From Lineus longissimus (Eukaryota; Nemertea; Pilidiophora; Heteronemertea; Lineidae), in assembly GCF_910592395.1 (NCBI RefSeq), contig NC_088324.1, forward strand, positions 9,078,953 to 9,142,952: 64,000 nt of DNA, written 5' to 3'. A model generated the notes under the pieces. The model had not been told where the DNA came from and did not search any database. It was given only the letters and a program-made list of their open reading frames with translations. Positions within the stretch are counted from its first letter, which is position 1. Each line of letters begins with the position of its first letter. Made by a program: the position numbers and the translations under genes. Below are positions 1-64,000 of this stretch, in pieces.

Positions 1-598
1 CAAATTATAAATCTCATTTTTTACGAACGGCTTAGGCCTTTAATACGGAACAATATGCAGGGCAGAGACCTGTATTCATCCACGACCGGAAGTGTGGCAC
101 AGTCACATAGAGCTTATCAAAATGTCAAGTTGTGGTAAATACATGGCTGGGATGGACCAAAGTGGAATTAATTCTCAATCTGTGGTTGATTCTTAATCTA
201 CAGAGTCAGGCCATCACAGAAATATGCTTTTTGATAATATATTTAAGAAAATGTGGTCTCACTGGTCAGTTTAGAACTTGTACTTTGACAGGGCCATATC
301 AATGCGCCAGTGACGTTTTGATGGATATGGTGTACGGAAATCTTTTTTTCTCAGGCAATCGGTATTGGAATTTTTTAAAACTTTATTATGCTATTGGCAA
401 AGGGTTCTTCTTGACACATATAAAATTTTGTGCAGATTGATTGGTCCAATGAGTACTTTTTTTACCAAAACCTATGCACAACAATGTACACGTAATGTAC
501 ACATGTTTTAATAGAGGACTCTGGCCTGCAGTTTGTTGTGTTATTTTGTTGTTTGTTCGAACATTTACAACGACAACGTTATTTGTATATGCTTCTAG
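1..598. other. No gene seen; probable intron of the SLC6 gene
   Basis: I find no exon here. The short open frames do not resemble earlier SLC6 segments. The stretch ends in a usable acceptor (TTCTAG at 593-598), so it is probably the intron before the first visible SLC6 exon. The earlier exons must lie left of the window. Confidence 0.5.
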
Positions 599-3500
599 GT
601 GATGTATTTCACAGCCACTTCGCCGTACATCCTGATGTTTATCTTATTGGTGCGCGGTGCGCTGTTAGAGGGCGCTGGTGCAGGCGTTCTATACTACATC
701 AAACCAACGTGGGAAAGGCTGCTGGATATTCAGGTAAAACGCCTCATGCCCTTTATACTATTAGTAGTTAATTAGTAGATCTGCTAATATATATATGTAT
801 ATATATTCTTTCATATGGAACCTCGGGGAATCGGGTAAATCCATGTAATATCCTTAAGCGGATGTCGCACTACCAACGTTTCGGCGTATATTGTACATTT
901 TCTCAGTCGGTGAAAATGAACCCTCTCATAAAAGTCCGGCGCAGATCAATAAGTTAGATTCAGTCTGATTAACAAGTGGATGGGCAGCATAGTATTGCTC
1001 GTATGAAGTTCGCTCATAAGGATGTGTGGGATGATAGGCCAGATGGTTTACTCGGAGATAGCAAGTAATCAATGGCCATCAAAAGCGCATTTCAGTACAT
1101 AAAAGTCCACAAATTAAGATGAACAAGCGCTCCCGGAAATGACAAAAGGCTCATGGATGACGAGCACATTGAAATAGGCTCCGATCCGCTGTGGGATGGA
1201 CCTATCGATCTAATGGTCAGAATGACATTCTCTGATACATGCCGTTACGATTTGATACTTCAAGCTTTGAATGACTAACAATTATTTCTTCATTGTTTCA
1301 GGTTTGGGTTGATGCAGGGACACAGATATTTTATTCCTATTCCATTGGGATTGGAACTCACAACGCATTAGGCAGTTACAATAAGTTCAACCATAATTCG
1401 TACAGGTAATTAACTACATACCGTAGCATGGCAGTGTAGAATTAATTACTGCGCAGTCCCAGAACGACTATATGGTTTATGACTCATCTCCAAGCGTCGC
1501 CATTGGTAACGGTTGCTTAGTGATCGTATGAGGAGGTTATCAAGATATTTTACATGAGAATTCGAAGAGCACAAATTAATTAAGAGTTAAGATACATGAA
1601 GTAGAACCTCTCTATAAAGGACGCCTTCGGGATTGACAAATCTTAGAGTAACCAGACTAAGTTAATACATAAATACACAACAGAGGGGTGACATAATTAA
1701 TCAGCGAAGTCGGATTAAATGGAAACAATTTTAGACCAAAACTTATTGCAGATGAGGTGTCCACTAAAGGGATGTTCCATTTAGTGTACAAAATGGTCCC
1801 TTGCCTGTAAACAACCCGTTCGATCCTCTCGCTTCAGAGACTGTATATTGTTCGCCCTGATCAACAGTGGAACGAGTATATTCGCTGGGTTCGTCATCTT
1901 CTCCGTTCTTGGCTTCATGGCTCATACACAGCAAGTGGATATAGCCAACGTTACTGCTTCAGGTAAGAACAACATGAAGATACCCGGGCAGATAATTCGA
2001 TACTTAAAGGTAGAGGCGTCTCAAATTGTCATACCAAGTTAATCATTGGTGTGTGTTTTAAGGTACGTCTACTTATCATCACTGATAATGTAAACGAGGC
2101 GCATTTTTGAATGAAAATGTACCTTTTTCGATAAGAAAGCAAGACATGTTTATGCAAAAGTATGAACATCCCGTTTCAGGTCCAGGTCTGGCCTTCATAG
2201 CCTACCCAAAGGCAGTTGCACAGATGCCAATAGCGCCGTTGTGGAGCGTCCTCTTTTTCCTGATGATTATACTACTTGGATTAGATAGTCAGGTAGAGAC
2301 CAAAGCTTCAAATATAGAAAGACAATTTATGAAATATCTTTCGTTGCAAGTGTCTTTCGGAGCATGGCCGTATCATAACCATCGGACAACTTGGTGTAGC
2401 ACATCTACAGTCAATCCCAATTGAATACGTTGAATTCATCGAACGACAACGTGTGTAATCTATCTGAAATAGCACTGAATAAAAGGGTCCTCAGGGCAAA
2501 TCTTGCTACCACCGACCCCCATGAAACACCTTTCCGGGTGACCGAGAAGCCAAATAAACGTCAATGTAAATTCTTATTTCAGTTTGTACAACTGGAGGGC
2601 TTTATCACAGCTTGCGTAGATGCCTTCCCTCACCAACTAAGAAAGGGATACAGGAGAGAAATATTCATAGCATGTATATGCGCTGGGTCATTTTTTCTCG
2701 GGATAACCATGGTCACTAATGTAAGTATTGGCGTCGGAAGCTTTCAAGTACATGCGTTATATTTTCGTGGATTTTTTCCCCTTCATGTCACGAAAATAAA
2801 TTCGTGAAATTGTTTTTGTTTTAGAAATGGTTGGAATCTCTCACTCCCTTGATTTAAGAAATTTTTTCCTTTTTTTTACATTGTAACCCTCTCCCTTCTT
2901 CGTTTTCTGAAATTCAGCAGTTTATTGAATGTACATGATCATTGGCAGTTCTGTAGAAAAGCCATTTCACTCGCCTAACATGATCAGGAATGATCGACAC
3001 GAATCCATAATCATGTTAGACTTATTAGATATGACGCATTCTGTACTCAACTTTCTTCTTTCCGATATTGAATATTTAAGATTTTACACTTTCAGGGTGG
3101 CATGTATGTCTTCCAGCTATTTGACTATTTCTCCATGAGTCGGATCATCCTGTTAGTGGCGCTGTGTGAAGTCATTGTGGTCGCTTGGATATACGGTGAG
3201 TTTGATGGAAATTAACACCTTGAGAACTGGTGACAAAGTTTGACATATCCTATACGATAGTATATCCTGGGAACGAATCAATCTACAAGAAATGCTGTAG
3301 CCAGGCCACTGAGAAATTGACAAAATTGGCCGGGGATACATTCAAAACATGACCCACTTCTTGCGCGCATAGTTACAGCCATAAAGGGGTTCGTTTGGGC
3401 TGTATGGTGAAGAAAACCTTGCTGTTCGAATTACATTTGGTTAGGAATGCCGACTTTGAATGCCTCTCCATGTAGCGCCTAAACGTGTCACTGCCCTGGT

Positions 3501-5093
3501 GTAGAATGCAATTCTCTTCAAAATGGAACTTTTTGCAACGACGCTGAAGAAGAAGAAGAAGTACGTGTATATAAAGGTAATGTACACATTTCTCTAACGT
3601 CCATGTCCCTGTCAGGAAGGAAGGTTACCACCAACTTAACCTTGCCCGAAAAGAATATTATACTAACATTTTTCGTAAATTTATTACAGGCATCCGACGA
3701 TATTATAGGAATCTTGAGATGATGTATGGGTTCCGGCTGAACTATTTCATGGGGGCCATGTGGTGTGTCGGGTCGCCTATATTCTGTACCGTAAGTTCTC
3801 CTGGGATATTTTAGTATAAAGTTTCGGCAGCTTGGACGTTCTCCAAGGCTGCTTACTCCGAGTAGAAAATCCAGGTGGGATTCTTATAGGATAAGTTAAG
3901 ATTGCAGTCAGATTAATGTATGCAAGTGTGCATTCTTTAAAGATTCTTAGTCACAATCCTTACTATCGAGAATCTTTTAAAAGGTTGTTTATGAACATGT
4001 ACACAAAGCTGATTAAAATCTCAACTAATCCGAAACCGATTCCGGATTTTCGACCCTATTGGTCCTATCTTGTGTTTCTAACCAAAATGGTTACTGGTGA
4101 TTTGACCAATGCAGCTAGTCCTTGTTTATGTCGATAGTAACTGACCTTACAAAGTGAAAAGATAGTTATATCCTGGTACGAACACCCATGCTTAACTTCG
4201 AACGTTGCTACATGATTACAGTGCTTGAAATATCTTTCCATGAAAATGCATGTTTATACATGTATATCAAATATGCGATCTGTTATTCTACCTTGACCTT
4301 TGAAAATAAGAACAAGGATTTCTACACGTTTCCCCGCTTGTTTGTTTTTTTAACCTCTGCATCTGTGACCTTTGACATTTCTTCCATTGCAGTGCCTGTT
4401 CATCATGAATGCGATCAGTTATTCGACCCTGACCTTTGACCGTAAGGACAAGGGCATCTACACATTCCCCGGCTGGTCAGTGGCGGTTGGTTGGTGTATG
4501 GCTTCCACATCCGTGACCTTCATACCCGTAGTGATGATATACAAAACCTATAGAACTATCAAGGCAGGAAAGGTGAGTGGTACAAACAATAGAGACGTTT
4601 CGGTTAAATACGGTGACTGTTACGGATATCTCGTGGCTTCGCAGTCCAAATGCTAATTTGTTACCCGTAACTTGAGTCATCTCGTAATTCGCCAACGACT
4701 ACGGACCACGAATAAAGGCTAAAATACATGAAATGTTAATATTATCAATTATTGTTATTGGTGTATTTACAAGTATTCAATTCTTTCCAGTACTTACGGA
4801 CCCTGATAGAACCAGAAGGGCTCAAACCTCACCAAATCTGCCTAGAGGACAGGGTAAAAGAAAATGGCTTCATACTCGGCAATAACGTCGGCAATAACGT
4901 CAGCATGGGCAATAACGTTGGGAACAATGTCAACATAGGCAACAACGTAGGGCATCACGTCGACGTAGGCAAAAACGTTGGGATCAACGTTAACATTGGC
5001 AATAATTTTGGCAATAACGTTGGGAACAATGTCAACATTGGCAATAGCGAGGAGTTGATAGGCAATGGCAAAGAGTTCGAACCACTGTGTTGA
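599..5093 (+). CDS. SLC6 Na+/Cl- coupled transporter, creatine/GABA/taurine type; 5' end missing
   Basis: Plasma-membrane solute symporter. Nine exons are visible: 599-733, 1302-1405, 1838-1962, 2180-2292, 2583-2720, 3096-3195, 3690-3790, 4393-4572, 4791-5093. All have GT-AG borders and matching phases, giving 432 residues plus stop. The first visible residues, [10 protein letters not shown], belong near TM4-5 of this roughly 600-aa family, so the N-terminal third is outside. Family hallmarks follow in order: [46 protein letters not shown] (the TM8 Asp-Ser pair of the Na2 site), [10 protein letters not shown] and [15 protein letters not shown] recall GLDSQF and [11 protein letters not shown] from creatine transporters, but the substrate is not settled. 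The last exon adds an unusual tail of [10 protein letters not shown] repeats and ends EFEPLC. No AATAAA was seen within about 1 kb downstream. Confidence 0.93.
1600..1783. mobile_element. Degenerate copy of the TA-flanked CAGTRGAACC MITE
   Basis: It begins GTAGAACCTCTCTATAAAGG and later carries AAATGGAAACAATTTTAGACC and GGTGTCCACTAAAGGG. This matches the order of the full copies at 9940-10099 and 62248-62425, but with many substitutions. It lies in the SLC6 intron between 1405 and 1838. Confidence 0.6.
4240..4378 (+). pseudogene. Decayed tandem copy of the SLC6 exon at 4393-4572
   Basis: This intronic stretch lies just upstream of the real exon. It encodes [20 protein letters not shown], against [20 protein letters not shown] in the exon, and later SASVTF against STSVTF. 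The frame is still open. About 25-30 bases are missing in the middle, and there is no acceptor at the matching place and no donor before the real exon. I read it as a dead tandem exon duplicate. Confidence 0.75.
4879..5048 (+). repeat. Coding minisatellite for GNNV / [10 protein letters not shown] repeats
   Basis: Twelve-base GGCAATAACGTC-like units are grouped into 30-base units, each encoding a decapeptide such as [10 protein letters not shown]. There are about five decapeptide copies, including variants [16 protein letters not shown] and GNNFGNNV. The frame stays open through the tract and on to the stop at 5091-5093. Confidence 0.85.
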
Positions 5094-7513
5094 TGAAGGA
5101 GAACAGGATAGTTTGTGTTGTAGATTTTTTCTAGAAACATCTCGACGTGATTTTTTTAGATTTTAGTAAAGAAATAGGTCATGTTGACCTCGTGAAGGAT
5201 CTACGTTCGCCGTGTGTCATGTTGTAGATATGGACAAGAAATGTGGCGTTTTCTCAGGGAATGTATTGTACTTGGACAAGACTATGTAGGCTAAAGACAC
5301 TTTGACATTTTGTGCATACATTTCCGCATAATGTGCGTGCCACTGTATCCCGCCAACACGGGATTGCACGCACGCACGCATTGTTCTGCTTGTGGTTCTG
5401 GAGCTGGAAACGGAGTGGCATTTTTGAGAATTTTCTAATTGGATACCATTGGTTTTGGATGCTTGGCTTCAATTAATCTAGGATAATAATAATCACGGAG
5501 CTCCGAGTATATTATAAGTACACAACCTCACCTTGTATATCTCGAAGAACGCAAGATGTCGAGGAGATCTTTAAATACCATCATAAATAGAAAATTTTTG
5601 AAACGTTTTGTTTCATTTTGTCATTAGAAATGTGTCGTCAAAGTCTAAGACGACAAAATGTCATAGAAAAAGTGCCGTTGTGTCGAGATATATACAAATA
5701 CTGCTGACACCAAGTTTCACCAAATTCGGATGAACTGCACTACGGCATTGTGTATAACTGCATTTCTATTTTTCTGGACCACCAGTAATTACCAACAGCG
5801 TAGCCCTTCAAGGATTTTAGACGATGCGATCTCGCTGACATTTACCACGTCTGTGTTGTCCTTGGTGACGTGGTTTTGGAGAGCACTAATTTAGTGAGAG
5901 CTTTTACAAAACTCCCGAAACGCCAACGTAAATGCCTGTCCATTCTTCGACATCATGTGGATAGACGTTGCCGTTTTGAGTGTTTCCATTCGATAGACAA
6001 CTCGAGAAACAATTACATGTACTTTCTAAACGGAGAAATTAAAAAAAAATATTCTTGCCTTTGATAGGTGAAACTAAAGTGTTTTTTGTTTAAACGACAT
6101 TTTGCTTTTAAATTTAATCATCAATCATAACTGAGTTACATTGTATGTTACCCGAGTTAAATTGTCAGGTGAATAAATCCATCAGCCTTTCTATATGCGT
6201 TTCTTTCCATTTTTTCTGTGAAGACACATTGGCTCGACCTCAGCCAATGATTATTACTCCCGTTTTGCAAGGCCAACTCTTCGACGCACTCGAAAAATGT
6301 ACACTGAATAATGCGGTGTATGTTTGTAATTTGGCGCAAAATGTTGCTATTGTCGGAGGAGACTTGGCGATATGAAGCATGAAGTCCTGTGCTAATTCCT
6401 TCTAATATAAGGTAGGTTTCGATACCCTTACGAAGATCTTTGAAGGAAGGAGTATGAGGTACATGTATGTAAATGTATACAGACGACCTTTTAATGCGAA
6501 ATTTTCATATCAATGTTGGTTTGACAGTAATTCTTCAAAATATCACGAAAACGATATTCCCTCTCAATCAACTAGACGTTGATGTTTTCACCCCAAATCT
6601 TGGTTCAGTACTCAGACTGACATTGTCTTCAATGAAAACGCCTCTTTTATGCGCAAAAGACAAACTTCACAAACGAAAACACCTTCAACGCAATCTACTA
6701 TAGGACTATTTTTCAGATGAAAGATCTTCTTCTTCTTCTTTTCCTCCTCCTCCTCCTCCCCTCCCCTCCCTCTCCCAAGATGCCTTGACTGAGATTCGGA
6801 CCACAGATCGTTGGGCTCTTAATTAAATCGAATTATTGCCGTGCGTTTGTTTCCTTGGAAATGTGCCGCGCCCCTTAGACTCCTGCGCGGTTATGAGACC
6901 GCGCAGAGTCTAACCACTGCTGAGACAAGACCACTTATGAATATTCATAGGTTGGAGTCCAGGCCTATCTATAAGACGAGTGCATGTTTTTTACTCTCAA
7001 GTACATATTTGGAGAGGTATTGAAAAAATATTTGTTGTGGCAAGTCTACAGATATAAAGAAATTATTTGATGAAAAAATTAATTTCGAATTTTGCTAATT
7101 GGGTAATAGGGGGCGTGTTTTGAGTTTTTTCTGCCAGTTGGCTGAAAAGAGTGGAAATATCAAAGTCTGTCTAATTTGTCGATTATCAAAAAATTCCGTG
7201 GTCAATCACCATTTTATTTTTCACCATTTACTTGCCCGACTGTCCGGAATAACATAATCTAAATTTCAGATTCACAACACCACGCGTTCTTTGATGCGTC
7301 GCGGTCAAACATTAACTGCTAAAAGGCTTAAAAAATCAATTGTGGTCTTGTCTCTGCTGACACTGGCCGCCATCTTACATCAGCTCCTCTCCGAGTCCGT
7401 AGAGTAGACACTGGTGCTTGAAGACACCCAGGAACAATCGAGATCAAGAAGCCCCTAATTAAACAATACAGAACTTCAAAAGACCACGCTGCTTTTTTTA
7501 GTGTCCAGGTAAT
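5094..7513. other. Intergenic region, no gene recognised
   Basis: It holds the likely 3' UTR of the SLC6 gene, a short ACGC run near 5385, an inverted fragment of the 680-bp satellite at 6484-6650, and a CTT/CCT pyrimidine tract at 6726-6777. The longest open frames resemble nothing I know. Confidence 0.5.
6484..6650 (-). repeat. Isolated inverted fragment of the 680-bp satellite
   Basis: Read on the minus strand it matches the satellite segment running from CCAAGATTTGGGGTGAAAAC through GAGAGGGAATATCGTTTTCG to ACTGYCAAACCAACATTGAT. It lies 13 kb from the main array at 19786-24508 and in the opposite orientation, so the sequence is dispersed as well as tandem. Confidence 0.75.
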
Positions 7514-7758
7514 ATGCGTGTCTTTGTAGATGACTGGTCATCGCTAAGTTTGATTATAATACCGCCAGACGCCTGTGACTCATGGAAATGTTGGCAGAGA
7601 AAATATCCTCTGCCCCTGTTCCAATCTCCCAGCAAGCCGCTAAAGTACACTAGTATACACGGTGCAGGTGTCATCAGGCAATCGTTATCAACGGCAAAGC
7701 ATGGAGATTGCCGCTATTTCGGAGCTCTTCAACGCGAGGATCAAGAGGAGGCGAATCT

Positions 7759-7770
7759 CAAGATGGCGGG
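7759..7770 (+). promoter_or_regulatory. TISU/YY1-like start context of the CoA-transferase gene
   Basis: CAAGATGGCGGG surrounds the chosen start codon (7763-7765). It matches the TISU consensus SAASATGGCGGC at 11 of 12 positions and also fits YY1 (AAGATGGCGGC). In animals this element marks genes with very short 5' UTRs, many of them metabolic or mitochondrial. It favours 7763 over the upstream in-frame ATG at 7514. Confidence 0.45.
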
Positions 7771-10700
7771 TGTTCGTCATTGCCGACAGATTTTCCGCAA
7801 CAAAATCACCGATATCTTCAATGATTTTCGACAGAAACGCTTCCATTATTCGCCAGAGCCGTTCCATCCTATACCAAACAAGTGGCCGAAATGGATGACC
7901 GCGGAGGAAGCGGTTTCTGTGATAAATTCGGGTGAGAAAGTTGACACCGGGCGAATGTCATTGAGATTGACCATGCACTGTGCTATGCATGCGGATGATG
8001 ACGTCAATGTCACTGTCAGCTGTGAACACAGAAAGTTGTGTTTTGGTGGCTAAATTCATGCCCCAGGGCCAGGTGCTAAAGGAACAAGTTATGAAGGATG
8101 AAAACACTTGTGTAGATTGCAGTTTATGGTGCACGGTAAATAATTTTGACAACGTAAAATTAAAAACACCTACCTAGGCTACCCTTGACCCTGTATATGT
8201 GACCCGTCACAGCAAAACCAGGCGCATGTGGCACAGAAGATGAGCCTAAGTGACACCAGGAGATAATGGAAGAAATTGATGTGGTGATATTTCACAAAAG
8301 GCAGACAACGGAGAAATGACCAAACAGTCCGTTTCAACCAACAATCAAAACTTAAAATAATACATAGGCCTATAAATACAGCCTCACCACAGCCAGTGGT
8401 CTGCAGCCTACACCTAATGCTGGTCAGTCCAGTCTGTTGTGCTAAGTTATATTCTATCATGTCAATTACATTGCCTATAGGATACAGTATGCAGTATAAG
8501 TAGGTCAAGGCATAAGGCCATGCTACGAGCCGTACAAACAGTCTGACCTCTCTAATCAGGGCACCTCCCTATTAAGGACAACACTTGTCAGTCCCGAGGG
8601 TGTCCTTAATAAAGAGGTTCTACTGTACTTGGACTTTACCATAACAATCGACATTACTCGCAAGCTCGTACGCTTGGCCGGCAGTGTGTAAAATTCGCAA
8701 TGCCAGAAACGATCACCTATTTCAATGATCTTCTTGTTCCACTTCCAGACTGGCGTGTCTTCATCCATGGAGCAGCAGCAACACCTATTGCCCTTATTGA
8801 TGCTCTTACAAAGCACGGAAAGCAATCCAGATTAAAAAATGTAGAGTTAATCCATATTCACACCGAGGGCGTGGCTGAGTATACAAAGCCAGAATTCGAA
8901 GGTAAAATAGATTTTTCATGTAAAGTATTGGTGCCGCTGCCAGAACCCCCCTCCCCCCCCATTTCGATACGTTTGGGGTCATGTGCATTCCAATTTTCTG
9001 GGGGGGGGATTTTCTAAGTTAAAAACTAGGATGAAAAATCCCTCAGGAAATGATAAGAAAATGTACTTTTTCAGAAGGCTGAGAAGGATTTCTTGTAACT
9101 TTGTTTCTTCTGACAAAAGGGTTGCTTCTTCCTTAAAAAGTGTGGCAACTTTACGTATTGTAGAACATGTAACATTTGGAGTGCCTCACTTATGAACGTA
9201 TTTTTCCATAGGGAGGAGGTGATTCTGGGGAGATCTCAGTAGAACCACTTGCCAAACAAATGACAGAGGCTAGGTAAAATCCAGGTTGCCTCAGCGATTG
9301 GCCAAGGCCAGGGCTAAGTTCTTGGTTGAGCAAACTACCACGTCACACCACCTGCAGAATATCAAAACAATCGGGGGTGGAATATCAGTGTGGTCTGTGA
9401 GTGTGATTGGTGATCTTGGCTACAACGTATATGCGGCCAAAATTTGGTGAATTTATCTTGTGATCGTTATCATAGGAGTTAATTCAAAATCAATAGTAGC
9501 TAATCTTTTTCGTGACACCTAGTATGATGTGATGAAATGGTCATTTTCCAGGAATCTTCAGGTCCAACTGTCTATTCATTGCTGGCAACGCGAGAAAAGC
9601 AGTGGCTGAGGGTCGGGCTGACTTTCTTCCCATCTTCCTCAGTGAAATACCACATCTTTTCCGTCGCAAGATCCTCAATTTGGATGCTGCGCTCATCCAA
9701 GTAAGCCCACCAGATAAACACGGATTCTGCACTTTAGGGCCGAGTGTCGATTGTACGAGAGCAGCTATACAGAATGCCAAGTATATTGTTGGTTAGTATT
9801 ATCAATATGCACAACATGCGAAAGGGTTGACGAATTACCAATTGCGGCATATCCTTCTTTGGTATGTATAGATATAGAAACACTGTCACAGGAGGCCAAA
9901 AGTAAATATGGCCATTAATTGCTTTACAACGACCAAGTACAGTAGAACCTCTCTAATAAGGACACCCTTGGGACTGACAAGTGCTGTCCTTGATAGGAAG
10001 GTGTCCTGATTAGAGCGGTCAAATTGAGTGGAAACAACCAATTTGGGACCAAAACTAGTGTCCTTAATAGAGAGGTGTCCGTTAAGGGAGGTTCCACTGT
10101 ATATACACTAGGGAGCTGACGTTACACCCCACCTGACGTTGCTCTGATTAGATATGAGTTTAAATGGCTTTCCTGAAGGGGGCAGGTATTAAGTAAACAT
10201 CTGTATTGCCATGTTTCAGGCCAAGTAAACCCCTATCTTCCGAGGACGTTCGGTGATGGCGTTATCCATCTGTCTCACTTTGATGCAGTGGTGGAATGCG
10301 AGATGCCACTGCCGTCGGGAAAGCCTTCCGTGTTGACGCTGGAGGAACGCAAAATTGGCCGATTTATTGCTGATAATTTAGTGCAAGATGGAGCAACTTT
10401 ACAAATGGGTAAGAAGATGTTGCATAAGCAATTTGAGATAGGCCCCGTACAGAGTGTGGTATGATCTCCATGCCTTCCTTTTGGCTCCATCAACGTATTA
10501 TTGCCATCCCCTCTTTGAACAAAACCATAAGGTCACAACAGAAAAGTTGCTTCAACACGAAAAGGCCACCTGAAGTGGGTTAGGTTGCTTTTGTGATCTG
10601 CCTTCATGGTATGAGATTTCAATTATTGTAAAGTTTGAATTGAGAACATAAAAAATAACCAAGAATTGATAAAGGCTAATCTCAATTTAAAATTCTTGAT

Positions 10701-13700
10701 TAAAGACTAATCATTATCAATTCCGGCTTTAACTTGTTCTTTTCATTTCATTTCAGGCATCGGATCAATTCCTGACGCTGTTCTCTCGAAGTTGGAAAAC
10801 CACCGTGATCTCGGAATCCACTCGGAGATGTTCAGCGACGGGGTAGTGGATTTAGTAGAGCAAGGTAGAAATATTCGAAATCACGAACAACACTTTTTCT
10901 AACAATTTTCGTCCAGCCCCTTTTCAACAATGAGGTGGTCGTAATTTACCATAATGCTCGGGCCAATCCGGAGCATAGGCCCGCAGTGTGTAATCTTAGC
11001 TTTGCCGCTTATTGAAGAAATGGTGTCAATAACTAGTATGATTAACAGCCGGTTACGTCAAATCTGTCAATTCATTGCTGAACTAGCCAATCCAGACAGA
11101 ATTCGCGCTTGAAGACATGCTTCCATTCATGAATGTGGCTATGCAGTATTGCGATCGTGGTTTGGGGCATGGCCAACGGACTTGTCGTTTAAAACCGAGA
11201 ATGAAGTATTTTACTATCTGCCTGGGTGAACAATTTTTGTCTTAAACACTCGTTCAAGATTGTATAACAAGATGGAAGAATAAAAAAATAACTTCCTGGT
11301 TGTTAAAGAGACTTGTGCCACTAATTAAAAGATACGACACCACTGGCATTTATCACCACGGGGCTAAGTGTCCTAATAACAAGCACAGCTGGAGTTCCTG
11401 AAAGAATCTCCCTAACAGGGACTGCTCTTCATATTTCTTCACCCTGTCATATGTAATTGTTTCTTCTGTTACAGGGGCGATCACTAATGCACATAAAAAG
11501 CTCCAAACTGGAAAGATTGTTGGGGGATTTGCATTCGGAACAAAGAGACTCTATGATTTTCTCGATGACAACCCGTTTGTTGGTGAGTGAACCGTGAACC
11601 ATTCAGAAAACACCAAGGCTTTACTACGAGGTCTGTGACCTATGAAGGTCAAAGCAAGATTAGCTTACCTTGTTTTGGTGAATCCTCCCCTAATCCCGTA
11701 TTACAAGCAATGACCAGCATCTTGACACCTTTACCTTGGAAACACATCCAATAATATCAACATAATCAAAGTGTACAAGGATATACACAGGACTCCATAT
11801 TTTGCCCTCAAGTAGTCATGATGTCGTGCATTGTCTGTGCATGCTCATGGGGCTGCAGTGCTTTAGATGTTACAAGCAATGTACGGTTTATTGTGTAAAA
11901 TGTAGGTCGCAAAGTCAATAATGATGCAAAATGTATGCAAGGTACAATGAACATGTAATGTAGGTATGACTTTCACATGTGCCACCCCAGCACATTGCCA
12001 TTGAAGACTGTTAGTGTTACAAATTTGGCCTTTATTTTATTTTCCTTCAGTGAGACATATTTGTTTCTTTTCAGTCGTGTGTGATATCTGAGCCATTGAG
12101 GCATCTTTAGATTCCTTTTCAGTCTTGTGTGATATTTGAGGCCTCTACTTCCTTTTCAGTCTTGCATGATATTTGAGGCCGCTTCTTCCTTTTCAGTCTT
12201 GTGTGATATTTGAGGCCTCTTCTTCCTTAACAGTCTTGCATGATATTTGAGGCCTCTTCTTCCTTTACAGTCTTGTGTGATATTTAAGGCCTCTACTTCC
12301 TTTTCAGTCTTGCATGATATTTGAGGCCTCTTCTTCCTTTACAGTCTTGCGTGATATTTGAGGCCTCTTCTTCCTTTACAGTCTTGCGTGATATTTGAGG
12401 CCTCTTCTTCCTTTACAGTCTTGTGTGATATTTGAGGCCTCTTCTTCCTTTACAGTCTTGTGTGATATTTGAGGCCTCTTCTCCCTTTACAGTCTTGTGT
12501 GATATTTGAGGCCTCTTCTTCCTTTACAGTCTTGTGTGATATTTGAGGCCTCTTCTTCCTTTACAGTCTTGTGTGATATTTGAGGCCTCTTCTCCCTTTA
12601 CAGTCTTGCGTGATATTTGAGGCCTCTTCTTCTTTTACAGTCTTGCGTGATATTTGAGGCCTCTTCTCCCTTTACAGTCTTGCGTGATATTTGAGGCCTC
12701 TTCTCCCTTTACAGTCTTGCGTGATATTTGAGGCCTCTTCTTCCTTTACAGTCTTGTGTAATATTTGAGGCCTCTTCTTCCTTTACAGTCTTGTGTGATA
12801 TTTGAGGCCTCTTCTCCCTTTACAGTCTTGCGTGATATTTGAGGCCTCTTCTTCCTTTACAGTCTTGCGAGATATTTGAGGCCTCTTCTCCCTTTACAGT
12901 CTTGCGTGATATTTGAGGCCTCTTCTCCCTTTACAGTCTTGCGTGATATTTGAGGCCTCTTCTCCCTTTACAGTCTTGCGTGATATTTGAGGCCTCTTCT
13001 CCCTTTACAGTCTTGTGTGATATTTGAGGCCTCTTCACCCTTTACAGTCTTGCGTGATACTTGAGGCCTCTTCTTCCTTTTCAGTCTTGCAGGATATTTG
13101 AGGCCTCTTCTTCCTTTTCTTCTTTTCAGTCTTGTGTGATATTTGAGGCCTCTTCTTCCTTTTCTGTCTTGCATGATATTTGAGGCCTCTTCTTCCTTTA
13201 CAGTCTTGCAAGATATTTGAGGCCTCTTCTCCCTTTACAGTCTTGTGTGATATTTGACGCCTCTTCTCCCTTTACAGTCTTGTGTGATATTTGAGGCCTC
13301 TTCTTCCTTTACAGTCTTGTGTGATATTTGAGGCCTCTTCTCCCTTTACAGTCTTGCGTGATATTTAAGGCCTCTTCTCCCTTTACAGTCTTGCGTGATA
13401 TTTGAGGCCTCTTCTCCCTTTACAGTCTTGTGTGATATTTGAGGCCTCTTCTCCCTTTACAGTCTTGCGTGATATTTGAGGCCTCTTCTTCCTTTTCAGT
13501 CTTGCAGGATATTTGAGGCCTCTTCTTCCTTTTCAGTCTTGTGTGATATTTGAGGCCTCTTCTTCCTTTTCTGTCTTGCGTGATATTTGAGGCCTCTTCT
13601 TCCTTTACAGTCTTGCAAGATATTTGAGGCCTCTTCTCCCTTTACAGTCTTGTGTGATATTTGAGGCCTCTTCTCCCTTTACAGTCTGGCGTGATATTTG

Positions 13701-15357
13701 AGGCCTCTTCTCCCTTTACAGTCTTGCGTGATATTTGAGGCCTCTTCTTCCTTTTCAGTCTTGCAGGATATTTGAGGCCTCTTCTTCCTTTTCAGTCTTG
13801 CAGGATATTTGAGGCCTCTTCTTTCTTTTCTGTCTTGTGTGATATTTGAGGCCTCTTCTTCCTTTTCAGTCTTGTGTGATAATTGAGGCCTCTTCTTCCT
13901 TTTCAGTCTTGCATGATATTATTGAGACATTCTGTGTTTCTTACTGACAGTCTTTTGTGATATTTGTGACCTATTCTCCTTGTGTCGTATTTGAAATATC
14001 ATTTTGATTCTCAGTCTTGTGCGATATTTGAGATATCTTTCTTTTCTTTTTCAGTCCTGTATGATATTTCTTATGTGAACAGTACTGCTATAATATCACA
14101 GAATCCGAAAGTGACAGCCATTAACTCATGCATCGAAGTCGATCTTACTGGTCAAGTGGTATCAGATTCTATTGGAACTAGGATGTTCTCTGGTAGGTAC
14201 TTCAAAGAGGATTTTGTCCAACTAGCGTTTTAGCCCACCTTTAATTTCCACCGCCGGAGAAAATGATCTTTCTCATATCCTGCTTTAAACAATGACACAG
14301 ATCAGTTAGTTAGATTCGTCCTACAGAACATGTGGAAAATAGGGTTCCGTTCAGAAAGTCATGTATAGGAATTCCATAGTAATGACTCGATGCATCTATT
14401 GCTTTGATACTGACTGTAACAATAAAAGGCATGTGTAAACCGAATTTAAACATGAATGAAATGTTCTGTCGATTCACTATTACCGGTAGGTGTTGGCGGC
14501 CAAGTTGACTTCATACGAGGTGCGGCCTTAGGCCAAGACGGCCTGGGTAAACCTATTATCGCCATGTCCTCAACAACCAAGAAAGGCGAGTCGAAAATCA
14601 ACCCTTTCATTAAAGAAGGTGAGTCTTGATTGCGTTGGTTGGGGAGTTTCAAAAAGTAACTTCAATTCACTTTTATTTTACACTTGTCAATGAATAAGTT
14701 TGCCGCATCCAAGAAATTTGTCAGCTCAGTTGATTTTACAGTTTAGAAAGTTATTTGACCAGAAGATGAGTGTGAAAGGCCTATATTACATGCACTAGGC
14801 CTATGTGTACAGGCGCACCAAAACTAGTTTTAAAAATGGAGTCTACACAGTATTTGATCAAGTGTACACTGGTACATGCAATGTGGTCAATTTTGAAAGA
14901 TTTTGTTTCTAAAAGGGGCACGCACCCCAAGCCATTGCCCCCTTCCCCGCGTATGCCACGATGTCAATCTATAAATATAGCATATCGGTTGAAAATTAAT
15001 GCTATATGATATGCATCGCTTTATGTAGACTTACATGCACGTACTATAAGACCGCTCACTATTCAGTTTCTCTTTAAACGCACACGCATGGCTTCAGAGT
15101 TATCCGTGTACTAAGGGAACAATTCGTATTGTGTTCATCTGTCTTACCCTGCTCCCCTATGTGTTTCAGGTGCGGGTGTGGTGACCACGCGAGCTCACGT
15201 CCACTACATCGTGACAGAGTACGGCATTGCTTACTTATTTGGTAAAAACCTCCGGCAGAGGGCGTATGAACTGATACGGATAGCTCATCCAGATCACCGG
15301 GAAAGATTAGAGAAAGCCGCCTTTGAGCGCCTCAAGTGCTTGCCTTCTCCTGACTAA
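7763..15357 (+). CDS. Acetyl-CoA hydrolase / 4-hydroxybutyrate CoA-transferase family protein, likely mitochondrial
   Basis: The enzyme moves CoA between carboxylic acids or hydrolyses acyl-CoA. Nine exons: 7763-7931, 8749-8901, 9552-9791, 10220-10408, 10757-10864, 11475-11582, 14055-14192, 14490-14618, 15170-15357, giving 473 aa, normal for the family. Visible motifs: PKWMTAEEAVSVI; VFIHGAAATPIALIDAL; SPPDKHGFCTLGPSVD; GIGSIPDAV (about residue 251); GIHSEMFSDG, whose Glu near 274 aligns with the catalytic Glu of CoA-transferases; GGQVDFIRGAA (371-381); and the C-terminal VTEYGIAYLFGK. The Arg-rich start (MAGVRHCRQIFRNK) looks like a mitochondrial presequence, which is inference. An in-frame ATG at 7514 would add 83 residues with no family resemblance. 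All eight introns are phase 1. AATAAA lies at 15410-15415. The preferred acyl acceptor cannot be told. Confidence 0.93.
8196..8345. repeat. Dispersed repeat carrying GTGACCCRTCACAGCAAAACC
   Basis: GTGACCCGTCACAGCAAAACCAGGCGCATG is followed by a GAGATAATGGAAGAAATTGATG segment. A related copy at 57105-57250 carries the same first motif, but its second segment is on the opposite strand. This suggests a TIR element found in either orientation. It lies in intron 1 of the CoA-transferase gene. Confidence 0.4.
8538..8627. mobile_element. Partial TA-flanked CAGTRGAACC MITE
   Basis: It runs from CTCTAATCAGGGCACC through the CACTTGTCAGTCCCGAGGGT core and ends GAGGTTCTACTGTA. Only one half of the element is kept. 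It lies in intron 1 of the CoA-transferase gene. Confidence 0.7.
9940..10099. mobile_element. Full-length MITE with CAGTRGAACC termini and TA target sites
   Basis: It opens CAGTAGAACCTCTCTAATAA and closes GGGAGGTTCCACTG, with TA on both sides (9938-9939 and 10100-10101). The inner TGTCCTTGATAGGAAGG and TGTCCTTAATAGAGAGG segments let it fold back. CAGT termini with TA target duplications fit a non-autonomous Tc1/mariner-pogo element. No transposase is present. It lies in intron 3 of the CoA-transferase gene. Confidence 0.8.
12058..13930 (+). repeat. 37-bp satellite of splice-acceptor-like units in intron 6 of the CoA-transferase gene
   Basis: About 50 tandem copies of a 37-base unit of the form TCTTGTGTGATATTTGAGG followed by CCTCTTCTTCCTTTACAG. 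Each unit has a pyrimidine tract, a YAG, and 17 bases nearly the same as the first bases of the next exon (TCCTGTATGATATTT at 14055). Degenerate units fill 13930-14054 and run straight into the true acceptor. The array is therefore an amplified intron-exon junction. Using any intact decoy in phase would read V-L-x-D-I and then stop at TGA. Confidence 0.92.
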
Positions 15358-15409
15358 TCGAGAGGTAATCTCCAGTGGTACGTTCTCGTGTGTCCCTTAG
15401 GGTACCTTA

Positions 15410-15415
15410 AATAAA
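15410..15415 (+). terminator. Poly(A) signal of the CoA-transferase gene
   Basis: AATAAA lies 53 bases after the stop codon, a normal spacing for a short 3' UTR. Confidence 0.6.
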
Positions 15416-17060
15416 AATAGTGATACTGTTATATGACTTATGTTCTTGTAAAGCCAATGACCTTACGTATAGTAATTTATTGAAGTCACTCTGCTGATGC
15501 CTTGACTCACGGCTCTGGGTAGTTTGAAACTACTGTTTTTATCTGGTGCGCTAGTCACATGAGGCAAGCAATTCATGTACTCTTTAACGGCTGTTAGTAT
15601 TTAATTTTAGAATCGAGGTCTTGTGCCATGGTCCACAGGGTTAAAAATGATAAGGTGGTGATTATCGGTCACGTCACGGACCTTGGCTTTTTTTCGTCCC
15701 CAGGTACACGCCTACCAGAGAACCACTATCATGCTCGAATGTCTGCAACGTATCACAATGCCTCTCATTTATGAAGACATTGGTAATCTGTTACCTTTCA
15801 ATCGAATAGATTATGTATCATTTATCTATCTGTAAAAATTTCATGCCAAGTTGTCTCCAGCAGAAAGGGTTTAAATCCACCAAGAAAGAACTTCTGTACG
15901 TTAACACGTTCACTCCCCATTTTTTTGCGCGCACCGCCATTTGCAAGGTTTTGCTCCATTGCCACACCACGAGTGTAGGCCGTGAGCCCAGAGCCCATTG
16001 CCACACCAGGAGTGTAGGCCGTGAGCCCAGAGCCCATTGCCACACCAGGAGTGTAGGCCGTGAGCCCAGAGCACACCTAGTGCATAATAACGTATATCCC
16101 ATAATGCTTTACAGAACGGAAGCATATTCACCCTTGCCAGTCATTTGAAATACATGGAATAATGCATAAACTGCTCCGAATATACGCGTGCCTTGGCAAT
16201 GGTGGAGAAAACTCTCGCCTTGGCAATGGAGCAGGACCCAGCTTTCAAGTATATTCGTGGCTCGGCGGCGAACGTGTTAAGATGTACAGAGGAATTTTGC
16301 GTCGTGACTGAGTCTCGTGACGTCAACAACATGCATGGCATCGTCAAAATCTGCGTGACGTAGCCACCGGTCACCATCTTGATATGTTTTTTTTTAAAAC
16401 ATTTGGGTCTTACTTTGCTTTAGTTTTGATATGATTTTTTTAAAACATTTGGGTCTTACATTGCTTTAGTTTTGATATGATTTTTTTTAAAAACATTTCA
16501 GTCTTACTTTACTTTAGTTTTGTTGAGTATAAAAACTAACAAGAAAGTAAGCGTATATTTTTGTGAATGTTGTGTTTGTATTAATAATGAAACATGCATG
16601 TTGTCGGAAGAACAAATAAAGACTAAGAATTTGGAACATTCGGAAAGGCCAAATAGCTGTCTTTTAAATCTAAAGCTAGCCCGAGTTTTCCAGAAATATG
16701 GTAATTACCTTTTATTTCAACCCCTTTAACTGCGTGGGACGGTAAACTGGCCTTTAACTGTAGTGAGGTATCCCCCACAGTACGGTAAACTGGCCTGGTA
16801 AATCCCCTTTTAGATTTGTTGGCATTCATCTGGTAGTGCATGCGCATTGATGGGTTCCTTAGGCATGTACCTTTATTGATGCACATGCATGACCGGATGC
16901 AAAATCAGGAAATTATGTTTGAAATTCTGCCAATTGTGGTGTCGATTCAAAGTATTCAAAGTAGTATTAGGAGTTTAATTATCTTGTAAAAGTCCACTAT
17001 GGTCAGAATTTTATACCTTGTGCTAGTTTAGGTGCTCTAGTCATCTTTTTTATAGTTAAT
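15416..17060. other. Intergenic region with two short tandem repeats
   Basis: A 39-bp unit (CATTGCCACACCAGGAGTGT...) is repeated three times at 15957-16073; because 39 is divisible by three it gives false open frames on both strands. An AT-rich unit of about 47 bp (GATATGATTTTTTTAAAACA...) is repeated three times at 16381-16518. No gene is recognised. Confidence 0.6.
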
Positions 17061-17477
17061 AGTCGTACTTCCACCTATCAAATCCCCGTGTCTTTTGCGC
17101 TTACACCTATGAAATGCCATGTCTAAATAGACCCGTGTGTCAAATCCCCGTGTCTATTAGCCCCATCGAGCTCGACGGGGCAAATCGGGGGCTAATTTAG
17201 ACCCGTGTTCAACACGGGTTTTTTGATAGGTGGAACGGCAATTGCAAGTTCTAAGATCCGGCGACAGATGGCGCGGTGTAGTTGCCTCGGTATTGCGCCC
17301 CCTCCAACGGGAAAGAAACACAGGAGAGCTCCCTTCATACAGCGCACCTGTCGCCGGGGCTATTAACCATTATCTAACACAACTGATAGGTGTAAGTGCG
17401 CCACAGGTTTTTTGACACACGGCGAAGACACGGGTCTTGAAAAAACACGGGGTTTTATGATAGGTGGAACTACGACT
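17061..17477. mobile_element. TIR element (MITE), ends AGTCGTACTTCCACCTATCA
   Basis: The left end AGTCGTACTTCCACCTATCA is matched, inverted, by TGATAGGTGGAACTACGACT on the right, with one mismatch. CCCCGTGT/ACACGGGG follow inside each arm. The inside is full of smaller palindromes around ACCCGTGT and CCGGCGACAG. It carries no transposase, and the 61-codon frame inside is not a recognisable protein. Confidence 0.75.
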
Positions 17478-18767
17478 AATGTATTGTAGTCATGCGTCCC
17501 TATTCTTAGTCTTTATCTTAATAGATATTTATTCTTGGTTGAAGTAACAAAATATGTTATCATATTTCACGATTTTGACAAGAATTTGTGTTAACTCACT
17601 TGTATATCTAATTGTCTTAGATTTTAGAAGGTAGGACCATTTGGTGTTGTCATGTCAGGAGATTGTTTAGGTGACTGTAAACCAAAGGATTTAAAATTCA
17701 TTATCCAACTTTAAGATAGAATTCTCTACCTATTTCCTCTAAATTTCTCATCCCATGTGACCCCACCCGAAGATATTTTTTGTTTGGCCAAACAGTAAAC
17801 TACCTCTACGATAATGAAGGTAGTTGGGTACGTCAGGAACAGCCTTGATTTGGTTTTCTTTTGGACGCTTTATTCTAAAGGAAGTGACTACTTGGCAAGC
17901 CCGGCTTACCAAACAGCGACTTTTTCTTGTCCTGAATGGAGAGCCGAACTCATTAATATTAAAGTAAAGTCTCCAGCTCGCCAGACGGGGTAGATTTTTT
18001 ACCTGTTTGGCAAGCCCGGCTGGCCGAACAGGGTGGCTTTTTAGTGCTGTTTGGCAAGCGGCTCTCCAACCAGGACAAAAAAAGATGCCTGTTCGGCGAG
18101 CGGCTTGCCAAATAGACCCGGCCTATTCTAAAACGTGTGTTTGCTCTGTTATTCAATGATACTTATTGCAATTCAGTATATTAACCCAGGAAATTCAATG
18201 ACAGAACCACGCCAGTGGGATTACTGAGGCATTAGACTGCACCTTTGTGATGGTCTTTGACATCGGTTTCACTGACCTCTTGGATTGGATGAAAGGTAAA
18301 GCCCACTCCTACATGCCCGCATGACGGGTAATTTGCTGGTAAATAAAGAGGACGACTGCCATCAGCCATTCCCAAATCTCCTCTCCTCAAATGTTGTTGT
18401 GCTAGTTACAGCTAAGCTGCAATGAAAGAGCTTTAAATATGTGCCATAAACTTGTTAATTGAAATTTTGGTTTAGTTGTAGCCAAGCTACCATTGATCGG
18501 CAAGTGCATCCGTTTGTGGTAAACTTGATATAATGTTAGTCAGAAAGGATGCATAGTTTAGTTGTATCTAATTGTAAATTGTCACAATTGAGCTTTAAAT
18601 GTGTACAATAAATTGTTCATTCAGAAAATTGTGTTATCTCCCTCATTCTCGCAAAGTCATCTAATTGTAGGTCAAACTACACTTGCCTATTGTTATCAGG
18701 TTCAACACTGATGCAGCTGTACAGGAATTGTTTGGGCAAGAAATATTGACAAATCAACCTTGAAAAT
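17478..18767. other. Intergenic, repeat-derived, no gene
   Basis: It holds the GGCAAGCCG repeat (17881-18125) and AT-rich sequence with related paragraphs around 18420-18600. No coding signal was recognised. Confidence 0.5.
17881..18125 (+). repeat. Dispersed 245-bp GGCAAGCCG/TTTGGC repeat, copy 1
   Basis: It is rich in GGCAAGCCCGGC, CCGAACAG and GGCAAGCGGC words that pair with one another. The reverse complement recurs at 45733-45978 with high identity over its whole length. It is probably a non-autonomous mobile element with a strong internal fold. Confidence 0.8.
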
Positions 18768-19085
18768 GAATCAATCAATTAATCAATTAAAATATTTATA
18801 TAGCGCCTGATTCGAGGAAACAATTTCCTCGACTCTCAGGCGCTGTTGAAAAAAGCATGCCTGAATAAGTGAGTTTTTAGAACGACCTTGAAAGATACCA
18901 CTGAATCCGCCTTGCGGATGGACGTAGGGAGTTGATTCCAGAGGTATGGAGCAGCCCTGCAGAATGCTCGGTCACCAAATGTCTTGCATTTGGTGACCGA
19001 GCATTCTGCAGGGCGGCTCCATCTGAACGCAGAGAGTATGAGGTCCCCCATGGACAGGCTGCATATCGCAGAGTAGTTGTGTCAC
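18768..19085 (-). mobile_element. LINE 3' end (CR1/L2-like), C-terminal ORF2 fragment
   Basis: On the minus strand the frame GDRAFCRAAPYLWNQLPTSI followed by SFKVVLKTHLF matches the conserved C-terminal tail of CR1/L2/RTE-type ORF2 proteins. A short 3' UTR follows with a GAGGAAATTGTTTCCTC hairpin, the LINE-typical GGCGCTATATAAAT, and a microsatellite tail of the ATTGATT type. The element is heavily 5' truncated. Confidence 0.8.
18954..19014. repeat. 28-bp perfect inverted repeat with a 5-base spacer
   Basis: The arms at 18954-18981 and 18987-19014 are perfect reverse complements (GCCCTGCAGAATGCTCGGTC...), separated by TCTTG. One arm is the LINE codons for GDRAFCRA; the other is an inverted duplicate of them. 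Pairing continues imperfectly beyond the arms. Confidence 0.9.
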
Positions 19086-19414
19086 CCTGAAAACATTTTT
19101 CACCCCAAGTATAAAACTGTGTTGACTATCTGAACATCCTCCCCTTGCAGATCTCTAACTACTCGGATTTGTTTTGTCTTTCCAGGACAAATTGTTGGAC
19201 AGCAAGCAGTATATTACAGACTGTATTCATCTGCTTCGAGCTTGGCTGTCTACCTGATCAGAAATTCTATTCATAAATCCTCCGCCACAGTTATCAAACA
19301 ACCTCACCTAGCATCTATTTATTGGTAGCTGGCCATACTCCATGAGATGTATTTAATAACAAGTAATAACCTTAATTGGTGCTGGTAAGGATGCATGGAG
19401 CATTTAGCAGCATA

Positions 19415-19558
19415 CAGTAGAACCTCCCCAAGCAGACACCTCTCTAATAAGGACACTAGGTTTGCTCCCAAATTGGTTGTTTCCATTCTATTTGACCTCT
19501 AATCAGGATGCCTCCCTATTAAGGACAGCACTTGTCAGTCCCAAGGGTGTCTCTACTG
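19415..19558. mobile_element. TA-flanked CAGTRGAACC MITE
   Basis: It runs from CAGTAGAACCTCCCCAAGCA to GGGTGTCTCTACTG with TA on each side. It has the CCAAATTGGTTGTTTCC and CACTTGTCAGTCCC core and is inverted relative to the copy at 9940. Confidence 0.75.
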
Positions 19559-19773
19559 TATATTTACGAATGAATACAACCTCTTGAATACTGAGGATGT
19601 ACATTCATGGTAAAAGACATATTGAAGTGTATCATTAAGTATTCATTTGGTCCTGGTGGACATAGATATGAGCTGTAACTCGCTTGGAAACTTTTAGATT
19701 TCTGTAAAAGTCATCTCTGGGCAAAAGAACGAGTGGGTATTCCCAGTTAATGAACAGAAAATATTTCAAACTA

Positions 19774-19787
19774 CAGTAGAACCTCCC
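19774..19787. mobile_element. MITE end cut off at the start of the 680-bp satellite
   Basis: CAGTAGAACCTCCC, preceded by TA, runs directly into CCAAGATTTGGGGTG, the satellite unit. The rest of the MITE is absent, so the array edge lies within a former MITE copy. Confidence 0.65.
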
Positions 19788-22700
19788 AAGATTTGGGGTG
19801 AAAATATCAAAGTCCAGTTGATTGAGAGGGAATATCGTTTTCGTGATATTTTGAAGAATTACTGGCAAACCAACATTGATATAAAAATTTCGCTTTAACA
19901 TCTATCAGATTATGTATCTATCATCAATATCCCGCATTTTCAGCGTTATATCACGCACAGTTTGCGGATGCAGACCACTTTAAAAATACCTTGTACCCAG
20001 GTCTTACAGGCTTTTCAGTCCTATACATTCATGCTCATTTATGGTCATATGGGCCCTGGATCCAAGGCCTCTTTTTGAGTTTGATGGCAGAATTTTGCAA
20101 AAATTTACCAAATATTTGAAAAACCATAAAGAGGTTGGAATTTTGAGCCGATTTTTGCATGCAGCATCTGTACGACATCAACAACTACATTGGCAGTGTT
20201 TTATTGGTTCTGACATGTCTAGATATCGATTATAACAATATATCATTTTGTGTCATTTTTGGATGGATTTTCAGGGTAAACACGAGCGTCGCTAAGATGC
20301 TAAAGATTTTGGAACGTAATGATAGATACATATTCTGATTGATGCTGAAGCGAAATATCGATATCAGTGCTGATTAGCCATTTATTCTTCTAAATATCAC
20401 GAAATGACAACTTGATCATGTTCTCAAAATATCAACTTTTTACAAAACATTTCTTGATGATATGGAAGTGAATGTCGATCTGAGTACCAATCCAAGATTT
20501 GGGGTGAAAACATCAAAGTCTAGTTGATTGAGAGGGAATATCGTTTTCGTAATATTTTGAAGAATTACTGCCAAACCAACATTGATATAAAACTTTCGCT
20601 TTAACATCTATCAGATTATGTACATGTATCTATCATCAATGTCCCGCATTTTCAGCGTTATATCACGCACAGTTTGCGGATGCAGACCACTTTAAAAATA
20701 CCTTGTACCCAGGTCTTACAGGCTTTTCAGTCCTATACATTCATGCTCATGGATGGTCATATGGGCCCTGGATCCAAGGCCCCTTTTTGAGTTTGATTGC
20801 AGAATTTTGTAAAAATTTACCAAATGTTTGAAAAACCATGAAGCGGTTGGAATTTTGAGCTGATTTTTGCATGCAGCATCTGCACGACATCAACAACTAC
20901 ATTGGCAATGTTTTATTGGTTCTGACATGTCTAGATATCAATTATAACAATATATCATTTTGTGTCATTTTTGGATGAATTTTCAGGGCAAACACGAGCG
21001 TCGCTAAGATGCTAAAAATTTTGGAACGTAATGATAGATACATATTCTGATTGATGCTAAAGCGAAATATCGATATCAGTGCTAATTAACCATTTATTCT
21101 TCTAAATATCACGAAATGACAACTTGATCATGTTCTCAAAATATCAACTTTTTAAAAAATATTTCTTTATGATATGGAAGTGAATGTCGGTCTGAGTACT
21201 GAACCAAGCTTTGGAGTAAAACATCAAAGTCTAGTTGATTGAGAGGGAATATCGTTTTCGTGATATTTTGAAGAATTACTGCCAAACCAACATTGATATA
21301 AAACTTTCGCTTTAACATCTATCAGATTATGTATCTATCATCAATATCCCGCATTTTCAGCGTTATATCACGCACAGTTTGCGGATGCAGACCACTTTAA
21401 AAATACCTTGTAACCAGGTCTTACAGGCTTTTCAGTCCTATACATTCATGCTCATGGATGGTCATATGGGCCCTGGATCCAAGGCCCCTTTTTGAGTTTG
21501 ATGGCAGAATTTTGCAAAAATTTACCAAATATTTGATAAACCATGAAGCGGTTGGAATTTTGAGCTGATTTTTGCATGCAGCATCTGTACGACATCAACA
21601 ACTACATTGGCAGTGTTTTATTGGTTCTGACATGTCTAGATATCAATTATAACAATATATCATTTTGTGTCATTTTTGGATGGATTTTCAGGGCAAACAC
21701 GAGCGTCGCTAAGATGCTAAAAATTTTGGAACGTAATGATAGATACATATTCTGATTGATGCTGAAGCGAAATATCGATATCAGTTCTAATTAACCATTT
21801 ATTCTTCTAAATATCACGAAATGACAACTTGATCATGTTCTCAAAATATCAACTTTTTAAAAAACATTTCTTGCTGATATGGAAGTGAATGTCGATCTGA
21901 GTACTAATCCAAGATTTGGGGTGAAAACATCAAAGTCTAGTTGATTGAGAGGGAATATCGTTTTCGTGATATATTGAAGAATTACTGCCAAACCAACATT
22001 GATATAAAACTTTCGCTTTAACATCTATCAGATTATGTATCTATCATCAATATCCCGCATTTTCAGCGTTGTATCACGCACAGTTTGCGGATGCAGACCA
22101 CTTCAAAAATACCTTGTACCCAGGTCTTACAGGCTTTTCAGTCCTATACATTCATGCTCATGGATGGTCATATAAGCCCTGGATCCAAGGCCCCTTTTTG
22201 AGTTTGATTGCAGAATTTTGTAAAAATTTACCAAATGTTTGAAAAACCATGAAGCGGTTGGAATTTTGAGCTGATTTTTGCATGCAGCATCTGTACGACA
22301 TCAACAACTACATTGGCAGAGTTTTATTGGTTCTGACATGGCTAGATATCACTTATAACAATATATCATTTTGTGTCATTTTTGGATGGATTTTCAGGGC
22401 AAACACGAGCGTCGCTAAGATGCTAAAAATTTTGGAACGTAATGATAGATACATATTCTGATTGATACTAAAGCGAAATATCGATATCAGTGCTAATTAA
22501 CCATTTATTCTTCTAAATATCACGAAAATATCAACTTTTTAAAAAACATTTCTTGATGATATGGAAGTGAATGTCGGTCTGAGTACTGAACCAAGATTTG
22601 GGGTGAAAACATCAAAGTCTAGTTGATTGAGAGGGAATATCGTTTTCGTGATATTTTGAAGAATTACTGCCAAACCAACATTGACATAAAAATTTCACTT

Positions 22701-24508
22701 TAACATCTATCAGATTATGTATCTATCATCAATATCCCGCATTTTCAGCGTTATATCACGCACAGTTTGCGGATGCAGACCACTTAAAAAATACCTTGTA
22801 CCCAGGTCTTACAGGCTTTTCAGTCCTATACATTCATGCTCATGGATGGTCATATGGGCCCTGTATCCAAGGCCCCTTTTTGAGTTTGATGGCAGAATAT
22901 TGCAAAAAGTTACCAAATATTTGAAAAACCATGAAGCGGTTGGAATTTTGAGCTGATTTTTGCATGCAGCATCTGTACGACATCAACAACTACATTGGCA
23001 GTGTTTTATTGGTTCTGACATGGTTAGATATCACTTATAACAATATATCATTTTGTGTCATTTTTGGATGGATTTTCAGGGCAAACACGAGCGTCGCTAA
23101 GATGCTAAAAATTTTGGAACGTAATGATAGATACATATTCTGATTGATACTAAAGCGAAATAGCGATATCAGTGCTAATTAACCATTTATTCTTCTAAAT
23201 ATCACGAAAATATCAACTTTTTAAAAAATATTTCTTGATGATATGGAAGTGAATGTCGGTCTGAGTACTGAACCAAGATTTGGGGTGAAAACATCAAAGT
23301 CTAGTTGATTGAGAGGGAATATCGTTTTCGTGATATTTTGAAGAATTACTGCCAAACCAACATTGACATAAAAATTTCACTTTAACATCTATCAGATTAT
23401 GTATCTATCATCAATATCCCGCATTTTCAGCGTTATATCACGCACAGTTTGCGGATGCAGACCACTTAAAAAATACCTTGTACCCAGGTCTTACAGGCTT
23501 TTCAGTCCTATACATTCATGCTCATGGATGGTCATATGGGCCCTGTATCCAAGGCCCCTTTTTGAGTTTGATGGCAGAATATTGCAAAAAGTTACCAAAT
23601 ATTTGAAAAACCATGAAGCGGTTGGAATTTTGAGCTGATTTTTGCATGCAGCATCTGTACGACATCAACAACTACATTGGCAGTGTTTTATTGGTTCTGA
23701 CATGGTTAGATATCACTTATAACAATATATCATTTTGTGTCATTTTTGGATGGATTTTCAGGGCAAACACGAGCGTCGCTAAGATGCTAAAAATTTTGGA
23801 ACGTAATGATAGATACATATTCTGATTGATACTAAAGCGAAATAGCGATATCAGTGCTAATTAACCATTTATTCTTCTAAATATCACGAAAATATCAACT
23901 TTTTAAAAAACATTTCTTGATGATATGGAAGTGAATGTCGGTCTGAGTACTGAACCAAGATTTGGGGTGAAAACATCAAAGTCTAGTTGATTGAGAGGGA
24001 ATATCGTTTTCGTGATATTTTGAAGAATTACTGCCAAACCAACATTGATATAAAAATTTCACTTTAACATCTATCAGATTATGTATCTATCATCAATATC
24101 CCGCATTTTCAGCGTTATATCACGCACAGTTTGCGGATGCAGACCACTTTAAAAATACCTTGTACCCAGGTCTTACAGGCTTTTCAGTCCTATACATTCA
24201 TGCTCATGGATGGTCATATGGGCCCTGTATCCAAGGCCCCTTTTTGAGTTTGATGGCAGAATATTGCAAAAAGTTACCAAATATTTGAAAAACCATGAAG
24301 CGGTTGGAATTTTGAGCTGATTTTTGCATGCAGCATCTGTACGACATCAACAACTACATTGGCAGTGTTTTATTGGTTCTGACATGTCTAGATATCAATG
24401 ATAAATATCACGAAATATCACGAAATGACAACTTGATCATGTTCTCAAAATATCAACATTATTTGAAAATTTTCTTGATGATATGGAAGACAATGTCAGT
24501 CTAAGTAC
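19786..24508 (+). repeat. Satellite of 682-712 bp units, about 6.7 copies
   Basis: The landmark CCAAGATTTGGGG (or a variant) occurs at 19786, 20492, 21204, 21909, 22591, 23273 and 23955. Spacings are 706, 712, 705, 682, 682 and 682. The last three full units lack about 23 bases near TATCACGAAATGACAACTTG and are almost identical; two encode the same 79-codon open frame, which suggests recent homogenisation. The final unit has a deletion near 24400. No protein was recognised. Confidence 0.92.
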
Positions 24509-24839
24509 TTTTTTCCTCAGGTCACGCGCTATGGACGTTTTTTCATCGCATGGGAACACTGATGAATAGGAACATGAATGTCATTACACCGACTTGTGTC
24601 AGTTTCGCAAACCACTTTTACGTTCGTCTGAATACCGTGAAAAGAGAAACAGACCAAGGGTGGAGTGAATGGGGATAAATAGTTTCATAAAGCGGGTCCA
24701 TAGAAGGTCTGGCGAACCATTTGTCACTGCAGGCCTAAGTTTCTCGCAATCTTTTCATTCGCTTTAGATGTACCGCCTATATTACATAACATGATTACGC
24801 CTTCGTCAAAGAATGACGAGTCTCGCAAACCCGCCGAAG

Positions 24840-26350
24840 AGGCAAGATCCACGTGGCCGTCTCGGCCATCTTGAAAACGTGTCTGTGAAATCGTTCACCA
24901 AAATCTCAATTTACCTCACGAAAATTCATAGTTCAACAGAAACAACATCATAGAATTGATGGTAAGTTTTCAGGCCATATCAATGTGCAGGTTGTTCGTC
25001 TAAACTGGTTGTAATTGCCGAGATATTTGCGATTTTTGTTGGTGCTGTACAGTTGGTTGCTTGACCAGAAATGGAAGTCCCTTTGAGTCTCATTATTTGA
25101 ACTGCGATGCGGACACAGCACCATGGAGGTTGCTATCCCTTGGCCGGCGCAGGCCCTACCTTTGCAAGACCACCAACTACACTATATTGTGATATTTCTT
25201 TTGACAGAACGTGTCTTTTACCCCCCCCCCCCCCCTCCCCTCAACGAGATGCTGTCCTGTGTAGTTTGCAAGAAGTACATGAATTATCATGATACTGCCC
25301 CCAAATTTAACATTAATGCTTATCTACATATCCTTTTCTTTATTTGCAGCGCTCCTGCGTCCTGATGCCCTATACATGTACAGAGACTGCCGCTTCTCAG
25401 TTCAACTAAGAAAATAATTGTAAGTACACTAGTTGTTCTGAAACCTTTAGTCTAGCCAAGGAAAACAAACTGTGAAATTCTGTTCAAACTACAGTAAACT
25501 CGTCTGTCTAAAACAGGATTTTGGGACTTCCTGTCATGATCAGATATTGACCAATCAGAAGACCCCTTTTATGCTCGTTCGATTCAAACAGCATGGACCA
25601 TGGAGTTACAGGGCTTCTGATTGGCCAACATATACCTGAGCGGACTTATACCTATCCCACAATTCTTGCTTGGGGAAAATGGCGACTGTTGAACTTCCTC
25701 GACAAATCTCGATATTATATTGAACGTAGAAATACAAATTGTACTCCACGTGCACACATGACATTTTATCGGCTTCGTTTAGGCAAAAACGATTGGAAAT
25801 ATTAGATCACTAAAAGTTATGGTTGAGGCATGTTCGAGTCGAGTTTTCAGTATATATAGCTTGTGAAAATAAATATCGGTCATTTTGAAAATGCCCTTTT
25901 CACAGAAAATTGGAGTTTACCATGACAGGCACACATATTCAAGCAATTTACTTGTTGTCCTGTCTTCTAATGTTCATGATATATTGAATGATTTTGGTGA
26001 TAGTTATGAGTCCTAAGAATTAAAATCGAAGACAATTCTCCCTTCGTCCCTTGTCGCTTCGATTTTGTTGGTTGTGTGTGGCGTAAGCGTATAAACTTGC
26101 CACATCTCTAATCTGTACTGAATATTACTTGTGATATTTTTCATAATCAAACATTGTCTTTCATAATCAAACATTGTCTCTCTTTGTATCTTTCTAGGAC
26201 GCCAAAGAACTTGTTCACGTACTCTATCCAGCCCATTCTCCGCAGATCTTCTCCATACGATGGCGACTCGATTTCAGTTCTTCAGTTAATCTGTAACTTC
26301 ATTTAATCTGTATGATCTTTTGAACTAATTAATAAAATTATAAATTTTTA
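24840..26350 (+). ncRNA. Possible spliced transcript with little coding capacity
   Basis: Three exon-like pieces fit together. The first ends at 24961 with donor ATG|GTAAGT. The second is 25350-25419, between TTTATTTGCAG and GTAAGTAC. The third begins at 26198 after TTTCTAG and contains AATAAA at 26331-26336. The 5' side has an E-box-containing CCACGTGG and a YY1-like GGCCATCTTG near 24850-24876. Spliced, the only frame I see is about 20 codons (MRSCVLMPYTCTE...). This is inference from splice motifs alone. Confidence 0.3.
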
Positions 26351-28732
26351 TACAAGCTTCTTTTTATTGCCCACCAAGTTACGATGGGAGCGCACAATCA
26401 GTCCACAGCTTTCTGAAATGTTTTTCTTGATCTTTTTAATTGAATTGAAAAGATTTTCCTCCTCCAGTGAAACTTCTTCCGTGGCATCCTCAATTGTTTT
26501 GAAAACAGAAACCTGACATTACTTGGAAAGTTTTCTAAGTCCAAAATCAATTTGTTTCCTTGGCATAGTTTCCATTCTGTCTGCGAAATCCTCAAAAATA
26601 CTCTAAGTACAAAATCGCTGTGTCATTCTTTTTTCTGTGATTTTTTCTCAAAAATACGCTAAGTACAAAATCGCTGTGTCATCCCTTTTTTTCTCAAAAA
26701 TACGCCAAGTACAAAATCGCTGAGTCATTCTGTTTTCCTTTAAAAAATACGCTAAGTCCACAAAACTCGAAAAATAAATTGTGCGTGACCTCCCCTCGTA
26801 ACTTTTTTCCTCTGCAAAGTTACGGAGCGAGGTCACGCTCGAGTTTTTTTTTGACGTTTTTGGAGATAGCCTATATTCTGAGGGTCCCCCTTTTTTGGAA
26901 AAAATCCGTTGATCCGAGGTTGTCCTTGTCCTTTAGAAGTCATTATGACTTGTTATTCATTGCAAAGTTCGATAGTTATTGCATTCAATGTTTATTTCAT
27001 GTTCAATTGATACATTTGAATTCAAAGTTTCTATTATGTGCGATTCAATTGAAGATTACGAGTGATGTTTCCACATACTTTGGAAGACTTTGTGTGCAAT
27101 TCATGTTATTATGCCCAAGTACAGTGCAGAGAATATTTTATATGTTGCACAGAAGTGTTTATGTGTGATATTACAACCGTTGAATCGTTGAAGGGATGAA
27201 AAAGGAACTTTGAAACAACCTATCAAAGCAGTTTCAAAGACCTTTTTCACCTTTTGCCAACAATTCAACGGAGGTAACGTCAACATAGATAATTCTGCAT
27301 CGCATATAAATATCTCGCACTATACACATGGCAAAATATCATGAGTTGTACAGCAAGTCTACCAAAGATATGTGATAACATTACCACAATCTTTGTATCG
27401 CACATAATAAAAACCTTGAAAACAAAAGTATTAATTATTGAACATGAAAATAAACACTGAATGGTAATAACTATTGAATTTTGCAACAAATAACAAGCCA
27501 TATATCGAGGGTCTTGAGGTGTGCCAGAAGTACAACAAAACTTGATATACTGAAATCTTGTAAGATCTTAGATATGTCGTCCAAAACACTTGTTATTGAT
27601 AAATTCGATATGATACCATTTCTATGGTTTCACTCGGCGTCAAGCTTTTTGCAGCATTTTGTGTATTTTGACAAGTGGTAGATTTCAGTTTTGTAGTACT
27701 TGTGACAAACCTGTAAGGTCTAGCACCACATAAGCGCTTCACGTGGCATATATCACACACATCTTTGTCATTTCACGTTGAGCGTTGCCAACGGAGAATT
27801 AAAGACTCTGTGGAATATTTACCGCGTGAATGCTTATGTGGAGGTAAGCCTTTTAGCCGATGACAGACTAGAGCGTAAAACGACGTGCTCCTGCACTCTT
27901 GACGCGCACGTGTGTCACCAACTTTCATGCAGAAAGATACAAGTGCACTTTTACCGAAAACATTCTTATGGCGGGGTGGGGACAGGGATAGTTCATCTGG
28001 TGGCAAATTGGGCAATATTGAGTTTTTACAGTAATGTTCAACTGTAAACCTCAATTTCTCAAAACTCGGTAAAGTGCACTTTCTGCATAAGACCCTCGAT
28101 TTGACTACTTCAGCTTTATTGATTGCCTTTGCTATCTTCATAGATCGAAGTGAAGGCAACACGTCAAAGTGAAGGAACCAAATAGAAGACGAAATTACAA
28201 ACATAACATTTTATTACTACTCTTTCTAGGCAATCGTATAACATATACATAAATGTTTACGTTTCACAGATACATATTGAGGCGAAACGCTGTAAAATCA
28301 CATACATAAGACCATTTTTCATATATTTCACCACAATCTCCCAATCAAAATTGGTAGAAATGTGGTCTACAGTAGACCCCGCCCCGCCCCCTCCCCATGA
28401 ATCAGCAATACCGAACACCCGGTATCCGGTACTGAAAATTAATAACAACTTTCGATAAGATGGTCTTATAGAAGTGAGATTAAAGTATTTCTTACATAGT
28501 TTGAATCAGTTCAATCCATCTAAATCTAATTCTGTACAATGTATTGCTGAGAAATAGGCCTACGTCTCATTCAATTAAATCTACAAATTGTGTGTTGTTG
28601 CAAAAGAAATGGATACACCTTATTTGACAAAGGATCTCGTAACCTGCCTATTCAACCAATTCACCATAAATTTTCAATGAGCCGTCTGGCCTAAACTTCA
28701 GTGACTCGCTCTTTTGCAGCCCTACTATGAGT
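26351..28732. other. AT-rich intergenic region, no gene recognised
   Basis: It holds short tandem paragraphs near 26600-26760 (AAAAATACGCYAAGTACAAAA, about four times). The other open frames are short, lie in several frames and resemble no known family. Confidence 0.45.
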
Positions 28733-28806
28733 GTGGCTTCGTGGAGTAGTGGTTAGAGCGTGTGACTTACCTCCCAGAGGTCTAAGGTTCGAATTCCGTC
28801 AGCCTC
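28733..28806 (+). repeat. tRNA-like sequence (tRNA pseudogene or SINE head)
   Basis: Seventy-four bases with a D-arm/A-box-like TGGAGTAGTGGTTAGAGCG and a B-box-like GGTTCGAATTCC. The ends GTGGCTT and CAGCCTC pair with mismatches, and a T-run follows. The anticodon arm is abnormal: GACTT/AGGTC would close a 9-base loop, so a working tRNA is unlikely. Confidence 0.45.
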
Positions 28807-29829
28807 TAACACTTTTTTCACTTTTTTTATACGAAAAGCTTTAAAACTTTTAACAGCAGAGCAGAGGTGTAATTGCGAAAGTCACCAGAGGCCAAGTAAT
28901 TATGCCTTTTTAAAGGATTTTTTCTAACAGCAATTGAGGAAAAAAGCTTCATGAAAAGGTATCATTAAAAGTGTGACGAATTAAACATTTTTCCAATAAT
29001 TTATTCCCCCCCCCCCCCCCAAATAAACCTCAATGTAAGTTTAACCCTCTCCAGGTTCTTGTCAGGTGTCATGTATTGGAAAATAGGGAGGTTTCGCAAT
29101 CATGTTTACGTTTCCAAAACGCCTGTGTGACGCACATACATGTTGGGCAGTTTTCTGCACTGAGGGTTATGCGCGCCCTTCGTAAAATCGGTTCCTTTTA
29201 ATCAGAATAGCTCAAATTCGTGACGATTTTAAAATTTCAAAACCTAAACGTAGATTTATATCTTAGGGTTGCGATACCTCACTAGTATCTAGTTGCACTT
29301 GTCATGTTTCTGCTCTGCCATGTATCTGTATGCTTAACAACTTTTTCTGTTCGAATAAAATCTTGTCTTGCGTAAAAGCAACGCTTAAAAGCCTGTCGCT
29401 TCGTATTAACTTGAAAAACGATTTGCAATTATTTGTGGAAGAACCGTTGACAAGTGTAACTAGTGTTTGGCTTGCAGTTTTACTAAGAGTAGGTCTTGCC
29501 TGAAGCACTGATCAACTGTGAGCGAAGATTCCATCACGGTTTTCCTCCTCCTTCGAGATGGCGGTTGTCTTCATCGACGCGTGGTGTGTATGCGGTTCCA
29601 TCTGAAAATATAAGATAAAAGAATTTTTGAAAATTTTGCTAATGAACCTCACAAAATCAATTGAAATCGTGCCAGTATTGTAGTTGTGGACCAAGAACAA
29701 CAAGGAGATGATCCACAGGCACAAGCAGGAACCGGGACTTGAGTAAAACGACCTGGAAAGAGCGAAAAGGAATTTTGCTGACCAATGCTTCTGTGGGAGT
29801 GGAAGGGGACAAATAAAATGTTGCAGACA
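28807..29829. other. Intergenic, no gene recognised
   Basis: It contains a C tract near 28997-29012 and AT-rich sequence. No domain, good splice chain or RNA fold was recognised. Confidence 0.4.
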
Positions 29830-32800
29830 AAATCACGATGACGCTGGTAGGCTCATGGGGGAAGTTACCCTCTAGGTTGAATTCTTCATAAACTCTCCAC
29901 AGGTGTCAACTGAGTAACAAGAAGGGGACTCCTATAGAGGAGGAAGAGGCTAGGTTACCCAGCTCCCCTCTAGGTAGGATTCTTCATAAACTCTCCACAT
30001 GTGTCAACTGAGTAACAACAAGTGGACTCTTATGGAGGGGGAGGAGGTTAAGTTACCCTCACCTCTAGGTAGGATTCTTCATTAACTCTCCACATGTGTC
30101 AAATGAGTAACAAGAAGGAGACTCTTATGGAGGTGGAAGAGGCTAAGTTACCCTCCCCTAGAAGTGGAATTCTTCCTAAACTCTCCACAGGTGTCAACTA
30201 ACTAAAAATAAGGGAACCAATAGGGAGGGGGAAGAGGCAAAGTTACCCTCTGAGTAGGAATCTTCATAACCTCTCTCCATGTGTCAACTGAATAACAAGA
30301 AGTGAACTCTTATGGAGGGAAGGAGGTTAAGTTACCCTTCCCTCTAGGTAGGATTTTTCACAAACTCTCCACAGGTGTCTACTAAGTAACAAGAAGGGGA
30401 CTCCTATGGAGGAGGAAGAGGCTAGGTTACCCAGCTCACCTCTAGGTAGGATTCTTCATAAACTCTCCACATGTGTCAACTGAGTAGCAAGAAGGGGACT
30501 CTTATGGGGGAGGGGAGGAGGTTAAGTTTCCCTCACCTCTAGGTAGGATTCTTCATCAACTCACCACATGTGTCAACTAAGTTTACAATAAGGGGATTCT
30601 TATGGAGGGGGAAAAGATTAAGTTTCCCTCACCTCTCAGTAGGATTCTTCATAAACTCTCCACATGTGTCTACTGATCGAGTAACAAGAAGGGGTCTCTA
30701 ATGGAGGGAAGGAGGTTAAGTTACCCTCACCTCTAGGAAGGATTCTTCATAAACTCTCCACATGTGTCAACTAAGTTACAATAAGGGGATTCTTATGGAG
30801 GGGGAAAAGATTAAGTTACCCTCATCTCTTAGCAGTATTCTTCATAAACTCTCCACATGTGGCAACTGAGTAACAAAAAGGGGACTCTTATGGAGGGGAG
30901 GAGGTTAAGTTTCCCTCACCTCTAGGTAGGATTCTTCATAAACTCTCCACCTGTGTCTACTGAGTGACAGGAAGGGGACTCCTATGGGGGAGGAAAAGGC
31001 TAGGTTACCCAGCTCCCCCCTAGGAAGGATTCTTCATAAACTCTCCACATGTGTCAACTAAGTTACAATAAGGGGATTCTTATGGAGGGGGAAAAGATTA
31101 AGTTACCCTCATCTCTTAGCAGTATTCTTCATAAACTCTCCACATGTGGCAACTGAGTAACAAGAAGTGGGCTCTTATGGAGGAGGAGGAGGTTAAGTTA
31201 CCCTCCACTCTAGGTAGGATTCTTCATTAACTCTCCACATGTGTCAACTAACTAAAAAGAAGGGAACCAATATGGAGGGGGAAGAGGCAAAGTTACCCTC
31301 TAAGTAGGAATCTTCTTAACCTCTCTCCATGTGTCAATTGAATAACAAGAAGTGGAGTCTTATGGAGGGAAGGAGGTTAAGTTACCCTTCCCTCTAGGTA
31401 GGATTTTTCACAAACTCTCCACAGGTGTCTACTGAGTAACAAGAGGGGGACTCCTATGGAGGAGGAAGAGGCTAGGTTACCCAGCTCCCCTCTAGGTAGG
31501 ATTCTTCATAAACTCTCCACATGTGTCAACTGAGTAACAAGAAGTGGACTCCTATGGAGGAGGAGGAGGAGGTTAAGCTACCCTCCCCTCTAGGTAGGAT
31601 TCTTTATAAACTCTCCACAGGTGTCTACTGAGTAACAAGAAGGGGACTCTTGTGGAGGAGGAAGAGGTTAAGTTACCCTCCCCTCTAGGTATGATTCTTC
31701 ATAAATTCTCCATAGGTGTCTACTGAGTAACAAGAAGGGGACTCTTGTGGAGGAGGAAGAGGTTAAGTTACCTTCACCTCTAGGTAGGATTTTTCATAAA
31801 CTCTCCACATGTGTCAACTAAGTTACAATAAGGGGATTCTTATGGAGGGGGAAGATATTAAGTTACCCTCATCTCTTAGTAGCATTTTTCATAAACTCTC
31901 CACATGTGGCAACTGAGTAACAAAAAGGGGACTCTTATGGAGGGGGAGGAGGTTAAGTTACCCTCACCTCTAAGTAGGATTCTTCATAAACTCTCCACCT
32001 GTGTCAACTGAGTAACAAGAAGGGGACTCTTATGGAGGGGAGGAGGTTAAGTTACCCTCACCTCTAAGTAGGATTCTTCATAAACTCTCCACCTGTGTCA
32101 ACTGAGTAACAAGAAGGGGACTCTTATGGAGGGGAAGGAGGTTAAGTTACCCTTCCCTCTAGGTAGGATTTTCACAAACTCTCCACAGGTGTCTACTGAG
32201 TAACAAGAATGGGACTCTTATGGAGGAGGAAGAGGCTAAGTTACCCTCCCCTCTAGGTAGGATTCTTCATAAATTCTCCACAGGTGTCTACTGAGTAAGA
32301 AGAAGGGGTCTCTTATGGAGGGAAGGAGGTTAAGTTACTCTTCCCTCTAGGTAGGATTTTCACAAACTCTCCACGTGTGTCAACTGAGTAACAATAAGGG
32401 GACTCTTATGGAGGAGGAAGAGGCTAAGTTACCCTCACCTTTAAGTAGGAATCTTCTTAACTTCTCTCCATGTGTCAATTGAATAACAAGAAGTGGAGTT
32501 TTATGGAGGGAAGGAGGTTAAGTTACCCTTCCCTCTAGGTAGGATTTTTCACAAACTCTCCACAGGTGTCTACTGAGTAACAAGAAGGGGACTCTCGTGG
32601 AGGAGGAAGAGGTTAAGTTACCCTCCCCTCTAGGTAGGATTCTTCATAAATTCTCCGCAGGTGTCTACTGAGTAACAAGAAGGGGTCTCTTATTGAGGGA
32701 AGGAGGTTAAGTTACCCTCACCTCTAGGTAGGATTTTTCATAAACTCTCCACATGTGTCAACTAAGTTACAATAAGGGGATTCTTATGGAGGGGGAAGAG

Positions 32801-34570
32801 ATTAAGTTACCCTCATCTCTCAGTAGGATTCTTCATAATCTCTCCACATGTGGCAACCGAGTAACAAAAAGGGGACTCTTATGGAGGGGGAGGAGGTTAA
32901 GTTACCCTCACCTCAAAGTAGGATTCTTCATAAACTCTCCATATGTGTCAACTTAGTAACAAGAAGGGGACTCTTATTGAGGTGGAAGAGATAAAGTTAC
33001 CCTCACCTCTAAGTAGGATTCTTCATAAACTCTCCACATGTGTCAACTGAGAAACAAGAAGGGGACTCTTATGGAGGGGGAGGAGGTTAAATATCCCTCA
33101 CCTCTAAGTAGGATTCTTCATAACCTCTCTCAATGTGTCAACTGAGTAACAAGAAGGGGACTCATATGGAGGAGGAAGAGGTTAAGTTACCCTCATCTCT
33201 TAGTAGGATTCTTCATAATCTCTCCACATGTGGCAACTGAGTAACAAAAAGGGGACTCTGATGGAGGGGGAGGAGGTTAACTTACCCTCACCTCTAAGTA
33301 GGATTCTTCATAAACTCTCCACATGTGTCAACTAAGTTACAATAAGGGGATTCTTATGAAGGGGAGGAGGTTAAGTTACCCTCATCTCTTAGTAGGATTC
33401 TTCATAATCTCTCCACATGTGTCAACTAAGTTACAATAAGGGGATTCTTATAGAGGGGGAAGAGATTAAGTTACCCTCATCTCTTAGTGGGATTCTTCAT
33501 AATCTCTCCACATGTGGCAACTGAGTAACAATAAGGGGATTCTTATGGAGGGGGAAGAGATTAAGTTACCCGCATCTCTTAGTAGGATTCTTCATAATCT
33601 CTCCACATGTGTCAACTAAGTTACAATAAGGGGATTCTTATGGAGGGGGAAGAGATTAAGTTACCCTCATCTCTTAGTAGGATTCTTCATAAACTCTCCA
33701 CATGTGTCAACTAAGTTACAATAAGGGGATTCTTATGGAGGGGGAAAAGATTAAGTTACCCTCATCTCTTAGTAGGATTCTTCATAATCTCTCCACATGT
33801 GGCAACTGAGTAACAATAAGGGGATTCTTATGGAGGGGGAAGAGATTAAGTTACCCTCATCTCTTAGTAGGATTCTTCATAATCTCTCCACATGTGGCAA
33901 CTGAGTAACAATAAGGGGATTCTTATGGAGGGGGAAGAGATTAAGTTACCCGCATCTCTTAGTAGGATTCTTCATAATCTCTCCACATGTGGCAACTGAG
34001 TAACAAAAAGGGGACTCTTATGGAGGGGAGGAGGTTAAGTTACCCTCACCTCTAAGTAGGATTCTTCATAAACTCTCCACATGTGTCAACTGAGTAACAA
34101 GAAGGGGACTCCTATGGAGGAGGTTAAGCCTCGAGGTAGGATTGTTCATAAACTCTCCATAGGTGTCAACTCCATAGGTGTCAATTCTTCATAAACTCTC
34201 CATAGGTGTCAACTAAGTTACAATTAGGGGATTCTTATGGAGGGGGAAGATATTAAGTTACCCGCATCTCTTAGTAGGATTCTTCATAATCTCTCCACAT
34301 GTGGCAACTGAGTAACAAAAAGGGGACTCTTATGGAGGGGGAGGAGGTTAAGTTACCCTCACCTCTAAGTAGGATTCTTCATAAACTCTCCACATGTGTC
34401 AACTGAGTAACAAGAAGGGGACTCCTATGGAGGAGGTTAAGCCTCGAGGTAGGATTGTTCATAAACTCTCCATAGGTGTCAACTCCATAGGTGTCAATTC
34501 TTCATAAACTCTCCATAGGTGTCAACTGAGTTACAAGAAGGGGACTCGTATGGAAGGGGAGGAGGTTAAG
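29830..34570 (+). repeat. 95-bp tandem array, about 50 copies
   Basis: The unit runs AACTCTCCACATGTGTCAAC, TGAGTAACAAGAAGGGGACT, CTTATGGAGGGGGAGGAGG, TTAAGTTACCCTCACCTCT, AGGTAGGATTCTTCATA. Length varies by a few bases. Sub-variants (CATGTGGCAACTGAG; AAGTTACAATAAGGGGATTC) alternate in runs, especially 32750-34000, which suggests block duplication. Nothing coding is evident. Confidence 0.93.
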
Positions 34571-34574
34571 TCTT

Positions 34575-36550
34575 GGAGATAAAAATTCTCACAAGGGGCT
34601 GACTCGATATAATGTAGCCTTTGAGATAGAGATTCTCACATGGGACTGATATATTGTAACCTTGGAGATGTAGTTTCTCACAAGGGCCTGATATACTTTA
34701 AGCCTTGGAGATAAAGGTTCTTCACAGGGGGGTGACAGACTAGAAGGCTTGGAGGTGAAGAATCTCACAGGTAACTAATATACTGTAACCCATTGAAATG
34801 AAGATTCTCACAAGGGACTAATATAATGCAGGCCTTGTAGATAAATATTCCCACAATAGACTGCTATGATTCTTGTAGATTAAGGTTCTTACATACTGTA
34901 ACCCATTGAGATGAAGATACTTACAAAGAGACTAATATCTTGTGAACCTTTGAGATTAAGATTCTCACAAGGGAATGATATACTGTAGGTCTTGTAGATA
35001 AAGAATTTCACAATGGAGTTATATACTGTAAGCCTTGGAGATGAAGATTCTCACAAGGGAATGATATACTGTAGGTCTTGTAGATAAAGAATTTCACAAT
35101 GGAGTTATATACTGTAAGCCTTGGAGATGAAGATTCTGCAGACAAGGGACTGATGTACATACTGACATTGTAAGCCTTTGAGATTAAGATTCTCAAAAGG
35201 GAATAATATAATGCATGCCTTGTAGAGAAAGATTCTCACAAGGGGCTGATATACTGTAACCTTGGAGATAAAGATTCTCACAAGGGGCCGACTCGATATA
35301 ATGTATCCTTTGAGATGGAAATTCTAACATGGGGCTGATATACTGTAAGCCTTGGAGATCAAGATTCTCACAAGGGACTAATATAATGCATGCCTTGTAG
35401 ATAAAGATTCTCACAAGGGGCTGATATAATGTAGCCTTTGAGATGAAGATTCTCACAAGTGACTGACATACTGTAACCTCTGCGATGTAGTTTCTTACAA
35501 GGGATTGACAAACCGTAGGCCTTGGAGATAAAGATTTTCACAAGGGGGTGACATACTGTAGAGCTTGGAGATGAAGATTCTCACAAGGGACTGATTACTG
35601 TAAGCCTTTGAAATGAAGATTCTCACAAGTGGGTGATATACTATAGGCCCTGGAGATGAAGATACTGCAGACAAGGGACTGATATACTGTAAGCCTTTGA
35701 GATGAAGATTCTCACAAGGGAATTATATACTGTAAACCTTGGAGATGAAGATTCTTATAAGGGACTAATGTCCTGTGAACCTTGATGATGTAGTTTCTCA
35801 CAAGGGACTGATATAATGTAGGCCTTGGAGATAAAGATTTTTCACAAGGGGGTGATATATTATAAGGCTTGGAGATGAAGATTCTCACGGGGACTAATAT
35901 ACTGTAACCCATTGAGATGAAGATATTCACAAGGGACTGATATCCTTTGAACCTCGGAGATGAAGATTCTCACACGGGACTGATATACTGTAGGCCTTGG
36001 AGATGAAGATTCGACATACAAGGGACTGATATCCTGTAAACCTTTGAGATGAAGATTCTCACGAGGGACTTATATAATGCAGGCCTTGTAGATAAAGATT
36101 CTTACAAGGGGCTGATATACTGTAACCCATTGAGATGAAGAGACTCACAAGGGATTGATATCTTGTGAACCTTTGAGATGAAGATTCTCACAAGGGACTA
36201 ATATACTGTAGGTCTTGTAGATAAAGATTCCCATAAGGGAATTACATTTTGTATATACTGTAAGCCTTGGAGATGAAGATTCTTACAAGAGACTAATATA
36301 ATGCAGGCCTTGTAGATAAAGATTCTCACAAGGGGCTGATATACTGTAGGCCTTGGAGATAAAGATTTTCACAAGAGGGTGATATATTATAAGGCATGGA
36401 GATGAAGACTCTCACAGGGGACTAATATACGGTGAAGCTTGGGGATTAAAGATTCTGACAAGGGACTTATGCACTCTATGCCCTCGAGATGCAGAGTCTC
36501 ACAAGGGACTGCTTCACATTGAGGCTGGGATATAAAGATTCTGAAAAAAT
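34575..36550 (+). repeat. 43-bp tandem array, about 45 diverged copies
   Basis: The unit is of the form TAAGCCTTGGAGATGAAGAT then TCTCACAAGGGACTGATATACTG. It starts directly where the 95-bp array ends (TTAAG|TCTTGGAGAT). Copies are more diverged than in the 95-bp array. A short further block at 37594-37770 belongs to the second copy of the 1.25-kb duplication. Apparent minus-strand frames (MRIFISKAYNI-like) come from the repeat. Confidence 0.9.
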
Positions 36551-38995
36551 ATGTTCAGATTTTTGACATGTACAGTATGAAAATGACAACTCTGACAAAG
36601 GACTGATACTGTATCCCCTCATTGCTATTGGTACATACACCGAGTTCTACCTCAAATGACAACTTACAAGTGAGGTTTGCGAAAATACCCACGGCTGCTT
36701 TGAAATCATCAAAATATTTACATATTCAACAGGCATCAGGAGGTACAGTGACACAAAGATCAGTTTTATATGTCAAAATCTTTCAAAATGTCTTGGAAAT
36801 TGGGAGACACAAACAACGTCAAGTAGATTGTTTGAATAGGTCTAAGTATTGTTACTTCTATTTCATGGTAAACTTCACTTGCCTGTGGAAATAGTGATAA
36901 TAGGGACTTTTGCAAAAAGTCTATAAACATCTTAACACCGAAGATTCTCGTGACCAATATAATTGTCATTTACAACATGTTTAAAGATACAGTGAGACGT
37001 ACATTAGTAAAGGTCATGGCCGATCACTGGAGGACCATATCTTATTCGTCACCATACAAAAGGGACATACATTTTTACCAGGGGGAGTTAGAAAAGCAAC
37101 GCCAGTGAAAAGCTTTGAAATGTCCCAGGATACAATAGGGCCGGACTCTTTTCCAGGGGGACATTTCCTACTGCTACACCGGCATTTTATATTCCTAATC
37201 GAGGTTCAGTTGAAGTGAGATCATTAGGTTACTCACCATTCAGTATTGAATCGTTTCCCAGGTTTTGGAGGAATCAACCAACAGGAGGGACGCCCATCCC
37301 CGATCATCATTGGCGTTTGACAGATTCCATTGAGGAGTACAGGCATCCCATTCGTTATCGGACCAATCGTCAAAAGGGCAAGCGTGCGAAAACTGAAAGT
37401 AAAAATGACACACTCGTAGGATATGAGGGATGTTGATTCGGAGAGGGCTGCGATGACGTCAGCAAGTCTTCCCCATGAATGCGATATAATAACAATATGG
37501 AAGGAATCACGTGACATGAGGTCACCACGCTACCTCATCTTGCATTGATCACCGTACTACGACACAATTATTGGGAGTGTTTGAGACATGGTAAGTAACC
37601 TTGGAGATACAGATTCTCACAAGGGGCGATATACTATAAGGCATGGAGACGAAGATTCTCACAGGGGACTAATATACGGTGAACCTTGGAGATTAAAGAT
37701 TATGACAAGGGACTGATGCACTGTATGCCCTCGAGATGCAGAGTCTCACAAGGGACTGCTATACAGTGAGGCTGGGATATAAAGATTCTGACAGATGTTC
37801 AGATTTTTGAGATTATACATTTACAGTATGAAAATGACAACTCTGACAAAGGACTGATACTGTACAAGCCTTGGAAACGACGATTCTTATCCCCACATTG
37901 TTATTGGTACATGCAGTCCTACCTCAAATGACAACTTACAAGTGAAGTTTGCGAAAATACCCACGGCTGTTTTGAAATCATCAAAACATTTACGTATTCA
38001 ACAGGCAACAGGAGATACAGTGACACAAAGATCAGTTTTATACATGTACAGCGGAACCTCCCTTAGCGGACACCTCTCTATTAAGGACAGCACTTGTCAG
38101 TCCCGAGGATGTCCTTAATAGAGAGGTTCTACTGTATATCAATATCTTTCAAAATTCGGAGGCACAAACCACGTCAAGTAGATTGTTTGAAAAAGTCTGA
38201 GTATTGTAACTTCTATTTCATGGTAAACTTCAATTGCCTGTGGAAATAGTGATAATAGGAACTTATGCAAAAAGTCTATAAACACCTTAACACCGAAGAT
38301 TCTCGTGACCAATGTAATTGTCATTTACAACATGTTTAAAGATACAAGTGTTAGTATTGGGTCTATCAGTGAGGCGTACATTGTAGTGAAGGTCATGGCC
38401 GATCACTGGAGGACCATATCTTATTCGTCACCATACAAAAGGGACACACATTTTTACCTGAGGGACAGTTAAAAACGCAACACCAGTGTAAAGGTTTGAA
38501 ATGTCCCAGGATAGAATGTCCGTGTAACGAAGAATACAATAGGGCCAGACTCTTTTCCAGGGGAACATGTCCTACTACTACACCGGCATTGTATTTTCCA
38601 AATCAAGGTTCAGTTGAAGTGAGATCATTAGGTTACTCACCATTCAGTATTGAATCGTTTCCCAGGTTTTGGAGGAATCAATCAACAGGAGGGACGCCCA
38701 TCCCCGATCATCATTGGCGTTTGACAGATTCCATTGAAGATTACAGGCATCCCATTCGTTATCGGACCAATTGTCAAAAGGACAAGCGTGCGAAAACTGA
38801 AAGTAAAAATGACACATTCGTAGGATATGAGGGATGTTGATTCGGAGGGGACTGCGATGATGTCAGCAAATCTTTCCGATGCATGCGATTTTATAACAAT
38901 ATGCAAGGAATCACGTGACATGAGGCCACCACGCTATACCTCCTTTTGCCGTACTAAGGCACAATTAGTGGGAGCGTTTGAGACATGGTAAGTTA
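36350..38995 (+). repeat. 1.25-kb tandem duplication (36350-37600 and 37601-38995)
   Basis: Both copies run from the end of the 43-bp array, through TATGAAAATGACAACTCTGAC and GGTTACTCACCATTCAGTATT, to TTTGAGACATGGTAAGT. Copy 2 holds an 86-bp MITE absent from copy 1. A shared 73-codon open frame has five amino-acid changes and one silent change between copies, so it does not look selected as protein. Confidence 0.85.
38049..38134. mobile_element. Internally deleted TA-flanked MITE inside duplication copy 2
   Basis: It runs from CAGCGGAACCTCCCTTAGCG to GAGAGGTTCTACTG, with TA before (38047-38048) and after (38135-38136). It is missing at the matching site in copy 1 (AGTTTTATATGTCAAAATC, near 36765), so the insertion is younger than the duplication, or copy 1 lost it. 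Confidence 0.85.
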
Positions 38996-41416
38996 TTTGA
39001 AAATGTGGTATCGCCGACCATGAGTTAAAGCGGTCACAGTATACCAAAATATCACTCTCCCGGTCTTCGGTCCTTCCTCTTTTGAGACATCTCCGTTTAA
39101 ATTCTCCCTGTCAGTAAACCGAGGTTGACTTCCTTGACAACAATGGCTCCCAATGACGATGCGTGGAGAATGCTAAAATATAGTTGGCAGGATAGGTTTG
39201 CAAGATCACCTGATGAGCCGTCACATTGTAAACCCCTTATTTCTATTTATACATTGGCAGTATTTTGCTTACCATAAACACATTCCTTGTCTTGGACTTT
39301 CTCCGCCATCGTCTGGACGAAATCAACATCATCAAGGATGCCATCAGTTTTTAAAAGCATGAGCGGACATTCCGTACACCATGGACCAAGGTAGGACGGT
39401 TGCTAAAATCTCGTACATCATGAACCGAGGTAACATATGGTCATGACTGAAATGATAAATATCAAAAAAGGTCAGTTGATTGACGAGTTGCATAGGCGGA
39501 TCTAGTACATGTACATTTTTTGTAATATTGGATAGGGGTGGGGGGGGGACGCAGCTTCACCCATCAGAGAGCAATGGAGGGGTGATGTGTGAAATGTATG
39601 TGCCAATAGTCGTTTTCCTGGCATCTGAGGGCTAAAATTCTTCTTGTGATGAGGCACCCTGAAAAAGTATGGCTGTCCGCCCCGAAAAGGGGGTGGGGGT
39701 GGGTGTATCTTTATCAGAATGTTTCATATGGAAATCCATCCACTTACAGAGTCGTTGACCACATCTATTGTTCAGTACCCGTCTTCTGTGGTGACGGGTT
39801 ATCCAACATTTCAGTCCTCAATACAATTTGTTTCGCGAAATGACCAGGGCCCGATTCTACACGACTAAAATAGTTTACATTGCACCGGTCGGAGGAAACG
39901 GTAACAAACCCGCAGCAATCAAACAAAGGATCCTCTTAGTCATAGCCTCTAGAACCATACCATAATTGGTCAGAATACAATAATGCAGGACACTTTTTCC
40001 AGGGGGACATTTTCTACTTTTCTACCTGTAAAAGTAAAAAGTGTCCCCCCTGGAAAAAGTGTCCGGCCCTATTGTATTCTGCAATATGGTTCTATAGAGA
40101 CCCTGACAGTCAATAGCTCAGAGATTGAAGCGCATAATAGAATCCTTTGTTCCCGGACATTTTATCCTAGGACATTTTAAACTTCTACACCGGGACAGTG
40201 GTAGCTCTGTATATTATGTACACTCTGTCCCTCTGTACATTATCTACACATTCCTATCATTTAGCACAGAGTGTCCCGGGTATTCTGCAGTTGTTCCCTA
40301 ACCCGTTGTTTGGGTTCTTTGACCCGGCAGAGAGCTACACTCTAGGCCCTCCCGGCCTCGACCATTTTCTTGTCGTTGTAAGAATTTTTCAGAATAACAA
40401 TTCAAATACTGATGTTTGATTGGTATTTGGAAATGCGCTAATTAGCATTCTGCTTCTAATTAAACTCAGAAGATATGGGAAGAAGGTGATTCTGCAGAAA
40501 AGCAAGTCCATTTTGCTCTCTTCGGCAGGGCATGGTGTCAATGGTACGGGCCGGTAACATCCATATTGTCGGCCATTAAATTCTCAGATTATACATTTTT
40601 AGCGAATATTTCTTTGTCAAAAGAAACTAGGACGGCCTTTTCAGATTACTTCATAAAATGTGATATTTAGTTTATAAGAACATACCTGAATAAAGTGCTA
40701 TTTTTCGGTCGAGTCGGTAACAAATCGAAAAATTCGCTCCACGTGTGTAAAATCATGGTCGCTTTCCTTGCTGGAATATTCCTTGGTGCCACGCTGGCAG
40801 GTCATGTGACCCTGGCCATGGCCGGCCATTGGTTGGTTGATTGACTGGGATGACAAGGCCTTTTGGGTAATAATACTTCATGAATAGAAGCACACTCATT
40901 GAATTCGAATTCATATTTCACTACACTATTGTGTCCGGAGTCACCTCAACAATATAACATGTGGTCAGTTTCAGGTTTTAAAATCGCAGTGTGGCTATCC
41001 TAAGCATCCAGTTACCTCAGAGAAAACGAGATACATGTAATCCTTCCATGAATCCTTCTCCTCCGAGGCGCGGATCCAAGGGGCGGGGGGCACCAGACGC
41101 ATCCCCCCCCTCAACAATTTGTGAAAAGCCTTCGAAATTGACCATGAAATTTTGACGGAAAACACCAGGAATTTTGATGAGAAATGCATTGCACGCCCCC
41201 TCTTTTTCCCGCTCCTGCCTCCGCCACTGCCACGTTCTATATCTTCCCAACGCATCTTCGAGATTCATGATTACATTGGGACCATACACCGAATATGAAT
41301 ATGTCCAAGATTGAAATAACAAGAAAAAGAAATTATCTTGAATATTTTACTACATGTATAACATGTTACTGAACGGTATCTGGTACATCAAGTCGGAATA
41401 CCGGTGCCATTTGGAG
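38996..41416. other. Intergenic, hairpin-rich, no gene recognised
   Basis: It contains a G tract near 39540, the hairpin element at 39971-40081, and a GC-rich repeat-like paragraph near 41060-41240 (CGCCCCCTCTTTTTCCC, CTTGGATCCGCGCCTC read on either strand). No exon chain was recognised. The 3' UTR of the minus-strand peptide gene may extend here. Confidence 0.45.
39971..40081. repeat. Hairpin element with CAGAATACAATA ends
   Basis: The left arm CAGAATACAATA...GGACACTTTTTCCAGGGGG pairs with the right arm CCCCCCTGGAAAAAGTGTCC...TATTGTATTCTG around a loop near 40022-40029. Diverged pieces (CAATAGGGCCGGACTCTTTTCCAGG) occur at 37121-37181 and 38502-38583, so it is a local repeat family. Confidence 0.7.
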
Positions 41417-43964
41417 TTATTCGTCTTGCACTGGAAAAACAAATCACATACGGTGTGGGTTAGAAGGCCACTTTTTTCTCTTCAAGGATGAAAGCCTCTC
41501 CTTTCAAGAAACACCCCGGCCTCCTCGGAAGAACGATCTCTCATCTATAAAAATCCACCCTCCCATTTGACGGGGAGAGCTAAAGATTATGCTGAGATAT
41601 AATTGCTTTTTTCATTCATGTAACATTTGCAAGTCCCTTTATATTCAACTCATCGAGGGTTTTCACGATAAGCTGTTTCCTGGGGTAACCCCCAAACGCA
41701 GATGGAATTAGGTATACTTCAAAATCCCTTCTTAAAAAGGTCAGTGGAAAACTGTATCCCCATCTTCGTTGCCATGCTTACCGCCCCCCCCCCCCGCCCC
41801 CGAACACATAACGTGTTCAGGAATTTGACTTTTGAGGATGACTGCATATTGTAACCCTCCGCCTACGCCTTGCATATCGGCCCGCGTACGCCGACCCCCC
41901 CCCCCCCCCCCCCCGCCCCCAAACGCATAACGTGTTCAGGAATTTGACTTTTGAGGATGACTGCATATTGTGACCCTCCGACGAAAACAATACTTACTGC
42001 GTTTTGGCCTCTGAGCATGAGGTGGCGTTTTTACAGAAGCTGCAGGCAAAAACAGAAATCAGAATGTTCAGACTAATCCAAAATTTCATCTAAGCTGGGT
42101 TCCCAGCGCACACACATCGTGTTTGAGAGTCCCCCGGCCTGGGTGGAATCAGGTTTACTTCAAAATCCCTTCTTAATGAGGTCAGAGGAAAACATCTTGC
42201 CCCCCCCCCCTTATCTTTGTTGCCTTGCATATCTGCCCGCGTACGCCGACCCCCCCCCCCCCCACCCCCCGCCCCCAAACGCATAACGTGTTCAGGAATT
42301 TGACTTTTGAGGATGACTGCATATTGTGACCCTCCGACGAAAACAATACTTACTGCGTTTTGGCCTCTGAGCATGAGGTGGCGTTTTTACAGAAGCTGCA
42401 GGCAAAAACATAAATCAGAATGTTCAGACTAATCCAAAATCTCATCTAAGCTGGGTTCCCAGCGCACACACATCGTGTTTGAATGTCCCCCGGCCAGGAT
42501 GGAGTCAGGTTTACTTCAAAATCTCTTCTTAAAGAGGGTCAGTGGAAAACTGCATGACCCCCCTTCTTCCATCTTCGTTACCTTGCATATCTGCCTGAGG
42601 ACCCCCCCCCCCCCGAACGCAGAACGTCTTCAGGAGTTTGACTTCTGAGGATGACTGCATATTGTGACCCTCCGACGAAAACAATACTTACTGCGTTTTG
42701 GCCTATGAGCATGAGGTGGCGTATGCACATAAGCTGCAGGCAAAAACAGAAATCAGAATTTTCAGACTAATCCAAAATGTCATCTAAGCTGGGTTCCCAG
42801 CGCACACACATCGTGTTTGAGAGTCCCCCGGCCCGGTTGGAATCAGGTTTACTTCAAAATCCCTTCTTGTAGAGGTCAGAGGAAAACTGCTTGCCACCCC
42901 CCCTCCAATCTTCGTTGCCCCGCATTTCTGCCCACGTACGTCGCCCCCCCCCCCCGCCCCTAAACGCATAACGTGTTCAGGAATTTGACTTTTGAGGATG
43001 ACTGCATATTGTGACCCTCCGACGAAAACAATACTTACTGCGTTTTGGCCTCTGAGCATGAGGTGGCGTTTTTACAGAAGCTGCAGGCAAAAACAGAAAT
43101 CAGAATGTTCAGACTAATCCAAAAGGGTTCCCAGCGCACACACATCGTGTTTGAATGTCCCCCGGCCAGGATGGAATCAGGTTTACTTCAAAATCTCTTC
43201 TTAAAGAGGGTCAGTGGAAAACTGCATGCCCCCCCCCCTTCTTCCATCTTCGTTACCTTGCATATCTGCCTGAGCACCCCCCCCCCCCCCCCGAACGCAG
43301 AACGTCTTCAGGAGTTTGACTTCTGAGGATGACTGCATATTGTGACCCGCCGACGAAAACAATACTTACTGCGTTTTGCGTCAGCATGTCGTCGATTTTT
43401 ATCAGTAGCTGCAGGGAAGAATAGAAATCAGAATATTCAGACTGACCCAAATTCTCATCTGAGCTGGCACACACATCGTGTTTCAGAGTCCCCCGACCCG
43501 GATAGTATTCGGTATACTTCAAAATCCCTTCTTAAAGAGGTCAGTGGAAAACTGCATCCCCCCTCCCATCTTCATTGCCCTACACACCTGCCCGCGCATT
43601 CCCCCTGAAACGCAGGACGTGTTCAGGAATTTGACTTGTGAGGAAGACTGCATATTCGGCCCGCGCACCCGACGAATGGGCCAAAAATATGATATGACAC
43701 CAGACCGACTTAAAACTTGTTAAAATATTCATTTAGTTGAAACACGGTTGACAGTGTTTAAGTAACCATTCAAGCGACAAACCAACCGCTTCGTTCGGCT
43801 ATGCTGCAGAATGAACTATAGTTCGTTCGTAAGTGTTTTTTTTCAATCACCGCATCACCAATGTGCCAACGAAGAAGCCCATACGAGCGGTACTTACTGA
43901 AGTCGCCCACCGTCAACGTCACCAGAACAACCAAGAGAAGTAAGGTCAATACGGCGATTTTCAT
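41417..43964 (-). CDS. Secreted multi-copy peptide precursor built from tandem mini-exons (neuropeptide-like)
   Basis: The first coding exon (43964-43898) gives MKIAVLTLLLLVVLVTL..., a clear signal peptide, and ends in phase 1 at TTCA|GTAAGT. Five mini-exons follow: 43408-43370 (39 nt) and 43080-43039, 42733-42692, 42395-42354, 42039-41998 (42 nt each). Each lies between TTTGCCTGCAG- or CTTCCCTGCAG-type acceptors and A|GTAAGTATT donors, all phase 1. The phase set by the signal exon reads TTDKNRRHADAKR, then TSVKTPPHAQRPKR three times with one variant TYVHTPPHAHRPKR in second place. Every repeat ends in dibasic KR; four end in the furin-type RPKR. The proposed last exon (41430-41417, MQDE-stop) is the weakest part. 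The total would be 95 aa, with no cysteines. I know no named family with this repeat. Function as a hormone, neuropeptide or other secreted peptide is inference. Confidence 0.65.
41700..43690 (-). repeat. Tandem array of 314-353 bp units carrying the mini-exons
   Basis: The landmark TTCAGGAATTTGACTT (or a variant) recurs at about 41817, 41938, 42291, 42630, 42978, 43309 and 43623. A full unit holds one mini-exon with its splice sites, a shared intronic paragraph, and a C tract of 10-20 bases on the plus strand. Units at both ends (about 41820-41880 and 43620-43680) have lost the exon. Confidence 0.9.
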
Positions 43965-44004
43965 GCTGAAATGCGTTGCGAGTTTTCTTCACGATCAAGA
44001 CGAG
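43898..44004 (-). other. Exon 2 of the peptide precursor: short leader plus signal peptide
   Basis: The acceptor TTTTTAATTTTTTTCAG ends at 44005. Forty untranslated bases lead to the ATG at 43964, and the exon ends at 43898 before GTAAGTACC. The signal peptide has one Lys and then a long Leu/Val core. The upstream TTTCAG right before the ATG is a second possible acceptor. Confidence 0.6.
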
Positions 44005-45043
44005 CTGAAAAAAATTAAAAAGCAATCGTTCACCGTCGCCGAGGTTTATGCGTCCAAAATTCGAAATTTGAGATGTCCGATCACATTCAATCATTCGGTT
44101 TGAATACAAATTTCAACATTGCTGCTGTTTATACCGATATACATGTAGTTCATCACATGACAAATTTCATAATGGCTCAACATGGAACTTGCAGGAAAAT
44201 TAAGCTGCTGAAATAGGGGCTTCCGCATGACCCGATTCTAGAAAAGAAACTGAGAAAACAGACGTTAGAAACAGTGTAAAGGCCTTCGGCAGTGGAGGTA
44301 GCTGCAACATCCAAATGTGTGCGAAAATAGATAACGTTGGAAAGATAATTTATCTGACACACATATTTCTTTTTGTATTTCTGTAATGAGCGCCTCTGTC
44401 ACTATCGTATCAGTCTCAGCTAATGTCATTTAAATATGCATATATTCCAGTCGCTGCATGGCTCACCAAGCTATAAATGCAGGAAGTATAGCGGCCCGGT
44501 GTAACATATGTGGTTGTTTCCCATGTGTCAGTGTTTCCAAACAATAGGCAGCTAGAGAGACCACGACTTTTCAATAGGGGGGATACACAGAAAAACTTGT
44601 CAATCTATTTTTGAGCGTTCCCAAACAATGAGGGGAAACACTCAAAAACAGAAACACTCAAAAACATTACACCGGTGCAAATTTTCCGTGCGCTACGTGG
44701 TGTGCTCTCAAAAAAATGTTTGTCGTTACTGTGAGAATTATTGGGTTAAATGCACACATTTGCCACAAATTTTATGTCATCCCAATCAAAGATTGGCCAA
44801 TTTCTGGCCTAATGGCGGGCTTCTTGTCCCTGAGACCTTAAACGCTGAATAACCTATGCATTAAACCGACTTATGATTCAGAAACGGCGGCTAGAGTGGC
44901 CTATAGGAAATAAGCATATGGAATATTTGTTTTACGTTTACACCCTTTCTCCCAAAATGTTTTAAAGAAAATTGATCCCCGATGCCATTACAGCAGCCGC
45001 TGAAAATCGAGACGAGCTCGAGATGCTCAATTTGAGAACTTAC

Positions 45044-45119
45044 CTTGTTGGCGGCAGAACACGAACTGTGCAGATACTAGACGGAGACATCCTTTAAGGA
45101 GTCAGCAGATATGACGTCA
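45044..45119 (-). promoter_or_regulatory. Candidate promoter and 5' UTR exon of the peptide precursor
   Basis: A donor CAACAAG|GTAAGTTCTC lies at 45044/45043. Upstream on the minus strand are a TTAAAGG TATA-like box near 45092-45099 and a perfect palindromic CRE, TGACGTCA, at 45112-45119. CRE sites are common in neuropeptide promoters, but one site is weak evidence. The transcription start is not known. Confidence 0.4.
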
Positions 45120-46183
45120 TGGACCTCGGTTGAACCGTTGGCTACTTGGATATAGGAGTTCCTCTCGTATAGGTTCAGCCGACACACATACCGGCTATAC
45201 TCTTGCAAGCATGGGGCCGGCTCTTAGTGTGCATTTTGTATATGCTTCAATCACGATGCTTGAACGCGCTCCAATTTTGCACCCAGTCTTTTATAATTCG
45301 CTCTTCCCTTTGATCGCAGATGATACCAAACTTTCGACTCACTAAATTGATATACGGATCGATTGAGGATGGCGCACTTTCAAAGAGTGCACAACCATAA
45401 ACGAAGATAGATTCAAAATAACTATTGTAGATAGTTATTTTTACTATTGAATGCATTTGTACAACTGAACTGTTGAGAAAGATATAACGTTTATTATCCC
45501 GTGAATTTAAGATGTCTTCATATACCGGGTATATACATGTGCATGTGTGTTCTGAATATGAATATAAAAAATCCCGTTGTTAAGACGGATACAGATAACA
45601 CCAAGTTGCAGCGAATGCGTATGCACTCTGGTTTTAATACTGCCAAATTGAAGGGCCAGGCATGTATTGGGAGCGGCAAATACGTGGATAATGTGCTTGT
45701 ATACATGTACTCTTTATTGCGGGGATAAAAAAATTGGCCGGGTCTATTTGGCAAGCCGCTCGCCGAACAGGCATCTTTTTTTGTCCTGTTTGGAGAGCCG
45801 CTTGCCAAACAGCACTAAAAAGCCACCCTGCTCGGCCAGCCGGGCTTGCCAAACAGGTAAAAAATCTACCCTGTTTGGCGAGCTGGAGATTTCACTTTAA
45901 TATTAATGAGTTCGGCTCTCCATTCAGGACAAGAAAAAGTCGCTGTTTGGTAAGCCGGACTTGCCAAGTAGTCACTTCCAAAAAAATTCTTACCGGGTAT
46001 GCACTATGGTTCTCAGACTGCCAATACTGAAGGGTCCGGTGTATTGGGAGCGGGGAATGTGTGAATATGTGAATATGTGTTCGTATTCTATTTTGGTATG
46101 TCTGAGTGCAATCCTCAGGAATCTTTTTACCTCGATCGATTTTCGGCATGTACTTTGCGGATCATCTGGTGGCCCGGGAGACA
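45120..46183. other. Intergenic, repeat-containing, no gene recognised
   Basis: Apart from the inverted GGCAAGCCG repeat at 45733-45978 I see no exon chain or domain. A FADH-like word at about 46151-46165 may be an RT remnant joined to the next feature. Confidence 0.45.
45733..45978 (-). repeat. Dispersed GGCAAGCCG/TTTGGC repeat, copy 2 (inverted)
   Basis: Reverse complement of the copy at 17881-18125, sharing CAAATAGACCCGGCC at one end and GACTACTTGGCAAG at the other. The open frames it shows on both strands, shared with copy 1, are repeat artefacts. Confidence 0.8.
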
Positions 46184-46387
46184 AAGTGCAAGATGAAATT
46201 TCACCAAGGAAAGTGCAAAGTGCTGCATATCACCAGGGAGAGACAGCCAGCAGTGACAAAGTACTACCTACGGGGAACCTCCGAGGAAGTTGAAACTGCT
46301 CCTTATCTTGGTGACATAAACAATCGCCTAGACTGGGCTCCACACATGAATCAAATATCCGGGAAAGCCATCAGAACTCTCAACTTC
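46184..46387 (+). pseudogene. LINE reverse-transcriptase fragment
   Basis: One frame reads MKFHQGKCKVLHITRERQP and then APYLGDINNRLDWAPHMNQI, the stretch after the catalytic YADD box in CR1/Jockey-type reverse transcriptases (typically MxFHPxKCxVL and YLGV...L.W..HI). The catalytic region is missing or fused: a FADH word lies only about ten residues upstream, where tens of residues are normal. It is a dead remnant. Confidence 0.75.
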
Positions 46388-47319
46388 GCAATTGCATCGA
46401 ACTACAGTGAGTGGCCTATCGGCCAGAGAGCTTCGCTTGGTCCATCTGGTTGTACATATAACTTCCGGTTCACTTCTTGTACTCTATTGAAATTTGGTCC
46501 ATTTTAGATCTGATATTTTTATGCTTATTCTACAAATTTAGAGCGAAAGGGCCTGGGAATCTTTATTTGACAGCCAATTGAAGTAAAAGTGTCGAAAACT
46601 CTAATGTTATTGTCCATCAGACGTAATGGAACACCGATATGATTATTTTTGTATCTGATTTTTTTTCTAGACGGACAACCTACTGGAGACGGATATCTTC
46701 GCAGAAATCACAGGTACATACCTCTCGAAATCGATAAACCCTTGTGTGGATGTTGGCCAGAGCGTGCGACCTGGGTTCCTAGGATATATGACTGACGCAT
46801 ATGACTGGCGGGAGTGAACAAAATTCAGAATAAATGTCGGGTATATAGTATATGAATTTCTTCTGAGATATACATGTGTGTCACAGAGTAGAGAAATCAT
46901 CAATGCGGGCCAGCATACCATGCCATCCAGCATACCACGCCAGTTTTTGAGCTCCTAAAAAACCTTCAAGGGTTTTTTGGCCAACACAAATATGCGCCCA
47001 GTAGGGTTTTTTTGATAAAATGAAAAACCCCAATGGTTTTTTTAAATTGTGAAGAACCTCTGAACGTTTTCGCTTTTCACGCTAAAAAAACCTCAACGGG
47101 GTGCATACATGTATCTGTGTTGGACGAAAAACCATTTTGTATTAGCTCAAAAACCTTTATTTCTATGAGTGCCATGCATGCGGAACACGAAGCAATCAAA
47201 AGGCCCATTGTCCAACATTCGCCGTTCGTGCAGCATCATGCTTCGTGTACCCGAAGAGGATAGTCAAAAACTTGGAAGTCCATCTCTTCTGGGCCTCATT
47301 TTCTTTGACGCATTATCTT

Positions 47320-47577
47320 CTACTGTCCTGGCAGGGTAGTTTGCACTGGGGCTACGGTGCAAAGACTGTTGAAGCTGCCGCACGTCTAGCCACCACTGGT
47401 CTGCTGCTTCAGACATATGGAACAGAACTGATTGCTGCAAGGACAACGCATGTGTGTGCAGGCGTCAGCGTGCTCGATAAGCTGTCCGCAGGCGGGACAG
47501 GCCCGTGTTGAGGGACACACCACGCCCGCTACATTCTTCTTAACGCATGTTCCCAATATCAAGCCGAGGATCGCGAC
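47320..47577 (-). pseudogene. RBR-type RING2/IBR exon with an internal stop
   Basis: The frame reads ACPACGQLIEHADACTHMRC then PCSNQFCSICLKQQ. This is the C-P-x-C...I-E-x(4)-C-x-H-M-x-C...F-C-x-x-C pattern of the last ring in RBR ubiquitin ligases. A TAG (47388-47386) follows TSGG, where I expect Trp. After it the frame goes on TCGSFNSLCTVAPVQTTLPG to a second stop at 47322-47320, as relatives do from memory. One G-to-A change from TGG explains it. A possible acceptor ends at 47578. No other exon of such a gene was found. Confidence 0.6.
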
Positions 47578-47811
47578 CTGAGCAACCATGATTTCCGCAC
47601 ACAGTCTCAGAACTTTTTAATATCCATTCGCCTAAGCACATCCAACAAAAATTCGAATTTAGGGTTGGGATTGGGATTGGCGCCAGCCAATCTAAGCTAT
47701 GTATGATGTCTTTTTAAAATGACAGTCATCCCTCATCAGTATGCCTAACCTTTGGCAGAAAGTCATCGGTTCACGGGGATCAATTGCCCACTCTGCAGTT
47801 ACGCCAAAAGG

Positions 47812-48333
47812 GTTATTGTCGTCCTGGGTGATGCACAATATCACCCAGCCTCTATCTGGGTGATGCATAACATCACCCTGGGTGACATTGTGCATGCACA
47901 ACATCACCCTGGGTGATCTTGTGCATTCGTTTCGCTATTGGTGACGGGGTTGTCGAATCGGCGGACGTGGAAATGTTCACGGCCAAAAAAAAAATGGCGG
48001 CCGTTCATCTGGTTCACCAGCGCGACTTGAAACATCATTTGGCAGCTATTCCCGAAGTCGAAAGGGCATCTTTAGTTGCCAAAGGACGGGAAATCAATTC
48101 GAAATTATTCGTGGAACATCAAAATAATCGATGAAAAAGAATGAAAAGTGCAGTGAACTGCACAAAAAACGCGCCGTGCGCGGTCGTCTACGGTATAGCA
48201 GAAGTACCATGCTACGATTTGACAACCTCGTCACCAATCGCGAAACGAATGCACAAGATCACCCAGGGTGATGTTATGCATCGCCAGATAGAGCCTGGGT
48301 GATATTGTGCATCACCCAGGACGACAATAACCC
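47812..48333. mobile_element. Foldback element with long inverted ends (GGGTTATTGTCGTCCTGGGT)
   Basis: The left arm (47812 to about 47955) and right arm (about 48222-48333) are inverted copies, containing GGGTTATTGTCGTCCTGGGT, ATCACCCTGGGTGAT and TTGTGCATTCGTTTCGC. The left arm has an extra ATCACCCTGGGTGA unit. The middle (about 47960-48220) includes ATGGCGGCC and an open frame (MFTAKKKMAAVHLVHQRDLK...) of unknown meaning. It starts about 45 bases past the BTB gene stop, so it may be transcribed in that 3' UTR. Confidence 0.75.
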
Positions 48334-48376
48334 CTTCAGCTGCAGTTACCGGCAAGTATCAACAATGAGGTTCTCA

Positions 48377-51300
48377 CTAAGTCTTTCTGAATTTCGTGTA
48401 ATGGTCATTACCATGTTCATCGGGCGGGATGTACTGTTTGAAGTTGTACGAGACCTCCTTCTTCTCCGACCTTCGCTCACTTCTGCTGCTGCTGCGGGTG
48501 TTGGTTGCCGCCATGTTGTCCGTGTCCACTTGCGCCATCGCAAAGGGCATCCCGTGCACCTTGGTCATGTGTTTGGTGAAGCACTGGATTCGCCGGAAGG
48601 GCATTCCACACTGCGTGCACTTGTAAACGCTCCATTTGTTTCCAAACGACACCATCTCCTTCCTCGGCCATAGTTTTAAAGTGTAGTCATTCTTGCCGTT
48701 TTTCGGGTCAGTTTTCTTTGATTTTATTAGCTTGAATGTCATCTGGCTATATGCGGGAGCCTGGATATTTGCGCGGGTTTCTAAGATGCTCTCCTGGACC
48801 GGTGAAGTTGTCGCCATTGACGATGGGCAGACGTTATACGGGCTGGAGTTGTTCATGTTGTTCATGGAGCTTGATCGTCTGTTGTGACGTTCCCTTGGGG
48901 GCGGCACTGGCACACGGATCCTCTCTGGCGGCACTGGCTCATTGGTTTTCTCCGGTGGCGCCGGCACAGGGATCATCTCCGGGAATACCGATGGCCTTGG
49001 AAGGATGTGGACAGGACGGGTGATGGGTGGAGTCGCGGCAGCAGCGAGTGATTCAAATGCTGGTTCTGGTTTCACTTCCTCTACTTGTGGACTCTGAGTG
49101 CACCCCTGGTCATCCCGTGTTTGACCATGACCATACACGGGCTGAACCTGAGGTTTGTCAATTCGATGCATGAGTTCAAGGTGGCGCAGCAGAGACCAGC
49201 GGTGACCAAAATATAGTGAGCAGGCGTGACAGATCCACCTCGCTTTGAACGTGTCGTTTGGACGATTCATCTCACCAGTAGGGCTCAGTGGGATATTCGG
49301 AGTTTCAATATTATGAATTATTTGCAAATGTTTCATCAGAAGAGACCGTTGGTTGTAAACCAGGCTACACAAATGGCAAATCCACTGAGCTCTTGGTGGG
49401 TTGGCGGCTTCACTTGCTCTGACTAACTGTAGCGCGGAAAATGTTCCCGAGACGTTATCGACCTTGACCTTGGCTTTATCACGATCGGGGTAGAACATAC
49501 TACCATGAATGTCCAGGGCCGGCTCCTTCGGAGTGACCTTCACCTTGTGCTTGTAGCTACGGTGTCTCTGCAAACTCTCTGGCATGGCAAATGACCTTGA
49601 GCACTTGTCACATGGAAATCTCTTACTTTTTGCTAGGTGGAGCTCCTTGATGTGCTTGCTCAGCGATTTCTTCGAAGTGAACTCTTGTTTACAGAATGAG
49701 CAGCAGACGAAATGATCGAGACGGTACCCATCACCACCGCGATCTTTCTTCGATTTTTTCGGGCATCTTTTATATGTGTGGATCGCCGCCAAGTGACTCC
49801 TCAGATCGCTCTCTTGCGAGTATTTCCTGAAGCACGTTTTGCAAGAATGTCGTCTGCTTTTCCTATCACGCTGAAGATACTTCAGATAGCGTCCTTTGTG
49901 CGCTAAGAAAGACTGGTAGTGATATTTGTGAGTTTTCTTCTCATGTCTCACTAGGAAAGACTTGAACTGAAAGTGTTCCGGACATACATCGCATTTGTAT
50001 TCGAACCGCTCACCAAGGTCACCCTTGAAGTCAACAACGCTAGCAGCAGCTCTTGCAGCAGACGGACTAACAACAGATTCGCAAGACACTTGTCTATTTA
50101 TGGATTTCCCGGCACCAGACTTGGACGCGGAGGCAATATTCAGCCGCAGCGCCCCGTTAAATGGCGGGGTCTGATAACCAAAGTAACAGTCATCTGGCGG
50201 TTCTGATTTGACCTTGACCTCCGATTTGACCTTAGAGAGGTCAATTGGCTGATTTGCGTCCTGATTTGTGTCCTCGGCGGGAAACCGCTGCGTTCTCTGC
50301 TTCCGACGATGGACTGTTCGTTCGGGGTGCGAATTTAGATAGTTCGCCACCTCAGGGTCACCTTTGCTGAAATCCAAGATACCGTTTGGACTTCTGCGAC
50401 TCTTTGCTGATCTTGGAGCCTCTTCCGCGACTTCCGCCTTGATGTCAGCAGCGGCCGTCCTTAATTCCTCTGTCGGTATTTTTCCTAGTTGGCCACCAGG
50501 TGGCACTTGCATACCTGGCAAGAACCCGAGAGCCGGCAGTTGATACTGAGGTAGACCTGCAGCGGGGAGCACGAAATTCTGAAGTCCATTGACACCTTGC
50601 ATCATGAGGTACATTGGTTGAGTATTTGGAAGAGCCTGAGATCCGGAGGGGGTAGTACACTGGCCACCACTCTGATTTAATAGAGAGGCGGTACTACAGG
50701 TCAAATTCGAAGCACCAGCTGGAAATACTGGAGCGGCATTGATCAACTTTTGTTGATCCGTAGAGTGCACCTGGACTGGTGCATTCTGCGTACTGTCTGG
50801 ACTCTGGGAGACGCTCTCGCCACGGGAGCGCCCGACCGCATCGAGGGCAAGATTAACGTCCGAAGAAAGGTTCATGGGCTTGTCAAGTGGATGCGACATC
50901 ATCTGGGCCATTTCGGCAATCTTCCGACCACGTTTGATAATGCTCCTTGCGTGTTTCAGATAAGAATCCACCTGAAGTACAGTGGCGGCGTTGACGATCT
51001 CCTCCACGCACGAGTAATGAACCGCCGGATCTATTTTCAAACCGTACATATAGTCCAACAGCAACCCCAGTCCTTTCGCCGTGACATCCTGCAGAAAGAA
51101 CTCGCATTTCGCTTTTAAGTCCTCCTTGGATAGACTCTTGAAATACTTGCTGGTCATGACGAGAACGAGTTTGTGTGCCGAAAAACTAAGCGTGACTCCC
51201 TCAGGGGATCGGACTTGGAGGACGGCGTCGCATAACTTGTTTTCGCGGCGGAAGTCGTTGAAGTGGGTGACGAGATTCCGGAGGCTGCCGAGAGGGTTCT

Positions 51301-53664
51301 CTTTGTCTTCTTCTTCCACTGGCCTGAAAAGAGAAAAACAGAGAAATTGTAAATAAAAAGTATCTCGATCTAGGCAAAAAAAGGTTTTTCCTAATCAACT
51401 GCCGCTACAGGAAAGGTATGCTTGGTCCAAGCGGTTATTAGGTAGATGTAATGGAAAATTACATTCGCCAGTAAGAATCGTGTCTTGTGTTTATACATCC
51501 GCTTCCCACCGAAGCGGAAAATGAGAATTAACAAACACCCGCTGGGGCCGAGCGTACCGACTTTTTTTCGGAGGCGAGCACAGGACTCTTGTGCTGTCCG
51601 TTGAAAAAGTCGCGATGGAATGCCTCTCATGGAGAAACTATTGTGAAAAAAACCGTTAGCAAATTCCCGCAACGTGGAACAGTCGTATTTTGTCCTTTGT
51701 CTTTCGTCTATTGTCTTTTGTCTTTTTAGTGGTGCAAATGTACTTCGTACACTGTAGGCCGGGAAATCGAGAACCCGTGAAACCGCGCGTCCCGCCGATT
51801 ACCACCCTCATTAGTCACCTGTGTGCGCCGTACTTTAGCCGCATCATTTGAACCGTTTGAGTAAAAATCAGTATCTGACCGGGTCGATCAGTCACCCGCA
51901 CCTGACGGTTGCCATGGAAACAAAGGTAACAACTCTTTCCATATACGGGCAAAAGAAGATCCGGCAGACGATCGTCATGTATACTCCCACGCATGATTAG
52001 AAAGCTATATTAATCACGAAAGAACCAAAGATTGTCAGGAAGGATAGGTCGGAGGCGAAATTCAAGGAAACCATTATATACAATGCATATATACCGGTAC
52101 TACAGTTTGTTATTAATTCAATCGATGAGTATATATCCCGTAACCGTCGAAGACCTGTGCGACAGTACCACACTTGACTGATAATAGCAAAAGTATCCAA
52201 GCGAGCATCGTAGTATGCCAGTAGCAGCAGTGTATGAGTACGACCGACTGGTGCTCATTAGTATAGTAACTAAACGGCGAAATGAATCACTTTTGAATTG
52301 CTTCGCAGTGCAGTGAATGAATTTACGTTAGCGCTCGTCTAGACAATATTAAACCTCTCTACTCAGCTATTAGTAGTAACCTGACCCGACTGTTAGCCTA
52401 TACTTATGTACCGGAGAAATAAAATACCACACGGTGGCCAGAGAGGGAATGCCATGAGAGGATAAAAATAGTTTTCTTTGTGCAACAACGATGATCAGTT
52501 GAGATGCGAATGTCAGGCATCAGCGGATGAACATGATGAAGCAATAGATAATGGATAACTGATGGAATACTTTAGGCCGTTATGCGGAATTGACACTCGC
52601 TTCTTTTGCACATCCCTTTAAATTAAGTTTAAATCCCTTTAAATCTTCAGGATTTCTGCGAAGCCCCGTCATAACCCCGTCTGGCCGTACTTATATCATC
52701 ATGCTTCTAGCTAACTGCCCCTTATCTCTACCATGCTAATAAAACCGATGTTAAACTTACATAAACCGTACAAAAGGCGAAGCAGACATTTTCAACCGAT
52801 TTCCACCATATTTTAACAGCGAATGCCAAAGAAACAGCCAGAGACGCAGAAGGAAAGCTCAGGTGAGCGCCGCCAAAAATAGCAGGATGAGTTAGACGGG
52901 ATCCTGATATTCAGGTTTCAAACTTACTTGACCTAAGATACATACACATTCACAGACGAAAGAACACACTGGCATGAGCTCAAGTTAGGTGCGCTTCAAC
53001 GCTAGTATACGTTCCAAGTTATCTAGTCTGCTGTACCTGTACAAAAACCTCGGACGTTACGCTGTCGTTCGTGTTCAATTTGGTAATGAAACCGTCTAAG
53101 CAAAATGTCGTGGATGGCCTGTTCATTTAGGCATACACTGGCAGACTGGCAGGGGATAGTAGAGCCATTGGTTTTTTTCTCAACTTGATATTAACGTGGC
53201 CGCTTCCTTAAAATATACAGTATGGTCAGTGACTTTCAGCAGAGACATTTAGCCGCAGCCAAGTTTTCGGGGACCGCATGTTCCGCGGGACCTCTGGTTA
53301 CTGCTGCTCAAGGTAATACCCTAGGCCCTGAGTACCCCCCTCCCACATTTAGGTCGTAGATTTTATGGGCTATAAACCTGAGAAATAACCTGAATCATTA
53401 GGAGAAAAAACTTTTCGGCACAACCAGAAAGGATTAAGTAACCTACCTCGCCTGCCTTAGAATATACTGTAAGAATTCTTTATCCCTTTTCATCCCAAAC
53501 GCATGTTTTTTATCCTCCCATTCGCGGCTTACGTTCCACGAGATCGTGATTTGCTTACGCATGGCGCGGCGTTGTCGCTTGAGATCGTCGGGTAAGCGTT
53601 TTCGGCCAGCTCCAGCCCGCCTGCCTCCCCGTAATGACAGTTTCTTCAAGGTATCGTGGTACAT
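48377..53664 (-). CDS. BTB/POZ domain zinc-finger protein, seven C2H2 fingers
   Basis: Probable nuclear transcription factor of 1054 aa, two exons: 53664-53447 and 51323-48377. The large exon has no ATG before its BTB domain (it opens CCA GTG GAA) and follows an acceptor (TTTCTCTTTTCAG). The first exon has an ATG, an in-frame TAG 9 bases upstream, and a phase-2 donor (GCGAG|GTAGGT) that fits exactly, reading ILRQAR-PVEEEDKENP. N-terminal part: a basic stretch (GGRRAGAGRKR), then SWNVSREWEDKKHAFGMKRD, like a short motif I recall from invertebrate zinc-finger proteins. BTB: about 89-204. Fingers: about 515-539, 565-588, 611-635, 642-665, 720-743, 769-792, 973-996. PMNLS (222) and PIDLS (432) resemble CtBP-binding motifs, and VKSE/VKPE fit sumoylation sites. 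Orthology is unclear. Confidence 0.88.
51326..53446 (-). other. Single intron of the BTB zinc-finger gene
   Basis: About 2.1 kb between the N-terminal exon and the BTB exon. No other exon or known repeat was recognised in it. Confidence 0.6.
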
Positions 53665-55994
53665 GCTACTCTAAAGCTACTCTAATGAGAAGATGGGGTT
53701 TACTATCTGACAGCTTGCTGTGAGCGCACAGCGCGCGGATAGACCTTCTCAGAACGGGTTACTAATACAGCAATGAAATCCAACCCGCGATATAGTAGGG
53801 GCGCCTTATGCCCATATATGGCACAAGACGCCGATATATGAATAAAATGATACTCACGGTGTGGGCATATTTTCATAATCGCAATTTCCTTATTGACGAT
53901 TCCGAGAAAGCTCGAAGCGCAAGTTGGTGTTTCCTAAATGATAGATGATTGGCTCTATATACCGTGGGCATTCCGTGTTTATGATATACAGATATTGGCC
54001 CAGTTTAATGATATTGCTGTATTTATAGGCCTATATACAATCGTGACATTCAGGCTACTTTAATGTGGGCATCAGACCGAATATAAAGTACACACAAGAC
54101 TGGCATTCCAATTTCTAATGATGTATAAGTCGAGGTAAACATGTACTTGGAAATGCAAAATGAATAAAAAAAAATCATCATTGTGGTACTTTAGTTTCCT
54201 GTTTCCCCGATATCTGGATATAAAGGGGTGGCAGCCTTTCAATATTTTCTGCGAAATGGGCCTTAAAATATCCTATCGGTTAATATCAGTTCAGCCAATA
54301 TATTCGTGGGATAGATTTGTTTAGTCCGGTTAACTGGATAGTGGTGTATGCATATGTAAAAAAAAACGCTTGGGCCGAACGAGTCATGGGCGGACACAAA
54401 AACGTCACCAAGTTAATTGCAAAGGAGTTAAAAGTTTGTTTTGTATAGCGATGCTCAGTGGACACAATCGCATGCTGCCAAAATTATGTTTGTTGATACA
54501 TATCGCCCAATCCTCAAATAAATTGAGCTCATAGTGTCCTTGTTGACGCCCAGCAGTCGAACTCAATTTATTTTAAAGTTCGATAAAAATATCTTCTAAC
54601 GACATGCCAAACCCTGTTCTCTCGATGGATTCCCGCGGTGGCGACCACAGGCCACGGGAAAACATTTTAGTGGAATCTGATAGTTGTCCGTTGCAGAATT
54701 GAAATAAAAATGCTTATTTGCGAAATTTTCTTTTACAATTACCGCCATTGAATCAAAGGGGCTTACAGTATATCATTAATGCTCCATGAGCATTCTGATA
54801 TAGGATTTCTCTAAGGATACAATCGCTTTCACCAGGTATGTTTATAGTGCATATCCCGAAGCCGCCTTGCCTTATAAATGTTAAGACTAAATCCACTTTA
54901 AATTGACCCAAGTTGCTCGTGAAAGAAGTACAGTCAGTGCATTACACTCTTAGGTAAAGCTCTCATCGTCAGGTAAACTGAAGCCTCGAGACCGAAGCAG
55001 AAGCCGACCCTACTCCTTGCTCAGACATAGCATGACCAAAACGGGAATACCTGGTTCGGGTTGATTTCATCCTAAAATAGCTGCGCTGACGCCGACACTT
55101 CTTGAGGCTTCACCTGAACTGCTTATGCCCCATTTATCACCCGATGATATTGGCCAGGTAACGTTTTCAAGTTGCCGGAGGAGCATGTGCCTGCCAATCT
55201 GCAAGCGCCACGCGTCAACATCATGTGGTCATTGATGAGTATGAGGCCAAATCAAGAGAACTTTTCGCTTATTGACAAATAAGTGCAAATATTTACGAAA
55301 GAAAAGCCCAGAAAAACCCAAAAACTCGCCGCGCCATTCAAGTTGGGCGAATCGGATAACCAGCTGGAAGAGTGAAATGCCGGGCATCTATGGCACGGGA
55401 TGCAAGAGTCTCCCTATTAATAAAGACAAGAAAACTCTAAGTCAGCAACCCCGCACCCCCCCCCCCCCCCACCCCCCACACCCCCCACCCACCCACCCAA
55501 TGCCTTGGCACCAAGACCCAAGTTTACAACTGCTCAATGGCACATCCATAGCCTAGTGTGAACGATATGATCTTACTCTTGCATTTCCTGTGAAAACGTG
55601 GGATAGCCTACAATAAACAGAGTAAGATCAAGCTAGTGGTAAAGCCAACATGCTGTCGCTCGACCTTGCCAGGGATTTAGAAAACCTTTGACAAACACTT
55701 ATGTTAACACACTTAAGTGCATGTCACAACCAACCTGCGTCATGCAAGTTGTCTTTGAACAAGCGGGGATATTGGTCAAGGAGGTGCTGCCCCCTATATT
55801 TGATATGCTGAACTGGATATCACCACAGATAACCAACTGCGAGAGTGCTATGTCCCGGGAATCTGGGACTCGCTTGAAGCGCAGCTGTAGGAAATAGTTT
55901 GGAGTCCAACTGGTGGTCTTCAGACGGCACTTATGTCTTTATGAGTCCACGCTTCATCATTACTTACTTACTTCATGACAATAACACAACCTAA
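53665..55994. other. Upstream region of the BTB gene; no other gene seen
   Basis: The first 100 bases should hold the 5' UTR and promoter of the minus-strand BTB gene, with a GCGCGCGG word but no clear TATA box. Farther on there is an ACCC/C microsatellite at about 55458-55500. No other coding sequence was recognised. Confidence 0.4.
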
Positions 55995-56615
55995 AGCCCG
56001 TAGCACACTAGCCGCCAACTTCGGCGTTCACAGGCGTTTTTTGCCGCATGAGTCCTGAACGCCTGAAAAATCCCTAGTCTGCTACGAACGGCGTCGGGCG
56101 AACGCGACTTGCCGCAACTAAACGCCAAATATCTAATATGTTTGATTTTCGACGCTTGTCGCCGCGTTTGAACGCAAGAAGAGGCCAGGTGTGCTTCGGA
56201 TTGCCGCCTGAATTGGCGTCGGCGGCGAGGCTATGGCCAATCAGTATGCGTCTTGACGTCACATGATTTCAAAATGGCAGCCTAAAGTCAGTTCGGCAAA
56301 CGTCAAAGTGGCGGAAAAGACGCTACTGGACGCCGATTCTGGGCAGGTGTGCTCTGACCGGGCTCCACTGGCCGCCAACTTCGGCGTCGAGAGGCGTCAG
56401 CTGAACGCTTCTTGTCGCCAAAGTTGGCGGCTAGTGTGCTGCGGGCTTAACCCATCCTGATTACCTCAGGCCAACACTCGTCACGTCTCTGAACAAGCAA
56501 AATATTGGTCCAGGAGGTGCTGCCCCCTATACTGAAGAAATTGAAACACTTAACCAACTGAAAGAGTTGCATTGCCTGGCATTCTCAAACAAGCTTGAAG
56601 CACCTGAGAGCAATC
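55720..56615 (+). repeat. Duplicated 150-bp segment on both sides of a MITE
   Basis: About 55745-55890 and 56485-56610 share GAACAAGC, ATATTGGTC, AGGAGGTGCTGCCCCCTATA, AACCAACTG and AAGCTTGAAGC-type words in the same order. They look like a diverged tandem duplication now separated by the Harbinger-like element. Confidence 0.55.
55995..56447. mobile_element. PIF/Harbinger-like MITE, 453 bp, TAA target site
   Basis: The ends AGCCCGTAGCACACTAGCCG and, inverted, CGGCTAGTGTGCTGCGGGCT form 27-bp terminal inverted repeats with one mismatch. TAA is found on both sides (55992-55994 and 56448-56450), the 3-bp TWA duplication typical of PIF/Harbinger. The inside repeats the CCGCCAACTTCGGCGT end motif near 56371. 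No transposase. Confidence 0.82.
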
Positions 56616-57104
56616 ATTAATATCACAAGCCCATTACCAATCAAAATTAAAAGCAATGTGTGTTTTATTGAATAATTTATTTTATCAAGATTTTTTGAAA
56701 AGCGTACTTAGAAGTGCAGTTACATCATTATAGTCCCAAACCCTCAGAACTGCAGACTCTGACCCAAAACATTTTGGCAAATCTCACTTTTGCAAATTTT
56801 GAAAAAAATCTTTTGGCGGTCACAGCCAACAAAAATGTATAGAGTCACAGTATCAACTTGATATGGATACATGATAAATGTGGATGCTGCTTCCGAAACC
56901 TCAAAAGAGGAGACACAGAAGTTTCATTTTTTCTCAACAAAAGGTAATGGGGACCATCTATAAAGTAGGCCCTATGTGTACGCATCGAAACCTTAATTTT
57001 CAGACCCCCCCCCCCACCTGAAAGGAAAAATAGTCTGCCATGTACAGGGAAAATGTGCATTTGCATATTTGCCAATTATCAGACTTCCCCTTGCATACAA
57101 AACA

Positions 57105-57250
57105 TGTGACCCATCACAGCAAAACCAGGTGCATGCTGCTCTGCACTGGGCAGGTTTTAAGACCGTTTGTTCATTTCACTGTTGCCTGCCTTTTATGAAC
57201 TTGGGGTACATCAATTTATCACATTATCTCGGCTCATCTCCAGTATCATA
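57105..57250. repeat. Dispersed repeat carrying GTGACCCRTCACAGCAAAACC, copy 2
   Basis: It shares GTGACCCATCACAGCAAAACC with the copy at 8196-8345. The rest matches that copy only after reverse complementing (GAGATAATGTGATAAATTGATG...AAAAGGCAGGCAACAGTGAA). Confidence 0.4.
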
Positions 57251-57377
57251 TGAACCTACATGAACACTTCGGACGCAGTGGACCAGCCTCCTCTTGTTGC
57301 CCGGTACAGAGAGGAAAGCAGTCAGGATGACAAAATTGACTGCATAGGAGTCTGGTCTTGCTGCAACAGGCCACATA

Positions 57378-57733
57378 CAATGGAACCTCCCTTAGCGGAC
57401 ACGTCTCTATTAAGAACAACCTCTCTATTAAGGACAACCTCTCTATTAAGGACAACCTCTCTATTAAGGACAACCTCTCTATTAAGGACAACCTCTCTAT
57501 TAAGGACAACCTCTCTATTAAGGACAACCTCTCTATTGAGGACAACCTCTCTATTGAGGACAACCTCTCTATTGAGGACAACCTCTCTATTAAGGACAAC
57601 CTCTCTATTGAGGACAACCTCTCTATTGAGGACAACCTCTCTATTAAGGACACTAGTTTTAGTCCCAAATTGGTTGTTTTCATTTAGACACTGGTCAGTC
57701 CCGAGTGAGTCTTTAATAGAGTGGCTCTATTGT
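57378..57733. mobile_element. TA-flanked MITE with an internal 18-bp expansion
   Basis: The ends CAATGGAACCTCCCTTAGCG and AGAGTGGCTCTATTG and the CCCAAATTGGTTGTTTTC core place it in the CAGTRGAACC family. Between about 57403 and 57654, the piece CTCTCTATTAAGGACAAC is repeated about 14 times. As 18 is a multiple of three, open frames of 109-225 codons (SLLRTT, DNLSIK, SIERLS repeats) appear by chance. Confidence 0.85.
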
Positions 57734-59885
57734 GTATGGATTGTCCCATTATTAGTGCATTCCACCTTAAAAACCACAGGGTTTTATACACTAGTACTCT
57801 TTAGGTGGGTACACCATGGAAAAGTGCCAAACTATGGTATAAAGCAGAACTCCTCAACCAGGACTATAATGTCAGTGAACACAAAAAATCAAAAATTTCC
57901 AAATTACCATTTATATGTTATTCTCTTGTTTGATTAGGGCAGAGCCCAGGCTCTATTTGAGAAGTTTGACTTTATTAAATTCTATTTGTTTCTTCTTTTT
58001 GTGCTAAGAAAAAGCATTTGAAATGCTATAACAGGTACCAGCCAACAAACAAAATACTGAATATAGTCAAGCAGACCCTGGAGACTAGGTGATGACCGAA
58101 CATTTGATGCAACTGCTAACATATCAGCATATCTCTACCAACATCAACCCCCCCCCCCCCCTGAAAATCTACCAACTTGAAACCCGACACAGAATTTGCC
58201 TTTTCAAAAATGCAGAATTAGTCCATACTAAAAACCGAATTTGGAGTTTTTCATATTCAAAAAGCAGATTTAGAGGTGTTTTGGGGATTTTTAGCGTTTA
58301 TTCACGGAGGAATGATTTTAAAAAAACGGATTTTTGAGGCCCCTACACATGCCACAACAAACAATGATATCAGCAGCCGCCTAATAAGCGAAGTCACTAA
58401 ACTAAAGGTCAGGAATCAGCAGGACTTTGGAAGTCGCGCTCCAACGATAAAAATGCATTCATAAAACAAGGATAAGAGGCAAAATTAAAGCATCTCTATA
58501 AACAAAACGCTGTCAACAAAGATTTCGGCAGAACATGAGGTCCATGCCAGACAGGCAAGGATCTCTAAATGGTGTTTTGTTGCCAAGAGGAGCCATTCTA
58601 CCTAGACACCCACCAAATCGACTATTGTCCCGTCTGGGATCCTGACAGCTGTCCTAACCAGTGTCATTTCTGAAAATAGTTTTGCTGTACATTCGGCCAC
58701 GAACCAGCCAGCACAGCTAGTTCGTACTATTTTTGTGAAAATCTCTGATCTGGCTGGTCTATTGTAGCGTCTAATTGGCATAGTCGAATCAGGTTGCCTC
58801 GAGGAGCTTGTTGACTGAATTGGCAACAACTTATGGTTTGGGGATCCTTGCTAGACTGCATACACGTACAGATGAAGATGAAGTAATATTTCTCCTCGAC
58901 CTTACATTACATTGTAATGGACAGTGCTCCAACAACATGATATACTTCAGTTCTAAAAGGAAGCCCTTCACAACAAAAAGTGTACATTTCTATCTTGAGG
59001 GCCTACTCACAATAAATTAGGAAGCAACTTCTTCAAACAACAGTTTAAAGGCCTACGCCATTTATATTCGCTGTACTTCCTGGTGGCACAGGTAAACAGA
59101 AATAAACATTGCCATGCCGAAGTTTTCATTCATGCAAAGCTGCAACTTGGCAGTAACTGTATATCAGCCTACACAACGGCCATATGCTGGATTTATCTTC
59201 AGTACATATTAACACAATCAGAAATGTCATCTTCCAGTTCATTTTTCAAATCTCTGAATAAATGGAGTAGGCCTTAATCAGTTTATGCACCAGATCATTC
59301 AATGCTCTGAATCAGAAGCGTCAGAACTGTCGGCCTCCTGAGTATTGCCCCCCCCCCCCCCCCCCCCAAAATAAACAGATCAACTTGAGCTGTCTTGTTC
59401 AAGCACTCTACTCAGAGACATGCAAACACGGCAATACCAAATTAAATGCTGAGAAAACACAATTTTCTTATGTGTTTTCCCAAAGAACCTGATTTAGTTT
59501 TCCTGAAAATTAAACTTTGGCAACATTCAATGATTGCCGCAATCATAATTTTTGCCCACAATTTTCAAACTCAGTACTTCAAAATCTGCATTTCTCTTTT
59601 GCAATGCAAAATTGCTGAGAAAACACTGTCATCTTGCATCATTTTGACACCAAAATTGTTCGCGATGACATCATTTTCACATTTCACATGCAAAAGTTGT
59701 TGGGATAGATTCTGAAATGAAACCTTCAATCTAAACTTTGAGTCATTGTTTAACACTTCTAATGTTTTTCATGCAGAACACAAATACTAGACTCGCTAAT
59801 AAAACAAATTTCACAGCAGACCTTGCCAGCTATGGATCCAATAACCATACATACCATATTTTTGGTGAGGGTACCGGAACCACAT

Positions 59886-59891
59886 TTTATT
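59886..59891 (-). terminator. Poly(A) signal of the EDEM3 gene
   Basis: TTTATT on the plus strand is AATAAA on the minus strand, about 56 bases past the EDEM3 stop codon. Confidence 0.6.
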
Positions 59892-59946
59892 ATTAAACAG
59901 ACCCAATGAATGAATGACATAATGACATTGACAGCAGTAATATTTA

Positions 59947-62718
59947 TCACAGTTCATCTTTGGCATTTGAGCGTTGATCTCCCGAATCTCCTGTCCTTGA
60001 ATTTAAATTATTACTATTATCTACACTATCGCCACCTATATGTTGTTCATGATCACTAGTCCGATCGTTTACAGTTTGTGAACTTGCACCGTCCTGATCT
60101 CGAGGCGCTCCCCGCCCCCCAACAACCCCTGGAACTTTTGGCATCATTTCATTCGGTGATACCCTATCCGTATCCGTCGGCGTTTCACCGGATTCTTCCT
60201 GCGTAGCATCCTGCCCCGATTCTCCCGGAGGAATGTACATGACACCATTCTCTACGATGAATTCCCCGTCTTTTAGATTCTGATTGTCTTTCGCTTCACG
60301 AACCCACGCACCGCCGTCGTCCGGCCGGACTTCTCGATCCTCCTGCAGTTCCTTCTCCGTCGCGTAATGCTGCCTCGATTTAGCATCATCGTTAGTAGCA
60401 GACGACTCTTGCCGGCCGTCGGACACCTTCGGAATAGTAATGGTCGCAACCGCCGCTTCAATCATACTCTTCACGGCGTTAAAATAATCGTTATTATACG
60501 CCCCCATGTCGAGCACCTCCCCCTGCAACAACCCCATCAACTCTTTACTCAAATCGCCCAAATTCGCATCCTTCGACGTCCGCATTAATTTCTCCAAATC
60601 GACATAAACATGGTGGTCGTCATTTTCCGTCTTTTTAATCCGCAGAATACTTTTGTCATCACTTGGTTCGATTTCCTTCTCCTTGATTTCACGTCCGTCC
60701 CCGACCGTCTTGATCTTGATCTGCACCCCGCCAAGATTGATCGTTGTGACACGTTCGCCCGAGGTTTGAGATTCCGTCTCCTTCGTCGAGGATTCGGGAA
60801 CAGATTCGACCTTGACCTGAGACTCCTGAGGAATGTGAGAGCGACGCGATTGCTTGCCTAACAGTTCCTTGACAACAGTTTCTGGAACGTATAAGAGTAA
60901 ACAAGTCAGTTCAAGAACTAAATATAGATGAAATACAATCAATAAAAGGCCTACTCTCTTCAAACAAATTTAAAGTGAACTAGAATTTGAAAATGTTGCG
61001 TGAGTGTGTGATAAATATAATTTTCCACAATGCTATTTTGTAGACTAACATACAAATACTATAAGTGCCACTTCAATTCTTTTAAAGAGGCGCAGATAAC
61101 ATGAAGTGCATGTGCTCTTGGAACCTCCTAATGGAATCTTTGTTGAAGCTTATTAGAAAATAGTATGTCCTTGAAACTGCTCAGGTTTATGAATGAGAGC
61201 TTGTGCCTGCCTAAACATGCACCCTTTGCCTTTCAAAACTCCCCATTTACATGCAAGCATATCATGATAGGTTTCCTTTCAGAAAATGCACTGGGCAGAA
61301 AACTGAGGTGAATCTAATTTTACCTTGTGGTTTAGGATGATGCGATAGCAACACTTGCAGAACGGGTGTCTGCTTGATGGCTTCATGGAGCTTGCGCCCC
61401 TCTGCTGTGAACAGGAAGACCATCGGGATAGTGATGTCATGTTTCCCGTCGCCTGACATGGCGAAGAGTAATGATGCGGTACTGCTGCTGTCTGGGTTAT
61501 TGTCTGGAAGATAATGATACGTGTTACCTGATAAAATATAACGACAGTGCTCATGATAGCGATAATGATAATGAAAGGATAACTTTTTGATAGCATAATT
61601 GTATAGAAATGAAAGGATGTTGGACAAGACTGGACTGTATCATTAATTGATTGATAAGACTGACATCAATTCAACAGTATATGTCCACTAGGCTTGTTGC
61701 CTTGGACAGGACACCTTACTTACCAACAACAATGCCCCCTATACCACCATGTTCTTGGATCTTTCTTGCCTAGAAATCATAATAATTGAGACACATTTAG
61801 ACAGTGAAAAGTGGTATTACTATAAGGCCCTATAAGTCTTTTAACCTCCTCTGTAAATTGAGTTGACAAATTTTTTCAACGTGGTTCTTATTTGCACAGA
61901 GATGAGCTATGTATATTTGCCAAAATTTTGGCCAAAGACCCTGATTTCCTATTGTAAAGCAGGCACCCACCTTGTCTATGAATAGACACATTCCCCGCTC
62001 AACGACGACAATCTTTCCCTTCACATCTGCGGCGTTGACAAACTCTCCACAACCGCTATAAGGATCACCGACCACGACCTGCCCGATCACGCCCTCAGAG
62101 TTCATCAGCTCCATACCAAACTGGGCAGGCCCCGCGGAGAGATGAATGCCACCGAAAAACGGGGGGCTGATTAACTGCACTGAGCGAGGTTCTTGTTGTG
62201 CTGTAAGGAGGAAATAAAAGGTTTGTAATATTCATGAATTTAGAATACAGTAGAACCTCTTTATTAAGGACACCCTCGGGACTGACAAATGCTGTCCTTA
62301 ATAGAGAGGTGTCCTGATTAGAGAGGTCAAATTGAATGGAAACAACCAAGTTGGGACCAAAACTAGTGTCCTTAATAGAGAGGTTGTCCTTAATAGGGAG
62401 GTGTCCGCTAAGGGCGGTTCCACTGTAATTCTTACTAGAGCTTGCACTTTTCATATTATCGGGTTGTTGGGAGAGACTCCCGCCTTGTATAACTCACCTT
62501 GAGGCTGCGCCTGTGTCTTCGAAATCTCAATCATTTCCTGCATAAACAACAACCCATCCTCTCCGTCTTCTACAGACACTGCATCAGCCGCTGTATGAAG
62601 AAGCTGGACACGGCCATCTTTCATTGTGATTATCCTGATCCCCATACGTTTCAAGTCATCCAACTGGGCCTTGTTGCCAGCGATGAAATCGTGAGCGCGG
62701 AGACGTGAGACACGGGCA
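59947..62718 (-). CDS. EDEM3: EDEM3-like ER mannosidase, C-terminal part (PA domain, KDEL); 5' end missing
   Basis: EDEM3 is an ER-lumen mannosidase-like protein of glycoprotein ERAD. Five exons: 62718-62498, 62200-61971, 61769-61724, 61503-61324, 60881-59947, phases consistent, giving the last 536 residues. First comes SARVSRLRAHDF and MGIRIITMKDGRVQLLHTAA, which follow the catalytic domain. A PA domain runs over exons 2-4: FGMELMNSEGVIGQVVVGDP, GKIVVVERGMCLFIDKARKI, GGIGGIVVDNNPDSSSTASL, FAMSGDGKHDITIPMVFLF. The long last exon is hydrophilic and acidic and ends NAKDEL, the ER-retrieval signal EDEM3 carries and EDEM1/2 lack. For exon 4 I chose the acceptor at 61503, since VVDNNPDSSS fits the family better than one 19 bases upstream. 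The catalytic domain lies beyond the window edge. Confidence 0.9.
62248..62425. mobile_element. Full-length TA-flanked MITE in an EDEM3 intron
   Basis: It runs from CAGTAGAACCTCTTTATTAA to GGCGGTTCCACTG, with TA on both sides. The whole order matches the copy at 9940-10099, with one extra TTGTCCTTAATAGGGAGG unit. It lies in the intron between 62498 and 62200. Confidence 0.82.
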
Positions 62719-64000
62719 CTGGAAAATAACAACAGGCATCAGGTTAAGTCTTGAAAATGAATGAAACTGAAACTTTATTGCCTTGGGTTTTTCTATATTC
62801 ACTTTGTCTTAACTGTAGTACAACTTTGCGAGGTTTTTTTATCATCTAAAAAGAAATGCTTTCGTCGGCAATGACAATGAAATGGAACTGTATAAATCAC
62901 AACAGGTTGTGGAGTGCAAATAACTCAAGCTCAATGTGAAAGGCAAAAACAGTGCAGTGACAGTAAATTCCTAATTTGCTTCCTTAGTGAAACTTATTGC
63001 AGGGGTCTTCAAATTTGATACATCATTTGGGACACACCCTGTGTATTTAGGGAAATTGAGAGGCCTGCTGCATAGGAAAACTATGCATCTAAAATTACAC
63101 GTTAAATTGATAAAATGAAATGTCCTAACCCAAACTACATCTACAACAGATCTTTCATTTCCAAGTGTGAAAACAACAATAGACTTTAAGCGCTCTGCAG
63201 AGGAGTGATTTTTGTTGCTGCAACTTGCAATTATAATAGCTGCTATGTGTGACAAAAAGATCTCTTATCTACCGGTAAAAATCACAAGCATCTGCAATGA
63301 CCACTACAACCAGCAATTTTTGTTGCATGTGATCATGATCCTCTGTCACAGCGATTGATATTGTTTGTTTTCAGGGCACTTTACTAAAGCATTGAAAGCA
63401 TGCACACCACAGAAAAACAGAAAAATCTCAAGCAGCTGATGTGGTGTAAACAAAACAATAGCTATTCATACAAAATGAAGAAAAACAAAGGAAAAACAAA
63501 AACACAATAGCAACAAATTAAAGGATGAAGTGTGATAATTCGGTGCCAACACTTTACATTAAAACTCCAAAAATGTTTTGTTTAATTTTTTTACAATTGA
63601 GAAAAATCAAAATTTCTGATTTTTTTTCTCTCATTGATATACACTGGTTATTGTCCTCATTAGACATCTTTTACAGCTAGATAGATGTCTAATAAACATC
63701 AACTTGTAATGTCTATTAGATGTCTAACAGACAAAACCTGATTTTCCCTGTGTACATGTATATGTAAATGATGGCCCGACATTGTCATTATCTCACACAG
63801 TTCCTCCTTTAATTGGGGTAGTCAAAAAATTACAAAACTTTTACGGACTCAACCCATGGGCTCACACCTCAACTCAAAATGCCGTAACTTTCCTCTAGTA
63901 CCCTAAGACTGACTTTGATAGCTAAATTCAGTTGAGTTCATGTGCAAGGGGCAAAAATGGGGTCTTACGATTTAGGTTTTTTAAGTGGTATGATGGTGGG
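62719..64000 (-). other. Probable EDEM3 intron running off the window
   Basis: No frame here resembles the mannosidase domain expected next in EDEM3. The sequence is AT-rich, with a short AGATGTCTAATARACATC palindromic paragraph near 63660-63735. Confidence 0.45.

Follow-up and report, generated by a model that had tools for sequence, protein, structure and literature searches.

A candidate Lineus longissimus gene encoding a secreted multi-copy peptide precursor, each peptide in its own mini-exon

The DNA between positions 41417 and 43964 of the stretch of Lineus longissimus sequence that was analysed (the window, 64,000 nt) is read here, with a probability of about 0.7, as a gene for a secreted multi-copy peptide precursor that would be processed into short peptides, with one mini-exon per peptide. 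When joined, the predicted minus-strand exons give an intact frame of 288 nt in seven exons, encoding 95 amino acids in the order signal peptide MKIAVLTLLLLVVLVTLTVGDF, TTDKNRRHADAKR, TSVKTPPHAQRPKR, TYVHTPPHAHRPKR, TSVKTPPHAQRPKR, TSVKTPPHAQRPKR and MQDE. The signal exon, the KR ends, the shared phase and the in-frame stop are seen in the DNA itself, and the splicing of the seven exons is predicted from it. The species is a heteronemertean, and an assembly of 391 Mb has been published for it (PMC8593623). The candidate gene has the following features:

44128..44133, minus strand: TATAAA, a possible promoter element about 165 nt upstream of the ATG and the sole TATAAA on that strand in 43965-44700
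43898..43964, minus strand: signal exon, 67 nt, encoding MKIAVLTLLLLVVLVTLTVGDF and base 1 of a Thr codon, with the donor GTAAGTACC
43370..43408, minus strand: mini-exon A, 39 nt, encoding TTDKNRRHADAKR, the divergent unit
43039..43080, minus strand: mini-exon B, 42 nt, encoding TSVKTPPHAQRPKR
42692..42733, minus strand: mini-exon C, 42 nt, encoding TYVHTPPHAHRPKR
42354..42395, minus strand: mini-exon D, 42 nt, encoding TSVKTPPHAQRPKR
41998..42039, minus strand: mini-exon E, 42 nt, encoding TSVKTPPHAQRPKR
41701..41861, minus strand: copy of part of the repeat unit that lacks an exon, within the last intron, 79% alike over 177 aligned columns
41417..41430, minus strand: coding part of the predicted terminal exon, 14 nt, TGCAAGACGAATAA, encoding MQDE and the stop
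41346..41351, minus strand: AGTAAA, a putative variant poly(A) signal 66 nt past the stop

An earlier note on this DNA had described a signal exon ending in phase 1, followed by five exon-like copies of 39 or 42 nt, each symmetric 1-1, and all of these were recovered at the positions claimed. As the signal exon ends in phase 1, this phase is dictated for the mini-exons. Phase 0 includes a stop in B, D and E and phase 2 a stop in A and C, and phase 1 alone is open in all five, which the note had described as open in this phase. Taken alone, the open phase is weak evidence, because phase 1 also stays open in 67% of the mutants simulated from the common exon. The KR end claimed for every mini-exon is present in 5 of 5, and the RPKR form in 4 of 5.

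By a simple ad hoc acceptor score, the acceptors of the mini-exons are equalled by only 15, 63 or 119 of the 7627 AGs in the window, and that of the terminal exon by 212 of the 7627. The donors of all five mini-exons read GTAAGTATT, as described, and fit the consensus on the intron side (GTAAGTAT or GTAAGTAC), but match none of the three consensus bases on the exon side. With a donor matrix set up for the analysis, 261 of the 7175 GTs in the window equal or exceed a mini-exon donor, and 492 of the 7175 equal or exceed the signal-exon donor. The predicted gene is least certain in its terminal exon, the acceptor of which, at 41430, is the closest to the array of the six that score at least 8.5 in 38000-41990. 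Neither AATAAA nor ATTAAA was found in 40000-41417, i.e. within 1.4 kb downstream of the stop, and this counts against the gene. The introns of the array contain minus-strand runs of G of varying length (41770-43295), which may affect splicing or be a simple repeat.

Both strands of the window and 40 dinucleotide shuffles were scanned for ATG starts that combine a strongly hydrophobic core with GTAAGT in frame. The only such start in the window is that of the signal exon, against a mean of 0.025 per shuffle (maximum 1), which supports the predicted N-terminal signal peptide. Ignoring the donor, six hydrophobic starts were found in the window, as compared with a mean of 1.225 per shuffle (maximum 3). 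The scan is not a clean test, because its thresholds were set once the gene was already known. Folding of the RNA of 42354-42733 gave a z of 0.61, and 70 of 100 shuffles fold equally well; thus no structural role of the RNA is indicated.

Each repeat unit consists of an intron and an exon together, and the units are spaced 328-356 bp apart. Mini-exons B, D and E are identical. Relative to them, mini-exon C (42733-42692) has 5 of its 42 bases changed: four lie in the three altered codons, which turn S, K and Q into Y, H and H with no indel, as reported earlier, and the fifth change is silent. Mini-exon A differs from the common exon B at 11 of 39 aligned bases and by a 3-nt gap. Hence the peptide occurs four times and not five, so that the claim of one peptide for each of five mini-exons has to be corrected; units B to E are the four copies of T[S/Y]V[K/H]TPPHA[Q/H]RPKR. 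By codon position, the differences number 3, 4 and 4 between A and B, and 1, 1 and 3 between C and B, and this scatter over all positions counts against the gene.

The introns alternate in two types. Those after A and after C differ at 4 of 258 sites and those after B and after D at 16 of 269, whereas the four pairs across the types show 24 to 28 differences over 256-270 sites. Exons B, D and E are identical, although the intron that precedes E departs from the one preceding B at 24 of 261 sites and from the one preceding D at 27 of 274. The array is flanked by a partial intron copy after it, and by the diverged unit A and its upstream intron before it. In the simplest history, a single block duplication would have copied intron 1, B, intron 2 and C into intron 1', D, intron 2' and E, and the array would have grown by tandem duplication of intron-plus-exon units, including this one two-unit block.

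Exon and intron divergence were compared with poly-G columns excluded, the ten pairs being not independent and the p values uncorrected. The D-E pair favours exon conservation (0 of 42 exon sites versus 27 of 274 intron sites, p=0.034), the exon is the more diverged in the A-C pair (14 of 39 versus 36 of 236, p=0.0058), and none of the remaining eight comparisons reaches 0.05. For the exon bodies as a whole, conservation relative to the introns is mixed and not clearly higher. Exon conservation was therefore rejected as proof of coding, and constraint is claimed only for the KR, the splice sites and the frame. The mixed result somewhat weakens the coding case, and is compatible with a fast-changing peptide body. 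The sole length difference among the exons is 3 nt, while the indels between intron copies are of 1-24 nt and mostly not multiples of three.

No relative of the chain was detected. A protein search with the 95 residues covered 702 candidates (about 52-166 aa) and gave no match at E<=10, nor did a chain extended to 263 aa with its own units and scored over residues 1-95 (2495 candidates, about 145-460 aa). The PDB search gave no match up to E 10, and the two Pfam matches, EphA2_TM (0.18) and DUF1932 (2.6), are both far below the cut-off. The earlier statement that no named family was recognised thus agrees with the protein, PDB and Pfam searches within their cut-offs, and there is no sequence homology to a known neuropeptide or hormone family by protein searches at E<=10 or by Pfam cut-offs. 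The letters of the peptide were found in no paper of the literature searched. Rfam and tRNA scans of the window found 0 and 0. The best tblastn match in the window outside the gene has E 0.78, and therefore no further copy of the peptide was seen there; for the signal part this search is weak, because its own site scores only E 32. That no relative was found in any species among the searches counts against the gene.

A neighbouring single open frame at 48377-51394 (48380-51394 as matched) encodes 1005 aa with BTB and C2H2 zinc-finger domains, and its product is 100% identical, over 98% of the 1005 residues, to a BTB zinc-finger, ZBTB49-like protein of L. longissimus (the one hit among the best 7998 candidates scored). 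As the same database holds this neighbour and nothing at E<=10 for the precursor, the gene is probably without annotation as a protein. The absence of an annotated precursor, though the neighbour is present, also counts against the gene.

Several other features were observed in the window. A tandem array at 19786-24508 consists of units of about 680-710 bp, in six full copies and one partial copy that are 92-97% alike to the first; its period exceeds that covered by the TRF run, and the opposite strand carries a related stretch of 113 bp at 6491-6603. A 95-bp tandem array at 29869-34120 (44.8 copies) gives way to arrays of 42-43 bp, which extend to 36511. A 37-bp minisatellite occupies 12112-13920 (48.7 copies, 92% matches) and an 18-bp array 57404-57652 (13.8 copies, 97% matches), the unit sequence of the latter recurring near 62293-62406. 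Minus-strand frames at 59947-62738 include a PA domain (61833-62231) and one that ends in KDEL (59947-60969), and may belong to an EDEM3-like ER mannosidase gene. Exons resembling a CoA-transferase at 7.5-10.5 kb were considered and rejected, as none of the three frames has a Pfam match.

The reading as a processed precursor is favoured by the intact seven-exon frame, by a single phase open in every unit, by the rarity of the hydrophobic start and of acceptors as good as those of the mini-exons, by the exon length difference of 3 nt, by the identity of exons B, D and E, by the animal source that the neighbouring frame demonstrates, and by a KR end and a donor that are the same in 5 of 5; the repeated peptides are bounded by dibasic sites in each unit. 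Prohormone processing involves convertases, which cut after RPKR or KR, and carboxypeptidases, which take off basic residues only. The seven exons would be spliced into one frame, the signal peptide would direct the chain to the secretory pathway, a proprotein convertase, of the furin type or another, would cut after each KR (four of the five sites being RPKR), and a carboxypeptidase would then strip K and R. The predicted products are three copies of TSVKTPPHAQRP and one of TYVHTPPHAHRP, plus small spacers; the calculated MH+ is 1318.7226 for TSVKTPPHAQRP and 1412.7182 for TYVHTPPHAHRP, as compared with 1065.5687 for TSVKTPPHAQ. With the cut placed after RPKR and only K and R trimmed, the mature peptide would be TSVKTPPHAQRP or TYVHTPPHAHRP and not TSVKTPPHAQ, the product named earlier, which was rejected since it needs cleavage before RPKR. 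An RR within the first unit could be a further cleavage site. The secreted multi-copy precursor proposed in the earlier note thus stands as the best reading of the sequence, with its mature peptide and its copy number (four, not five) revised.

Because each unit is a symmetric exon, gain, loss or skipping of units would alter the number of peptides and keep the frame. Control of dose by exon skipping may be a consequence of this arrangement. It is doubtful, though conceivable, that dose and composition are set at the level of exons, one gene yielding an adjustable number and mix of 12-mers; one-peptide exons would then be gained or lost by unequal exchange between near-identical introns, and skipped or included in splicing.

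For the processed precursor, extracellular signalling of a neuropeptide- or hormone-like kind is tentatively taken as the leading use, at somewhat less than an even chance overall. It is slightly favoured over defence on general plausibility, and both uses fall inside the probability given above for a processed precursor. No Gly for amidation precedes a dibasic site in the 95-aa chain, its units ending in RPKR or DAKR. A role in defence, as an immune or mucus peptide of the proline-rich antimicrobial type whose copies raise output, is a possibility of lower standing. Each peptide of honeybee apidaecin has an exon of its own, and such precursors have been proposed to serve in amplifying the response (PMC3415428), and the epidermal mucus of the worm yields peptide toxins, of another family (PMC5864730). 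The units are Pro-rich, Cys-free and without the amidation Gly, and their exon bodies vary roughly as much as the introns, all of which would suit such a peptide. However, the predicted 12-mers hold just one or two K or R, no Pfam match lies above the cut-off, and the 95 residues include no EAEP-type spacer of the kind also present in apidaecin.

It is unlikely that there is no gene, and that a minisatellite of 340 bp has copied splice-like sites and a short open phase beside a chance hydrophobic start. Because the copies share everything by descent, the sites and frames that recur in them do not count as separate pieces of evidence; other tandem arrays abound in the window, neither exons nor introns are consistently the more diverged, no annotated protein was found at E<=10, and openness of phase 1 is the expected outcome in most simulated mutants. 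Against this, the phase is set from outside the array, by the signal exon, and is the only one that every copy leaves open, and unit A keeps its frame, KR and splice sites despite the 11 changes in 39 bases and the gap. A chain secreted uncut, as a short repetitive basic protein varied by mini-exon use, is improbable. The symmetric mini-exons do make up 207 of the 288 coding bases (72%), and schistosome micro-exon genes encode secreted proteins varied by splicing (PMC5825161), but the KR that ends all five units, and the RPKR of four of them, resemble convertase sites.

If expressed, the gene would give a venomous phylum a further peptide, one for which no relatives were detected, and would suggest that genes of very small exons may escape annotation. 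It would also provide a compact natural case of how tandem exon duplication sets peptide copy number, and is suited as a test case because the units, introns and splice sites are near-identical and exact peptide masses can be predicted.

The design of one exon per peptide has precedents, but the searches detected no relative of the peptide itself. Among the titles listed in literature searches for this design or for exons in tandem, none was a direct precedent. Nemertean neuropeptide precursors with several peptide copies likewise have a signal peptide and repeated peptides between dibasic sites; in a survey of them, MS of L. longissimus larvae confirmed 46 peptides flanked in this way (PMC8557429). 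No family named in sections 5 and 6 of that paper points to the motif, but its precursors are listed in supplements, where the motif may stand under another name. A search of its text for words starting with RPKR or PPH gave 0 and 0, letters within longer sequences being missed by such a search. The chain differs from amidated neuropeptides by the lack of an amidation Gly and, with no Cys in its 95 residues, from the alpha-nemertides, the cystine-knot peptides of the worm (PMC5864730).

Schistosome micro-exon genes, of which about 80% consists of short symmetric exons of 6-36 bp, also combine such exons in series with a signal peptide and a secreted product (PMC5825161). Here the exons are of 39-42 nt and comprise 72% of the coding region as compared with about 80%, so that the candidate falls outside the definition of these genes, while its exon symmetry and modular logic are alike; its near-identical units with convertase sites are a further difference.

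In honeybee apidaecin, several exons each encode one apidaecin peptide (PMC3415428, citing earlier work), and the same source discusses amplification by multipeptide precursors and describes an EAEP-type spacer for ant hymenoptaecin, the precursor of which it likens to apidaecin. Like the apidaecin gene, the predicted gene would encode a secreted multipeptide precursor with one exon per peptide (PMC3415428). It differs in its KR ends, in the lack of the EAEP spacer and in belonging to a ribbon worm rather than an insect, and is set beside apidaecin by description, no relation in sequence having been found. Nasonia nasonin-6 also has one exon for each repeated domain, its units being defensin-like domains without protease processing signals (PMC2853521). 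In the yeast pheromone precursor, the number of repeats alters pheromone output (PMC5850478).
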